A stretch of 64,000 nt of DNA from Microbacterium commune (GTDB lineage Bacteria > Actinomycetota > Actinomycetes > Actinomycetales > Microbacteriaceae), in contig NZ_JACSPX010000001.1 in assembly GCF_014836945.1 (NCBI RefSeq), positions 700,952 to 764,951 on the forward strand. The letters are read 5' to 3'. The position numbers were made by a program, and so were the translations under genes. The notes beneath the pieces are model-generated. The model made no database searches. It saw nothing but the letters and a program-made list of their open reading frames with translations, and had not been told where the DNA came from. Shown here one piece after another: positions 1 to 64,000 of the stretch; the stretch's first letter is position 1, and every line of letters starts with the position of its first letter.

Positions 1-1
1 C

Positions 2-376
2 GGCTCGGCGGCGATGACCCAGGTGCTCGGCCCGCTGGGCGAGTACTTCGACTACGTGCTCATCGACGCCCCTCCCCTGCTGCTCGTGACCGACGCCGCC
101 GTGCTCGGCAAGAAGACGCGAGGCGTGATCCTCGTCGCCGCATCCGGCAAGACGAAGAAGCAGGAGCTCACCGGGGCCGTACGCAGCCTGGCCACCGCCG
201 GCGTGAACCTGCTCGGCACCGTCGTCACCATGCTGCCCACCAAGGGCCCTGACAGCTACGGCTACGGCGCCTACACCTACGGCTCGAAGCACGTCGCCGA
301 GCAGGCCGCGCCCGAGCTGAGCGCCAAGCAGGCCAAGCCCAAGCGGCGCGGCAAAGTGAAGGCTGAGGCGCGCTGA
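2..376 (+). CDS. BY-kinase (CpsD/CapB-like tyrosine autokinase), C-terminal fragment
   Basis: This is the 3' end of a gene that starts outside the window; about 124 residues are visible. FDYVLIDAPP is a good Walker B motif of a bacterial tyrosine kinase. The tail has a tyrosine cluster (YGYGAYTYG) followed by a Lys/Arg-rich end, as expected for the autophosphorylated C-terminus of CpsD/Wzc-type kinases. In this family the kinase works with a Wzz-type membrane activator to control polysaccharide chain length. The Walker A region lies upstream and cannot be checked. It contrasts with the degenerate paralogue at 14445, which makes it the likely active kinase of the locus. Confidence 0.85.
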   Translation, partial: GSAAMTQVLGPLGEYFDYVLIDAPPLLLVTDAAVLGKKTRGVILVAASGKTKKQELTGAVRSLATAGVNLLGTVVTMLPTKGPDSYGYGAYTYGSKHVAEQAAPELSAKQAKPKRRGKVKAEAR

Positions 377-474
377 CGCGGCCCCTGGCAACGCTGGCAC
401 CCCGCACCGAGCAGTGGGATCCTCTGTCGTACCGACGCTTTTCTCGCGGCCCGCCGTCAATCAAGAGAAACCGA

Positions 475-504
475 TTGCGTTACTCGAGTAACTCTCAGTA
501 GACT
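475..504 (+). promoter_or_regulatory. Candidate sigma-A promoter of the exopolysaccharide operon
   Basis: TTGCGT (475-480) and TAGACT (499-504) are separated by 18 bases. The pair lies just after the kinase gene and opens the long leader of the priming transferase. It is a consensus match only. Confidence 0.45.
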
Positions 505-550
505 CCAAGGAGCGGGATGGGACCCGCACGCGGATGGGGATCCGCTATCA

Positions 551-906
551 CTGGGGAATTGATCTGGGGAGATCATGAACACGCGTATCGCCGGCTTCGC
601 GGCCGCATCATTCAACGCCTCTGCGTTCGCACACGCGCACGATCGTCGCGCGGCTCACGTGCGCGTTCCCCTCCCCTGCCGCGCCAATAGGGCAGAGGCA
701 GTCGATCGATGACGACTTCTGGTTCACGCTCGCCTCCGCGCCCCTGATCTCGGGGTGATCATGACTCACGGATGTCGCTGGGGAGCAACATCCATACCGC
801 GATCTGGGGTCGCGGGGAAAGCGCCGAGGGGTCGGCGCCTATCGAAACGCCCGCCGTCTGCGGCGGCGGGTCTGGGGAAGTCTGGGGAAGCATGTCGCAC
901 TGGGGA
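551..906 (+). promoter_or_regulatory. Leader with clustered CTGGGGA elements
   Basis: The stretch from 377 to 938 holds no convincing long gene. CTGGGGA occurs at 551, 564, 778, 872, 882 and 900, with near matches at 534 and 803. Two copies (872 and 882) form a direct tandem of TCTGGGGAAG. The same element stands in the leaders of the genes at 10059 (minus), 14445, 18308 and 24905. It may be a protein site, a 5'UTR element or simply a favoured ribosome-binding context. A possible 45-codon ORF (575-712) lies inside it. Confidence 0.5.
575..712 (+). CDS. Possible small leader ORF (45 codons)
   Basis: An ATG follows GGGGAG at a 4-base gap inside the long leader of the priming transferase gene. 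The product would start MNTRIAGFAAASFNASAFAH, mildly signal-like, and then become Arg-rich. I recognise no family. It could be a leader peptide, a decayed gene or chance; the good ribosome site and its place in the leader are the only support. Confidence 0.25.
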   Translation: MNTRIAGFAAASFNASAFAHAHDRRAAHVRVPLPCRANRAEAVDR

Positions 907-938
907 TTGCGTACATCATCGGCTCGTGGAGCTTCGCG

Positions 939-2471
939 ATGACCTCTGTAGAGGAAGTCCTGGAGTACACCCGCGGCGGTGGCGACGCTCGCGTCATCAC
1001 CGAGCCACGAGCTCTGCGCGCGGTGCCCGATCTGATCGTGGCCCCGCGCGCGACCACCACACTGGAGCAGCGGCGCCGGTGGGAACGGCACTACCGCCTG
1101 CTGCTTCACTCCACGGATGTCGGAGTCATCGGTGTCGCCGTCGGTGTCACCGCCGCCATCCAAATCCAGCTGGGCGCCAGCCCTGTCGACACCGCCCTGC
1201 GCGCAACCCTTCTGTGCGCTCTCTGGCTGGTGCTGCTAGGCGGCACCCACACGCGCGACGCTGCGCTGTTCCGGCCCAGCGTGGTCGAATACCGTGGCGT
1301 TGCGCACGCCACCGGCTTGGCATTCGGCTTTTCGGCCATTGGTGACGCGCTCATGAGCCTGCATGGAATGCAGCTGCTCCTGCTCGTCGCCCTCCCCCTC
1401 GGGCTGGGAATGCTGATGCTGAGCCGGTGGTCGTGGCGTCGCTGGTTGATTCACCAGCGCAATCAGGGTGCTTTTTCGTCGCGCACGTTGGTCGTCGGCG
1501 ACCACGACGACGTCGAGTACGTCATCTCAAGTCTGGGCAGATCTCCTTGCTCGGGTCTGCGAGTCGTGGGCGTCACCCTTCTCAACGGAAATGCCTCGGA
1601 GCTCGTCGTCGGCGACGGCGCCTACCCCGTGCTCGGCAACTCCCGAACCATCGGTGCGGTGGCGCGAGATCTGGGAGCGGACACGATCATCGTCGCGAGC
1701 CGGCCTCAGGGCGATGCAGACTTCGTGAAGCGCCTCAGCTGGCAGCTTGAGGGCACTGCGGCCGAACTTGTGCTCTCGAGCGGGCTCGCCGATGTTGCGG
1801 GTCCACGACTCTCGTTCGAGGCGCTCGACGGTCTGCCCCTGATCCGCATGCAGATTCCCACCTACTCCGGTGGCCAGCACGTGATCAAGCGGGCGCTCGA
1901 CATCGCAGTAGCCCTCTGCGCGCTCGTCCCGATCGCGCTCGCCCTGCCTGTGCTGGCCCTGCTGATCAAGCTGGACTCCCGCGGCCCTGTGTTCTTCTTG
2001 CAGGAGCGGGTTGGCCGCGACGGACGACTCTTCAAGATGGTGAAGCTGCGTTCGATGAGCACGGATGCCGAGCAGCGGCTTGCCGTCCTTCGCGACCAGA
2101 ACGAAGGCGCCGGTCTTCTATTCAAGATGAAAGATGACCCTCGGGTGACGCGGGTCGGTCGCCTGCTGCGCAAGCTGTCGCTCGACGAGATCCCGCAGTT
2201 CTGGAACGTCCTCATCGGCGACATGAGTGTTGTCGGACCGCGCCCGCCACTGCCCAGCGAAGTCACCGGGTACGACGGCAGGGTGTTCCGCCGGCTGTAC
2301 ATCAAGCCCGGGATCACCGGCCTATGGCAGGTGTCGGGCCGCAGCGACCTCTCATGGGATGAGAGCGTGCGCCTCGATCTGCGCTACGTCGAGAACTGGT
2401 CGGTGATCAGCGACCTGCAGATCATGTGGCGCACCGCCAAGGTCATGGTGCGCCCGAGCGGGGCATACTGA
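939..2471 (+). CDS. Priming glycosyltransferase (polyprenyl-phosphate sugar phosphotransferase, WbaP/CpsE-like)
   Basis: 510 residues. The first third has a cluster of hydrophobic helices (about residues 60-165), then a CoA-binding-like loop region, then the catalytic bacterial sugar transferase domain from about residue 314. That domain has a membrane helix, FFLQERVGRDGRLFKMVKLR, DEIPQFWNVLIGDMSVVGPR and a C-terminal YVENWS block, all typical. The family loads the first sugar-1-phosphate of the repeat unit on undecaprenyl phosphate at the inner membrane face. The start is chosen at ATG 939 with GTGGAG upstream. It is the first gene of a tight operon: the next start overlaps its stop. Confidence 0.9.
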   Translation: MTSVEEVLEYTRGGGDARVITEPRALRAVPDLIVAPRATTTLEQRRRWERHYRLLLHSTDVGVIGVAVGVTAAIQIQLGASPVDTALRATLLCALWLVLLGGTHTRDAALFRPSVVEYRGVAHATGLAFGFSAIGDALMSLHGMQLLLLVALPLGLGMLMLSRWSWRRWLIHQRNQGAFSSRTLVVGDHDDVEYVISSLGRSPCSGLRVVGVTLLNGNASELVVGDGAYPVLGNSRTIGAVARDLGADTIIVASRPQGDADFVKRLSWQLEGTAAELVLSSGLADVAGPRLSFEALDGLPLIRMQIPTYSGGQHVIKRALDIAVALCALVPIALALPVLALLIKLDSRGPVFFLQERVGRDGRLFKMVKLRSMSTDAEQRLAVLRDQNEGAGLLFKMKDDPRVTRVGRLLRKLSLDEIPQFWNVLIGDMSVVGPRPPLPSEVTGYDGRVFRRLYIKPGITGLWQVSGRSDLSWDESVRLDLRYVENWSVISDLQIMWRTAKVMVRPSGAY

Positions 2472-3013
2472 TGTTCCGACGAGGGCCCGTGAGCGCGGAA
2501 CGAGCGCCCCTGCAGCAGCATCCGCAAGAGCAGCCTGCGCCCGTCGATGAGGTCCTCTCCGGGCGAGTGTTCTTCGTGGGATCATCGGGGGGCCATCTCG
2601 CCCAGATGATGCCCTTGACCCAGCTGTTCAGCCCAGAGCACCGCACATGGGTGACGTTTCGAACAGGCGACGCTCTCGGCGCGCTCCGAGACGAGAAGGA
2701 TGTCGTCTGGGCCTATCACCCCACCACGCGCAGCGTTCGGAACCTTCTGCGCAACGCCGGGCTCGCCTGGCGGCTGCTGCGTGAGCGGCGACCTGATGTG
2801 ATCATCAGCACAGGTGCCGCGGTCGCCTTCCCGTACTTCGTCCTGAGCCGTCTGTTCGGTGCGCGCACTGTGTACATCGAGGTGTATGACCGAGTGGACA
2901 GCCCGACCCTCACGGCGCGGCTGTGCAGTCCATTCGCCGACCTGATGCTCGTGCAATGGGATGAACAGCGTGCGCTGTATCGAGACACGATCGCGATCGG
3001 GCCACTGCTGTGA
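2471..3013 (+). CDS. Alg14-like glycosyltransferase subunit (PssD/Cps14F type)
   Basis: 180 residues. The start ATG overlaps the previous stop (TGATG); a longer reading to 2426 would run into the priming transferase. FFVGSSGGHLAQMM is the Gly-rich N-terminal motif of the GT28/Alg14 family, followed by RRPDVIISTGAAVAFPYFV. In the split Alg13/Alg14 or Cps14F/Cps14G systems this subunit binds the lipid acceptor and anchors the catalytic subunit at the membrane. The gene directly downstream overlaps it by four bases and supplies the missing half, so the pair probably adds the second sugar. Confidence 0.85.
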   Translation: MFRRGPVSAERAPLQQHPQEQPAPVDEVLSGRVFFVGSSGGHLAQMMPLTQLFSPEHRTWVTFRTGDALGALRDEKDVVWAYHPTTRSVRNLLRNAGLAWRLLRERRPDVIISTGAAVAFPYFVLSRLFGARTVYIEVYDRVDSPTLTARLCSPFADLMLVQWDEQRALYRDTIAIGPLL

Positions 3014-3579
3014 ACGGCGACGTGCGGCACGAACGCCGGCGAGTCCTGATCCTGCTGGGCACGGACGTGCATCCGTTCGCACGCCTGTGCGACTGGGCTG
3101 ACCAGCGCGCGACCGCTCACCCGGAAGAGGACGTCCTGGTGCAGCACGGGGCGACTGCTTCGCCGAGGATCGCCCGGGGGGTGGAGATGCTCGCACCCGA
3201 TGAGCTGCACCGAACCCTGATCAGCATGGATGCCGTCGTGACTCACGGCGGGCCTGGGACCATAGCGGCCGCGAGAGCGGCGGGACTCGCGCCGCTTATA
3301 CTTCCCCGCGACCCCGCGCATGGGGAGCACGTGGACGATCACCAGTTGCGGTTCGCCCGGTGGGCGTCCGAGCGCGGGCTGGGCAAAGTCGTGCTGCACG
3401 TCGACCTTCTCGACCAAGCGCTCGATGCTGCTGCGCCGCATACCCGGTCCAGCGACGAGAACCCGCAGGAGCAGGTCGCAGCGTCGACGCGCCGAGTTCT
3501 CGAGGAGCTGCGCGTGCTCCGTTCGCGTGGTGCGTCCCGACGGCGTCTCCCGTCCCTTAAGCCGCCCACCTGGGCCTGA
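3010..3579 (+). CDS. Alg13-like glycosyltransferase catalytic subunit (PssE/Cps14G type)
   Basis: 189 residues from a GTG that overlaps the preceding TGA. It matches the C-terminal half of GT28 enzymes: LILLGTDVHPFARLCDW near the start, VVTHGGPGTIAAARAAGL and the LPRDPAHGEHVDDHQ nucleotide-sugar site. The short size fits a subunit that needs its Alg14-like partner. The final ~35 residues are Arg/Ser/Pro-rich and probably unstructured. It ends the first plus-strand operon; the next gene converges on it. Confidence 0.85.
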   Translation: MNGDVRHERRRVLILLGTDVHPFARLCDWADQRATAHPEEDVLVQHGATASPRIARGVEMLAPDELHRTLISMDAVVTHGGPGTIAAARAAGLAPLILPRDPAHGEHVDDHQLRFARWASERGLGKVVLHVDLLDQALDAAAPHTRSSDENPQEQVAASTRRVLEELRVLRSRGASRRRLPSLKPPTWA

Positions 3580-3645
3580 CTGAACGCCTGGGCCGCGCAG
3601 CTCGGCCGGCCCGGAGGCGAACGTCGCTCTGGCATGACGTGTGGC

Positions 3646-4440
3646 TTACCCTGTTCGCCCTCCGCCGAGAAGCGGCGTGGGCCGCGTCTGCCCGTCTGCG
3701 GTGCGTGCCCGAGCCTGACTTACCCGGCTCAGATACATCAGTGCCACCACCAGGAGCACGCCGACGAACGACTCATGAATCCTGCCCAGATACAGCAACG
3801 TCACGGCACCGGCCCCGGAACCGGATCGGGCGTCCGTCCCGATGGCTGACACGACAATCGGCTCCAAGATCATGAAGCCGTACCAAGCCCAGCGCACACC
3901 TGCAGAAGACGTCGCGGTGTCGTCGATCAGCCGGCGGTCGAAGACGTCAAACGTAAGCACCGCAAGCACGATGAAGCCGAACGTCTCGGCTTGGTCGATC
4001 ACCCAGGAGCTCGGCGCCCAGACGATCGCCCACACCGTCAGCGCCATCAGAAGAAGTGACGACGACCACGGCACCCAGCGCGGCAGCGGGCGACGCAGCG
4101 CAACGTAGGGAAGCACGATCGCCAAGCCGAGCGCCGCTTCGTTCAGAGTGCGGATGCGGGAGGGCAGATCGCTGAGCAAGAGCGCTATACCGATGATCGC
4201 CCAGAGCCCGCCATGTGCCGCCGAGAGCGCGAACCTCCTGCGCTCGGGGACCCGGGGCAGCGCGACCTGGAGCCACAGCCCCAGCACGAGTGCGAAGAGA
4301 TATCCCTCGCTGTTGTATGCGATTCGCGTCGATGCGACAGAAGGGAACATCGTCGAGAGCGCCCCACTGACGATGACAATCAACAGCACGGCCACCACGC
4401 CGTAGATCGCCCAGGTTGCGATACCCAGCCTGCCGGTCAT
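3646..4440 (-). CDS. Polytopic membrane protein of the polysaccharide locus, unknown function
   Basis: 264 residues from ATG 4440 (GGTGGAAG upstream); a GTG at 4482 would overlap the preceding gene's stop. I see roughly seven hydrophobic segments spread over the protein with short Arg-rich loops and no large soluble domain. I do not recognise the family. Its place downstream of the lipoprotein gene, inside the polysaccharide cluster, suggests a role in export, modification or anchoring of the polymer, but nothing in the sequence proves it. Confidence 0.7.
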   Translation of the reverse strand: MTGRLGIATWAIYGVVAVLLIVIVSGALSTMFPSVASTRIAYNSEGYLFALVLGLWLQVALPRVPERRRFALSAAHGGLWAIIGIALLLSDLPSRIRTLNEAALGLAIVLPYVALRRPLPRWVPWSSSLLLMALTVWAIVWAPSSWVIDQAETFGFIVLAVLTFDVFDRRLIDDTATSSAGVRWAWYGFMILEPIVVSAIGTDARSGSGAGAVTLLYLGRIHESFVGVLLVVALMYLSRVSQARARTADGQTRPTPLLGGGRTG

Positions 4441-4478
4441 CTCACTTCCACCCTTCCGCGGCGGGTTAGTGTCCCACC

Positions 4479-5045
4479 TCACTGCACGCAGTCCGCTGCG
4501 GCTTCCTTCGGCAACTCCGCGACCAGCTTCTCGGCCGACGCCATCGCCTTGTCGGCGGCCGCATCGTCTCCGTTTTCTCGACTCAGCAATGCTTCATCCC
4601 ACTTCTGCGAGATAGCTATACCTGCGTCGATGTCGTCCGCGGCATCCGGGAACTGCGTGCGGAGCGTGTCCCAGTAATCGAGGAGATCTGTAAGCCCCAC
4701 CACGCTCCTCCGCAGCTTGTCGTCGACGATCGGGGTGCCCGACTTCACCGTGCGGAGCCCGTCGAAATATACCTGGTTGAGGTTGCAGAGCGTATGCACC
4801 ACGGATTCCGCCGGGGGCGGCTCTTCTTCGTACTCGTAGGCCTGCGGCTCATTGCCTGCGTCCTTGGAGTAGTCCGTCGTATCGGGGGGCACATCGTCAG
4901 GGTCAGGCACGCTCGCTGTCGATGCCGCCGGTGAAGGCGTGCCGTTTCCGGCGCCCGCTCCGAAGTCCGCAGTGCACCCCGTCAGGCCGAGCATGACCGA
5001 CAGCACCGCAGCGATCCATATCCGGGAATCCACCTGTCGCTTCAT
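4479..5045 (-). CDS. Secreted lipoprotein, unknown function
   Basis: 188 residues with a signal peptide and lipobox LTGC at residues ~21-24, so the mature protein should be lipid-anchored outside the membrane. A Pro/Asp/Glu/Ser-rich linker (about residues 35-80) leads to a small helical domain with two cysteines (TLCNLNQVYF and the terminal ADCVQ) that could form a disulfide. It sits between the giant PKD protein and the membrane protein on the same strand, with only a few bases between genes, so they are likely co-transcribed. Confidence 0.75.
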   Translation of the reverse strand: MKRQVDSRIWIAAVLSVMLGLTGCTADFGAGAGNGTPSPAASTASVPDPDDVPPDTTDYSKDAGNEPQAYEYEEEPPPAESVVHTLCNLNQVYFDGLRTVKSGTPIVDDKLRRSVVGLTDLLDYWDTLRTQFPDAADDIDAGIAISQKWDEALLSRENGDDAAADKAMASAEKLVAELPKEAAADCVQ

Positions 5046-5049
5046 GTCG

Positions 5050-8000
5050 TCATCCGGCTGTGGGTGCGAGTAGGAGGGTCATGGTGACATCGCGTGCGCT
5101 GGTGGCATCGGTCGTGGCCACCAACGGACCATAGGTGCCGCCATCCACGGTCTCAGCGGTCAACAAACTGCTCACCCGCCCACCACCGGTCCCAGCCTGG
5201 GTCGAAACCACCTCTATGCCAGCGGGGGCCGTCCATCCCGTCGTACTCGACGAACGATCCGCCCAGAACGACAACGCGACTCTCTTCTCCCCTTGCACAG
5301 TCACAGCCGGAGTGCGGTGCGAGGAGACATTGGCCGCCGTCGCCGACTCCAGAACCTCAACGCCGCCCTCACCGACACCGCGATAGGCCACCATCGTCAA
5401 GTCCGTACGGAACGTCGAACTCGGCCACGTCATCGTCACCGACTGACCCACCTCCGAACCATCAGCCACCTTCGTGAACGTCGACACCGCCAGCGGCCCC
5501 GACACCACCCGCTTCTTCAGAGTCCACTCCCCTGCACCCGCAGGACCAGTGCCCTCCGTCGCATCGTTGACAGTCACGAACAACACCAGAAGATCCCCGG
5601 CCTGCACACCATCCGGCACAGACACCGCAGCCGACGCCGTCTGCTGACGCATCACCGCCGACTTGCCCACAAACTGCGCCGCCGTCGTCACCGGCCCCGA
5701 GCCGTCGGTCACGTTCACAGAGCGCGAGGTCTCCGCCTCCGCACCGGATTGATCCGTCACGGTCAGAGTGACGGTGTACGTTCCGGCAGCAGCATATGTG
5801 TGCGAGACCGTCGCTCCCGCCTTCGCGGCCGAACCATCGCCGAGGTTCCACGAATAAGCAGCGATGGAATCACCGTCATCCGGATCCGTTGAGGCCGAAC
5901 CGTCGAGAGCGCAAGACAGCAGATCGCATGTCGGTGGTGCGATCGATGCGGTCGGTGGGTTGTTGAGATCCGCAGGCGTACCGCCTCCCTCAGTCACCGT
6001 GGGCGCGAGGAGGAGGGTCATGGTGACGTCGCGTGCGCTGGTGGCATCGGTCGTGGCCACCAACGGACCATAGGTGCCGCCATCCACGGTCTCAGCGGTC
6101 AACAAACTGCTCACCCGCCCACCACCGGTCCCAGCCTGGGTCGAAACCACCTCTATGCCAGCGGGGGCCGTCCATCCCGTCGTACTCGACGAACGATCCG
6201 CCCAGAACGACAACGCGACTCTCTTCTCCCCTTGCACAGTCACAGCCGGAGTGCGGTGCGAGGAGACATTGGCCGCCGTCGCCGACTCCAGAACCTCAAC
6301 GCCGCCCTCACCGACACCGCGATAGGCCACCATCGTCAAGTCCGTACGGAACGTCGAACTCGGCCACGTCATCGTCACCGACTGACCCACCTCCGAACCA
6401 TCAGCCACCTTCGTGAACGTCGACACCGCCAGCGGCCCCGACACCACCCGCTTCTTCAGAGTCCACTCCCCTGCACCCGCAGGACCAGTGCCCTCCGTCG
6501 CATCGTTGACAGTCACGAACAACACCAGAAGATCCCCGGCCTGCACACCATCCGGCACAGACACCGCAGCCGACGCCGTCTGCTGACGCATCACCGCCGA
6601 CTTGCCCACAAACTGCGCCGCCGTCGTCACCGGCCCCGATGACACGACCACTTCGAGCTCGTGCGTCGTCGATCCCGTCGCGCCAGATTCGTCGGTCACG
6701 GTCAGTGTCACCGTGTACGTTCCGGCAGCAGCGAATGTGTGCGAAGCCGTCACCCCCGACGCTGTAGCCGAACCGTCACCGAAGTCCCATGAATACGCGG
6801 TCACCGCGTCTCCGCTGTCGGGATCTGAGGAATCAGCACCCGAGAACTCACATGACAGCGCATCGCAGCTGGGTTCGCCGATGACGGCGACCGGAGGCTG
6901 ATTCGCCAACGCCGCGACCTCGACGCTGGCGGTGGCTGTGGCGCCGAACTCGTCGGTGACCGTGAGCCTCACCGTGTATGTCCCGGCTTCACCGAACCTG
7001 TGCGCCGGCGCCGCCTCCGTGCTTGGCTCTGTGTCATCTCCGAAGTCCCACTCATAGGACGCCACAGAATCGTCTGCGTCGGAGGAGCCCGAGCCGTCGA
7101 ACTGGCAGCTCAGCCGGTCGCACACGACCGGGTCTGCGATGACCGCCACTGGAGCTTCGTTCTCGACGACTACCAGGTCGGTCGACTCTGTAGTCTTCGC
7201 TCCACGGTTGTCCGTGACGGTCAGCTTGACGGTGTAGTCGCCCGATTCAGCGTAGGTGTGGTCGGCCGACGCATCCGCCGCCATCGCTCCGTCGCCGAAG
7301 TCCCAGGAATACGAGACGATCGAGCCGTCTTCATCGCTGGATCCGGCGGCGGAGAACGCACACTCCAAACGTTCGCAATTCGCGTTGAGCACGGCGACCG
7401 GCGGCTTGTTGGCCGCGGCTCGCGGCCCCTCCGCGAGGAACAACGCGCGTGCCCTCCAGTCCACCCCGTCGACGGCGGGCCCGCTGACCACGCTCGGGGC
7501 ACCGGTGGCTGCGCCGCCGGCCCACGAGACGACCGACAGGTTTCCGTCCCCGGTGGTGACGAAGTAAAGGTGCTGCGAGTCTTCGTCGAAGAAGATTCCT
7601 CCCAGCCCGCCGCCGGCAAGTGCGCCTGCGTCACGCACCTCCTGAGTGACGACGCCGCTGTCGGGCGCGAAGCCGCGCGACCACAGCTTATTCGATCCCA
7701 CCTTCGTGTAGTACAGACGTCCGTCAGAGTACGCGAGCCCGGCGAGACTCGGAATGTCGTTGTAGAACGACGGCTTCGTGCCGCGGAACGTCTGTCCGGA
7801 ACCGGTGTTGATGTCGCTCCAATACGGGTCGTTGTACGGATCGATCGCCGTCGCCGCCCCGTAATTCTGCCCGTCGAACGTGCGACGCATCAGCTGCCGG
7901 TCGGAGGTGCCGTAGTAGAGCACGCCGTCGATCACCATCGCGCCCCGGACGTTCGCCCAGTCGATGTCACCGGCGGGTGCGACCGCCACGGGCTCGTCGA

Positions 8001-10059
8001 CCGCTTCGCCCGTGAACCACACGCGCGAGAGTCCGGTGGTCGCGGGCGCGGGTTCGCTCGCAGCAACGCTCTTGAGGATCTCGATGCCGTTGACCAGCGG
8101 GTTTTCGATGTTGTGCACCCAGCTGAGGTCAATGTTTCCGTCAGATGTGACGGTGAACGACTTCATCGTGCCGGTCTGGTCCCCGACGTCGGCGACGATG
8201 TCGTAGTTCTCCAGGGCTTTCGAACCTTCGAGGTTCACGTCGAAGACGCGCTGACCGATCCCACTGGTGCAGCTGCAGCGGTTGGACAGGTAGAGACGCA
8301 CCACGACTTCCTGGCCGCTCAACACGGGGAAGGACCATGCCATCTCTGTTGCGTCGCTCGGATCCCAACGCTCACTGTCGAAGAGCTGAGAGGGTGTGGA
8401 TCCGGGAACGGTTGTGTCCACAGAGGGAACAGGCTCCCAGCCCGCGGCGTTGCTTCCCTGACTGCGGTACGGGCTGCTGGCTCCGTCGTCCGCGGACCAG
8501 TCCGGGCCGCCATCGATCGCGGGCAGAGCGGGGCCACCTGCGTTGACCCGATAGAGCACATCACCGACGTTGCCGACGGGAGCATTGTCCGCCTTGTAGA
8601 CGTTGCTCGGCAGCGCTCCGGTGTCATCCGCGCCAAGGGGGGTGCCGGTGGACACCGGGAAGAACGCGATGCGCGGCCGGCGGTACTTGTGATGGCCGAT
8701 CTGCTCGGTATCGCTGCCCACCCAGAGTCCGGTCGAACTCACGAAAATACTCTCCGCGCCGATTCCCCGGGGGCTTCGTCCCGGGTTCCAGCTGATAGGA
8801 ACACCGTTGTCAATTCGGACTGCGCCGATTCCCGGCCGCGGCACCGCGCCCGGAGCGGGATAATCCCGCCCACCCGCGTTGTTCATCCACCGCTGGTGAC
8901 CGCCCGTGTACACGGCCGCTCCGCTGGAGGCGACGCTGAGCAGAGTGTCACCACCTGTGTCATCGAGCCAATCGGGCTGAACGGTCTGACCCGAGTTGGC
9001 GACGTTCCACCGTGTCACCGTGTCGCAGAGCGTCCCGGGGTTCGGTCCACCCGTGGCAGCAACCATGAAGTAGCTGCCGTCTGGAGACGAAGCGACGCTC
9101 CGCACATATGTGTCGAACGCGTTGGAGAAACAAGCCGGCGCGAAGCGGTCTGTCCTCCAGTCCGTTCGTACCGACGCTGTCGGACCGGTCAGATCGATGA
9201 GAGCCATCTGACGCCGTTCCAGGCCGTCAGCCTTGCGGAAGTTGCCGATGACAGCCATCTGATCGCCCTGCGGCGTCACCGCGAGGGCCTTGGCGCCGAC
9301 GGGAGCCTGAGCCTGGCCGGGTTGTCCTGTGTAGTTCTGATTCTCAGTGAGGGCAACAGAGAGAAAGTTTTCGCGCGCGCCGGTCACCGCGTTCAGCGCC
9401 ACCAAGCCGTTGAACGGCTGGCCGCCCACCACGGTGAAGACGCCGCCCACGTAGAGCCGGGACCCCACCCGCTGCACGTCGTTGACCGCACCGTTGATAG
9501 CGGGCGCGTTGAAGCTCGAGACGATCGCTCCGGTCGTGATGTTCATCAGCACGACCTTCTTGGTCACGCCGTTGACGCCCTGGAAGGAGCCCGCGAGATA
9601 GACGGTGTCGGTGGTGGGGCCGGGCTCCACCGCGCGAACCTGCCCGTTGCTCACGCTCGGGGCGAATGCCGTATTGATGGCGCCGTTCACGGCGCTGAAC
9701 GCAACTACGTTGTTGCGATTCAGCACCGGCGATCCGCTGCTGGGAGCAACCTGGCTGAATTGCCCGGCCACGACAACCATGTCGCCCACCTGAGTGGTGT
9801 CGAGGACGCGACCATCCAGGATCTGCGGCGTCCAGCTCACCGGCACCGGGCTGACCACGCGATCATGCGATGCGGGTGCGGTGATGATGTCCGGCCGATC
9901 CGCCAGAGCGACGACGGGCGATTGCTCTGCGGCCTGCGCCTGCAGACCTCCCGGCAGCGCCAAGAGTTCTGCAGTTATGAACGCCGCCGTCACGATGATC
10001 GCCATGATGCCGCGACGCCTCATCGGCCTCGCGGACACAACGGACTCCCCATATTCCAT
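5050..10059 (-). CDS. Giant secreted protein with propeller, malectin and four PKD domains
   Basis: 1669 residues. ATG 10059 follows GGGGAG. A hydrophobic signal segment lies at about residues 18-35. Residues ~60-500 repeat short strand motifs like a beta-propeller (delayed Val/Gly/Thr blades). About 510-670 matches a malectin-type carbohydrate-binding domain (AIDGGPDWSADD, ILK end). Roughly 680-880 is a second propeller-like part. PKD domains (YSWDFGDG type) follow at ~885, 970 and 1055, then a jelly-roll-like module (~1140-1353), a fourth PKD (~1360-1450) and a near-exact second copy of the module to the end. No LPXTG or C-terminal anchor is seen. It probably binds or organises the secreted polysaccharide. 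Its leader carries several CTGGGGA elements. Confidence 0.85.
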   Translation of the reverse strand: MEYGESVVSARPMRRRGIMAIIVTAAFITAELLALPGGLQAQAAEQSPVVALADRPDIITAPASHDRVVSPVPVSWTPQILDGRVLDTTQVGDMVVVAGQFSQVAPSSGSPVLNRNNVVAFSAVNGAINTAFAPSVSNGQVRAVEPGPTTDTVYLAGSFQGVNGVTKKVVLMNITTGAIVSSFNAPAINGAVNDVQRVGSRLYVGGVFTVVGGQPFNGLVALNAVTGARENFLSVALTENQNYTGQPGQAQAPVGAKALAVTPQGDQMAVIGNFRKADGLERRQMALIDLTGPTASVRTDWRTDRFAPACFSNAFDTYVRSVASSPDGSYFMVAATGGPNPGTLCDTVTRWNVANSGQTVQPDWLDDTGGDTLLSVASSGAAVYTGGHQRWMNNAGGRDYPAPGAVPRPGIGAVRIDNGVPISWNPGRSPRGIGAESIFVSSTGLWVGSDTEQIGHHKYRRPRIAFFPVSTGTPLGADDTGALPSNVYKADNAPVGNVGDVLYRVNAGGPALPAIDGGPDWSADDGASSPYRSQGSNAAGWEPVPSVDTTVPGSTPSQLFDSERWDPSDATEMAWSFPVLSGQEVVVRLYLSNRCSCTSGIGQRVFDVNLEGSKALENYDIVADVGDQTGTMKSFTVTSDGNIDLSWVHNIENPLVNGIEILKSVAASEPAPATTGLSRVWFTGEAVDEPVAVAPAGDIDWANVRGAMVIDGVLYYGTSDRQLMRRTFDGQNYGAATAIDPYNDPYWSDINTGSGQTFRGTKPSFYNDIPSLAGLAYSDGRLYYTKVGSNKLWSRGFAPDSGVVTQEVRDAGALAGGGLGGIFFDEDSQHLYFVTTGDGNLSVVSWAGGAATGAPSVVSGPAVDGVDWRARALFLAEGPRAAANKPPVAVLNANCERLECAFSAAGSSDEDGSIVSYSWDFGDGAMAADASADHTYAESGDYTVKLTVTDNRGAKTTESTDLVVVENEAPVAVIADPVVCDRLSCQFDGSGSSDADDSVASYEWDFGDDTEPSTEAAPAHRFGEAGTYTVRLTVTDEFGATATASVEVAALANQPPVAVIGEPSCDALSCEFSGADSSDPDSGDAVTAYSWDFGDGSATASGVTASHTFAAAGTYTVTLTVTDESGATGSTTHELEVVVSSGPVTTAAQFVGKSAVMRQQTASAAVSVPDGVQAGDLLVLFVTVNDATEGTGPAGAGEWTLKKRVVSGPLAVSTFTKVADGSEVGQSVTMTWPSSTFRTDLTMVAYRGVGEGGVEVLESATAANVSSHRTPAVTVQGEKRVALSFWADRSSSTTGWTAPAGIEVVSTQAGTGGGRVSSLLTAETVDGGTYGPLVATTDATSARDVTMTLLLAPTVTEGGGTPADLNNPPTASIAPPTCDLLSCALDGSASTDPDDGDSIAAYSWNLGDGSAAKAGATVSHTYAAAGTYTVTLTVTDQSGAEAETSRSVNVTDGSGPVTTAAQFVGKSAVMRQQTASAAVSVPDGVQAGDLLVLFVTVNDATEGTGPAGAGEWTLKKRVVSGPLAVSTFTKVADGSEVGQSVTMTWPSSTFRTDLTMVAYRGVGEGGVEVLESATAANVSSHRTPAVTVQGEKRVALSFWADRSSSTTGWTAPAGIEVVSTQAGTGGGRVSSLLTAETVDGGTYGPLVATTDATSARDVTMTLLLAPTAG
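5061..5700. repeat. 640-bp intragenic direct repeat, copy 1
   Basis: Nearly identical to 6000-6639 (offset 939). I see three differences in the first ~35 bases and none in the stretches compared after that. It encodes the last module of the PKD protein, so both copies are in the same frame. Confidence 0.95.
6000..6639. repeat. 640-bp intragenic direct repeat, copy 2
   Basis: Partner of 5061-5700. The two copies are separated by a PKD domain and a short linker. Such high DNA identity between protein modules indicates a recent duplication or ongoing gene conversion, and marks a site prone to recombination or assembly collapse. Confidence 0.95.
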
Positions 10060-10066
10060 TGCAAGC

Positions 10067-10183
10067 TCCCCAGCTTCGTTGCTTCCTCTTACCCCAGTCG
10101 TAGAGGAGAACGCGTTAAGTGTGCCCGAGCGGATGCCTCGTTAGCAATACCCTGCGCCCTCACCTTAGATTCCGCGTCCCCAG
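10067..10183 (-). promoter_or_regulatory. CTGGGGA-type elements in the leader of the PKD gene
   Basis: On the minus strand CTGGGGA occurs at 10183-10177 and 10073-10067, with TACGACTGGGG ending at 10092. The last is an 11-base match to the leader at 14429-14439. The copy nearest the gene also serves as its ribosome site. Confidence 0.5.
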
Positions 10184-11079
10184 CGATGGAGCACATTCAA
10201 CACAAGATCACCTGAGCGCGGCACGATCGCCACAGGAATGGCAACCCACGCACGCCATTGGCCGGGGTTGGTGCGCAGGGCGCGACGAGCCCAGCTCCAG
10301 GCCTTATCGCGCTTTCCCTCGCTCGCGTAACCGAACGCGATCTGTCCCTGGAGCCTCGACGCGCCGACGCGATGCGCCGCGACGTCCGGGTGATTCTCGA
10401 GCATCCATATCGAGCTCGCGATCTTCGTGTCCCACCGGCGCGAGAAGTACGAGGTCTTGCCCCACAGAACTCGCACGAGCGGTTGGTCGGTGTGAACGAT
10501 GGGATGCAGCGCAGAGCTTCGCAGCAGGATGTCCCAGTCTTCGTTTTGACTGCCCGGGATCTCCTCGTCGATCAAGCCGAGCTCGCCCATCAGCGCGGCC
10601 CGCCGGAACAAGAAGTTGGAGGAGTGGAGCATCGACATGCGCGACCCGAGCAGCATCTCGTGGGTGACCGTCTCCGTGCCGGCGAGCCGCACTGTCGACC
10701 GATCTCCGTAGTCCACTTGAATCGCAGTAGTGGCCATCGGCGCGTCGGGAAATCGGGCCAGTGCTTTCACCTGCGCAGCGAGCTTGTCCGGCATCCATAC
10801 GTCATCGTCATCGCAAAAGGCAACAAGCTCCCCGCCGCTGGCGAGGATTCCCGTATTGCGCGCACCGGCGAGCCCGGGAGTGCGCTCGTTGCGAAGAATC
10901 TCGACGGGGCGTTCCCCGTCTCTGCGAAGAGTCTCGTCTGGCTCAGCCCGATCGAACACGACAATCGTGTTGATGCTGCCCTCATACTGCTGGGCTCTCA
11001 CCGCGTCGATCGCACGCCGAAGCTCGACGGGTCTCTGGTGAGCCGGAATCACCACGCTGACCGAGGGGTACTTATTCAT
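10165..11079 (-). CDS. Family 2 glycosyltransferase
   Basis: 304 residues. ATG 11079 follows GAGGAGAG; the longer frame to 11154 lacks support. SVSVVIPAHQRPVELRRAID is the GT-A nucleotide-binding start, GLAGARNTGI and the acidic DXD-type FCDDDDVWMPD are the metal and donor site, and NEDWDILLR is the usual ED motif near the catalytic base. It should add one sugar to the lipid-linked repeat unit in the cytoplasm. It lies 11 bases after the fused polymerase gene, in the same minus-strand operon. Confidence 0.9.
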   Translation of the reverse strand: MNKYPSVSVVIPAHQRPVELRRAIDAVRAQQYEGSINTIVVFDRAEPDETLRRDGERPVEILRNERTPGLAGARNTGILASGGELVAFCDDDDVWMPDKLAAQVKALARFPDAPMATTAIQVDYGDRSTVRLAGTETVTHEMLLGSRMSMLHSSNFLFRRAALMGELGLIDEEIPGSQNEDWDILLRSSALHPIVHTDQPLVRVLWGKTSYFSRRWDTKIASSIWMLENHPDVAAHRVGASRLQGQIAFGYASEGKRDKAWSWARRALRTNPGQWRAWVAIPVAIVPRSGDLVLNVLHRWGRGI

Positions 11080-11090
11080 GGCTCTCTCCT

Positions 11091-13493
11091 CTATGACGCC
11101 TTGCTCCGCGATCGAGTGTCCGCGTTCGGCTCTCTGCTGCGACTGTCGGTGCACATGATCAGCCCGACCGGGTACACACCACTGGCGAGGTGGCGTTCAT
11201 AAGCGCGACGCAGCGTTCCCGTGCGGGACCGACGATCGATGACCAGCAGAACGCGCGCTCCTCTGTGGTCGCCCGCACGCAGATGGGCGTTAAGTGCGCC
11301 CGCCATACGGCGAGCGCGAGGGCTGAGTGGATCAGCGAGGACCCCGGCCACCGGAAGGTACGCGCGCACCGCTTCCAACGTGCGTGGAACGTCAGCAGCA
11401 GAGACACTGGCGACGACGGGAATATCGATACCCAACCGGGATACCGGCCTCAGGCCGATCCGACCGAGGTATCGATCGTAGACAAGTACCAGCGCCAGGC
11501 CAGCCAACGCCCCAAGCCCCAGGCCCGTTGTCACCCTGATGGTCAGCTCGGAGTTCGTGCGTCGCGGTGTCGCTGCGCTGATGACCTGACCGGCAGGAAG
11601 ATCGTTGGTGCCGAGCAGCACGTCTGCCACTTCTACTCGCTCGCGTCTGATCTTCGTCACGGTGCCCCACAGCGATTCACCTCTCGCTGTCTCGGTCAAC
11701 TCGCTGATGTCTCGATAGACGTCATCGAGGGCCTCTTCGCGTGCACTGTACCTGGCCACGACCGACTCATTGGATTGCGCGATCAGTTCCGTCCGCAGTC
11801 TCAGGTACTCCTCCGCAGCGGTTTCGACCCCCAGGATGGCATCTCGTTCGTCTGCGCCGGCGTAGCGCAGAATCAGGACTCGAGAATTGCTCTCGGCACC
11901 AATGCTCAACGCGCTTCGAACGTGTTGCTCAGGAAGATCGAGCTCGTCGGCGACCGCTCGCACCACTGGCACGGATGTGGCGATCCGCGCCTCACCATCG
12001 AGAGAAAGCGTGCGGACACCGGGCACACCGACAAGATCAGCAGCAGGCACGAAGATGCGCTGCGTGGCCTCGATCGGAGCGCCTCTGAGAACATGCACCC
12101 CCAGGCCCGCTGCGCCGCCAGCAATGGCGATCACGAGCACTGTCAGGGCGTGCTGCCGGAACGGACGTAGCACCTGGCTGACGGCGGGAAGCTCCGCTGG
12201 ATGCTCTCGTGCCAGTAGGCCGATGCCGATGAACCCGACGTAGAGGCCGACCCCTACGGCGTTGTACACCGGCATCGTGATGAGGAGGGCGATGAGCGCG
12301 CACAAGGCTGCGGTCCCCTCGGCGCTCGTCGCCCTGAGGTTCTGGACGATCTGCCGAAGCATGAAGCCCAGATACAGGGCGAGCCCGATCAGACCAGCGC
12401 CGAAGATCACAAGCCACAGCTGTCCCTGCGTGCCCAGGGGCGGAGGTTCGCATTTCGGACATGCGTCGGTGGCACCGCCCGCGATCGATTTGAAATTACC
12501 TGCGACGTCTCGGGTGGAGCCAAAGCCCACCAGCGGCGACCCTTCGAGCGTGCTGTTCACCGAGAGCAAGCCCAGATTGGTGCGTCCCTCATTGCTGTGG
12601 GGGTTGTCGAAGCGCGCAAGGACCAGGTCGCCGAGAGATGAGAACATCAGGACGGCGGCGACCCCGGCCAGCAGCATCCCGGACGAGAAGAGCAGCTTGA
12701 AGTGCCCCCTGCTCGCGGCTCGGATGACGAGGAACGCCCCCATCGCGGCGACCGCGGCCCACATGCCCCGGTTGAGCGAGGACACGATCGTAAACAGTCC
12801 CAACCCCAGGATGACGAGCATGGCCGTCTTCCTCAGGGTGCTGCCCCGAGACCATGACGCGACGAAGAACGGCAAGCTGACCGCAGTCGTCAGGCCCCAC
12901 TCGTTGGTATATGCGAACGGAGCACTCGGACGCGCCTCGTCGTAGCCCAGGAAATTCTGAACCTGCGCGGTCTGGATATGCACGAGATCGTGGACGAACG
13001 GCTGGCTGGCCACGGAGGACGGGAGCACCATCTGCAGTGCGGACGGAAGGCTCAGCTCGGGCACGAGCACACCGAGCATCCCTCCGCCGACCATCATCAC
13101 GAACAGCCAGGCGATGCTTCGCGCCAAACGCTCGGACGTCACCAGCCGCCGAGTGTTGACCACGTACAGCGCCACGATCGTGATGATCAGGTACCAGCAG
13201 AACCGGTAGCCGAAGGTGAGATAGCGGCTCATCTGCGTTCCCGGGACAGCCCCGGGCGCGTCCACCTGAATCACCAGGACCCCGATGGCGAGCCAGCAGA
13301 GCCAGACCATCCACATCCCGAAGCCGCGTGGCATGTGCACCAGCCGTTGCTTCATCAGGTGCACCGCCATCGGTATCGCCATGACGAAGAACATGATCTG
13401 CCACACACCCAGAACCCACCAGATGGGCAACCCGACGAAGAGCAGCGCGATCGGCCAGCCGGCGTCCTGAGATCGCAGGAAGCGGTGGATCAT
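11091..13493 (-). CDS. Fusion of O-antigen ligase/Wzy-type polymerase and Wzz-like co-polymerase
   Basis: 800 residues from an ATG that overlaps the upstream stop (ATGA). Residues 1 to ~440 are a polytopic membrane domain with the Wzy/WaaL pattern: SSLNRGMWAAVAAMGAF, then a long external loop (~290-345) containing SNEGRTNLG and GSPLVGFGSTRD. A further helix (~448-468) starts a Wzz-like part: an outer alpha/beta and helical region (~470-650), a closing helix (~650-671), then ~130 cytoplasmic residues. ARVLLVIDRRSRTGT near 745 looks like a P-loop domain with no Walker A. Polymerase and chain-length regulator are normally separate proteins, so this fusion would couple them 1:1. Confidence 0.75.
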   Translation of the reverse strand: MIHRFLRSQDAGWPIALLFVGLPIWWVLGVWQIMFFVMAIPMAVHLMKQRLVHMPRGFGMWMVWLCWLAIGVLVIQVDAPGAVPGTQMSRYLTFGYRFCWYLIITIVALYVVNTRRLVTSERLARSIAWLFVMMVGGGMLGVLVPELSLPSALQMVLPSSVASQPFVHDLVHIQTAQVQNFLGYDEARPSAPFAYTNEWGLTTAVSLPFFVASWSRGSTLRKTAMLVILGLGLFTIVSSLNRGMWAAVAAMGAFLVIRAASRGHFKLLFSSGMLLAGVAAVLMFSSLGDLVLARFDNPHSNEGRTNLGLLSVNSTLEGSPLVGFGSTRDVAGNFKSIAGGATDACPKCEPPPLGTQGQLWLVIFGAGLIGLALYLGFMLRQIVQNLRATSAEGTAALCALIALLITMPVYNAVGVGLYVGFIGIGLLAREHPAELPAVSQVLRPFRQHALTVLVIAIAGGAAGLGVHVLRGAPIEATQRIFVPAADLVGVPGVRTLSLDGEARIATSVPVVRAVADELDLPEQHVRSALSIGAESNSRVLILRYAGADERDAILGVETAAEEYLRLRTELIAQSNESVVARYSAREEALDDVYRDISELTETARGESLWGTVTKIRRERVEVADVLLGTNDLPAGQVISAATPRRTNSELTIRVTTGLGLGALAGLALVLVYDRYLGRIGLRPVSRLGIDIPVVASVSAADVPRTLEAVRAYLPVAGVLADPLSPRARRMAGALNAHLRAGDHRGARVLLVIDRRSRTGTLRRAYERHLASGVYPVGLIMCTDSRSREPNADTRSRSKAS

Positions 13494-14290
13494 CTTGTGC
13501 GGTTCGTCAACGCAGGCGGCTTGTCCGGATGCTCGATGTCATACCCGAATGCCGCTGCGCGCTCGCCGAATCTTGCGATGATCCGCCTATAGGCCAATCG
13601 GTCGAGAGGTGAGCCATCCGCCATGTCTCGCCAGCGATCGAGGTACGAATCTGATCGCGTGGACTGAACCCTGTCCGCGGCAAGCGGGGTGTCGACTCCG
13701 ATGAACTCCGCGATCGTCCGGAGTGTCTGGTCGGGCTGGTCGATCAGATGCTCGTAGTGGACCAGATGCAGACGGTCGAGGTGCTCGCTGTCCGCTCGCA
13801 GGATGTCGTGTGCGATGAACCAGTGCTCGACAAGTCGCTCGAGGCTCTGCCGCTTCGCCCACTTCTTCGTCGAAAGGGCGACCACGACAGGATGACGCAG
13901 AATCATGATCAGACTGCAGCCGGGGAACACCGCCTGCAGGTATCTGCCCATGATCAGGTTCGGTGGCGACTTCTCGACCAGCAGAGGTCGCGAAAGATCC
14001 CAATGCGGAGTCCACGCTTCTAAAAGGCTCTCCCGAGCCAGCGCCGGATCGCCGAGATCTTCCGTCAGATGCGCTCGCCTGCGCCGAGCGAACCGCCCGG
14101 GTCCACCGTGCGCCGCAGCCGGCAGGTAACTCTGCTGAAGGTGTTGCCCCTCGTCTTCCTTCGCCCCCGTGCCCTCGAACCCCGAGATGGCGGGGTGATC
14201 GGCGAGAATCCGGCCGAGAGCGGTGGTTCCGCTGCGATGCAGCCCACCGATGAAGACCAGTCGCGTCGGATCGATCGTAGCCAGCCCCAT
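13490..14290 (-). CDS. PAPS-dependent sulfotransferase (1 of 3)
   Basis: 266 residues. GGLHRSGTT (residues 15-23) is the 5'-phosphosulfate loop of sulfotransferases, and ILRHPVVVALS about residue 135 is the 3'-phosphate motif. Length fits the bacterial sulfotransferase family. The reaction is transfer of sulfate from PAPS to a hydroxyl, here most likely on a sugar of the polymer or its precursor. It overlaps the fused polymerase gene by four bases (ATGA), so modification and polymerisation are encoded together. PAPS would come from the cys genes at 22.3-27.8 kb. Confidence 0.85.
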   Translation of the reverse strand: MGLATIDPTRLVFIGGLHRSGTTALGRILADHPAISGFEGTGAKEDEGQHLQQSYLPAAAHGGPGRFARRRRAHLTEDLGDPALARESLLEAWTPHWDLSRPLLVEKSPPNLIMGRYLQAVFPGCSLIMILRHPVVVALSTKKWAKRQSLERLVEHWFIAHDILRADSEHLDRLHLVHYEHLIDQPDQTLRTIAEFIGVDTPLAADRVQSTRSDSYLDRWRDMADGSPLDRLAYRRIIARFGERAAAFGYDIEHPDKPPALTNRTR

Positions 14291-14389
14291 ACTGGACCAC
14301 TCATCCCTTCAAGAAAGGCGGAAATCATCCCCTTTGATCCCCTGATGGCCCTGAGCATACCCGAACAGTCGGCGCTGACTGCCAGGTTT

Positions 14390-14418
14390 TTGACCTGCCT
14401 GTGGGCACTATGTATTGT
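14390..14418 (+). promoter_or_regulatory. Strong candidate sigma-A promoter
   Basis: TTGACC (14390-14395) and TATTGT (14413-14418) with a 17-base spacer. Transcription would begin near 14425, placing TACGACTGGGGGA at the very 5' end of the mRNA of the gene starting at 14445. Confidence 0.65.
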
Positions 14419-14444
14419 TATCCGCGATACGACTGGGGGAATGT

Positions 14445-15998
14445 GTGGAGGCTGAATCTCGGTCTGGTCGCGACCTACCCTCTTTGCGTTCTGCGCTGCG
14501 GCACCACATCACGTCGATCATCGTCTGCACCGCGCTTGCTCTCGGATTCGCGGCTCTCTATGTGGTGAACCTTCCCTACACCTACACCTCTTCGGCTGTC
14601 GTGCTGCTTGCGCCTGCGCCCGGCAACCCGCTCACCGCCGAAGCAGCGTCGGGGAGCGGTACGCAGACCACTGTTGCCATGTCCACAGAAGCAGAGCTGG
14701 TCCGCACCTCGGCGGTGCGTGACATCGTGGCCGATACGCTCGGGCGGCTTGCACCGGACGGGCGCGAACGCCTCGAGGTGACGATACCCACCAACACGCA
14801 GATGCTCGAGATCTCGTTCACTTCCCGCACCGCGAAGCAGGCACAGGAAGCGGCGCAGGCGTTCGCCGAGGGTTATCTCGCCTTTCGAGAAGAACGCGCC
14901 ACGAGCACGCAGAACTCACAACTGGAAGCACTCCAGACGCAGATCGACGCGGCCGAAGCGAATCTGCGACGGGCGACGTCTGAGGCCGCAAGTGCCGGGA
15001 CAGGCTCTTTCGCCTCTCAGGAGGTCCAGCTCTACACGGACCGACTCGCGCAGCTGAGCACTTCGCGTAGCGCAGCCGAAGCCCTCAACACCGCGCCTGG
15101 ATCGATCATCGCGCCGGCTGTCGAACCCGCCGGCGCGAATGAGCTTCCCGAATGGGTCTACTTCGTGGCGGCGGCTGCGCTCGGAATGCTGGCGGGGATC
15201 GCATTCGCTCTTCTCCGGGAGTGGCGGCGAGACCTCGTACGGGACACAAACGCCGCAGCGGAAATGGATGTCGCCGTTTTCTCGACCGTGCCTTCACCGG
15301 GTAGCACCCTGGTCAAAGACACCGCGGATGATGGGACGGAGCACGAGGCATACCGCCGGCTGCGCGCCGCGGTCGTGGCGAACGGACCCGCGCCGCACAT
15401 CCTCGCCGTCGCGGGCGTCGAGGACGAGTCCTCCTGGGGAATCGCGAGCAATCTGGCTGTCGTGCTCGCGGAGGCCGAGTTCAGTGTCGCTCTCATCGCC
15501 GCCGATATGAGTTCCGCTCCCAGCCAAGACCCGCTCGGCATCGGCCGACACCGGGGTCTGGCTGATTCAGCGGGAGAAGTTGCTGCAGCCCGCGAGTTCC
15601 TGGTCGAAACGCGAGGCGTGAACGTGCTGACGGCCGGCCTCGATACTGCCGGCGCCCGAGACCTGACCGCCAGCCCCGCCTTCCGCGCAATCGTGAACAG
15701 CCTTCATGAGGACTTCGACTTCGTCGTGATCGCGGCGGCTTCCGCCGGCTCGGCGGAAGGAGATGCCGCTCTTCTCGCCTCGGACTCCGTCCTTCTCATC
15801 CTCACCTCGGATCGCACCAAGCGAGCGCGCCTCAACGCGGCTCTCGAGCGTTTCGACCGTCTCGGGATCGATGTCTTGGGCGCAGTCAAGGTGACGACCG
15901 CCAAGGCGCCCGCGACACACAGCGAGCGAAGCCAGAGGCCGACTCGGACATCCCGGAACGAAGAGATGAATCCCAAGTATGCGAGGGCACGCAGATGA
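14445..15998 (+). CDS. Wzz-type chain-length protein with degenerate tyrosine-kinase domain
   Basis: 517 residues from GTG 14445, which has GGGGGA eight bases upstream; the longer TTG frame would start inside the promoter. An N-terminal Wzz domain is bracketed by helices at about residues 25-45 and 235-255, with a helical external part between. The C-terminal domain has the BY-kinase fold pattern but has lost its catalytic motifs. The Walker A region reads GVEDESSWGIASNLA (no GKS/T), A' reads ALIAADMSS and Walker B reads FDFVVIAAASAG (Asp replaced by Ala). There is no tyrosine cluster. It is likely a pseudokinase partner or regulator of the true kinase whose end is at position 2-376. Confidence 0.85.
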   Translation: MEAESRSGRDLPSLRSALRHHITSIIVCTALALGFAALYVVNLPYTYTSSAVVLLAPAPGNPLTAEAASGSGTQTTVAMSTEAELVRTSAVRDIVADTLGRLAPDGRERLEVTIPTNTQMLEISFTSRTAKQAQEAAQAFAEGYLAFREERATSTQNSQLEALQTQIDAAEANLRRATSEAASAGTGSFASQEVQLYTDRLAQLSTSRSAAEALNTAPGSIIAPAVEPAGANELPEWVYFVAAAALGMLAGIAFALLREWRRDLVRDTNAAAEMDVAVFSTVPSPGSTLVKDTADDGTEHEAYRRLRAAVVANGPAPHILAVAGVEDESSWGIASNLAVVLAEAEFSVALIAADMSSAPSQDPLGIGRHRGLADSAGEVAAAREFLVETRGVNVLTAGLDTAGARDLTASPAFRAIVNSLHEDFDFVVIAAASAGSAEGDAALLASDSVLLILTSDRTKRARLNAALERFDRLGIDVLGAVKVTTAKAPATHSERSQRPTRTSRNEEMNPKYARARR

Positions 15999-17149
15999 GC
16001 GACGTCGGCTTAGGCCTCGGCCGCGCCGATCACGCATTCGCGGCACCGGCGCAGGAGCGCGGAGCGTCTCGGCGCCGCGGCACGCATGCGGCGATTCCCC
16101 TGGCATCCTCTGAGACCGCGCGATTCCTCGTGCCGCTGAGCCCGACCGTGTCGAGTGCAAGAGCCATCCGCGGATATAAGGTCTCCTCGTCTGCTCTCAG
16201 TCGTCTCTCTGCCGCAGTCGTGTCCGGTGCATTCCGGTTGGGCGCTGCGAGCGCGCTGCCCAGACGCGTGACGCTCGGGGGGCCTGGCACATTCGTGGAG
16301 CACGTGCTCCAACGATTCCCCAGCGGCGGGGCATTCAGTGTTCATCTCGGCCCGCCTCGAGCGAACCGCAAACCTGTGATGCACATCATGGATCGCACAG
16401 GCACTTCGCTGGCCTATGTGAAGCTGGGTGTGAACGCCCTGACCTGCGCGCGGGTACGCGCCGAGACCGCCTCGCTGTCAGAACTCTCCTCTCGTCGCCT
16501 GCAGGGTGTGGTCGTACCTGAAGTCATCGACTCCGGAACCTGGGACGACCTCGACTACCTGATCATGAGCCCTGTGCACGACGGCCCTCCCGCCGAACCA
16601 TCGCTCACGAGGCGGCGTCGCGCCAGCGAGTCTCTGGTTGGGGCATTCCCGTCCTACGACAGCTCCGTCGCCGACGCGCCGTGGTGGACGAACGCTCTTT
16701 CCTCGCTCGAGACGAAGCGAGGTGACAGCGATGCGGAGCGCCTGATGAGCGCCGCTGCCCGTCTTCAGGACAAGTTCGGTCGCGTGACTCTTCGGCATGG
16801 GGCGTGCCATGGCGACTGGACGCCCTGGAACATGGCCGCGCGCGACGACGATGCGATCGCGGTCTGGGACTGGGAGCGCTTCGCGGAGAACCGTCCTGCC
16901 GGGTGGGATGCTCTGCACTTCCACGTGGCTTCCTACCGGGGCGACGCGGCCACCGGCTTGCGCAGTGCCCGCCGACATCTAGCCGAGATCATCACCGGGG
17001 TTTCCCATCCGCACGAGCGCGAGGCCATCCTCGCAACGTATCTTCTGCATCGCGGGTGCACATTCCTGGCCGATCGGCAGGAGGCCGCCGGCGCGCCGAA
17101 CGGCCCCCTGGGGCGGTGGCTGCTTCCTGCGCTCGAAGAGCTCGTGTGA
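15995..17149 (+). CDS. APH/choline-kinase-fold phosphotransferase of the polysaccharide locus
   Basis: 384 residues, start overlapping the previous stop (ATGA). CHGDWTPWNMAA (about residue 271) is the catalytic loop of aminoglycoside-phosphotransferase-like kinases (His-Gly-Asp, with Asn for metal), and AVWDWERF (~290) is the metal-binding DxE/DxD element. The first ~85 residues are basic, low in conserved features and probably a separate segment. Members phosphorylate small molecules such as aminoglycosides, choline, sugars or thioribose; the substrate here is unknown. Coupled translation with the pseudokinase suggests a job in polymer synthesis or decoration, not resistance. Confidence 0.75.
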   Translation: MSDVGLGLGRADHAFAAPAQERGASRRRGTHAAIPLASSETARFLVPLSPTVSSARAIRGYKVSSSALSRLSAAVVSGAFRLGAASALPRRVTLGGPGTFVEHVLQRFPSGGAFSVHLGPPRANRKPVMHIMDRTGTSLAYVKLGVNALTCARVRAETASLSELSSRRLQGVVVPEVIDSGTWDDLDYLIMSPVHDGPPAEPSLTRRRRASESLVGAFPSYDSSVADAPWWTNALSSLETKRGDSDAERLMSAAARLQDKFGRVTLRHGACHGDWTPWNMAARDDDAIAVWDWERFAENRPAGWDALHFHVASYRGDAATGLRSARRHLAEIITGVSHPHEREAILATYLLHRGCTFLADRQEAAGAPNGPLGRWLLPALEELV

Positions 17150-17180
17150 ATGCAGGTCGCTGAGACGGGTGCTCAGCCGA

Positions 17181-18146
17181 TCAACTTCGGGAGTAGCCCA
17201 ACCAGTACCGCACAGGGGCGGTGAGGACCTTCACCGCCCGACGTTGGCGAGGATTCATCCGAGTGCGCCATACCTCGTCAGACTTGATCACCAACGGCTC
17301 TTTGCGGAAGCGCATCGGATTACCGCCGATCGAGTGTCCTGCAGGTATATCGATTCCACCAGGGGCCGAGAGATCCGGGGAATAATGCCCGGGAAGCGCT
17401 AATGCGCCCCACACCCTGCGCAGAATGTCGTTCGGGGCCTTGACGAAGTCCTCGTAGCGGAGGCGTTGCACCGGGCGGTCACTCAGACGCGCCAATTGCA
17501 CGAGGAGGTTGTTCGACATCCACAGCATCGAGGCCCAGAAGGAGGAATACCGAGTCATCATCTCTCCTGCCTCAGCAGTTTCCGGCCGCGCCACTTCTCG
17601 CGACCAGGAGTAAGCGACCGCGACGCTGTCGCGGACGAGATGAAGCAGACGCAGATCCACCCGCGGATCTTTGACGAGTGCGAGCGCGAGTGATGCGTGC
17701 TTGGACGAATCGACAACGACGGCTGCCCCCGTCACCGACGCCGCCGCCGCGTAGACCGCGCGGTAGTAGCCGGTGTACTCCAGGATCTGCTGCCGAGTCC
17801 GCCGGCGCACAGGAAGGACCGTCTTGAAAACGCGCCGCTGCCTGTCAACGGCGTCGAGCAGGCCGAGCACCTTGTCGGTGTCGACAGCAGACCAGCCCCC
17901 GAATGCCCGTTCGCCGACCGCGCTCCAGAATGAGCAGTCGTAGAACCGACTGCCGCACTCGCACAGCTCATTCTCGCGGAGACCTCGAGTCCACAGGTGA
18001 ACCATCTCACCGAGCGATACCACGGTCGGCTGTGCCTCGAGGACGCGCTCGAGAAGAGTGGAGCCAGACCGGCCGAAACCACCGATGTACAGCACCGCAG
18101 GCATACCCTGTGGGAATGATCGAGAGGGGTGAAGCCTGTCTGCCAT
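17181..18146 (-). CDS. PAPS-dependent sulfotransferase (2 of 3)
   Basis: 321 residues if it starts at ATG 18146; a GTG at 18209 and an ATG at 18104 are alternatives and the ribosome site does not settle it. GGFGRSGSTLLERVL is the 5'-phosphosulfate loop and LVRDSVAVAYSW the 3'-phosphate motif. LCECGSRFYDCSFW is the Cys-rich segment common in one group of bacterial sulfotransferases. It ends 31 bases from the convergent APH-fold gene and is divergent from the third sulfotransferase. Likely substrate is a sugar hydroxyl of the exopolysaccharide. Confidence 0.85.
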   Translation of the reverse strand: MADRLHPSRSFPQGMPAVLYIGGFGRSGSTLLERVLEAQPTVVSLGEMVHLWTRGLRENELCECGSRFYDCSFWSAVGERAFGGWSAVDTDKVLGLLDAVDRQRRVFKTVLPVRRRTRQQILEYTGYYRAVYAAAASVTGAAVVVDSSKHASLALALVKDPRVDLRLLHLVRDSVAVAYSWSREVARPETAEAGEMMTRYSSFWASMLWMSNNLLVQLARLSDRPVQRLRYEDFVKAPNDILRRVWGALALPGHYSPDLSAPGGIDIPAGHSIGGNPMRFRKEPLVIKSDEVWRTRMNPRQRRAVKVLTAPVRYWLGYSRS

Positions 18147-18307
18147 TATCGCCGTCCGATTCGAAACGCAATCTCGTGCAGTCGCCGCTCGTCGCGGTAT
18201 GCGTCTCACAGACTAGTCCGTCGTCCCGCTAGACTGCATTCGACCGCACGGCATGGGAAGTCGTGGGCCACTGGGGAGTCGCAGTGATGCGACGGCAAGG
18301 AGTATCG

Positions 18308-19171
18308 ATGATGCCCAAAGACGCGCTGATGCGCCTACGTCCGCTCGCACTGAAGGCGATTGATTCAACGGCATCTGCCACAGCCCCTCTGCGTATGCTG
18401 CCCTCCTTTCTCATCGTCGGCGGCCAACGCTGTGGCACGACCTCGCTCTTCAAGACGCTCGCGCAGCATCGGTCGGTCGCCCGTCCTTTCGCCCTCAAGG
18501 GGGTGCACTACTTCGATACCCATTTCGATCACACTTTCAATTGGTACCGCGGGCATTTCCCTCTCCGCCTGACCTCTCGACTCAAGCGTCTCGCCGGTCC
18601 CGCACCCATCACCGGCGAATCGAGCCCGTTCTACGGGTTTCACCCGCTGGCGCCTCAGCGAATCGCCGAGGCGCTTCCCGGAGTGCGTCTCATCCTCTTG
18701 ATGCGCGACCCCGTGACGCGAGCGTACTCGGCGCACAGCCACGAGAAGGCACGGGGGTTTGAGGACGAGGACTTCATCACGGCCATCGAACTCGAACAGC
18801 AGCGCATCGCGGGCGAGCGCGAGCGAATGATCGAGGACCCCTCCTACGTCAGTTTCTCTTTGCAGCACCATGCGTATGTGTCGCGCGGCAGGTACATCGA
18901 GCAGATCCAGGCGCTGGAGGCCGCGGTCGGTCGGGACCATCTGCACCTCGTCGATTCGCACGAGTTCTTCACCGATCCCGAGTCGACCTTCGCTGACATC
19001 CTTCGATTCCTTTCACTCACCCCGCATTCCGGCATCAAGTTCGAGCGGCACAATGCGCGCGAGCGCAACCCGCTCGACGGCCACCTCCGTGAAGACCTGC
19101 TCGCGCGGTTCGAGGAGACGGATCAGCGTCTGAGCCAATGGTGGGGGCGAGCGCCCTCGTGGAGACGGTGA
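18308..19171 (+). CDS. PAPS-dependent sulfotransferase (3 of 3), heparan NDST-like
   Basis: 287 residues from ATG 18308, which has AAGGAG upstream; a longer GTG frame (18263) includes the CTGGGGA element and is unlikely to be translated. IVGGQRCGTTSLFKTLAQH is the 5'-phosphosulfate loop, and LLMRDPVTRAYSAHSHE the 3'-phosphate site. The LKGVHYFD segment and the spacing resemble the heparan-sulfate N/O-sulfotransferase group. It is followed after seven bases by the flippase gene, so sulfation and export are co-expressed. A TAGACT -10 element is visible about 75 bases upstream. Confidence 0.85.
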   Translation: MMPKDALMRLRPLALKAIDSTASATAPLRMLPSFLIVGGQRCGTTSLFKTLAQHRSVARPFALKGVHYFDTHFDHTFNWYRGHFPLRLTSRLKRLAGPAPITGESSPFYGFHPLAPQRIAEALPGVRLILLMRDPVTRAYSAHSHEKARGFEDEDFITAIELEQQRIAGERERMIEDPSYVSFSLQHHAYVSRGRYIEQIQALEAAVGRDHLHLVDSHEFFTDPESTFADILRFLSLTPHSGIKFERHNARERNPLDGHLREDLLARFEETDQRLSQWWGRAPSWRR

Positions 19172-19178
19172 CCGCGAG

Positions 19179-20732
19179 ATGGTCACGACATCCCCGAGAC
19201 GCGCAACGGGCACCCGAGATGTCGCGAGGGGCGGTCTTGCCAATCTGATCGGAGCGGGATACGCGGGCGTGGCTTCATTCGCCACAACGGCAATCGTCAC
19301 GCGAATCGCCACGCCGGAGGACGCCGGTGTGTACTTCGCCGCGATATCGGTCTTGCTTATCGCGGTCTCGATGCTTGAACTCGGTGTCCCCGTCGGGAAC
19401 GTGTACTTCATCTCGCGGTATCGGAGCCTTGGACGAACGAACGCCCTGCGGAAGGTCCTCGTTGCGGGCAGCAGCCCGCTGCTGGGTTTCTGCGCAATCG
19501 CCCTGACCCTCGCCGTCATCTTCCGGGAACAGCTGGGAAACGCCATATTCGGGCGCAACGTCGATGCCGCCGGTACTGTCATCCTGATCCTGTGCCTCGG
19601 CGCCGTCGCGGCCATCATCGCGGATAGCACGCTCGGCGCCACTCGAGGCTTCGGTGTGATGCGAACGACGGTCGTCGCCGACAAGTTCGTGAATCCGACG
19701 ATTCAGCTCCTCGCACTGATCGTTCTATGGAGCGTCGGCATGACAGGCGGTCCGGAGCTGATCTGGACGCGAGTCCTGGCATTCGCCGCCGTTGCCGGCA
19801 TTTCGATCCCCTGGCTGCTGAAGCTCGTACGGAAATCCTCGATGCCTTCAGACCAGACCTTTCGCCAGAGCTGGGTTCCAGAAGCGTCCATGTTTCGTGA
19901 ATACTGGGCGTTCACCGGACCTCGTTCGCTCGGCCAGATCGCTCAGGTGGCGATCCAACGCGTCGACATCGTCCTCGTCGGACTCTGGCTGGGCCCGGCG
20001 GAAGCGGCTGTATATGCCGCAGCCACACGCTTTCTCATCTTCGGCCAGCTCACGGCTGCGGCCATCGGAACGGCGGTGCAGCCCCGGATCAGCGCGCTCG
20101 CGTCACGACGTGAACGATCGCAGTTGCAGGACCTGTATCGAGTCTCGACGAGCTGGGTGGTGCTCGCCACGTGGCCCCTGTACCTCACGTTCATCCTCGA
20201 AGCGCCTACGTTGATGCTCGTATTCGGTGACGACTACTCGCGCGGTGCGATTCTGTTGCAGTTGCTGTCAGCGGCGATGCTGGTCGCCACGGCATGCGGC
20301 GCAGTGGATGCAGTTCTTCTGATGGCGGGGAAGTCCACCTGGACCATGTACAACGCCTGGTTCGCGTTGGCCGTCAACCTGGCTCTGAACATCTGGCTGA
20401 TCCCGCAGCTGGGTATTGTCGGGGCGGCCGTGGCCTGGGTCGCAGCGATCTGCGCGAACAATCTGATTCCGCTCGTGCAGGCGAAGATCGGAATCGGGAT
20501 TCATCCGTTCGGCCGGTCTTCAGTGCTCACCATGTTCTCAGCCGCCACTCTCTTCGGCGTCCTGCCGTGGCTGGTCAAGTCCGCGGGAGGCGGTCCGATC
20601 GGCTCCGTGATCACCTTGGTTCTTGCTGCAGCCGTCTACAGCGTCCTGTTGTGGCGGTGGCGAGCTCTGATCGAACTGGACGGTCTCCTGCGTCGCAGAA
20701 GACCGTCCAGTCGGGGGCGGGGAGATTTCTGA
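19179..20732 (+). CDS. Wzx-type flippase (polysaccharide repeat-unit transporter)
   Basis: 517 residues. About 13-14 hydrophobic segments alternate with short loops through the whole length, matching the MATE/MVF-like polysaccharide transporter family; GGLANLIGAGYAGVASF opens the first helix. In Wzx/Wzy systems it flips the undecaprenyl-linked repeat unit to the outer membrane face, where the polymerase (11091-13493) joins units. Last gene of its plus-strand operon; its stop lies one base from that of the convergent hydrolase gene. Confidence 0.85.
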   Translation: MVTTSPRRATGTRDVARGGLANLIGAGYAGVASFATTAIVTRIATPEDAGVYFAAISVLLIAVSMLELGVPVGNVYFISRYRSLGRTNALRKVLVAGSSPLLGFCAIALTLAVIFREQLGNAIFGRNVDAAGTVILILCLGAVAAIIADSTLGATRGFGVMRTTVVADKFVNPTIQLLALIVLWSVGMTGGPELIWTRVLAFAAVAGISIPWLLKLVRKSSMPSDQTFRQSWVPEASMFREYWAFTGPRSLGQIAQVAIQRVDIVLVGLWLGPAEAAVYAAATRFLIFGQLTAAAIGTAVQPRISALASRRERSQLQDLYRVSTSWVVLATWPLYLTFILEAPTLMLVFGDDYSRGAILLQLLSAAMLVATACGAVDAVLLMAGKSTWTMYNAWFALAVNLALNIWLIPQLGIVGAAVAWVAAICANNLIPLVQAKIGIGIHPFGRSSVLTMFSAATLFGVLPWLVKSAGGGPIGSVITLVLAAAVYSVLLWRWRALIELDGLLRRRRPSSRGRGDF

Positions 20733-20733
20733 A

Positions 20734-22161
20734 TCAGCCTTGGACGAGAGCCCGCCAGGCAGCCACCGAAGACGTGTCGCGTAGACGGAAGTCGTTTTGG
20801 TCACTCGGCGCGACAGCGTCGTAGTAGGAAACGAACAGCGCGTCATTGTCGCGCAGATATGCGCCGATCTCACGCAACCAGGCTGCGCGCGCAACGCCGG
20901 TGTCTGACCCCATCAGGGTGGACCCGGTCTCAGCGATTCCGAACGGCTTACCCTCCGCCTTGGACTTCGCGATGACACTCCCGAAGATCGCCTCCGGGTC
21001 CTTGTAGCCCGTGTTGTTGTTCCAGGGGTTGTAGGGGTCCCAGGCGAGCACGTCGATGGCCGCCGAGCCCGGGTAGTAGTCATCGAAGTCTCGATTCGAT
21101 TTGGGATCGAGCGTCCACGACATCAGCACCAGGGTCGCGTGAAGATTCGACCGGCAGGTCTCGTCAGCGATGGATGAGATCCGCTGCCATGCTGCACGGT
21201 AGTCCGCTGAGGTGATCTCACCACGCGCCACGTCGTCCTCGGGCTCGTGGAAGTAGGTCCAGTAGACCTGCACATTGGTCGGGGCGCTCTGGAACCAGGA
21301 CCGCAATCGACTGTCATACGCGCCCGACAGCACGTCCTTGGGCGCGATCTTGAACGAGATCGACAGATCCGAACTGGGGGCGATTTTGGTCACGTTCCAG
21401 TTCGGCGCGCCGCGCTGAAACACCCGCACGACGTCAGGGGTGCCGTAGGCCTGCACTGCACGGTCCCACCCCTCCTGCATCGATGACCCATCGGAGGTGC
21501 CAAGGCTCACCCCGAAGCGCGTGTCGCCCAGCGGAAGCTTCGCCGCGCACTGACCGACGGTGGGGTTCTCCTGGGGGGCGTCGACTGCGACCGACTTGAG
21601 CGAGACGGAGTCCACGTAGAGCTGGTCGCCCTTGGCTGCACCGGCGAATACGACGTTCAGATCCAGGGCTGCGCCACTGCGCTCAACGGTGAAGTCCATC
21701 GTGAGCTGAGTCCACTCACCGCTCACAGGCCGGGACTCGGTCTTGTGGGCTTCAGCTGAGCCGTCCGCAACCTCCCTGGCCCTGATCTGCGCAGTCACCT
21801 CCCTGCTGGCCTTCACCCAAGCGGTCATGCGGTATTCCGCTCCACGCTCAGCCGCCGAGACGGTGTTCTTCGAGTCGTTCAGCACGGTGATGCCAGGTGA
21901 GCCGACATCTATGCGTGCGGACTTCCCGTCAGAGCGCGAGACGGTGCTGGCGGTGAGTCGATCCGACGAGAGGTTCGTGCGCCAATTCTGCACGCCAGCC
22001 GAAAAATCGGCATTTACGACCAACTCGTCGGCAGGCGTGGCAGCGCTCGCGCTTTCAGCGGTGGCGGCACCTGCGATGACGACGGATGCTACTGCGACGG
22101 CCGCGATCAACAGCCGCGAGGTCAAACGGTGTCTGGTGGTTTTCGGGTAAGAGAGGGGCAT
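20734..22161 (-). CDS. Secreted GH26-like glycoside hydrolase with N-terminal carbohydrate-binding domain
   Basis: 475 residues from ATG 22161 (AGGAAG at a seven-base gap). Signal peptide about residues 1-41. Residues ~45-195 look like a CBM4/CBM6-type jelly roll (NADFSAGVQNWRTN, LYVDSVSL). The C-terminal ~270 residues look like a clan-A (beta/alpha)8 hydrolase closest to GH26. WTYFHEPED carries the likely acid/base Glu, and PFGIAETGST the likely nucleophile Glu. Substrate is not readable. Inside an export locus such enzymes usually trim the polymer or clear misplaced polymer. Confidence 0.75.
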   Translation of the reverse strand: MPLSYPKTTRHRLTSRLLIAAVAVASVVIAGAATAESASAATPADELVVNADFSAGVQNWRTNLSSDRLTASTVSRSDGKSARIDVGSPGITVLNDSKNTVSAAERGAEYRMTAWVKASREVTAQIRAREVADGSAEAHKTESRPVSGEWTQLTMDFTVERSGAALDLNVVFAGAAKGDQLYVDSVSLKSVAVDAPQENPTVGQCAAKLPLGDTRFGVSLGTSDGSSMQEGWDRAVQAYGTPDVVRVFQRGAPNWNVTKIAPSSDLSISFKIAPKDVLSGAYDSRLRSWFQSAPTNVQVYWTYFHEPEDDVARGEITSADYRAAWQRISSIADETCRSNLHATLVLMSWTLDPKSNRDFDDYYPGSAAIDVLAWDPYNPWNNNTGYKDPEAIFGSVIAKSKAEGKPFGIAETGSTLMGSDTGVARAAWLREIGAYLRDNDALFVSYYDAVAPSDQNDFRLRDTSSVAAWRALVQG

Positions 22162-22345
22162 GTAAAACTTCCTGTTGAGGCGCACCGCAGCCCCTCGCTG
22201 GACCACAGGACACGCCTATCGTAACTTAATCGTGATTTCTCCCCGCAGGGACCCTAGCCCACGCAGCTGAGAGATCCAAATCCTCGCCACCCAGCGGCGG
22301 CCACCCTCGCGACCATGACCGCTCGCTGTGCCGAGCGATTCCGAT

Positions 22346-23524
22346 CTAGACGAACGTCTTCAGCACGCCTCGCTGCTCGAGCAACCGCACGACGCCCCGA
22401 ACGCAGTCCTCAACACTGCTCTCCGCAGTGTTGAGCTCCAGATCCGCGTCTTCAGGGATCTCGTAGGGCGACCCGATACCCGTGAAATCTGTGATCAGGC
22501 CCGACCGAGCCTTTTCATACAGCCCTTTTCTGTCCCGTTCCTCCGCGACGTCGAGCGGAGTAGACACGTAGACGACGATGAATGGGGACCGCGGCTCGAC
22601 GGCATCACGCATGGCTGCGCGTGACGCAGCGAACGGCGCGATGGGCGCACACACTGCTAGGCCGCCGACCTCCGCGACGCGGGCCGCCACCCAAGCGATC
22701 CTGCGAAGGTTGCGGTCACGGTCCGCTGGGCCAAATCCGAGTTCCCCCGCCAGCTCGCGGCGAACATCATCCCCATCGAGCAGGACGGCAGATCGCGTCG
22801 TGAACGCGTGGATGTACTCCACCAGTGCCCGGGCGAGCGTCGATTTACCTGCACCCGAAAGGCCGGTGAAAAGCACAACCGCGCCCTCGCTCGTAACCAC
22901 AGGCCGCCGTCTGTCGATCACATCGGCCGCGCCCAGACGGTTGACTACCTCTGCCGCGACGTCAGCGTGTCCTCCCAAATCGACTTCTGGCACGAAGAGA
23001 ACACGTGTGTCAGGTGAATCCGCAACACTCGCGGTGAGCAACTGAATCCCGGCCGCCGTAGTGCGATCGTCCGACTCCCCCACATACGTCAAGGCGACGG
23101 GGCCCCCGCGTGCGGCGCTGCGAACTGCCGACAGATCGGAATCTTCGGGGAGCCCGGAGAAGAGTCCGACCGTGCAGCCCGTCAGGTCGGTGTGGACGGT
23201 CGGACGGAGCCGACGAGCGTATCCGTGCTCGGGAGGCTGCAGTCGGCTGACCGGCCCCTCGATCCATCGGGTGCCTGCATCCGCTTCACGTACGCGCTCG
23301 ATGTGGCACACCGCAAGAGGGGTACGGTCGGGGTCATGAATGACCAGCTGCTGGCCGGGCACCACGTGCGTGGCAATGCACAGCTCCGCCGTCAGCCCGG
23401 CCTCACTGTTTCGGTCTGTCGGCAACGAGTAGCCGTCTAGTGAATCGAGGATTCCCGAAAGAATCAGCTCCAGTCCGTCGAGCGCGCGGCCGGACAGGAC
23501 CACATTCGGCGAGTCGGCCGTCAC
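22346..23524 (-). CDS. cysC: Adenylylsulfate (APS) kinase with ATP-sulfurylase-like N-terminal half
   Basis: 392 residues from a GTG overlapping the stop of the upstream gene (GTGA). The C-terminal ~180 residues are a standard APS kinase: Walker A GLSGAGKST (~221), LLDGDDVRREL, then KGLYEKARSG and DFTGIGSPYE. It makes PAPS from APS and ATP. The first ~200 residues resemble the N-terminal PUA-like part of ATP sulfurylase (LDGLELILSGILDSLDGY, then HDPDRTPLAVCHI). I find no QxRNPxHRGH catalytic motif, so that half is probably inactive or regulatory. Sulfurylase activity is supplied by CysDN nearby. A one-residue change (APIAPF for the usual SFISPF) is seen in the APS site. Confidence 0.88.
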   Translation of the reverse strand: MTADSPNVVLSGRALDGLELILSGILDSLDGYSLPTDRNSEAGLTAELCIATHVVPGQQLVIHDPDRTPLAVCHIERVREADAGTRWIEGPVSRLQPPEHGYARRLRPTVHTDLTGCTVGLFSGLPEDSDLSAVRSAARGGPVALTYVGESDDRTTAAGIQLLTASVADSPDTRVLFVPEVDLGGHADVAAEVVNRLGAADVIDRRRPVVTSEGAVVLFTGLSGAGKSTLARALVEYIHAFTTRSAVLLDGDDVRRELAGELGFGPADRDRNLRRIAWVAARVAEVGGLAVCAPIAPFAASRAAMRDAVEPRSPFIVVYVSTPLDVAEERDRKGLYEKARSGLITDFTGIGSPYEIPEDADLELNTAESSVEDCVRGVVRLLEQRGVLKTFV

Positions 23525-24486
23525 GACCCCACCTCTGGAGCTTCGAGCGGCGCAGATTTCTGGGCGAGCCGTTGACGCTTTTCGACGCTCGCCAGGGCGG
23601 GGAAGCCATGTCGGCGCCGGATGCTCATCCACACCAGAGGCCCTCCGACCAGCGCGGTGAGGAGGATGATCGCCGTCTCGACGTTCCCTACTCCCAGCAG
23701 CTTCAAACCGGAAGCGAGCAGCACGAAGGCGAGGGCGCGACGGATGAAGCCTCCCGGCAATCGCGACGACAGCTGAGCGCCGATGAATGCACCGGGCACA
23801 CTGCCGATGATCAGCGGCAGTGAGATTCCCAGGTCAAGCTCGCCGAAGATCGCATGGCTGATAGCTGCGGATATGACCAGCGGCACCGCTTGTACCAGGT
23901 CAGTGCCCACGAGCTGGCTCGCCTTCAGTCCCGCGTACATCATCATCAGCCCGATGATGATCAGAGACCCGGAACCGACCGACGTCATACCGACGATCAG
24001 TCCGCCGACGACGCCCAACAAGATGGTCGGCACAACCTTGACCTCCACCTCAGGGCGATCCTGAGGCAGAGGAGCACCACGGCCGTCGCGCGACTTCGCG
24101 CGTTCGATCAATCTCATGTACGCGCGAACCATCAACATGGTGGCGGTGAAGAGAATCGCCCCTCCAAGCGCGTACTTGACCACATGCTGGACCTGCTCCC
24201 CATCCCCCAGCGCCTTGAGAACCAGCACGCCCACAAAAGCTGCCGGAACCGAGCCGATGCAGAGGAGACCGACCAGCCGGAGGTTCACCGTGCCCCGGCG
24301 AAGATGGACGAACGAGCCCACAGGCTTCATCACGGCACTTGCGACCAGATCGCTCGAGACCGCAGCCAGCGGCGAAACTCCGAAAAAAAGCACGAGCATA
24401 GGCGTCATTAGAGCGCCTCCGCCCATCCCGGTCAGTCCGACCACGATCCCCACAGCAAAGGCACCCCAGACAAGCCCCAAGTCCAT
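23521..24486 (-). CDS. TauE/SafE-family sulfite/sulfate transporter
   Basis: 321 residues from ATG 24486. Two repeats of about four helices each, with the family's glycine motif FAVGIVVGLTGMGGGALMTP at the start and VGGLIVGMTSVGSGSLIIIG in the second half. A basic C-terminal tail stays in the cytoplasm. TauE/SafE proteins move sulfite, sulfoacetate or related anions; direction is uncertain. Its stop overlaps the cysC start, and it is divergent from cysQ-cysD-cysN, so it most likely supplies sulfate or exports excess sulfite for this module. No clear Shine-Dalgarno is seen. Confidence 0.85.
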   Translation of the reverse strand: MDLGLVWGAFAVGIVVGLTGMGGGALMTPMLVLFFGVSPLAAVSSDLVASAVMKPVGSFVHLRRGTVNLRLVGLLCIGSVPAAFVGVLVLKALGDGEQVQHVVKYALGGAILFTATMLMVRAYMRLIERAKSRDGRGAPLPQDRPEVEVKVVPTILLGVVGGLIVGMTSVGSGSLIIIGLMMMYAGLKASQLVGTDLVQAVPLVISAAISHAIFGELDLGISLPLIIGSVPGAFIGAQLSSRLPGGFIRRALAFVLLASGLKLLGVGNVETAIILLTALVGGPLVWMSIRRRHGFPALASVEKRQRLAQKSAPLEAPEVGS

Positions 24487-24904
24487 GGATCGTATTGTTG
24501 CACACGCCTTATCGCGCTTGCACTCGGGATTTTGAAACCCGCATGCCGGCTGTGAGAGGAGGTCGTACCTCCCCTCGCAGCCGCCAATGAGGGCTTTGGC
24601 GCGCGCTTCCTGGCACGCTCCCGCGGTGCTCATATTCCGATCTCGACGCGAATCACGCCCCCGACCCATTCGCGATGCTTTCCATATCGGCGATTCACGG
24701 CGTGACGCACGCGTCGTCAGAACGGACGCATCGCGGAGGGCTCTCGCCCTCGGCGGAATCGTCCGATATGGTGTGGCGTGGGGAGGGCGCTTGCCGCTCG
24801 TGGCCGCAGGCCACCGGGAGTCGAGCGTGTCACGCGACGAATGCGTCAGCGTGCGCGTTCTGGGTGACTCCTGCGTTTGGGGAGACAAAGGAATATCTGG
24901 GGAA
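24487..24904. promoter_or_regulatory. Divergent control region between tauE-cysC and cysQDN
   Basis: 418 bases without a convincing gene; an upstream extension of the cysQ frame is Arg/Ser-rich shadow. It must hold both promoters. A small hairpin (GGAGGT...ACCTCC) lies near 24557-24571. CTGGGGA at 24897 and TTGGGGA at 24877 sit just before the cysQ start, as in other leaders of the locus. Confidence 0.5.
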
Positions 24905-25657
24905 ATGGACGACACCGCTATCGCTGCGTCGCTCGCCGAGGGGGCGGGCAGACTGCTGCGAGAAGTGCAACAACAGGCATCGCCGGAGGAGCTGGGTTCC
25001 GCGGATCTGAAAGACCGCGGCGACCGGATCAGCCAAAGATACTTGGATCGAGAGCTGACCGAGAACAGGGCTGCCGACGCAGTCCTTTCCGAGGAGGCGC
25101 CCGACGACGCCGGCCGTCTCGACGCGTCGAGAGTGTGGATCATCGATCCGCTCGACGGCACCCGAGAGTTCTCGGAGGGGCGTGACGATTGGGCTGTGCA
25201 CGTTGCGCTCTGGGAAGACGGCGAGCTCGCCGCTGGAGCAGTCGCGCTGCCCGGCCTGGGCGAGACTCTCGATACCGGGATGCCCGCCAAGACCTGGTCG
25301 CGCCCTGATCGCATCCGGCTTGCCGTCTCGCGGAGTCGGGCGACGCCACTGGTGTCCGCGCTCGCGGAAGCGCTCGACGCGGAACTCATACCGATGGGTT
25401 CGGCCGGCTACAAGGCATGTGCGGTGATCCGCGGCGAAGTGGACGCGTACGTGCACACTGGCGGGCAGTACGAGTGGGATTCGGCCGCGCCGGTCGCGGT
25501 AGCCCGCGCCGCAGGACTGTTCACCTCCCGAGTCGACGGCAGCGCTCTCGAGTACAACAACGCCAACCCGTACCTACCTGACCTCGTCGTCTGCAACCCG
25601 CTCCTCGCCGATGAGGTGCTGCGGGCTGTCGGCGCGCTGAACGAAAGGGCACTGTGA
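24905..25657 (+). CDS. cysQ: 3'(2'),5'-bisphosphate nucleotidase (PAP phosphatase)
   Basis: 250 residues from ATG 24905; the frame stays open upstream but without coding character. WIIDPLDGTREF is the metal-binding motif of the inositol-phosphatase superfamily in its CysQ form, and VLSEEAPDD supplies the upstream acidic ligands. It converts PAP, the by-product of every sulfotransferase reaction, to AMP and phosphate, relieving product inhibition. The stop overlaps the cysD start. Its presence beside sulfotransferases and PAPS synthesis fits sulfation, not only cysteine synthesis. Confidence 0.88.
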   Translation: MDDTAIAASLAEGAGRLLREVQQQASPEELGSADLKDRGDRISQRYLDRELTENRAADAVLSEEAPDDAGRLDASRVWIIDPLDGTREFSEGRDDWAVHVALWEDGELAAGAVALPGLGETLDTGMPAKTWSRPDRIRLAVSRSRATPLVSALAEALDAELIPMGSAGYKACAVIRGEVDAYVHTGGQYEWDSAAPVAVARAAGLFTSRVDGSALEYNNANPYLPDLVVCNPLLADEVLRAVGALNERAL

Positions 25658-26577
25658 TGATGGAAACCGTCGAGGCACGCAGATACGGCCTCACCCATCT
25701 GGACTATCTCGAGGCCGAAGCCATTTTCATCATCCGCGAGATCGTTGCTGAGAACGAGGCTCCCGGCATGCTGTTCTCGGGCGGCAAGGACTCTGCCGTG
25801 ATGCTGCATCTCGCCGCGAAGGCTTTCGCCCCGGCATCCGTCCCCTTTCCGGTCGTGCACATCGATACCGGCCACAACTTCGATGAGGTCCTCGATTTCC
25901 GCGATCGGCGCGTCGAGCAGCTCGGCGTGCGTCTGATCGTCGGTTCCGTCCCTGATGCCATCGAGAAGGGTCTTGTGAGAGAAGAGCCGAACGGCTCTCG
26001 CAACCGCATTCAGACGCCGGTGCTGCTTCGGACGGCGGAAGAGCACGGCCTCTCAGCGCTGATGGGTGGCGCTCGACGCGACGAGGAGAAAGCTCGCGCG
26101 AAGGAGCGTGTCTTCTCGTTCCGCGACGAGTTCGGTCAATGGGATCCGAAGAACCAGCGCCCCGAGTTGTGGTCGCTGTACAACGGCCGCATCCACCCCG
26201 GCGAGAGTATCCGCTGCTTTCCGATCTCGAACTGGACCGAGCTCGACATCTGGCACTACATCGCGCGCGAAGGTATCGAGCTGCCTTCGATCTACTACGC
26301 GCACGAACGCGATGTGTTCGAGCGCAACTCGATGTACTTCGCCGTCAACCAGCATTGCCAACCCAAGGAAGGCGAAGAGGTCTTCCGTGAGACTGTCCGC
26401 TATCGAACGGTAGGCGACGCGACTCTGACAGCAGCCGTGGTGTCGCGCGCTGCGACGCCGGAAGACGTGATCGAAGAGGTCGCCGCCACCCGGATCACGG
26501 AGCGAGGCGCCACCCGCGGCGATGACCGTGTGAGCGAGGCAGCGATGGAAGATCGCAAGAAGGAAGGGTACTTCTGA
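25657..26577 (+). CDS. cysD: Sulfate adenylyltransferase subunit 2 (ATP sulfurylase)
   Basis: 306 residues from ATG 25657, overlapping the cysQ stop; ATG 25660 is equally possible. MLFSGGKDSAVMLHLA is the PP-loop of the N-type ATP pyrophosphatases. FPVVHIDTGHNFDEV and GGARRDEEKARAKER are family motifs, and the C-terminus has the usual KKEGYF ending. With CysN it makes APS from ATP and sulfate. The stop overlaps the cysN start, so translation is coupled. Confidence 0.95.
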   Translation: MMETVEARRYGLTHLDYLEAEAIFIIREIVAENEAPGMLFSGGKDSAVMLHLAAKAFAPASVPFPVVHIDTGHNFDEVLDFRDRRVEQLGVRLIVGSVPDAIEKGLVREEPNGSRNRIQTPVLLRTAEEHGLSALMGGARRDEEKARAKERVFSFRDEFGQWDPKNQRPELWSLYNGRIHPGESIRCFPISNWTELDIWHYIAREGIELPSIYYAHERDVFERNSMYFAVNQHCQPKEGEEVFRETVRYRTVGDATLTAAVVSRAATPEDVIEEVAATRITERGATRGDDRVSEAAMEDRKKEGYF

Positions 26578-27818
26578 TGGACATTCTCCGGATCGCGACG
26601 GCCGGGTCGGTCGACGATGGAAAGAGCACGCTCATCGGTCGGCTCCTGTACGACTCGAAGTCGATCTTCACCGATCAGCTCGAGGCGGTAGAGCGCACGA
26701 GCGTGCAGCGCGGCGACGACTATACCGACCTCGCCCTTCTCACCGATGGACTGCGCGCCGAGCGAGAGCAGGGCATCACCATCGACGTCGCGTACAGATA
26801 CTTCTCGACGCCGCGACGAAAGTTCATCATCGCCGACACGCCGGGGCACATCCAGTACACCCGCAACATGGTGACGGGCGCCTCGACGGCAGACCTCGCG
26901 ATCATCCTCGTCGATGCGCGGAAGGGCCTGCTTGAGCAGAGCCGGCGACATGCGACCTTGGTGTCGCTGCTGCGCGTGCCGCACGTCGTGCTGGCCATCA
27001 ACAAGATGGACCTCGTCGATTGGTCGGAGGAGGTCTACAACGCGATCCGCGATGAGTTCGTCGACTTCGCTTCGAAGCTGGACTTCGCCGACGTCGCGAC
27101 GATCCCGCTGTCGGCCCTGAAGGGAGACAATGTGGTCGAGCGCTCCACTCACATGGATTGGTATCACGGCGCGTCACTCCTGCACCACCTGGAGAACGTC
27201 TACATCGCCAGCGATCGCAATCTGGTCGACGTTCGCTTCCCTGTCCAATACGTCATCCGCCCGCAGAACGGCAGAGGCGACTATCGGGGCCTGGCGGGGC
27301 AGATCATCGGAGGAGTACTGCGCCCTGGTGATGAGGTTGTGGTCTTGCCCAGCGGGTTGCCCTCCCGGATCAAGTCCATCGACACAGCTGATGGGGAGTT
27401 GCAGGAGGCATACCCGCCAATGTCGGTGACCGTGCGGCTCGAAGACGAACTCGATATCTCGCGCGGCGACATGATCAGTAGACCGAACAACCAGCCCACA
27501 CCGACCCAGGACATCGACGCGATGGTGTGTTGGATGGACTCGAGCCCCCTCTCTGTCGGAGGGAAGTACGTGATCAAGCACACCACGCGCTCGGCACGGG
27601 CAATGGTGAAGGACATCATGTATGAATTGGACATCAACACCTTGCATCGCGACCTGTCGCCAGGAACGCTCCGCCTCAACTCGATAGGGCGGATCACCCT
27701 GCGCACTACGCAGCCGCTGATGGCCGACGCGTATCAGCGGAATCGGCAGACAGGGTCTTTCATCCTGGTTGACGAGATATCCAATCACACGGTTGCGGCA
27801 GGGGTCATCGCAAGCTGA
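26577..27818 (+). CDS. cysN: Sulfate adenylyltransferase subunit 1 (GTPase)
   Basis: 413 residues. The GTPase motifs are complete: GSVDDGKST (residues 10-18), DTPGH, and NKMDLVD, followed by EF-Tu-like beta-barrel domains. GTP hydrolysis drives APS formation by CysD. It lacks the C-terminal APS kinase fusion of some bacteria, which matches a separate cysC. It ends the sulfation module and is followed by a strong terminator. Confidence 0.95.
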   Translation: MDILRIATAGSVDDGKSTLIGRLLYDSKSIFTDQLEAVERTSVQRGDDYTDLALLTDGLRAEREQGITIDVAYRYFSTPRRKFIIADTPGHIQYTRNMVTGASTADLAIILVDARKGLLEQSRRHATLVSLLRVPHVVLAINKMDLVDWSEEVYNAIRDEFVDFASKLDFADVATIPLSALKGDNVVERSTHMDWYHGASLLHHLENVYIASDRNLVDVRFPVQYVIRPQNGRGDYRGLAGQIIGGVLRPGDEVVVLPSGLPSRIKSIDTADGELQEAYPPMSVTVRLEDELDISRGDMISRPNNQPTPTQDIDAMVCWMDSSPLSVGGKYVIKHTTRSARAMVKDIMYELDINTLHRDLSPGTLRLNSIGRITLRTTQPLMADAYQRNRQTGSFILVDEISNHTVAAGVIAS

Positions 27819-27851
27819 ACCGCGTCGCTCGAATCTTGGCGTCTCGACTCC

Positions 27852-27890
27852 GAGGTCGGACTCTCAGTCCTCACCTGAGAGTCCGACCTC
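27852..27890. terminator. Intrinsic hairpin after cysN
   Basis: Perfect 16-bp stem (27852-27867 with 27875-27890) and a seven-base loop, 33 bases after the cysN stop. There is no long T run, but the stem is strong and could work in both directions. The following bases to about 28160 hold no convincing gene; CTGGGGA occurs on the minus strand there at 28050 and 28081. Confidence 0.75.
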
Positions 27891-28162
27891 GCCGTTCAGC
27901 TGGCAGACATTCCGCGCGACCGAGCGAACGAACAATGCCTTGAACCGGGTGATCCTGCGAAACCCCTCCGGCCAGGAGAAGATCCCACAGCATCCACCGA
28001 TAGAGTCGAACTGCGACGCTGTCACACGCGTCGTTGGCGCGACACGGCATCCCCAGTGCCACGCGTCAGATGCGAAGCCGTCCCCAGCGGCCCGCATCAG
28101 CGGCCCCTGCAGAGTCCCCACTCGCCGGGGCCGCGCCCTTTTCACGGGTCACGCATGCGAAA

Positions 28163-28190
28163 AAGGCGGCCACCCGCAGGTGACCGCCTT
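28163..28190 (-). terminator. Rho-independent terminator of rplM-rpsI-glmM
   Basis: AAGGCGGCCAC pairs with GTGACCGCCTT with one mismatch. On the minus strand it ends in a T run (TTTTTC), 17 bases after the glmM stop. Confidence 0.85.
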
Positions 28191-28207
28191 CTTCGACTCG
28201 TTCGCGC

Positions 28208-29572
28208 TCAGAGCGCGAGATGCCGTCGCACCGTCTCGGCGAGCGACTCGGCGTGGGAGTTCGCGGTCTCGGCATCCGCCGCCTCGACCATCACACGCAC
28301 GAGCGGCTCGGTGCCCGACTTGCGCAGCAGCACCCGACCGGTGGAGCCCAGCTGGGACTCGACGTCCTTCACGGCCTCCTGCACGCCGGCGTGATCCGAG
28401 ACGGCGTCCTTGTCGACGTCCTTCACGTTGATCATCACCTGCGGGTAGACGGTCATGATCGACGCGAGCTCGGCGATCGACTTCTTCTGGCGCGCCATCT
28501 CGGCGACCAAGTGCAGACCGGTGAGCAGGCCGTCGCCGGTGGTGGCGAACTCGCTCATGATCACGTGACCCGACTGCTCGCCGCCGAGCGAATAGCCGCC
28601 CGCGGTCATGTCCTCGAGCACGTAGCGGTCGCCGACCGCAGTCTGACGCACGGTGATGCCCTGCTCGCGCATGGCGACGTGCAGACCGAGGTTGCTCATC
28701 ACCGTGGCGACCAGGGTGTCGTCGACCAGCTTGCCGCGGCTCTTCATCGCCACCGCGAGGATCGCCATGATCTGGTCGCCGTCGATGATGTTGCCCTGCG
28801 CGTCGACGGCGAGGCAGCGGTCGGCGTCGCCGTCGTGGGCGATGCCGACGTCGGCTCCGACGCGGATGACCTCTGCCGCGAGCTTGTCGAGGTGCGTCGA
28901 GCCCACGCCGTCGTTGATGTTCAGACCGTCAGGGTCGGCACCGATGACGGTCACCTTCGCGCCCGCCGCGGTGAAGACCTCGGGCGAGGCACCGGATGCT
29001 GCGCCGTTGGCGCAGTCGAGCACGACGTGGATGCCGTCGAGGCGATGCGGCAGCGAGGCCAGCAGATGCATGACGTAGCGGTCCTCGGCATCCGCGAACC
29101 GGATGACGCGACCGACGTCACCGCCGGTGGGCTGCAGCTTCTCGCCCGATTCGATGTGCTCTTCGATGCGCTGCTCGACGAGGTCGGGCAGCTTCACCCC
29201 GCCGCGGGCGAAGATCTTGATGCCGTTGTCGGGAGCCGCATTGTGCGAGGCCGAGATCATCACGCCGAAATCGGCGTCGACGTCTGAGATGAGGAAGGCC
29301 GCGGCCGGCGTGGGCAGGGTGCCGGCATCCAGCACATCCACGCCCGACGAGGCGAGACCCGCCTCGACGGCGGCGCTGAGGAAGTGCCCCGAGATGCGCG
29401 GATCCCGCGCGACGACGGCCGTGAGCCGCTTGCCGACGGTGCGACGCGCGTCGGCAATACGGCCCTGGCCCAGGACGACAGCAGTCGCCTGGGCCAGGTG
29501 GAGCGCAAGCTCGGCGGTGAGGAGCTGACCGTTGGCCAGCCCCCGCACGCCGTCCGTTCCGAACAGTGCCAT
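28208..29572 (-). CDS. glmM: Phosphoglucosamine mutase
   Basis: 454 residues, standard length. [11 protein letters not shown] starts the enzyme, [13 protein letters not shown] holds the phospho-serine (Ser109), [11 protein letters not shown] binds the metal and [12 protein letters not shown] the substrate phosphate. It turns glucosamine-6-phosphate into glucosamine-1-phosphate for UDP-GlcNAc, feeding peptidoglycan and probably the exopolysaccharide. Third gene of the conserved rplM-rpsI-glmM operon; it follows rpsI by 17 bases. Confidence 0.97.
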
Positions 29573-29589
29573 AGGAGGGACTGTGCGGA

Positions 29590-30075
29590 TCAGCGCTTCG
29601 AGTACTGAGGAGCCTTGCGGGCCTTCTTGAGACCGGCCTTCTTGCGCTCGATGACGCGGGCGTCGCGCGAGAGGAAGCCGGCCTTCTTGAGGGTCGGGCG
29701 GTTGTTCTCGGCGTCGATGTTGTTCAGCGCACGGGCGATGCCGAGGCGCAGCGCGCCGGCCTGACCCGAGTCGCCGCCACCCGAGATGCGGGCGATGACG
29801 TCGTACGCACCCTGCAGGTTCAGCACCGTGAAGGGGTCGTTGATCAGCTGCTGGTGCAGCTTGTTCGGGAAGTAGTCCTCGAGCGTACGACCGTTGATCG
29901 TGATGGTGCCCGAGCCGGGAACCAGACGCACGCGGGCGATGGCCTGCTTGCGACGGCCGACAGCGGCGCCGGGAACGGAGAGCACGGGGCGGGGAGCCGA
30001 CTCCTGAACCTCAGCCTCAGGGCTCGAGGTCGAGAAGGTCTGCGGGAATTCGGTGGTGTCCTGGATTTCAGCCAC
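29590..30075 (-). CDS. rpsI: 30S ribosomal protein S9
   Basis: 161 residues. The first ~35 are a variable acidic/Pro-rich extension usual in actinobacteria, followed by the conserved [30 protein letters not shown] and the basic C-terminal [12 protein letters not shown] tail that reaches the P-site tRNA. It follows rplM by 29 bases. Confidence 0.98.
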
Positions 30076-30104
30076 GAGTATGTCCTTTGAAATCTGAGGG
30101 GCGC

Positions 30105-30551
30105 TTACTGCGCGACCTGGTCGAGGGTGTACGGCGTGGGCTGCTGAGCGGCGTGCGGGTGCTCGGCACCTGCGTAGACCTTGAGCTTCGACAGCTGCTG
30201 ACGACCCAGGGTGTTCTTCGGGAGCATGCCGCGGACGGCCTTCTCCACGGCGCGAACCGGGTGCTTCTCGAGGAGCTCGGCGTAGCTCGTGGCGGTCAGG
30301 CCGCCCGGGTAGCCGGAGTGGCGGTACGCCATCTTCTTCTGGAGCTTCTGGCCCGTGAGGGCGACCTTCTCGGCGTTGACGATGATGACGAAGTCACCGG
30401 TGTCGACGTGGGGTGCGAAGGTTGCCTTGTGCTTGCCGCGCAGGATTGCTGCGGCGTGCGAGGCGAGGCGACCGAGAACGACGTCGGTGGCGTCGATGAC
30501 GATCCAGTCACGCTGGACCTGCCCGGCCTTCGGGGTGTAAGTGCGCGTCAC
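30105..30551 (-). CDS. rplM: 50S ribosomal protein L13
   Basis: 148 residues from GTG 30551, giving the usual start [20 protein letters not shown]. The frame stays open further upstream but that part is not L13. Conserved [24 protein letters not shown] and the AVRGMLPKN block are present. An early assembly protein of the large subunit and first gene of the operon. Confidence 0.97.
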
Positions 30552-30761
30552 GATAGTGCTGCTTTCTTGATTCGAACGGAGAGGTTCGTGAATCCCACTC
30601 CGGGGTGGGTTCCGTCTCGATGATCCGAGGCGGAACACGCGCCAGTGGAGGGCTCACGTTCGCGGGTGCGACCGCAGTTGATCACACACCAAGGGTCAAC
30701 TCTACAGCATCCGGGGGCGGGGGCGGAACTTGGGTTGGGCGGTGGGTGCCGTCTGCCCGCC

Positions 30762-30817
30762 GGGTGGGCCCGAATGGCCGCATCCTCGCGCGTCGAGGCG
30801 ACCATACGGGCCCACCC
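30762..30817. repeat. Palindromic repeat family A, copy 1
   Basis: Outer arms GGGTGGGCCCG and CGGGCCCACCC are perfect inverted repeats around a core with a CGCGTCGA-like centre. Lies in the 463-base gap (30552-31014) between rplM and the DUF559 gene, which otherwise holds the rplM promoter region and a second copy. Confidence 0.8.
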
Positions 30818-30860
30818 GAGGTGATCGCGCCCTCACTCGTCACGCACCCCTACCGCCGCT

Positions 30861-30911
30861 GGGCCCATATGGCTGCATCCCCGCGCGCGAGGCGACCATA
30901 CGGGCCCGCCC
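30861..30911. repeat. Palindromic repeat family A, copy 2
   Basis: GGGCCCATATGGCTGCATCC core with GCGACCATACGGGCCCGCC closing arm, about 99 bases after copy 1. Confidence 0.75.
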
Positions 30912-31014
30912 GAGGTGGCGCCCTCATCCTCCACATGCGTCGTCTTCGTCGGCTTCTTCACAGGGCGCGGGGCCAGCAGGCTCGCGAGTCGGAGGTCGGC
31001 GCGAGAGTGGATGG

Positions 31015-32010
31015 ATGCCGATCACGCCGAGCCGCCTGCCCACTGAGCTCGGCGTGCATTTCAGCGTCGAGTGTGGGCGCGAGTCGGGCCTGACACGCGG
31101 CCGCATGCGAGCAAAGGACCTCGCCCGGCCGTTCCACGGCGCGCGCCGCACGGTCGCCGACATCGCGGCGGAGAAGGTCGCGATCCGCCGCGACACGGAA
31201 CCGCTCGCCCTCACGCGTGCGAGCACGCGCCTCATGCACTCCAAGGCGCTGTCCTACCTGCAAGTCGCCGCTCCGGGCAGCTTCATCTGCGGCGCGAGCG
31301 CCGCCGTGCTGCGCGGCTACCCGGCGACCGCATCGAGCGATCTCGACGTCGCGGTCTTCGCTCCGCGACGGGCGCCGAAGGGGCGCGGCGTCAAGGGACG
31401 CGCCATCAGATCGCATCTGGTGGACATCGACGTTATCGACGGCATCCCGGCCTCGTCTCCAGCCAGCACCTGGGCGATGCTCGGTCGCGATCTCAGCGTG
31501 CGCAAGCTGGTCATCCTCGGAGATGCCATCGTCAGGGTCCCCCGCGATGACCGAGGCATTCGCCATCCCGAGCGGGCCGGGGCTACGATCGAGCAGTTGC
31601 AGGCCGCGGTCGACGCCGGTTCACGAGCCGGGCTGAGGAAGCTGCGAGCCGCGCTGGAGCGGATCCGGGTCGGCTGCTCATCGCCCTTGGAGACCGATTA
31701 CCGGCTCGATGCCGAGGACGCCGGGCTGCCGGAGCCTGAGCTCGATGTCGAGATTTTCGACGCGCGAGGCCGGAGATTGGGCATCTCGGAGTTCGTCTAT
31801 CGGCAGTACAGCCTCGTGGTCGAGATCGAGGGCGATCATCACCGCTCGTCGAAGCAGCAGTGGAATCGCGACCTGCAGAAGTACCGGGACTACGCCAGCG
31901 CCGGCTGGGAGGTCGTGCGGTTGACCGCGCACGACATCCGCACGACGCGGAGGGCCGCTCGCATCGTCCGCGAGGTGCTCGTTCGGCGGGGCTGGCGTCC
32001 CGAACTCTGA
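31015..32010 (+). CDS. AbiEi-like/DUF559 protein
   Basis: 331 residues if it starts at ATG 31015; the frame is open to 30730 but crosses the palindromes. About residues 50-200 follow the AbiEi pattern (helix region with ICGASAAVLRGYP, then VDIDVIDGIPASSPASTW). The C-terminal ~90 residues are a DUF559/Vsr-like nuclease fold: EFVYRQYSLVVEIEGDHH and GWEVVRLTAHDI give the acidic residues. This fused type is common in Microbacteriaceae; its role is unproven. No AbiEii toxin gene is adjacent. Both sides are lined with family A palindromes. Confidence 0.7.
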   Translation: MPITPSRLPTELGVHFSVECGRESGLTRGRMRAKDLARPFHGARRTVADIAAEKVAIRRDTEPLALTRASTRLMHSKALSYLQVAAPGSFICGASAAVLRGYPATASSDLDVAVFAPRRAPKGRGVKGRAIRSHLVDIDVIDGIPASSPASTWAMLGRDLSVRKLVILGDAIVRVPRDDRGIRHPERAGATIEQLQAAVDAGSRAGLRKLRAALERIRVGCSSPLETDYRLDAEDAGLPEPELDVEIFDARGRRLGISEFVYRQYSLVVEIEGDHHRSSKQQWNRDLQKYRDYASAGWEVVRLTAHDIRTTRRAARIVREVLVRRGWRPEL

Positions 32011-32063
32011 GTGGCGCTCGCGGCCCCTCTCACGCTCGCCCCGCGCCGGTGGTGTCTTCCTCC

Positions 32064-32401
32064 AGTGGGCCGATGTGGCCGCATCCCCACGCGTCGACGC
32101 GGCCATATGGGACCACCCCCCACGGGAAGACTGGCTCCACAGCACCCCCGCCCCACACGAGTGGGACCGAACGGGCGCATCCCCACGCGCTGACGCGGCC
32201 ATATGGGACCATCCGGGCGGGAGGCGAGGACCCCGAGGACCCGCCCCACACGAGTGGGCCCGAATGGGCGCATCCCCACGCGCTGACGCGACCATATGAA
32301 CCACCCCCGACGGGAAGACTGGCTCCACAGCACCCCCGCCCCACACGAGTGGGCCCGAATGGCCGCATCCCGTGCGCCGACGCGACCATATGGGACCACC
32401 C
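32064..32401. repeat. Four palindromic repeats of family A in a 185-188 bp tandem duplication
   Basis: Copies at about 32064-32117, 32161-32214, 32255-32306 and 32349-32401. Core GCATCCCCACGCG next to GACGCG(A/G)CCATATGGG. The spacers repeat too: CGGGAAGACTGGCTCCACAG at 32123 and 32311, and GGCGGGAGGCGAGGACCCC at 32217 and 32402. So a two-palindrome block was duplicated. The gap 32011-32456 holds nothing else that I can see. Confidence 0.85.
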
Positions 32402-32456
32402 GGCGGGAGGCGAGGACCCCGAGGACACCGAGGACACCGAGGCCCAGAGGCCCGAG

Positions 32457-33125
32457 TTACGCGGCCTCAGCCGTCACCAGGATCGGGCGGTGATCGCTCG
32501 TGGCCTGCGGCAGAGTCGTGATCTTCGAGATGTCGAACCCGACCGAGGTCGCGAAGTCGTAGTGGCCCTTGAACACCCGGTACCGCGTGTACGTGCGGTC
32601 GTCGCTGAGGGTGAGGGTGTACCCGTGCTCGCGCACGGTCTGACCGAGGCTCTCCTTGAACACGGGGTAGTTGTAGTCGCCGACCATGAGCACGGGCATC
32701 CCGGGTCCGAGCTCCTGCAGGGCATCCAGCGCCGACCTGATCTGGTTGCGACGCAGCGAGTTGAGCGCGGTGAGAGGGGCCGCGTGGAACGACGCGACGA
32801 TGAGTCCCCGCCCGGCGTCGATGTCGCGCAGCCGCGCCCCGAGCACGCGCTCGTGCGCCGGCTTGAGCACCCGGTCGTGCAGCGATTTCTTCAGCCCGAT
32901 CGTGCGCACCTCTTCAACCTGGAAGGTGTTGCTGCGCAGATACATCGCAAGACCCAGCCTGTTGCCGCTGGTGGTGTGCACGAGAGACAGCCCCTCGATC
33001 GCATCCGGAAGCGCCGCCGTGTCGCATTCCTGCAGGCAGAGGATGTCCGGGTCGTGCTCAGTCACCAAGCCGGTGAGCTCAGTCGCGGCACGGTGCTTGC
33101 GAAGGTTGTACGAGATGACTCTCAT
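32457..33125 (-). CDS. Endonuclease/exonuclease/phosphatase family protein
   Basis: 222 residues from ATG 33125 (MRVISYNLRKH). The EEP superfamily motifs are all visible: SYNLRKH (metal Asn), LCLQECD (metal Glu), VGDYNYP and TSDHRPILV (catalytic His). Members cut phosphodiesters in DNA, phosphoinositides or sphingomyelin. No signal peptide, so it probably acts in the cytoplasm; substrate unknown. It stands alone between the family A repeats and truA. Confidence 0.85.
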   Translation of the reverse strand: MRVISYNLRKHRAATELTGLVTEHDPDILCLQECDTAALPDAIEGLSLVHTTSGNRLGLAMYLRSNTFQVEEVRTIGLKKSLHDRVLKPAHERVLGARLRDIDAGRGLIVASFHAAPLTALNSLRRNQIRSALDALQELGPGMPVLMVGDYNYPVFKESLGQTVREHGYTLTLSDDRTYTRYRVFKGHYDFATSVGFDISKITTLPQATSDHRPILVTAEAA

Positions 33126-33188
33126 GTCCGACACGTTACCGCCGGGATCCGAGCGCGCGACGGGGTTGCGCCGCGGGCCCGCACCGCA

Positions 33189-34037
33189 CTAACCGTCGTC
33201 GCGGTCGCGTCGGGCGCGGGTCTGCTCGGCGCGGGATGCCAGCAGCTCGTCGGCCGGATATCCGACCTCGGCGAGGGTGAGACCCCTCGCGGGCAGCACT
33301 TTGAACGCGCTGGTGCGGGTGAGCTCGTCGCGCAGGCGCGCGACATCGGCAACCTCGAGCTTGCCCTCCCCCACCGCCGTGCACGCGCCGACCAGCGCGC
33401 GCACCATGCTGTGGCAGAACGCGTCGGCCTTCACCGCCGCGACGAGCACACCGTCGCGGTCGCGCGTCCAGCGGTAGTCGAGCAGGGTGCGGATCGTCGT
33501 CGCCTCCTCGCGCGGCTTGCAGTACGCGGCGAAGTCGTGCAGCCCGATGAGTGTCTGGGCCGCGGCATCCATCCGCTCGACGTCGAGAGCGGCGCGGATG
33601 GTCGTCGTGTCGTTGCGGCGCATCGGGTCGTAGCCGACGGTCGCGTCGGCGAGGCGGTAGCTGTACCGTCTCCACACCGCCGAGAAGCGCGCGTCGAACC
33701 CGTCCGGCGCGACGCTGGTGCGGGTGACGGTCACGTCGGGATAGCTGCCGAGCACACCCCGGATGCGCCGGGCGAGCGACCCCGCCGGATCCGCGGCGGC
33801 CTGCCCGTGGCGCGTCTGCACGCGAGACCACTGCGCGTCGTCGAGATCGACGTGCGCGACCTGATCGGCGGCGTGCACCCCGGCATCCGTCCGCCCGGCC
33901 ACGACCAGCTGCGCCTCGGAGCCGAGGATGCGTGCGAGCGCCGCCTCGAGCGTGCCCTGCACCGTGCGGAGGCCCGGCTGCTTCGCCCAGCCGCGGAAAT
34001 GGGTGCCGTCGTAGGCGATGTCGAGGCGGATGCGCAC
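33189..34037 (-). CDS. truA: tRNA pseudouridine(38-40) synthase
   Basis: 282 residues. LDIAYDGTHFRGWAKQPGLR is the family start and VAGRTDAGVHA carries the catalytic Asp51; the C-terminal half has SMVRALVGACTAVGEGK. It makes pseudouridine in the anticodon arm of many tRNAs. In many actinobacteria truA follows rplQ; here it is away from that operon. The C-terminus is Arg/Asp-rich. Confidence 0.95.
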   Translation of the reverse strand: MRIRLDIAYDGTHFRGWAKQPGLRTVQGTLEAALARILGSEAQLVVAGRTDAGVHAADQVAHVDLDDAQWSRVQTRHGQAAADPAGSLARRIRGVLGSYPDVTVTRTSVAPDGFDARFSAVWRRYSYRLADATVGYDPMRRNDTTTIRAALDVERMDAAAQTLIGLHDFAAYCKPREEATTIRTLLDYRWTRDRDGVLVAAVKADAFCHSMVRALVGACTAVGEGKLEVADVARLRDELTRTSAFKVLPARGLTLAEVGYPADELLASRAEQTRARRDRDDG

Positions 34038-34206
34038 CCGTCCAGCCTAGACGCGAGCCTCGGCCGGGACGGAGCCGGTCGCCGACGCGGCCCCCGGCGA
34101 GGAATGTCTGCGGGTCCTGCATATGGTGCGTGATCGACCGTCGCATGCATTCGTATATAGTTACCATAGTTGTGGATAAGTTCTAGACTTTTCTTCGTAG
34201 ATTTGC

Positions 34207-34235
34207 TTGACTTGCGGTTGGCCGAGGTTTAGGCT
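34207..34235 (+). promoter_or_regulatory. Promoter for a leaderless DUF222-HNH transcript
   Basis: TTGACT (34207-34212), 17-base spacer, TAGGCT (34230-34235). The expected first transcribed base, about seven bases on, is the A of the start codon at 34242, and no ribosome site is present. The region 34038-34206 is locally A/T-rich (about 34140-34240) compared with its neighbours. Confidence 0.65.
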
Positions 34236-34241
34236 TTTCAC

Positions 34242-35609
34242 ATGCCAGCACCAGCCCTGGACCCGTTGCGAGAAGCCGTCACGGCTCTCGCGGGGGTGTG
34301 GGCGGATGCCTCGACTGCGGCCGACCTCGACCGGTCAGACCTCGTGGCGGTGACCTGCGCGATCGGGTCGGCGCGTCGGGCACTGGATGCGTTGCAGGCC
34401 GACGTCGCTGCGGCCATCGCGCACGAGTCCCGGCCGGAGCTGGGAGCCGATTCGCTGGCGAAACAGCAGGGGTTCCGCAACACCGCCCAGCTCATCGCGA
34501 CGACGACGGGCACCAGCGCCGGAGATGCCGCCCGGCTGGTGAAGGTCGGGGAGGCGATCGCACCCCGGCAGAACCTGCTCGGCGAGCCCGCTCCGGCGAA
34601 ATACCCCGCCGTGCAGGCCGCGGTGACCTCCGGCCGCCTGGGCGGGGCAGGGGCGGCACTGATCGTCGAATTCCTCGACCGCGCCCGCATCGGCACCGAC
34701 AAGACCCTGGTCGCCGACGTCGAACAGCAACTCGTCGAACGGGCGGTGGGACTGTCGCTGGATGACGTGCGCCGACTCGTCACACGCGCCGAAGCCGTAC
34801 TCGACGCCGACCGGCTCGAAGCGCGAGAAGAAGAACGCCGAGCGCAGCGGTCGCTGAGCATGTTCGAACGAGACGGCATGCTGCACCTGAACCTCATCAC
34901 CCCCGTCGAAGAAGGCGCACCGATCAAAGCCGCGATCGACGGATACGTCACCGCGCAGTTCCAAGCCCGCAAAGACACTGCGGGGGTCGTGGATGCCGAT
35001 GGCGCGGATGCCGATCAGCGCACCGTCACCATGATGCGCGCCGACGCCCTCACCCTGTTCTGCGCCCACACGCTCGACTGCGACAGCCGGATGCCCGTGA
35101 GCGGCGCCACCGTCATCGTCCGCATCAACGCCGCAGACCTGGAAGCCGGAACCGGCTACGGGACGATCGACGGCATCGACCAACCCCTCTCCGTCACCGC
35201 CATCCGCCGCATGGCCGCCGCAGGCGGTGTCATCCCCTGCGTGCTCGACAGCGCCGGGGAGATCCTCGACTGGGGACGCGAGAAACGCCTGTTCACCCGA
35301 CAACAGAAACTCGCCCTCGTCGACCGAGACGGTGGATGCGCGATGTGCGCACTCCCACCCCACATGACCGAAGCCCACCACATCAACTGGTGGAACCGAG
35401 ACACCGGACCCACCGACCTCACCAACGGCATCCTGCTCTGCTCCACCTGTCACCACCGCATCCACGACAACGCATGGGACATCCGGATCGAGAACACCGA
35501 GGCACGCTCGGGCACCAGGGGACGAGTATGGTTCATCCCCCCACCCCACATCGACCCCACCCGAACACCCCGCCCCGGCGGCAGAGCCCGCTACGACATC
35601 GCCGCCTGA
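34242..35609 (+). CDS. DUF222-HNH endonuclease-family protein
   Basis: 455 residues. The first ~320 match DUF222 (the mycobacterial 13E12-repeat family), mainly helical. The C-terminus is an HNH domain: CAMCALPPHMTEAHHINWW, then LTNGILLCSTCHHRIHDNAW, with the two Cys pairs for zinc and the His residues for catalysis. Such genes occur in many copies in actinobacteria, often linked to mobile DNA; their biological role is not established. It converges on the Wadjet operon with a 111-base gap holding two short palindromes. Confidence 0.85.
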   Translation: MPAPALDPLREAVTALAGVWADASTAADLDRSDLVAVTCAIGSARRALDALQADVAAAIAHESRPELGADSLAKQQGFRNTAQLIATTTGTSAGDAARLVKVGEAIAPRQNLLGEPAPAKYPAVQAAVTSGRLGGAGAALIVEFLDRARIGTDKTLVADVEQQLVERAVGLSLDDVRRLVTRAEAVLDADRLEAREEERRAQRSLSMFERDGMLHLNLITPVEEGAPIKAAIDGYVTAQFQARKDTAGVVDADGADADQRTVTMMRADALTLFCAHTLDCDSRMPVSGATVIVRINAADLEAGTGYGTIDGIDQPLSVTAIRRMAAAGGVIPCVLDSAGEILDWGREKRLFTRQQKLALVDRDGGCAMCALPPHMTEAHHINWWNRDTGPTDLTNGILLCSTCHHRIHDNAWDIRIENTEARSGTRGRVWFIPPPHIDPTRTPRPGGRARYDIAA

Positions 35610-35617
35610 CCCCGCCT

Positions 35618-35692
35618 GTGAGACGGGCCAGCGTGCTGTCTCGACCCTGCCTGCCCCCGCACGTGAGACGGACCAGCATGCTGTCTCGGCCC
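35618..35692. repeat. Palindromic repeat family B, two copies
   Basis: Two ~30-base copies (35618-35646, 35663-35692) of GTGAGACGGxCCAGC(A/G)TGCTGTCTCG, each with GAGAC/GTCTC arms. Placed between convergent genes, they could act as terminators. Confidence 0.75.
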
Positions 35693-35720
35693 CGCAATCG
35701 CCGGCTCAGAAACCGCTCCC

Positions 35721-38700
35721 TCAGACCGCGACCTTCGGCTTCGCCCACGACCGACCGCGGGTGTCCTTGAGGATCGTGTACTCCACGTCGACGTGCGGCT
35801 CGATGGCGCTGTACTTGTCGTTCGGCGCTCCGATCACGAGCTGAAACCCCAGCCCCCGCCACGCGCCGATCGCACGCTTGGTGAAGTGCGCGTCGGCCTT
35901 GATCAGCGCCTCGTCCATGAACACCGGCGCGTAGCGCGGACGCGAAGCACCGGCATCCCCCAGCTGATACCGCAGAGCCGCCCCGACGATGAACGCGACC
36001 AGCTCCTGCGACTCCCCACCCGACTTCTCGCCGATGTGGTCGTACAGCGCCACGTGCTCGCCCGTCTCGGCGAGCACCCGCTCGGCCGACACCCGCACGT
36101 GGTTGCGCACGTCGATCAGCTCGGCGAAGTCGGGAGCGGTGCGGCGCATCCGCCCGATCAGCCGGCTCATCCGCTTGTACGCATGCTCGCGCTCGTCGTC
36201 GGTCGACGCTGCCTCGATCAGCCCGCGCACCTCGCGCAGGTCACGGCGGAAGCGCTTGCGCGCCTCGGACTGGTTCTCGCGCGGCGAGATCTGCAGCCGG
36301 TGCCTGTCGTCGTAGAACGGCAGATCGCGCATGATGCTGTTGATCGGCTCGATGCGCTCCCTGATCTCGCGCACCGATCGGCTCAGCGTCGAATCGAGGC
36401 TGGTCAGGTCGTTGCCCGAGAGCCCGAGCAGACTGTCACGCCACTCGTTCTCGAGCTCGTGCAGGCCGTTCGTCCGCAGCGCGTCCAGGATGCCGAGGAA
36501 CTCCGGCACCGAGGCATCCGGATCCGGCAGCAGATTGAGGTTCGGCCACCGCTCGAGGAACGACGACATCAGCTGGTGCATCCGCTCGCGCTGCTCGTCG
36601 TGCGCTTCGACGGCGGCGCGGCGGTCGGATGCCAGGCGTGCCGCCGCCGACGTCAGAGCGAGGTCGAGCCGTGCGAGCCGATCGGTCGCCGACAGCCCCT
36701 CGCCGTCGTCGGACGCCGAGAGCATGAACCGCGCATCGAGGAACGCCGTGTGCGCATCGTCGAGGGTCGTCTCCGCCGCGTCGTCGACGACCCGCTGGCA
36801 CTCGTCGACGTCGTCGGTCACCGCAGCCCAGCGCTCCTGGGCGTCGGCACGCTGGGCACCGAGCGCGCCGATCTCGTCGCGCAGCATGGCCGCGCGCACC
36901 TTGAGGCCCTCGGCCCGCTCACGCAGATCGGCGATCTCGGGATTCGCCGTCGTGACCTCCGCCTCGACGCCCTGCCAGCGCTCGACCTCCGCAGCCAGCG
37001 ATGCGACGTCGATCTGCTCCCAGGTCAGGTCGTGGATCATCGCGAAGGCCGTCGAGCGCTGCTCGATGGCATCCATCGCCGCCTCCGCGTCGGTCACCGC
37101 GGCGGTCGCGGCCGCAGCCTCCGCCTCGAGCGCCGCAGCCTGCTCGTCGAGCGCACGCAGGCGCCGCTCGTTCGAGAAGCCGAGCACGTTCTCGCGTCCG
37201 TGCCCGCCGTGGGCGCCGCGGCTGCCCTGCGACATCTGCCCGGCGATCGTGAGCGCCATCGAGTGCGCCCCCAGCTGCGCCGACGAGTCGACGCACACGA
37301 ACCCGAAGCGCTCGTCGAGGCGCTGCTGCAACCAGCCCGTGAACGGCGTCGGACGGTGGTCGAGGCGCCCGGGCAGGGTCCGCGCGTCGGCGTTCGGCGA
37401 CTCGGCCAGCCCGATCTGCACGCCCTCGTAGCGCAGCCGGATCGGCAGACGCACCTCGTCGATCGCCGCCCGGAACCGGTCGAGGTGCGCATCGTCGAGC
37501 AGCAGCGTCGTGGCGAACCCGCCCAGGGCGAGGTTGAACGCCTCACGCCACGGCTCGAACTCCGTGCGCACCTCGATCAGCTCGCCGACGAACGGCAGGT
37601 CGCCGACGTCGAGACCCGCGGCCTCGGCCAGCAGCATGCGCGCCCGGTCGAGAGCGGGAGGGATGCTGCCGCGCAGCCGATCCGCCTCAGCGCGCTCTTC
37701 GGCGAGCGCGCGGCGGCGCTTCGCGAGCGCCTGCCTGGCGGACTCGGCCTCGGCGAACGTCGCCCTGGCCTGGCGGCGGGTGGATGCCTCCGACTGCGCG
37801 GCGCGGGCGGTCGCCTGCACCTCGGCGAACTCCTCGGCCGTGGCCGCGGACAGTCCCAGCTCGGCAAGCACGGTGTCGAAGCGGTCGCGCTCACGCTGCA
37901 CCTCGGTGAGGCGCCGCTCGACCGCCCGCAGCTCACGCTGCGCCGTCTCGAGCCGGTCGCCGCCCGACTGGCGCAGCAGGTCGAGCAGGCCGTCGCGCTC
38001 GGCTTCGGCGGCGTCGACGAGCGCCTTCTTCTCACGCAGGGTCAGATCGAGCGCGTGGGTGCGCTCGCGCAGCTCGTCCTCGACCTCGCGCAGCAGATCG
38101 AGACGGCGCTCGGCCCGCCACAGCGTCGCACGCGAGTCGGGCGAGGCGAAGTCACCCACCTCGTCGATCAGCCGCACCTGCTCAGCGGCTGCCGTGATCC
38201 TCTCCCGGATGCCCGGGATCGGCTCCAGCGCGTTCACCTGCTGGCGCGCGGTGATCATGCTCGCCCGAGTGCTCTCGAGCTCGTCGAAGTGCGCGACCAC
38301 GGCATCCGCCGTCGCCATCGTCTCGGGCTCTTCGAGCACCAGCCGCTTGTACAGGTCGTCGACCGTCGTGATCTGCTGCCCGGCCTGGATGCGCGCGAGC
38401 AGGCTCATCGCCTTCGCCCCGGAGCCGGCCGCACCGATACCCAGCACGGCATGCAGGCGGGCGGAGAACTCGCGGTCGGTGGCCAGCGTATCGAGGCCGA
38501 GTGCCCGCAGCGCCGAGTCTCCGAGCCGCTGCGACGCCGCCTCTTCGAGGCGCGCGAGGTCGAAGAATGCGTCGGTCGTCGCGCGCACCCGCACGGTGTC
38601 TTCCAGGATGCGGGCGCCGGCAGGGATGTACCAGGCACGCAGCGCGGTGAACCGCGAGCCGTCGTGGTCGAGCCACGTCATCGCGATGGCTGTCCAGGTG

Positions 38701-39062
38701 TCTTCGCCGTCGCCGCGCAGCACACGCAGCCTGGTGCCCTCGTCGGTGCGCGACTCGTCGATCTTGCCGCGGCCGTACGACAGGATGTTGCGCTGCTCGT
38801 CGCCTCGAGGGCGCCCGGTGATCCCGCCGTTGGAGGCGCCGTTGAACGGGGTCGTGTGCGGCATCATCAGCGCGATGTACGCGTCCATCAGGGTCGACTT
38901 GCCCGATCCCGACCCGCCACACAGCATCGTCGCATTCGGCGAGAAGCGCACCCGGTGCGGGCCGCCGTCGTAGCCGCCCCAGTTGATCAGCTGCAGATCC
39001 TCGGCGACCCACTGCTGACCCCGGGAGTCTGCGGGGATCAGCCCGAAGAGCGTGTCGAGCAT
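35721..39062 (-). CDS. jetC: Wadjet/MksB SMC-like ATPase
   Basis: 1113 residues from ATG 39062, two bases after the jetB stop; the longer frame overlapping jetB is out of family. N-terminal ATPase half with MLCGGSGSGKSTLMDAY (Walker A at 49-57), then two long coiled-coil stretches around a hinge-like globular region (about residues 450-650). The C-terminal half has the ABC signature KSGGESQELV and Walker B YAPVFMDEA. In Wadjet, JetABC extrudes DNA loops and recognises small circular DNA, which JetD then cuts. In MksBEF it compacts chromosomes or limits plasmids. Confidence 0.9.
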   Translation of the reverse strand: MLDTLFGLIPADSRGQQWVAEDLQLINWGGYDGGPHRVRFSPNATMLCGGSGSGKSTLMDAYIALMMPHTTPFNGASNGGITGRPRGDEQRNILSYGRGKIDESRTDEGTRLRVLRGDGEDTWTAIAMTWLDHDGSRFTALRAWYIPAGARILEDTVRVRATTDAFFDLARLEEAASQRLGDSALRALGLDTLATDREFSARLHAVLGIGAAGSGAKAMSLLARIQAGQQITTVDDLYKRLVLEEPETMATADAVVAHFDELESTRASMITARQQVNALEPIPGIRERITAAAEQVRLIDEVGDFASPDSRATLWRAERRLDLLREVEDELRERTHALDLTLREKKALVDAAEAERDGLLDLLRQSGGDRLETAQRELRAVERRLTEVQRERDRFDTVLAELGLSAATAEEFAEVQATARAAQSEASTRRQARATFAEAESARQALAKRRRALAEERAEADRLRGSIPPALDRARMLLAEAAGLDVGDLPFVGELIEVRTEFEPWREAFNLALGGFATTLLLDDAHLDRFRAAIDEVRLPIRLRYEGVQIGLAESPNADARTLPGRLDHRPTPFTGWLQQRLDERFGFVCVDSSAQLGAHSMALTIAGQMSQGSRGAHGGHGRENVLGFSNERRLRALDEQAAALEAEAAAATAAVTDAEAAMDAIEQRSTAFAMIHDLTWEQIDVASLAAEVERWQGVEAEVTTANPEIADLRERAEGLKVRAAMLRDEIGALGAQRADAQERWAAVTDDVDECQRVVDDAAETTLDDAHTAFLDARFMLSASDDGEGLSATDRLARLDLALTSAAARLASDRRAAVEAHDEQRERMHQLMSSFLERWPNLNLLPDPDASVPEFLGILDALRTNGLHELENEWRDSLLGLSGNDLTSLDSTLSRSVREIRERIEPINSIMRDLPFYDDRHRLQISPRENQSEARKRFRRDLREVRGLIEAASTDDEREHAYKRMSRLIGRMRRTAPDFAELIDVRNHVRVSAERVLAETGEHVALYDHIGEKSGGESQELVAFIVGAALRYQLGDAGASRPRYAPVFMDEALIKADAHFTKRAIGAWRGLGFQLVIGAPNDKYSAIEPHVDVEYTILKDTRGRSWAKPKVAV

Positions 39063-39064
39063 CG

Positions 39065-39922
39065 TCACAGCGCTGCCTCCTTCTGGGCGGTGGGCGTCTG
39101 GTCGGCCTGGTCGGGGGCGGTCTGGTCGGGGGCGGTCTGCCTCTCGGCGGTTGCGGCTCGGGATGCCTGCTGCGCCGCCTGCTCGCGTAGCCACGCGCGC
39201 AGCTCGGCGAGCTTCTCGGCGCTCAGCACGACCTCGACGAGGGAGCTGATCCGGTAGCGACCGAGGGTCTCCTCGTCGATGACGCCCTCGCGGTCGAGCC
39301 GGTCGAGCGCGGCGCGGATCGCCTTCTGCTGACGGGCGGTGCTGCCGTCGGCATCCGTCAGATAGCTGAGCACGGTCTGCTCGATGTCTTCGATGTCGAT
39401 GCGCGGCGCCGGCTCCCCCGCCGCCGACTCGCGCTGGAAGACCGTGCGCAGGTGCACGAGCACGAGCGTCTCGGTGCGGTTGTACGGGGCGTCCTTGAGC
39501 AGGATCGGCACCTCGAACTCGTCCGAGCGCACCTGCTGCTTGTACGCCAGGCCACGGCCCAGATCGACGACGAGGCGCAGGTACATGTCGTGCATCCGCG
39601 ACTCGATGAGCTGCTGATGCTCGAGCAGCAGAGCCCACTCGGCGCGGTTGTCGGCGCTGAGGAACCGCCGCTGCAGCACGTGCACGAGCACGCGCCGCAC
39701 CTCCGGCTCGAGGGTGCCGCGGTCACCGGGGAACAGCTCGTCGGGGTCGTCCTCCATCGCGACCGGGACGATAAAGGGCGCCTCGGTCTGGTCGCCCGCG
39801 CGGTCGTCGGCCTGTTCCGGGATTCCGAACGCCGGTTCCGTGGCATCCGCACCGGCGTTTCCCCTCTCTGAACCGGATGCCGGGCCCGCGGCCGAGCCCG
39901 AAGCAGCAATCTCGTCAGTCAT
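39065..39922 (-). CDS. jetB: Wadjet/MksE subunit, DUF4194
   Basis: 285 residues. A disordered acidic N-terminus (~60 residues) precedes the DUF4194 core of two winged-helix parts: [35 protein letters not shown] and [21 protein letters not shown] Gln/Ala/Pro-rich tail follows. In the complex it is the KITE-like subunit that bridges JetA and JetC. The start overlaps the jetA stop by eight bases. Confidence 0.9.
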
Positions 39923-41384
39923 CGTCGTCCTCCTCGGCGGCGCGAGCGGTCACCGAGACGAACGCGAAGCGTCTCGTGGTGCCGTCGGGGCGCAGCGTCT
40001 CGACGGTCGACAGACCGTCGGTCTCGTTCATGCCGTTGCGGTGCGCGATCTCGAGCAGACCGACCAGGTCCACCGGACGGCGCGTGTCATCGGGGGCGTG
40101 GGCGAAGGCATCCGCCAGATCGAACTCGTCGCCGAGACCCGCCACGTACGTCTCGAGCTCGGCGTACCGCGGCCCGCCCCACGAGCGCGAGTCGGCTTCG
40201 AGGTACTCGACGTCGTCGGCATCCGTCAGCGGGGCAGGAGCCCCCGGCGGGCGCACGTCGCCGACAGTCTGGCGGAGGCGACCGAGGTCGATGAGAGGCA
40301 GGCTGCGCACCGGATCGACGGTCGCGTTCGACGGTGCCGCCTGCGCCCAGTGATGCAGGCCCGAGATGACGTCGCGCAGCAGGTCGTCGATCTGCCTGTC
40401 GCGCAGCGGGTCGTGGGTCTTCACCTGGCCGGTGATCACGTGCGAGGCGCGACGCTGCGCGGCGAGCACCTCTTCGACGCCCAGCTCGACGCGTCGGCCG
40501 ATCGCGTCGAACTCCGCACGCTGGGTCGGGTCAAGGTGACGCGCGAACGGGTGCGCGAGCAGGTCGTGCAGCTGCTCGGCGAGTGCGTCGATGCGCTCCG
40601 GGTCGCCGATCAGCCGCAGCGCACCGGCGAAGGCGCGCCCTTCGGGGGTCGACTGCATGACGTCCTTCGCGCGCTGCAGGTACTCGCGCAGCACCTCGCC
40701 GGTCGGGCGCTCGTCGCGACGCAGGTGGGCGACGACATCGCGCTGCATCGCCTTGAGCGACTCGGCGACGCGGGTGAAGTCGGCGGGCAGCTCGCGCGCC
40801 AGATGCAGGATGTTCTCGGCCTCTTCGTACAGCTCTTCGTCGTCGACGGTGACCGTGCCGCCGGCCTGCACCCGCAGGATCTCGGCGTCGATGGCGTCGC
40901 GCTCGGCGGTCAGCCTGGCGATGCGCTTGACGGGGTCGGCCTCGGCCTCGTCCGCTAGCCGTTCGACCGCGTCGAGCAGGGTGCGCACCCGCGAATTCGA
41001 CACGCGGGTGCGGCCGCCTCCGGTGCGGCCGGTGATCTCGAGCGCCTCGACCGCGTGCGCCGAGAGCCGGTACACCTCGACATCGTCGTCGATCTGCTGC
41101 ACGAGCCAGCCCTGCTTCGCCCACGTGCGGCACACCTCCCGCCCGCTGCCGGAGGGGATGCGACGGTCGTCGTCGTCGTGGCCCGCCGAGCGCAGTTCGT
41201 CGAGCGCCTCGGCGACCTCGGCGTGCGCATCGGCGACGGGCACGGAGGGCCGCTCTGCGGTGAACAGCATCGAAAGCGCCGCGATGACGAAGGGCGCCTG
41301 GCGACCGTGAAGCAGCCCCAGCGTCGGCGTTCGGAACGCCGCGAGGGAGCGAGAATATGCCGCCTCGGCACGCGCGCCAGTCAC
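39915..41384 (-). CDS. jetA: Wadjet/MksF kleisin-like subunit, DUF3375
   Basis: 489 residues from GTG 41384 (GGAG close upstream); the ORF to 41474 would run through a terminator. DUF3375 features: an N-terminal winged-helix part ([20 protein letters not shown]), a long helical middle (residues ~150-330) and a C-terminal winged-helix part ([12 protein letters not shown]). It works as the kleisin that closes the JetC dimer. First gene of the jetABC operon; it follows tRNA genes. Confidence 0.9.
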
Positions 41385-41446
41385 ACGCTCCAGTTTATCG
41401 GGCGGGCCCGGTGCTCCCGTCCCGACCGTCCCGCGGCCAAACGACA

Positions 41447-41471
41447 AAACCCCCGGCTTCACCGGGGGTTT
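41447..41471 (-). terminator. Terminator after tRNA-Met
   Basis: Perfect AAACCCCCGG/CCGGGGGTTT stem with a five-base loop; on the minus strand it ends in TTTTG. It separates tRNA-Met from jetA. Confidence 0.85.
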
Positions 41472-41478
41472 CAATCTG

Positions 41479-41552
41479 TAGCAGGAGCGGGGCTTGAACC
41501 CGCGACCTCACGATTATGAGTCGTGCGCTCTCACCAACTGAGCTACCCTGCC
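41479..41552 (-). tRNA. tRNA-Met (CAT)
   Basis: Cloverleaf of 74 bases with acceptor GGCAGGG/TCCTGCT, D-arm TAGCTCAGTTGG, anticodon loop CTCATAA (CAT) and T-arm GGGTTCAAGCCC. The features are those of elongator tRNA-Met rather than initiator (no C1:A72-type end; D-loop TTGG). CCA is not encoded. Confidence 0.93.
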
Positions 41553-41583
41553 GCAGGGCATCCGATCGAAATGCGAATGCTGC

Positions 41584-41656
41584 GAGCCCCGAGTCAGGAT
41601 TGAACTGACGACCCCTTCCTTACCATGGAAGTGCTCTGCCACTGAGCTATCGGGGC
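41584..41656 (-). tRNA. tRNA-Thr (GGT)
   Basis: 73-base cloverleaf: acceptor GCCCCGA/TCGGGGC, D-arm TAGCTCAGTGG, anticodon loop ATGGTAA (GGT) and T-arm with GTTCAATCC. It lies 31 bases upstream of tRNA-Met on the same strand, so they form one transcript. Confidence 0.93.
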
Positions 41657-41722
41657 GTGCCACCCGTTTCCGGGCAACCAGATGAGATTATCACCTCACG
41701 GTGTCTCGTGCGAAATCGAGGC

Positions 41723-43036
41723 CTAGTAGTCGTAACGCCCGGCGTTTCGCTGCATCCACGGCAGCGGATCGACCGTCGAGCCGTTGATGATGATCTCGAA
41801 ATGCAGGTGCGCGCCGTACGACCGGCCGGTGTTTCCGACGTGCCCGATGACCTGGCCCACGGTGACCTTGTCGCCGGCCTTGACCTGCATCGAGCCGTGC
41901 TGCATGTGCGCATAGTGGCTCGTCACCACCTGACCGTCGATGACGTGGTCGATGTAGATCGTCACGCCGTACGCGCCGCCCGACTCGGTGGCGATGCGCA
42001 CCGTGCCGTCGGCGATGGCCTGGATCGGCGCACCCTCTCCCGGCACGAGGTCGATGCCGGCGTGCAGTCGGCCCCAGCGCTGGCCGTAGGGCGAGCTCAT
42101 GGCCACGCCGACCTTGAACGGCCACTGGATCGCGGCCTCGGGGTCGTTCGTGTACAGGCTCTCCGAGAACTTGATGCCCTCTTCGGCAGCCACCTGTGCC
42201 AGCGAGACCGACGAGTACGAGTCGGACCGGGCGAGTGACTCGTCCTGCACATCGGCGGGTGCGACGAACGCCTGGATCTCTCCCTCGCCGACCTTCGTCG
42301 AGGAGGCCGCGGTCGCACCGGCGACGAGCGACGCCGACGCGCCGCCCTGCGTGGCGGCGACGGCCGAGACGGGCAGCGTCATCGACACGGCGATGAGGCC
42401 GGCGACGCCCATGACGCCGAGGCTCGCACCGGCGGCGACGAATCGTGAGACCCGCGCACGTCGAGGTGCGACGTGCGGGACGACGACACCCGCAGAAACG
42501 GGCTTGTCGGCCACGGGCACCTCATCGACAGACTGGTCGTCGGCGGGGACGTCATCCACCGGAGCGTCATCCACGGGCCGGAAGCCGAAGGCCGCCGATG
42601 CCGCGGTGAACGCGTCCTTATCGCTCCCGGTCGCCTCGGTGAGTGCGTCCTTATCGCTCTCGGATGCGGCCGGATCGACGATCTCGGCCGGCTCCTCGCG
42701 CACGGCGGGCGCCGGCGCGGTCGAGGCAGCGGATGCCACGGACGCGACGATCTCGGCGATGACTGCCGCGGGTGCGGCGATGACGGACTCAGGCTCGGTG
42801 ACGCTCTGACCCTCGGCGCTTCCGCTCGCGGCCATCCGCCGCGCGCGACGGCTGCTCGCGGCGGCCGAGACAGCGGCGGCGGTCACGGCTGCAGCGGCGG
42901 CGACAGCGGATGCCGAAGAGGGGACGACCTGGTCTGCGTTCGGAGTCGTCGAGTTCGCGGAGACCTCGGTCGCGGTGCGAAGTCGATTCGAACGACGCGT
43001 CGGGGCAGCGGCGTTCTCGGTGTGCTCAGGGGGCAA
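41723..43036 (-). CDS. Membrane-anchored M23 peptidoglycan endopeptidase
   Basis: 437 residues, apparently from TTG 43036 (AGAGAT upstream). A ~195-residue Ala/Ser/Asp-rich cytoplasmic part precedes a membrane helix (about 200-228), then a linker and an M23 domain. HAGIDLVPGE (~328), SHYAHMQHG and YGAHLHFEI (~405-412) give the zinc ligands and catalytic His. It should cut peptidoglycan cross-links outside the membrane. The region 43037-43166 upstream is A/T-rich and probably holds its promoter; I could not find a ydaO riboswitch. Confidence 0.85.
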   Translation of the reverse strand: MPPEHTENAAAPTRRSNRLRTATEVSANSTTPNADQVVPSSASAVAAAAAVTAAAVSAAASSRRARRMAASGSAEGQSVTEPESVIAAPAAVIAEIVASVASAASTAPAPAVREEPAEIVDPAASESDKDALTEATGSDKDAFTAASAAFGFRPVDDAPVDDVPADDQSVDEVPVADKPVSAGVVVPHVAPRRARVSRFVAAGASLGVMGVAGLIAVSMTLPVSAVAATQGGASASLVAGATAASSTKVGEGEIQAFVAPADVQDESLARSDSYSSVSLAQVAAEEGIKFSESLYTNDPEAAIQWPFKVGVAMSSPYGQRWGRLHAGIDLVPGEGAPIQAIADGTVRIATESGGAYGVTIYIDHVIDGQVVTSHYAHMQHGSMQVKAGDKVTVGQVIGHVGNTGRSYGAHLHFEIIINGSTVDPLPWMQRNAGRYDY

Positions 43037-43166
43037 AGCGGATCTCTCGTGTTTCGGGTCAAGCAGATGAGGGCTTGATCACTCTCGTCGTTCGGGCAAC
43101 GAAAGTAACGATCAGATAAACGATAACGTGCTCAGACTGAAAAAGCCATGAGACCGAACATATCGC

Positions 43167-43961
43167 TCAGCCGCGCGGTTCGGTGATCAGCTCGCACAGC
43201 CGACGGTGGACGTCGGGGCCGCCGGCGACCAGCATGGGCCGGTCGACGCCGGGATCGAGACGGGTCACCACTCCCCCGGCCTCCTCGACCAGGAGGGCTC
43301 CGGCGGCGAAGTCCCACGGCTTCAGTCCGCGCTCGAAGAACCCGTCGAGGCGTCCCGCCGCGAGGTAGGCGAGGTCGATCGCCGCTGACCCCATCCGGCG
43401 CACGTCGCGGGCCATGGCCATCACGCGCCGGACGGTGGCCAGGTCACCGTCGTGGGTCGACGGGTCGTACCCGAACCCGGTGCCGAGCAGTGCTCCGGCC
43501 GGGGTCTCGGTGTTCACCGCCAGGCGCGTGCCGTCGAGCCAGGCGCCCTCGTCGCGAACGGCGGTGAACAGCTCTCCCAGCGCGGGGGCGTACACCGCTG
43601 CGGCGAGGTTCTGCCAGCGCTCGGGGTCGGGCTCGCCCTCGACGACGGCGATGCTGATCGAGTACCCGGGGATGCCGTACGCGTAGTTCACGGTGCCGTC
43701 GATCGGGTCGACGACCCAGGTGCGTCCACTGGAACCGCGCTCGGCTCCGGTCTCCTCGCCGAGGAATCCGTCATCGGGCAGCTCGACCTGCAGTCGCTCG
43801 CGGATCAGCTGCTCGACCTCGCGGTCGGCCTCGGTCACGATGTCGGCGAGCGTGGACTTGGTCGCGGCGAGCGCGACACCCTCGGAGCGTCGCCGTCTCG
43901 CCAGGTCGCCGGCTTCGCGCGCGATCTCCGCGGCGAGGGCTCCGAGTTCGACGGCGGTCAT
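43167..43961 (-). CDS. Inositol monophosphatase-family phosphatase
   Basis: 264 residues. FLGEETGAERG, WVVDPIDGTVNYAYG and KPWDFAAGALLVEEAGG are the three metal-binding motifs of the IMPase family. The substrate is likely inositol-1-phosphate or a related sugar phosphate. Its start overlaps the stop of the preceding Pro-rich membrane protein gene (ATGA), so the two are co-translated. Confidence 0.9.
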   Translation of the reverse strand: MTAVELGALAAEIAREAGDLARRRRSEGVALAATKSTLADIVTEADREVEQLIRERLQVELPDDGFLGEETGAERGSSGRTWVVDPIDGTVNYAYGIPGYSISIAVVEGEPDPERWQNLAAAVYAPALGELFTAVRDEGAWLDGTRLAVNTETPAGALLGTGFGYDPSTHDGDLATVRRVMAMARDVRRMGSAAIDLAYLAAGRLDGFFERGLKPWDFAAGALLVEEAGGVVTRLDPGVDRPMLVAGGPDVHRRLCELITEPRG

Positions 43962-45346
43962 CGCTGGCCCTCGCTCTCGTGCGGCTCGGCTGAGCGCGAC
44001 TCGGCTGAGCGCGGCTCGGCTGAGTGCGGCTCGGCTGAGTGCGGCTCGGCTGAGTGCGGCTCGGCTGAGTGCGGCTCGGCTGAGTGCGGCTCACCGGTGG
44101 GCTGCGCAGCCGGGGAGCTCGCGTCCATCGCGGGCGGACCCGGAGGTGCGGGCGGAACCGGGGGAACCGGAGGAAGACCGACGCCCTCGCCGGGAGCGGG
44201 GGGTGCAGGCGGAGCCGGCGGAACGTCGGCGCTGACGCCGGGCGCAGGCGGAACCGGCGGAACCGGTGCCGCGGCGTGCGCACCGGCGCCGCCACCGCCC
44301 GCCGGCGCAGACTGCGCGGACGGCGCGTTCGCGGCCGGTGGCACGGGCGGCGCAGGTGGTGCCGGTGGCGCAGGAGGAGCCGCGCTCGCACCGGCAGCCG
44401 ACCCGCCCCCGTGACGCTCGGGAACCCGGGCGAACGGCGCATCGGCATCCCGACTCGACTCGACCCGGGGCGCAACCGGCGCGCCCGCCGGCGCTCCGTG
44501 CCCGTACGCGTGAGGCGGGGCCTCGAGGGTCGGGAAGCTCGAGGTCTGCTGCGGCGCGTATGTCGGGCGACCGGTGTAGTACGCGTTGAGGTCCGGGCTG
44601 CCGTCGGGCAGCGCGGGCAGCGGCGTGCGACCGTCGGCGTAGGTCGGCCACATCTGCTGCGGGGCGACGGCGGCCGGCTGCGCGGGCCGGGGTGCTCGCG
44701 GTGCGAACAGGGCGTTCAGCAGCGGGATCAGTGTGGTGCCGACCGCGGTGAGGATCGCGAGCGCGACCACGATGCGCCAGTACAGATCGTCGTACCGGAA
44801 CTGATCGGGGAAGGTCAGGTGGAACACCAGCAGAGCGACCAGGCCCGCGAGCATCGCGAACGTGACCATGACGATGACCCGGGTGAACGTCGTGACATAC
44901 CGACGGGCGGCCTTCGTGAACAGGCGCACGTGCGCGAGCGCGAGCTGAAGGACCGCGATCACGAACAGGAACTGGAAGAACCTCGCTCCGGCCCAGCCGT
45001 AGGGCTCCGCGGCGTCGTACGGCAGCCAGATCTTCACCGCGCCGACCAGGAGCACGATGATCCAACTGATCATGCTGGCGAGGGCGAGCCAGTCCGGACG
45101 CCGCTCGGCGAGATGCGCTTCGGCGATCGCGACACCCGCGAACAGGGCGAGCAGGAGGATCGTGAGGAACGCCCGCCCGATGATGCCGTCCTGATCGCCG
45201 ACGAGCACCCAGACCACGCAGACGAGAGCGGCGGCGATCAGCGCTCCGATGGCGATCCAGATCGCGCCGCGCAGCAGTTTCGACGACATCGGCTGGTGCG
45301 CATCGGCATTCGCCGGATGCTCGGCTGACGGTGTGACGTCGGACAT
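43958..45346 (-). CDS. Membrane protein with Pro/Gly/Ala-rich tail and EPHSA repeats
   Basis: 462 residues from ATG 45346 (GGGAGG upstream). Six hydrophobic helices lie within residues ~25-215. The last ~240 residues are low-complexity: Pro/Ala-rich (PPAPPAPPAPP runs), Tyr/Gln patches, then seven copies of a five-residue repeat (SAEPH and variants). I recognise no domain. The repeats come from a 15-bp DNA tandem at the 3' end. Partner of the IMPase gene by overlap. Confidence 0.75.
   Translation of the reverse strand: MSDVTPSAEHPANADAHQPMSSKLLRGAIWIAIGALIAAALVCVVWVLVGDQDGIIGRAFLTILLLALFAGVAIAEAHLAERRPDWLALASMISWIIVLLVGAVKIWLPYDAAEPYGWAGARFFQFLFVIAVLQLALAHVRLFTKAARRYVTTFTRVIVMVTFAMLAGLVALLVFHLTFPDQFRYDDLYWRIVVALAILTAVGTTLIPLLNALFAPRAPRPAQPAAVAPQQMWPTYADGRTPLPALPDGSPDLNAYYTGRPTYAPQQTSSFPTLEAPPHAYGHGAPAGAPVAPRVESSRDADAPFARVPERHGGGSAAGASAAPPAPPAPPAPPVPPAANAPSAQSAPAGGGGAGAHAAAPVPPVPPAPGVSADVPPAPPAPPAPGEGVGLPPVPPVPPAPPGPPAMDASSPAAQPTGEPHSAEPHSAEPHSAEPHSAEPHSAEPRSAESRSAEPHESEGQR
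43981..44090. repeat. 15-bp coding minisatellite
   Basis: Seven tandem units of GGCTCGGCTGAGTGC with a few C/T and G/A differences in the first two. Fifteen bases keep the frame, so copy number can change without breaking the gene. Confidence 0.9.
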
Positions 45347-45419
45347 GGTGAGATCCTCCCGGTCGGTGGTCTCATCCTCGCATGCGCCCGTCAGTACGAT
45401 CGGATGCTGTGGATAAGCC

Positions 45420-46229
45420 TCAGCGCCGGCGCGAGGCGGCCGCGAATCCGGCGATGCGCGCCTGCGCGTCCGCCGTGTCGAACGCCGCGCCGATGGAGTC
45501 GGCCTCGGCGTTCAGCTGCTCCTCGAAGGAGCGCGCCGGCTGCGAGCGCACCAGGCGCTTCGCCTGCCCGTACGCGGCGGAGGCGCCCGCCAGCCAGAAC
45601 CGCGCGACCTGCTCGGCGCGCTCGCGCACGGCATCCGCCTCGGCCTCCGGATCAGCCCCGCTCGCGTCGGCCGGGCCTGCCACCCGCTCGGCGACGAGGC
45701 CCCATTCGACGGCTTCGTCGGCTGACAGCATCCGGTCCTGCAGCAGCAGCTGCAGCGCTCGACGCTCGCCGACGGCGCGTGCGAGCTGCGCCGAGACCGA
45801 CAGGTCGGGCGTAAGTCCGATGTTCGCGTAGCGGCTGCCGATCGTCGAGCTCGCACCGACGACCGCGTAGTCGCTGCACATCAGGATGCCCAGGCCCCCG
45901 CCCGCCGTCGTGCCATGGGCGGCGGCGACGACGGGGATGGCGGAGGTGGTCAGCGACAGGATGCCGGCGTTGATCACCTGCGCCAGGGCGGTGATCTCGT
46001 GCCCGCCGGACATGCTCGTCGACATGGCGCGTACGTCGCCGCCGGCGCAGAAGGCGCGGCCGCGTCCTTCGATGAGGACGGCGCCGACATCGTCGCGGCC
46101 CACCGCCTCGGCCGTGGCGTCGCGCCAGGCGTGCGCGAGATCGGCGTCGAAGGCGTTCAGGCTCGCGGGACGATTGAGCGTGAGCCTGGCGAGGCCCCCG
46201 TCGATCGTGAGCAGAAGCGGCTCGGTCAT
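45420..46229 (-). CDS. Enoyl-CoA hydratase/isomerase family protein
   Basis: 269 residues from ATG 46229 (AAGGAG at six bases). GRGRAFCAGGDVRAM and HGTTAGGGLGILMCSDYAV form the CoA-ester oxyanion hole of the crotonase fold. The family covers hydratases, isomerases and hydrolases of acyl-CoA; the exact reaction cannot be read. Neighbours give no pathway. Confidence 0.88.
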   Translation of the reverse strand: MTEPLLLTIDGGLARLTLNRPASLNAFDADLAHAWRDATAEAVGRDDVGAVLIEGRGRAFCAGGDVRAMSTSMSGGHEITALAQVINAGILSLTTSAIPVVAAAHGTTAGGGLGILMCSDYAVVGASSTIGSRYANIGLTPDLSVSAQLARAVGERRALQLLLQDRMLSADEAVEWGLVAERVAGPADASGADPEAEADAVRERAEQVARFWLAGASAAYGQAKRLVRSQPARSFEEQLNAEADSIGAAFDTADAQARIAGFAAASRRR

Positions 46230-46309
46230 GGCTCTCCTTTGATGCACAGGACGGGGTTCCAGACTACCTGGTACTGAGCGTCATCCTTGCGGGAGCCGCA
46301 GCCGCTGCG

Positions 46310-46484
46310 AGGTCACTTCGGTACGCTCACGGCCCGGAAACCGTACGAACCTGACCCCGCACGCCCGGGATGCGACCCGCACCACTGCCCGCAGTGCCGC
46401 CCGCCGCACCGCCCCTGCGCGCACGGCCGCGCATGCCAGGTCACTTCGGTACGCGCATCGGCTCGAAAGCGTACGAAAGTGACC
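46310..46484. repeat. Palindromic repeat family C, two copies
   Basis: Copies at 46310-46356 and 46439-46484 with arms AGGTCACTTCGGTACG and CGTACGAAAGTGACC. They fill most of the 283-base gap between the FBP gene and the enoyl-CoA hydratase gene. Confidence 0.8.
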
Positions 46485-46512
46485 CGGCACCGACGCGACC
46501 CCGCCGGCGGGG

Positions 46513-47004
46513 TCAGTCCTCCGACAGGACGCGCACCACGAAGTCCTCCATGCGGTGCTTCGTGCCGTCGAGCCGCTGATCGATCTGGCCGGGCGCGCGC
46601 ACCTCGCTCGGTGCCAGCGGATGCGCGAGTCGCACGTTGTCGTGGCACGACAGGTCGGCGCAGATGTACGTGCCCGCGCTGTCGCCGCGCCGGCCCTTCG
46701 CTCCACCGCGCCGCGCCGTCAGCAGCGCCACCTGGTTGCCCGGCTGCATGGTGCGGCAGATGTTGCACATGCCCGAGCGCACCCGCGCCGGGTCGGTGGA
46801 GCGCAGCACGATGCCCATCGGATGCCCGTCGTGCTCGACGACCACGACCGCGCGACGGCTCGATTCAGGGTCGCGCCAGGCGAGGAAGTCGATGTAGTCC
46901 CAGTCGGTCAGGATGAAGTCGTGGGGCATCCCGATCTGCTCGATCTCATCGGCATCGGCGTTCCTGATCGCCTCGCGGACCTGGGTCTCGGTGAGTGGTC
47001 GCAT
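46513..47004 (-). CDS. FBP-domain protein with treble-clef zinc finger
   Basis: 163 residues. The C-terminal part has CNICRTMQ and ICADLSCHDN, giving the four zinc ligands seen in FusB/FBP-type proteins that bind elongation factor G. The N-terminal ~85 residues are the helical half with TDWDYIDFLAWRDP. Related FusB proteins free EF-G from fusidic-acid-stalled ribosomes; chromosomal actinobacterial members are of unproven role. Confidence 0.8.
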   Translation of the reverse strand: MRPLTETQVREAIRNADADEIEQIGMPHDFILTDWDYIDFLAWRDPESSRRAVVVVEHDGHPMGIVLRSTDPARVRSGMCNICRTMQPGNQVALLTARRGGAKGRRGDSAGTYICADLSCHDNVRLAHPLAPSEVRAPGQIDQRLDGTKHRMEDFVVRVLSED

Positions 47005-47013
47005 CGATCCAGT

Positions 47014-47505
47014 CTAGGAAGACCGACGCTCCGCGAGGCGCCACTGCAGCTCCTTGACCTCGTCGACGAGGTCGTCTGCGGGACCATCGACCGGGATGCC
47101 GGGAGCGACCGTCCGGATCGGCAGCGCGGCCACGGGCCCGGGCTCGAGTCCCCATTCCGCATGCCACCGCGACAGCTGGGCCGATGACGTCGCGTACACG
47201 ATGCGTCCGAGGCCCACCCAGGCGTGCGCGGCCGAGCACATCGGGCAGTGCTCCCCCGAGGTGTACACCGTGGCATCCGCCCGCTCCTGCGGAGACAGGT
47301 GGGCCGCCGCCCACCGCGCGATCTCGAACTCGGGATGCCGGGTGTGGTCACCGCCCGCGACGCGATTGCGGTCCTCGAAGAGCACGTCCCCGTCAGCCGA
47401 GACGATCAGCGAGCCGAACGGCTCATCGCCGGCGTCGAGCGCCTCGCGGGCCAGCTCGACGCAGCGGCGCAGGTGGGTCAGGTCTGTGGCGTCCATGGCA
47501 TCCAC
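47014..47505 (-). CDS. Nucleoside/base deaminase, CDA superfamily
   Basis: 163 residues; an ATG nine bases further in is an alternative start. HPEFEIARWAA has the zinc His and catalytic Glu, and GEHCPMCSAAHAWVG the two zinc cysteines. Length and the C-terminal VKELQWRLAE resemble guanine deaminase-like or tRNA-adenosine-deaminase-like proteins, closer to the former. Next to the FBP gene on the same strand (nine bases). Confidence 0.87.
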   Translation of the reverse strand: MDAMDATDLTHLRRCVELAREALDAGDEPFGSLIVSADGDVLFEDRNRVAGGDHTRHPEFEIARWAAAHLSPQERADATVYTSGEHCPMCSAAHAWVGLGRIVYATSSAQLSRWHAEWGLEPGPVAALPIRTVAPGIPVDGPADDLVDEVKELQWRLAERRSS

Positions 47506-47509
47506 CCTC

Positions 47510-48202
47510 TCATCCGGCGGCGTCGATCACCGCGACGATCTCGTCGTGGCCGTGCTCGAGAGCCAGCTCGCGCGAGGTGCGTCCCTCCCGGTCGGTGATG
47601 TCGGGGTCGGCGCCGGCCTCGAGCAGCAGCCCCACGGTCTCGACCTGGGCGGGCCCGCCGTCGTTGAGCACGATCGCCTCGTGCATGGCGGTCCAGCCGA
47701 GGTCGTTCACATGGTCGACGGGAACACCCGCCGCGATCAGGATCTTCACCGTGCTCACGTGCCCGTGCTCGCTGGCGGGAATCAGCGCCGTGCCGCCGTA
47801 GCGGTTGGTGCTGGTGACGTCGGCTCCGGCGGCGATCGTGAGGGTGAGGATCTCGTCGAGCCCCTCGGCTCCGGCGTACAGGAACGCGGAGTCCTGGATG
47901 GCGTCCTTCGCGTTCACGTCCGCGCCGGCGTCGATGAGCGCCCGGGCGATCGGCGGGAGGTTCTTCTTCGTGGCCTCGACGAGCGGCGTCGCGTTCTTCT
48001 CACCGCCGCGGTCTTCGAGCGTCGCGCCGTCTTCGATCGCGCGGGCTGTGGCGTCGGGATCCTCCGCCTCGATCGCCGCCCAGAGCGCAGCCGTCGCGCG
48101 CTCCGTCGCGTCGGGCGGGGAGGAGTCGGATGCCGGGGCGCACCCGACCAGGCTGCCGAAGGTGAACGCGGCCGCTGCCGCGACCAGTGCCGTGCGAATC
48201 AT
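47510..48202 (-). CDS. Ankyrin-repeat lipoprotein
   Basis: 230 residues from ATG 48202 (GAGGAGG upstream). Signal peptide with lipobox VGC at residues ~18-21. Four to five ankyrin repeats follow (TPLVEATKKNLPPIARALID, GGTALIPASEHGHVSTVKIL, GWTAMHEAI, GRTSRELALEHGH). It is likely a lipid-anchored protein-binding module on the outer membrane face. Its stop lies four bases before the deaminase start. Confidence 0.85.
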   Translation of the reverse strand: MIRTALVAAAAAFTFGSLVGCAPASDSSPPDATERATAALWAAIEAEDPDATARAIEDGATLEDRGGEKNATPLVEATKKNLPPIARALIDAGADVNAKDAIQDSAFLYAGAEGLDEILTLTIAAGADVTSTNRYGGTALIPASEHGHVSTVKILIAAGVPVDHVNDLGWTAMHEAIVLNDGGPAQVETVGLLLEAGADPDITDREGRTSRELALEHGHDEIVAVIDAAG

Positions 48203-48274
48203 GGTGCCTCCTCGGATCAAGGGAAGCGTAGGCCACCGGCCTGTGACCACCGAAAACCGGGGCGGGGCGGGTCC

Positions 48275-48508
48275 GGCCTGTTCTGCGCGCGCGACACTTC
48301 GGGGGCCGACACTCCAGATGTCGGACCGATCATGGGGAAACGGCCGACCGGTGGAGTGTCGGCCCCCGATTCGTCAGCGCCCCGCGCGACCGGCCTGTCC
48401 TGTGCCCGTCACACTTCGGGGGCCGACACTCCAGATGTCGGACCGATCACGGGGAAACGGCCGACCGGTGGAGTGTCGGCCCCCGATTCGTCAGCCACCC
48501 CGCGCGAC
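48275..48508. repeat. Palindromic repeat family D, 117-bp unit in tandem
   Basis: Two copies of a 117-base unit. Each has perfect 16-base arms GGGGGCCGACACTCCA and TGGAGTGTCGGCCCCC around a ~35-base centre. Together they fill the gap 48203-48548 between the ankyrin gene and nirK. Confidence 0.88.
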
Positions 48509-48548
48509 CGGCCGGCGAGCGGCGAGCGGCGGGCGGCGGGCGGTGCGG

Positions 48549-51299
48549 CTATTCGTCCACCGCGAACACGCCGTGCGCGCCGCGCTCGGCATCGACCATG
48601 AGGTGCGAGACGAACGGGTACGTGCCGGCCTCGGGAAAGGCGAGCTCGACGAAGCCGCCCTGGGCCGGCTGCAGCGCCAGCGCCTGCGAACCGGTGTCGG
48701 TCGCGTGGTCCAGCAGATACGCGCCCTCGGCCCACACCGTGTCGAACTGGCCTCCGATCACGTGGAAGCTGCTGGGGCGCTCGATACCGGCATCCAGAAC
48801 CCAGATGCGCACCCGCTCACCGACCCGCGCCGGCAGCGGCGCGTGGTCGTACTGGTTCGCGTACCCGTTGAAGGTGACGAGGTCGGGGTTGCGCGTCGCG
48901 ATGCGGTCGGGGTCGACCGTGCCCCCGTCGTGGTCGCCGAGATAGTACTCGCCCTGCACGAGCACGTAGCTGCGGTCGACGGCAGGCAGCCCTGCGGGCT
49001 CGATCACCACGGCGCCGTACATGCCGTTGGCGATGTGCGTGCTCATGGGCATGGTCGAGCAGTGGTACATCCAGATCCCGGCGCGCGTGGCGGTGAACGT
49101 GTACGTCAGGCTCTTGCCGGGCGGGATGGTGCGCATCGGCCGGTCCGGCGCGAGCGAGCCGGCGTGGAAGTCGATGGAGTGACCCATCGTGCCCTTGTTC
49201 TCGAGCGTGATGACGAACCGGTCGCCGACCCTGCCGTGCAGCACAGGCCCCGGCGCGGTGCCGTTGTACGTCCACAGCGTCTGGGTCACGCCCGGCGCGA
49301 CCTCGCGCTTCTCGTCGCGGACGGTGAGGGTCAGCTCGCGGGTGATCGGGGAATCGGATGCCGGAAGCGCGGGCAACTCGGCATCGATCGGGTCGAAGCC
49401 GGGGCCGGGCTCTGCCATGAGGTCGGGAGCGGTCGACGACCCGGTGGCCGTGCCGCCGCCCATGTGGCCCATGCCGTGCGCACCGGCATCCGGACTCGCA
49501 CCGGCATCCGGACTCTCACCGGAGGCGGCTTCAGAGCCGGTCGCGACGATCTGCAGAGTCATGCCCATCTGCCGATGCCCGAGGATCGAGCACCAGCCGT
49601 CAAGATCCGCTGTTATCACGCCGACGTCGATGGTCTCCTTCTCGCCGGGTGCCAGGCGGCCACCGGCGATGCCGTTGGCGAACACCAGATCGTGCACCTG
49701 CTCCTCGTCGGTGTTGGTCACCTCGATCACCAGCCGGGTGCCCGCGGGCACCTCGATGCGGTCGGGAGTGAAGCGCATGTTCGCCGCCTCGACCTGCACG
49801 GTCTGCACCGGAGCATCCGCCGCCCCGACCGGAGCCGCACTCCAGCCGAGCCCGACCGGATCGGCCGCCGCGAGGCCCGCCGCGACGAGGACGACCGACA
49901 GCAGACCCGCGACCGCCTGCCCCGAACGGCGTCCCGGCTGCTGCTCGCCCTCCGGCACGATCGGCCCGTGCCTGCGCGGCAGACCGCCGTCGGGCCGGCC
50001 GCCGTCGGGCAGACCGGCCGCGGGCTGGCCGGCCGCGCGCCGGCCGCCGTCGGGCCGGCCGATCGCGGGCAGACCCCCGTCGGGCAGACCGGCCGCCGCC
50101 TTCGCCCGTCGCTGCGTGCGCATCGCGCGCCACATCACCACGAGGAACGACGCCATCGCCACCAGGTACATGATCGATGCGGCCACGCGCATCAGGCTCG
50201 ACACCGGCAGCGCGCAGACGGCGAGCGCAGCGTTGGCGACGGTGACGCGCAGAATCCCTGCCGCGTCGAATCCGGCCGTGCCGACGCGCACGGGTGTGGG
50301 GCCTCCGCCGAGCACGACGGGCACGAGATAGCTCAGCGCGCCGACGAGCACCTGCACCGCGAATCCCGCGGCGAGATAGGGCACGACCTGACCGAAGAGC
50401 GCGTCGAGCGCCTCGAAGCCGCCGCCGTCGACAGCGGCGACGATCGCGCCGACGGCTACCGCGGCGACGGCACCCGCCCACCACAGCATGGCGGCTGCCA
50501 CCGACAGGGCGGCGAAGCTGCGTGGCACCTTCTGACGCGCCGCGCGGACCAGCGAGAAGAAGATGATGCCGAGCCCCGCGAGGTACGCGCCGAGCCCGGC
50601 AGCGACGGCGAGCAGCTGCTCGAGGGCGGCACCGGTGGCCGCGATCACGACGGCCCCGGCGAGGACGGGCAGGGCGCGGGATGCCCCGGCCGCAGCCCCC
50701 TCATCGGCCCGGGTGCGCAGGATGGTGGGCCACAGTGTGACGACCGTGCCTGCGACCGTGAGGCCGATCCAGCCCAGCACGTTGATCAGGGCGTGGGCGA
50801 CGACGAGGTTCGACGCGGCATCGCCGCGGGCGAGCCACGCGCCGAGGGCGGCGCCGATCGTGAGCAGCGCCGCGGAGGCGATGTAGTACCGGATGGTGCG
50901 ACCGAACCGGCCCGGCATGCTGCCGCGCATGCGGCGCACCAGCGTCACCGCGTGCCAGGTGACCGCCACGATCAGCGCCGCGGCGCCCGCCACGGTGACC
51001 GCCCAGATGCCGCTCAGCACGCCGGTGATCACGAGCGCGGCGGCACCGTTCGACAGGATCAGCCGGATGCTCTGGCGCCGGCGGTCAACGTCGGTCGCCG
51101 CGCGGCGCAGCAGCGCGAACGAGAAGTACTGACTCCACACGAGGATCGCGTGCGTGACGGCGCCGAGCAGCAGCAGGTGGATCATGAGCCAGCCGGGCAT
51201 GGGCAGCGCGCGGTGCGCGAGAGCGGCGATCACCGTGAGCAGCAGCCACAGCACCGTAGGAATGTCGCGCATAGGCCAGAATCCGCGGTTCTTCGTCAT
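48549..51299 (-). CDS. nirK: Membrane-cupredoxin-NirK fusion (copper nitrite reductase)
   Basis: 916 residues. Residues ~1-395 form a polytopic membrane domain with about ten helices and several His (HRALPMPGWLMIHLLLLG). A Gly/Pro linker and one helix (~460-485) lead to a cupredoxin (about 490-590; type 1 copper ligands in VHDLVF and CSILGHRQMGM). A two-domain NirK (about 630-916) follows. GHSIDFHAG, MYHCSTMPMSTHIANGM (~745-760), SFHVIGGQFDTVW and SHLMVD match the type 1 and type 2 copper ligands and catalytic His. It should reduce nitrite to NO outside the membrane, the inner domains possibly passing electrons. Three-gene operon with overlaps. Confidence 0.85.
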   Translation of the reverse strand: MTKNRGFWPMRDIPTVLWLLLTVIAALAHRALPMPGWLMIHLLLLGAVTHAILVWSQYFSFALLRRAATDVDRRRQSIRLILSNGAAALVITGVLSGIWAVTVAGAAALIVAVTWHAVTLVRRMRGSMPGRFGRTIRYYIASAALLTIGAALGAWLARGDAASNLVVAHALINVLGWIGLTVAGTVVTLWPTILRTRADEGAAAGASRALPVLAGAVVIAATGAALEQLLAVAAGLGAYLAGLGIIFFSLVRAARQKVPRSFAALSVAAAMLWWAGAVAAVAVGAIVAAVDGGGFEALDALFGQVVPYLAAGFAVQVLVGALSYLVPVVLGGGPTPVRVGTAGFDAAGILRVTVANAALAVCALPVSSLMRVAASIMYLVAMASFLVVMWRAMRTQRRAKAAAGLPDGGLPAIGRPDGGRRAAGQPAAGLPDGGRPDGGLPRRHGPIVPEGEQQPGRRSGQAVAGLLSVVLVAAGLAAADPVGLGWSAAPVGAADAPVQTVQVEAANMRFTPDRIEVPAGTRLVIEVTNTDEEQVHDLVFANGIAGGRLAPGEKETIDVGVITADLDGWCSILGHRQMGMTLQIVATGSEAASGESPDAGASPDAGAHGMGHMGGGTATGSSTAPDLMAEPGPGFDPIDAELPALPASDSPITRELTLTVRDEKREVAPGVTQTLWTYNGTAPGPVLHGRVGDRFVITLENKGTMGHSIDFHAGSLAPDRPMRTIPPGKSLTYTFTATRAGIWMYHCSTMPMSTHIANGMYGAVVIEPAGLPAVDRSYVLVQGEYYLGDHDGGTVDPDRIATRNPDLVTFNGYANQYDHAPLPARVGERVRIWVLDAGIERPSSFHVIGGQFDTVWAEGAYLLDHATDTGSQALALQPAQGGFVELAFPEAGTYPFVSHLMVDAERGAHGVFAVDE

Positions 51300-52627
51300 C
51301 GTGCGCCTCCCTCACGTGCGGCGGCATCGCCGGATGCGGGTGCTGCGACCGCGGGAGCCTTGCTCCGCACCGCGCCGCCCAGCACCGCACTGCCCACCGC
51401 CGTCAGCACGAAGAGCAGCAGAGCGATGACGCCGAGGACTCCCCCGATGCGCCACGCCACCGGCATCCCGAGCCCGTCGCCGAACCAGACCCGCACGACG
51501 AGCGCCACCTGCAGCAGCGCGATCGGCGCCCAGAACGCGGGGCGGTACGGCAGGGCGATGCGCAGCACGGCGGGCAGGATCGTCGTAGCGTGCGCCATGA
51601 TCATCGAGAACGTGTGGCCGAGGAAGATCGCGTGGATCACGGCGTCGTAGGCGGGTTGCGCCTGCGGCGCTCCGAGCAGCAGCACCAGCCCGGCGACCGC
51701 GAGCCAGACGTACCCGGCGAGGATGCACGCGGCCATGTACCGCGTCACGCCCGTCGCCCGGATCGTGCGGCGCGCGACGTCGTGCGCGACCAGCCAGCCG
51801 GTCAGTGAGAGCAGGCCGAGACCGAGCGCGATGGCCCCGGCGTCGGGGAAGACGAGCCCGATGACGAGCGCCGCGGTGACCGCCCAGCCGTGCACGAGAA
51901 GCCTGACGCCGGCCTGCGGACCCATCGTGATGCGCGCGAGCTCGACGCGTTCGGCGGCGATGGTCAGCACGAGGAACCCGATCAGCCACGGGATCACGCG
52001 CGTCATCGCGTCTTGTCCGATCCAGATCAGCGCTCCCACCAGCGCGAGACCCGCTGCGAGCAGCTGGGTGAGCAGGGCGTGGTCGTACTGTCGGCGCCAC
52101 AGCGGGATGTAGAGCAGGAGGAAGGATGCCGCGCCCGCGGCCAGCACGATCTTCGCGACGACCAGCGGCACGGCCGGCACGACGAGCAGCATGCCGCCGA
52201 CGCCGAGCAGGGCCGGCGCGACGTAGCCGAGCGGGCGCGCGAGAGCGGTGGCCCGTTCGAGGCTGATCAGCGTGCCCACGAAGCCGAGCACGAGCAGCAT
52301 GCCGTGCACGGCGGGCAGGCGCTCGGCGGTGACCGGCGCCGGCAGGCCGAGCAGCAGCAGGCCCGCGTCGAGTCCGGCGAGCAGGGCGAGGCCGGCCGGC
52401 AGCATCCACACCATCCGGAACCCGGGTCGGCGGCCGCGTGCCGCGGGTCGGCGTCCGCGTGCCGCGCTGTGCGAACCGCGTGCCGCGCTGTGTGAGAAAC
52501 CCCGCTCTGCCTGGGAAACCACACGCGGGGCGGTGGCTCTCGCAGAATCTGGTTTCTCGACGGCCGGGCGCGAGGCCGGCGAGCTTGGGGCGGCCGGGCG
52601 CGAGGCGGCCGGGCGCGGGGTGGTCAT
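51296..52627 (-). CDS. NnrS-like polytopic membrane protein
   Basis: 443 residues from ATG 52627, overlapping the regulator stop (ATGA). About 75 N-terminal residues are low-complexity Ser/Ala/Arg/Pro with a short repeat (HSAARG, RRPAARG). About twelve helices follow. VHGMLLVLGFVGTLISLERA and HAIFLGHTFSMIMAHATTI have helix-borne His residues as in NnrS-type heme/copper proteins linked to nitric-oxide stress. An ATG near 52402 would give a protein without the tail. Its stop overlaps the nirK start. Confidence 0.65.
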   Translation of the reverse strand: MTTPRPAASRPAAPSSPASRPAVEKPDSARATAPRVVSQAERGFSHSAARGSHSAARGRRPAARGRRPGFRMVWMLPAGLALLAGLDAGLLLLGLPAPVTAERLPAVHGMLLVLGFVGTLISLERATALARPLGYVAPALLGVGGMLLVVPAVPLVVAKIVLAAGAASFLLLYIPLWRRQYDHALLTQLLAAGLALVGALIWIGQDAMTRVIPWLIGFLVLTIAAERVELARITMGPQAGVRLLVHGWAVTAALVIGLVFPDAGAIALGLGLLSLTGWLVAHDVARRTIRATGVTRYMAACILAGYVWLAVAGLVLLLGAPQAQPAYDAVIHAIFLGHTFSMIMAHATTILPAVLRIALPYRPAFWAPIALLQVALVVRVWFGDGLGMPVAWRIGGVLGVIALLLFVLTAVGSAVLGGAVRSKAPAVAAPASGDAAAREGGAR

Positions 52628-53280
52628 GATGCTGTCCGCAGGTGCAGGGCGCAGGCGCCGTCGGCCTGGAACGGCAGCAGCGTGGCATCCGCCGTCGCAT
52701 CGCGGGAGCGCAGGATGCCGGCGATCATCCCCTCGTGCACCGCGCAGACCACCTCGGCTCGGCGAGCCGCGGCCGACAGCAGCGGGCAGCGGTGCAGCCG
52801 GATCCCGTCGCCGTCGTCGACCGGCGCGAAGCCCTGCTCGCGCATCACGTCGATGACCATCGTGCGGGCTGCGGCCGCGGCATCCGGATGCTGGGCAGCG
52901 ATCTCCGCCCCCCACCGTTCACCCGACGCCCGGGCCTCGCCCACCGGATCGGCGGCGACGCGGGTGAGCGTGTCGGCGAGCGTGAGCGCGAGCCCGGCGT
53001 AGGGACTCACGGTGTCGGCGGGTGGTGCCTGCCACCGCCAGCCCGGGCGCCCGCGGCCCTGCACCTCGGCGCGGACCCGGCGCAGGCGTCCTTCCTGGCG
53101 CAGGCGCTCGAGGTGCTCGCGGACGGTGTTCTCGTGCAGTCGGGTGGCGGCGACGATGTCGGAGGTGGATGCCGAGGTGCGCGACTCCACCTCGCGGAGG
53201 ATCCGCTCGCGGGTCGACGAGTGCCGGCCGCCGTCGCCGAGGCGCGCACGCTTTTCTCCGGCCGTCTGTGCATTTTCCAC
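52624..53280 (-). CDS. Winged-helix regulator, probably Fe-S or NO-responsive (SufR-like)
   Basis: 218 residues from GTG 53280. N-terminal winged helix: STRERILREVESR, SDIVAATRLHENTVREHLER, then a GRGRPGW wing. The C-terminal part has HRCPLL, EVVCAVHEGM and GACALHL, a Cys spacing like the SufR-type iron-sulfur regulators. That makes it a likely sensor of NO, oxygen or iron-sulfur status controlling the nirK operon it heads and the divergent DUF2249 gene. Only 59 bases separate the two starts. Confidence 0.75.
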   Translation of the reverse strand: MENAQTAGEKRARLGDGGRHSSTRERILREVESRTSASTSDIVAATRLHENTVREHLERLRQEGRLRRVRAEVQGRGRPGWRWQAPPADTVSPYAGLALTLADTLTRVAADPVGEARASGERWGAEIAAQHPDAAAAARTMVIDVMREQGFAPVDDGDGIRLHRCPLLSAAARRAEVVCAVHEGMIAGILRSRDATADATLLPFQADGACALHLRTAS

Positions 53281-53339
53281 GGTATCCAGTGTAATAAAAT
53301 CAGCCAGGTAGCCACACCCTCGCAGAGACGGAGAAAATC

Positions 53340-53657
53340 ATGGGAAGCATCGAGATCCACCGGTCACGCTCGGAGGCCACGACGCAGATGCCCGGCGGAA
53401 CCGGATGCGCCTGCGGCGGGCACGACGAAGAGCTGCCCGAGCTCGACGCGCAGGCCATCCCGCACGCGGTGCGCCATGCGGCGATCTTCGGGGCGATCGA
53501 GTCGCTTAAGCCCGGGGCCGCCCTCGTGATCTCGGCGACGCACGACCCGGTGCCGCTGCTGACCCAGCTGCGTGGCAAGCACGGCGACACCTTCCACACC
53601 CGCTACCTCGACGAGGGCCCCGAGCGCTGGCGCATTCTCGTGCGCCACGTCGGCTGA
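53340..53657 (+). CDS. DUF2249 protein
   Basis: 105 residues. ELDAQAIPHAVRHAAIFGAI and VISATHDPVPLLTQL are typical DUF2249 blocks. GCACGGHDEE near the start offers possible metal ligands. DUF2249 proteins are often found beside nitrite- and nitric-oxide-reduction genes; biochemical role is not settled. Divergent from the winged-helix regulator, probably under its control. Confidence 0.85.
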   Translation: MGSIEIHRSRSEATTQMPGGTGCACGGHDEELPELDAQAIPHAVRHAAIFGAIESLKPGAALVISATHDPVPLLTQLRGKHGDTFHTRYLDEGPERWRILVRHVG

Positions 53658-53692
53658 GCCGGCGTCACCGCGGTCAGCAGCTCCGGAACGAC

Positions 53693-53719
53693 GAAGGCCC
53701 TCGCGATGCGAGGGCCTTC
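53693..53719. terminator. Bidirectional terminator
   Basis: Perfect 12-bp stem GAAGGCCCTCGC/GCGAGGGCCTTC with a three-base loop, between the convergent DUF2249 gene and tRNA-Tyr. Confidence 0.85.
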
Positions 53720-53729
53720 GGTCAGTGTG

Positions 53730-53810
53730 TGGCAAGTGAGGGATTCGAACCCCCGAAGCTTACGCGGCTGATTTACAGTCAGCTCCCTTTGGCCGCTCGG
53801 GCAACTTGCC
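53730..53810 (-). tRNA. tRNA-Tyr (GTA)
   Basis: 81-base class II tRNA: acceptor GGCAAGT/ACTTGCC, anticodon loop ACTGTAAAT (GTA), long variable arm and T-arm GGGTTCGAATCCC. CCA is not encoded. Confidence 0.93.
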
Positions 53811-53896
53811 AGTGCACACCCGTCCGGCTTTCTCAGCCAACCGGGGGCGCGAAGATCAAGCATACCGGTCACCGGCGACGGTGAGAAATCGAGAGA

Positions 53897-54802
53897 TCAG
53901 CTGCCGAACACGCCGCGCTCCGCCTCCTGCAGCGATTCCAGCGTGCGCAGCAGACCGCCCTCCGCGCGGCAGGTCGCGGCGGCGATGAGCATCGCGTCAT
54001 CGAGCAGCTGCTGCCACTCGGCATCCGTCCTGGGCTCGCCCTGCGACAGCCCGGCGGCGACGGCCGCGAGCGTCGCATCGCCCGCGCCCACGGTGTCGAC
54101 CACCGGCCCGGGAAGCGACGCGATCGGGGCGCGGAAGACACCCGCGTCGGTCTCGAGCACCGCGCCGGCGGCACCCGCCGTGGCGAGCACCGCGCCCGCG
54201 CCGAGCCGCCGAAGACGGCCACGCAGCGCATCGATATCACCGTCGTAGAGCAGGGTCGCGTCATCGGCGCCCACCTTCACCAGCTCCGCCCTGGCGGCGA
54301 GGAGCTCGAACCCGCGCACGAACTCCGCGACATCGCCCATCATGCCGCTGCGAGGGTTCGGATCGACGGCGATGCGGGCATCCTGCAGGGCGTCGACCAG
54401 CGCATCCACCTCGTCCGGCCGATCGAACGGGAAGCAGCTGATGGCGACGACATCGGCAGTCGAGATCGCCTCACGCGCCTCGTCGCCGTACCGGATGCTG
54501 CGGCCGCGGGCCGCCTCGTTGAAGGCGTACTGCGGTTCGCCGGCGGATGACCACGTCACCACCGCCCTCGACGACCCGAGCGGAGCGGGGCTGTCGATCA
54601 GCCGCACCCCGTAGTCGCGCAGGTACTCACGGATGTGCTGGCCCGCCTCGTCGTCGCCGACCATCGCGATCAGGGTCGTCTCCACGCCCAGCCGGCACAG
54701 GCCGACGGCGACGTTCAGAGCGGCTCCCCCGACCAGCTCCCGCACGCCGGACGCATCACGGATCTCATCGATCAGGGCGTCCCCGATCACCACAGCAGTC
54801 AT
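53897..54802 (-). CDS. PfkB-family carbohydrate kinase
   Basis: 301 residues from ATG 54802. VGGAALNVAVGLCRLG and PGPVVDTVGAGDATLAAV are the two PfkB signatures; the Asp of GAGD is the catalytic base. FNEAARGRS is a typical sugar-contact region. Likely a fructokinase- or ribokinase-type enzyme; the sugar is not readable. It stands alone after the rpoBC unit. Confidence 0.88.
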   Translation of the reverse strand: MTAVVIGDALIDEIRDASGVRELVGGAALNVAVGLCRLGVETTLIAMVGDDEAGQHIREYLRDYGVRLIDSPAPLGSSRAVVTWSSAGEPQYAFNEAARGRSIRYGDEAREAISTADVVAISCFPFDRPDEVDALVDALQDARIAVDPNPRSGMMGDVAEFVRGFELLAARAELVKVGADDATLLYDGDIDALRGRLRRLGAGAVLATAGAAGAVLETDAGVFRAPIASLPGPVVDTVGAGDATLAAVAAGLSQGEPRTDAEWQQLLDDAMLIAAATCRAEGGLLRTLESLQEAERGVFGS

Positions 54803-54910
54803 TCTGCGAGGGTACCGCGAGCGGTTCGTCAACGGCACTCCCCCGGCGCCCGCCCCCACCCTCCCCTCGGCCTGACCCTTCCCACCCCGACCCTCCGCCC
54901 CGCACCACCC

Positions 54911-54977
54911 CTCGCTCCGGTATGAGTTTGTGCCGCCTCAGCCGCGCTCAAGCGGCACAAACTCATACCGGAGCGAG
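54911..54977. repeat. Perfect 26-bp inverted repeat (family E)
   Basis: 54911-54936 pairs exactly with 54952-54977 around a 15-base loop. Not a normal terminator: the arms are mixed-sequence with no T run, and a separate terminator lies 30 bases away. The gap 54803-55006 otherwise holds nothing I can see. Confidence 0.9.
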
Positions 54978-55006
54978 AAGCGGTAGGCGGGAAAGCGGGG
55001 GACGGG

Positions 55007-55043
55007 GAAGGCCCCGGCCCTCCGAAGAGGGGCCGGGGCCTTC
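55007..55043 (-). terminator. Terminator of rpoB-rpoC
   Basis: 14-bp stem GAAGGCCCCGGCCC/GGGCCGGGGCCTTC with a nine-base loop, 17 bases after the rpoC stop. Confidence 0.88.
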
Positions 55044-55060
55044 GACTCACTCAGGACCTA

Positions 55061-58936
<3,876 letters not shown>

Positions 58937-58982
58937 TAGTTCTCCTGTGTAGAAAAAATCTGTCGCTTGTCGAGGGCCGAGA

Positions 58983-62483
<3,501 letters not shown>

Positions 62484-62609
62484 GGGAGTAACCTCCGTGA
62501 GCCCCGCGCAGGGGCTGGTCGATTCCTAGACGTCGGTGGAGAGCGCGCTCGAGAGCTCAACGGATGCCGACCACCATATGAGGGCACGGAGAAGCGAGCG
62601 CAACTACCA

Positions 62610-62638
62610 ACTATACGCACGATTTCACGACATGGCAA
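62610..62638 (-). promoter_or_regulatory. Candidate rpoBC promoter
   Basis: On the minus strand TTGCCA (62638-62633), 17-base spacer, TATAGT (62615-62610). It gives a leader of about 120 bases before rpoB. It is back-to-back with the promoter at 62648 on the plus strand. Confidence 0.7.
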
Positions 62639-62647
62639 GCGGAATCC

Positions 62648-62676
62648 TTGACCAATGCCGGATGCTGGGGTATGAG
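62648..62676 (+). promoter_or_regulatory. Candidate promoter of the SRPBCC-like gene
   Basis: TTGACC (62648-62653), 17-base spacer, TATGAG (62671-62676). Transcription would begin about six bases before ATG 62689, so the mRNA would be nearly leaderless. Confidence 0.5.
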
Positions 62677-62688
62677 CGACACTGCAGT

Positions 62689-63192
62689 ATGCGCATCATG
62701 CTGAAGTTCACCATCGACTGCGACGTCGACACCGCGTGGCGGGCGCTGCATTCGCCGCGCATCGTCGGCGAGCTGTACGCTCCCCTGCTGCAGATGCAGC
62801 CGCTGCTGCCCGACGGCCTGCCCGAGCGGTGGACTCCGGGCGATGAGGTGCCGGTGCGACTGGCCGCGTTCGGGCGCCTCCCGGTCGGCACGCAGCTGAT
62901 CCACATCAGCGATCGCACCGTCGACGAGCCCGGCGGTCCGGTGCGCATCCTCCGCGACAGCGGCATCCCGCTCACCGGCCCGCTCGGCGCACTCGACGTG
63001 TGGGACCACCAGATGGCGGTCTGCGCTCAGCCGGGCCACCACGGCCGAACGCTGTGGCGCGACCGGCTGACGTTCGACGGGCCGACCGCCGCGCTGCTCT
63101 GGCCGGTGCTCTGGGTGTCGTGGCAGGCGCGCGCGCTGCGCGTGCGCGCGCTGGCGCGGCGCTGGGCGCGCGACCCGGACCTGCGGGGCTGA
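62689..63192 (+). CDS. SRPBCC-like small protein, unknown function
   Basis: 167 residues from ATG 62689; ATG 62698 is an alternative, and the open frame further up overlaps the promoter. MLKFTIDCDVDTAWRALHSP resembles the start of START/polyketide-cyclase-type ligand-binding proteins, followed by strands and a C-terminal helix rich in Arg/Ala. I cannot name a ligand. Convergent with the ABC ATPase gene, 10 bases apart. Confidence 0.65.
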   Translation: MRIMLKFTIDCDVDTAWRALHSPRIVGELYAPLLQMQPLLPDGLPERWTPGDEVPVRLAAFGRLPVGTQLIHISDRTVDEPGGPVRILRDSGIPLTGPLGALDVWDHQMAVCAQPGHHGRTLWRDRLTFDGPTAALLWPVLWVSWQARALRVRALARRWARDPDLRG

Positions 63193-63202
63193 GGCTCGCG
63201 CG

Positions 63203-64000
63203 TCAGGAGGCGATGCCGAGCTCGTTGCCCGGGATGGATGCCAGCAGGCGCCGCGTGTACGGGTCGCGGGGGTTGGTGAAGATCTCCTCCGAGCTCGCCG
63301 CCTCCACGAGCGCGCCGTCCTTCATCACGCACACGTAGTCGCTGATCAGACGCACCACCGCGAGGTCGTGCGAGATGAACAGATAGCTGAGTCCGTACTC
63401 CTTCTGCAGGTCGCCGAGCAGGGTGAGGATCTGGTCCTGCACGAGCACGTCGAGGGCCGACACCGGCTCGTCGCAGACGATGAGATCGGGCGAGAGGGCG
63501 AGAGCGCGGGCGATGGCGACGCGCTGACGCTGACCGCCGGACAGCTCCGACGGGTAGCGCTGCAGCATCGACTGCGGCAGGGCGACGTCATCGAGCAGGG
63601 TGCGCACGCGCGAGCGACGCTCGGCGCGACTGCCGCGCTTGTAGAACTCCAGCGGCTCGGCGATCAGACGCTCGATCGTGAACATCGGGTTGAGGCTCGA
63701 GTACGGGTCCTGGAACACCGGCTGCACGCGCTGGCGGAACTCCCGCGACTGCGCGCGGTCGAGCTTCGCGATGTCGTTGCCCTCGAAGCGGATCGTGCCG
63801 GCGGTCGGCTCGATGAGCTTGAGCAGCATGCGGGCGGTGGTCGTCTTGCCCGAACCCGACTCACCCACGATGGCGACGGTCTTGCCGCGCGGGATCGCGA
63901 GCGACACGTCGTCGACGGCAACGAAGTCCGACGCACTCCCGCGCATCGGGTACACCTTGCGCAGTCCCTCGATCTCGACGATGTTGTCTGCGACGGCGTC
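63203..64000 (-). CDS. Oligopeptide ABC transporter ATPase (DppF/OppF-like), partial
   Basis: The C-terminal 265 residues are visible; the frame runs off the window end, so the start is missing. VGESGSGKTTTARML is Walker A, LSGGQRQRVAIARAL the signature and LIVCDEPVSALD Walker B. YLFISHDLAVVRLISD and the final RLLASIPGN region are typical of peptide-transporter ATPases. The part before the ATPase could be a second ATPase (DppD-DppF fusion), which cannot be seen here. Confidence 0.9.
   Translation of the reverse strand, partial: DAVADNIVEIEGLRKVYPMRGSASDFVAVDDVSLAIPRGKTVAIVGESGSGKTTTARMLLKLIEPTAGTIRFEGNDIAKLDRAQSREFRQRVQPVFQDPYSSLNPMFTIERLIAEPLEFYKRGSRAERRSRVRTLLDDVALPQSMLQRYPSELSGGQRQRVAIARALALSPDLIVCDEPVSALDVLVQDQILTLLGDLQKEYGLSYLFISHDLAVVRLISDYVCVMKDGALVEAASSEEIFTNPRDPYTRRLLASIPGNELGIAS

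Follow-up and report, generated by a model that had tools for sequence, protein, structure and literature searches.

Wzy, the enzyme that links sugar units into long surface polymers, and Wzz, the partner that controls polymer length, are treated as separate proteins in the literature. It has long been asked how Wzz determines the length of the Wzy product, in part because the Wzy-Wzz complex is hard to purify and its composition is known from few systems. In the WzyE-WzzE complex of enterobacterial common antigen synthesis, about one Wzy is present per eight Wzz, with Wzy located in the lumen of the ring (PMC10030265). In Shigella, competition between two Wzz proteins for a single Wzy can occur (PMC12004945). 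The wps-1 cluster of the actinobacterium Actinoplanes missouriensis contains genes for WpsJ (Wzy), WpsK (Wzz), WpsG (Wzx), sulfotransferases, a GH26 protein and the kinase-like WpsI, and deletion of the cluster distorts sporangia (PMC13390465).

We have analyzed a 64,000-nucleotide stretch of the Microbacterium commune genome (hereafter referred to as the window), taken from a 2.73-Mb actinobacterial assembly that consists of 3 contigs and is 99.99% complete. A first-pass annotation had proposed that a polymerase and a chain-length regulator are joined here in one protein. The gene concerned, at positions 11091-13493 of the minus strand, is an intact ORF that encodes 800 amino acids. Its ATG start and the stop codon of the sulfotransferase gene upstream overlap by 4 nucleotides (ATGA, 13490-13493), and the downstream GT2 gene is preceded by an RBS-like GGAGAG sequence. 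Profile comparisons, fold matches, phylogeny and 23 further fused homologues back the proposal, and we conclude that the product is a genuine Wzy-Wzz fusion in one polypeptide. The AlphaFold model of the whole chain, built with 47 aligned sequences, has a pLDDT of 89.8 and a pTM of 0.87; when the model was submitted to a fold search, in line with a check proposed in the first-pass annotation, a WaaL fold followed by a Wzz/polysaccharide co-polymerase (PCP) fold was retrieved. The segments of the chain and the neighboring genes are listed in Table 1.

Table 1. Segments of the fused protein and neighboring genes in the window
Feature	Position	Strand	Evidence
Initiating sugar-phosphate transferase	939..2471	+	PF02397, 223 bits
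Large secreted PKD/malectin surface protein, frequent neighbor in fused loci	5050..10059	-	PF18911, PF11721
GT2 glycosyltransferase, next gene after the fusion, ATG 11079 as likely start	10165..11079	-	PF00535
Cytoplasmic tail, residues 677-800 and stop codon	11091..11465	-	hhalign, AlphaFold tail model, Wzc match to 786-795
Wzz/PCP domain, residues 449-676	11466..12149	-	hhalign to stand-alone Wzz; Wzc, KpsE and WzzB folds
Linker, residues 434-448, short cytoplasmic tether	12150..12194	-	DSSP H438-447 before the TM helix at 449
Wzy/O-antigen ligase-type domain, residues 1-433	12195..13493	-	AlphaFold, WaaL 7tpg match, PF04932 in homologues, conservation
Sulfotransferase, gene overlapping the fusion gene by 4 nt	13490..14290	-	PF13469, 88 bits
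Second stand-alone Wzz, C-terminal BY-kinase-like domain without Walker A	14445..15998	+	PF02706, 33.3 bits (cut-off 25.5); TIGR01007 below cut-off
APH/protein-kinase-like protein after the second Wzz, conserved in clusters, like WpsI	15995..17149	+	PF01636
Sulfotransferase	17181..18209	-	PF13469
Sulfotransferase	18263..19171	+	PF13469, PF00685
Wzx flippase	19179..20732	+	PF01943, PF01554
CBM and weakly GH26-like secreted protein, possible WpsE counterpart	20734..22206	-	PF02018, 37.3 bits; PF02156, 14.4 bits, below cut-off

The second half of the chain had been described as a Wzz domain of ca. 230 residues between two helices. In the model, two transmembrane (TM) helices (H449-470 and H648-676) bracket an extracytoplasmic domain of ca. 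180 residues that contains a 54-residue helix. When the profile of the fused C-termini was compared by hhalign with that of stand-alone Wzz proteins, they matched with 99.9% probability (E 7e-31) over a region spanning both TM helices. Residues 436-795 match the fold of Wzc (7nhr, Z 14.0), and residues 437-680 match KpsE (Z 11.8), WzzB (Z 10.0) and also WzzE; Foldseek results likewise supported the PCP fold. Thus, the features by which a PCP is recognized, a pair of TM helices flanking an alpha/beta extracytoplasmic domain that includes a long helix, and homology to known PCPs, are all present, as is the Wzz fold, the absence of which had been named as an argument against the fusion. Pfam and NCBIfam scans of the window protein itself gave nothing useful (neither PF04932 nor PF02706 matched, and PRK15487 RfaL appeared only at E 0.047), and a sequence-profile search of solved structures returned no matches; PF02706 is above its cut-off within the fused homologue of genome G769 (27 bits vs 25.5). 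The extracytoplasmic loop is 176-202 residues long in the fused proteins except those of G772 and G781 (loci L054 and L055), in which most of the long helical arm is lost and the loop is 130 residues long. It is doubtful that the PCP domain of these two proteins controls length.

The tail that follows the second TM helix (residues ca. 677-786) is modeled as a small four-stranded alpha/beta module, with low confidence for the last ca. 14 residues of the chain. The first-pass annotation had called it degenerate P-loop-like, which does not agree with our results: no Walker A region was recognized in the tail, and its last strand-helix-strand aligns with the portion of the second Wzz behind Walker B, where the kinase-like domain ends (hhalign, probability 77%, E 2e-5). 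Being too short, without Walker A and with only the terminal beta-alpha-beta recognizable, the tail does not place the protein among PCP-2a (Wzc-like BY-kinase) proteins. A fold search with the tail alone gave weak matches, the best of them to phosphoribosyltransferase-type proteins (Z 7), and no BY-kinase was in the list of matches. The profile comparison and the Wzc match obtained with the full model point to a kinase origin, and the tail is a probable remnant, ca. 90 residues long, of the last part of a BY-kinase-like domain.

The second Wzz-type protein, noticed at 14445 in the first-pass annotation, is confirmed by its PF02706 match. Such a protein is encoded in the window and in 24 of the 25 other loci with fused or split genes; in the G1116 locus, none appeared within the 20 kb examined. 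Since the GK[ST] Walker A motif is missing from the second Wzz proteins of every locus checked, they are pseudokinases as judged by sequence. Together with their relatives, these proteins (14445-15998 in the window) form a group of pseudokinase PCPs that is widespread. Less than 3 kb before the window start (G000:C1:698442-700148) lie two more Wzz domains (51.7 and 45.5 bits), so that, with the second Wzz, the region has three PCPs besides the fused one. Most types of neighbors seen in the window recur around the fusion elsewhere, the second wzz, aph and wzx often being consecutive. An exopolysaccharide carrying sulfate groups is the probable product of the locus. The PKD surface-protein gene contains a 300-nucleotide direct repeat (5060-5359 and 5999-6298, 99% identical), and the homologous protein of locus L046 (2-4117) also has two identical-looking copies at its end, which suggests a recent duplication or gene conversion.

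The best explanation of these observations, and one that we consider likely, is that an exopolysaccharide polymerase of the Wzx/Wzy type and a PCP are linked covalently, giving the polymerase a PCP of its own, with the second Wzz possibly completing a mixed ring. Wzy would join lipid-carried repeat units outside the membrane, and the attached PCP would always be beside it, so that chain growth would never proceed without the regulator. With an extracytoplasmic loop similar in length (190-204 residues) to that of the fused PCP (the two 130-residue loops excepted), the second Wzz could supply the other subunits of the ring, in which case it would contact the fused PCP directly, and the fused subunit would place the polymerase in a ring consisting mostly of this pseudokinase. 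More tentatively, the fused chain may act as a ring-seeding subunit that joins several separate pseudokinase PCPs, in which case the polymerase would be built into the regulator and no longer a free guest in the ring lumen, and length would be set by the mix of the two PCPs. The first-pass annotation held that the fusion forces 1:1 stoichiometry. This is true within the chain; however, since almost all fused loci also encode a second Wzz, the polymerase to PCP ratio in the working complex may be well below 1:1. It is rather unlikely that several fused chains form a ring of their own with equally many polymerases arranged around it, the second Wzz serving for export or pseudokinase scaffolding: the chain itself is 1:1 and its PCP domain does have the PCP fold, but in the sole measured complex one Wzy occupies the ring lumen, at about 8:1 (PMC10030265), and the second Wzz is retained in nearly all fused loci and, as weak evidence, has a loop of similar length.

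The ca. 440 residues of the N-terminal half, assigned in the first-pass annotation to an O-antigen ligase/Wzy membrane domain, are indeed modeled as such, with 12 TM helices. Residues 6-433 match the O-antigen ligase WaaL (7tpg) with Z 22.4 over 359 residues, the next fold matches being the SEDS proteins FtsW/RodA (Z about 12-14). With 12 helices, this half would begin and end on the same face of the membrane, which is what the PCP helix behind it requires. PF04932 (Wzy_C) matches 34 of the 47 aligned homologues at E <= 0.01 (best 5.4e-13). Conserved positions include R97, R188, N241-R242, R294, R304 and Y410, and R97, R188, R242, R294 and R304 are invariant in the 45 rows of the alignment. 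The 12-helix WaaL-like fold and the conserved arginines fit the Wzy/O-antigen ligase superfamily, for which a fold of 10-14 TM helices, large periplasmic loops and conserved arginines are expected. The fold by itself would suit a polymerase as well as a ligase. Could the N-terminal half be a WaaL/PglL-like ligase that moves finished polymer, delivered by the attached PCP, to an acceptor? We regard this as improbable. The closest solved fold is that of WaaL and the PF04932 model carries the name O-antigen ligase, but Wzy and WaaL are members of one superfamily, and a polymerase is the more plausible partner for an attached chain-length PCP. In addition, WpsJ of Actinoplanes, which has the same kind of domain, has been assigned as Wzy (PMC13390465).

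The same fusion was sought in other genomes, as the first-pass annotation had suggested. Sixteen genomes of family f18 and 7 genomes of family f45 encode fused homologues, making 24 fused proteins from three actinobacterial families with the window included. One of the 24 (G780) has a disrupted C-terminus; its gene (L122, 9084-11551) is broken in the PCP part, the remaining domain running on in another frame. The closest fused homologues are 40-47% identical and collinear across the junction. In two close pairs, dN was lower than dS in each of the three longer segments (Wzy, PCP and tail), and Wzy showed the strongest effect. The linker, which is the least conserved segment in one of these pairs, has too few residues for a dN/dS judgement. 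By these comparisons, both halves of the fusion are under purifying selection. In genomes G689 and G760, the same two pieces are adjacent genes with a 4-nucleotide overlap, and the tail is again part of the second piece. Although these split genes would fit an artefact, i.e., two genes joined by frameshift or read-through in one assembly, a reading that the first-pass annotation had allowed for, it can be dismissed as extremely improbable, given the same join in 23 other genomes with the chain intact in 22, the collinear junctions and dN below dS on either side of them. The conserved joined protein is a real, selected arrangement.

No relatives were present in the viral contigs searched. The plasmid records contained one, on an 11.85-Mb Nonomuraea record, with the Wzy half only, and a PCP-profile search across the phylum matched many Wzz-like proteins. 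Another fusion within the same pathway was seen in an Actinomycetes MAG, where a single ORF of 1086 amino acids (L028, 4389-7649) combines a Wzy domain with a Wzx-like flippase.

In the Wzy tree, fused proteins form two groups, and the one-clade topology expected for a single origin was not rejected (AU p 0.217). In the second of these groups, most proteins are missing the tail. Since the split pairs of G689 and G760 are nested in the main fused group, they may represent either fission or a surviving pre-fusion state. In the PCP-domain tree, in which several short rows are on long branches, all fused and split domains fall together with most short stand-alone Wzz proteins and two long ones of family f35, and this group is separated from the long second Wzz proteins at 98% support. 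Clusters of the nearest unfused relatives usually have wzy with a short wzz a few genes away, and a long wzz often adjoins wzx; in more distant unfused relatives, just one Wzz was found. The simplest account would be a joining of wzy to the short wzz of its own cluster. In the Wzy tree, the window fusion groups with G467 of family f18 (support 91-92). Among the 300 searched, the remaining matches from the window's own family are stand-alone Wzy proteins that belong to a different clade, which makes it likely that the window fusion was acquired by horizontal transfer.

Both modules belong to known families, and no description of a natural Wzy-Wzz fusion was found in the literature searched, which included few of the subscription papers. 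The existence of a conserved natural covalent chain suggests that permanent attachment of Wzz to Wzy is compatible with function. It also limits the possible geometries, since the polymerase must sit near the first PCP helix. For cryo-EM, such a chain is a stable target. The G689 and G760 split pairs and the unfused relatives are ready-made comparisons for the fusion. The fusion thus provides a handle on the question of how polymerase and length regulator cooperate.

Compared with known systems, the N-terminal half has its fold in common with WaaL and FtsW/RodA, at an identity of 15% or less and with a different reaction expected. The PCP-2a protein Wzc and the BY-pseudokinase PCPs EpsV/EcpK and HfsA/HfsB (PMC12004946) resemble the fused PCP in combining a PCP fold with a cytoplasmic kinase-like part whose nucleotide-binding motifs are lost; the fused PCP differs in that only the ca. 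90-residue remnant of this part is present and a polymerase is joined at the other end. The wps-1 cluster, likened here by gene type, has a similar set of genes, a Wzx/Wzy pathway in an actinobacterium and a possible sulfated exopolysaccharide as its product. However, its Wzy and Wzz are separate and one Wzz is named, whereas in the window the two are fused and two PCPs are present. Finally, in both WzyE-WzzE and the fused chain, a Wzy polymerase is physically paired with a Wzz co-polymerase; the pairing is non-covalent and ca. 1:8 in the former, whereas the latter contains one of each, with a second Wzz encoded beside it.
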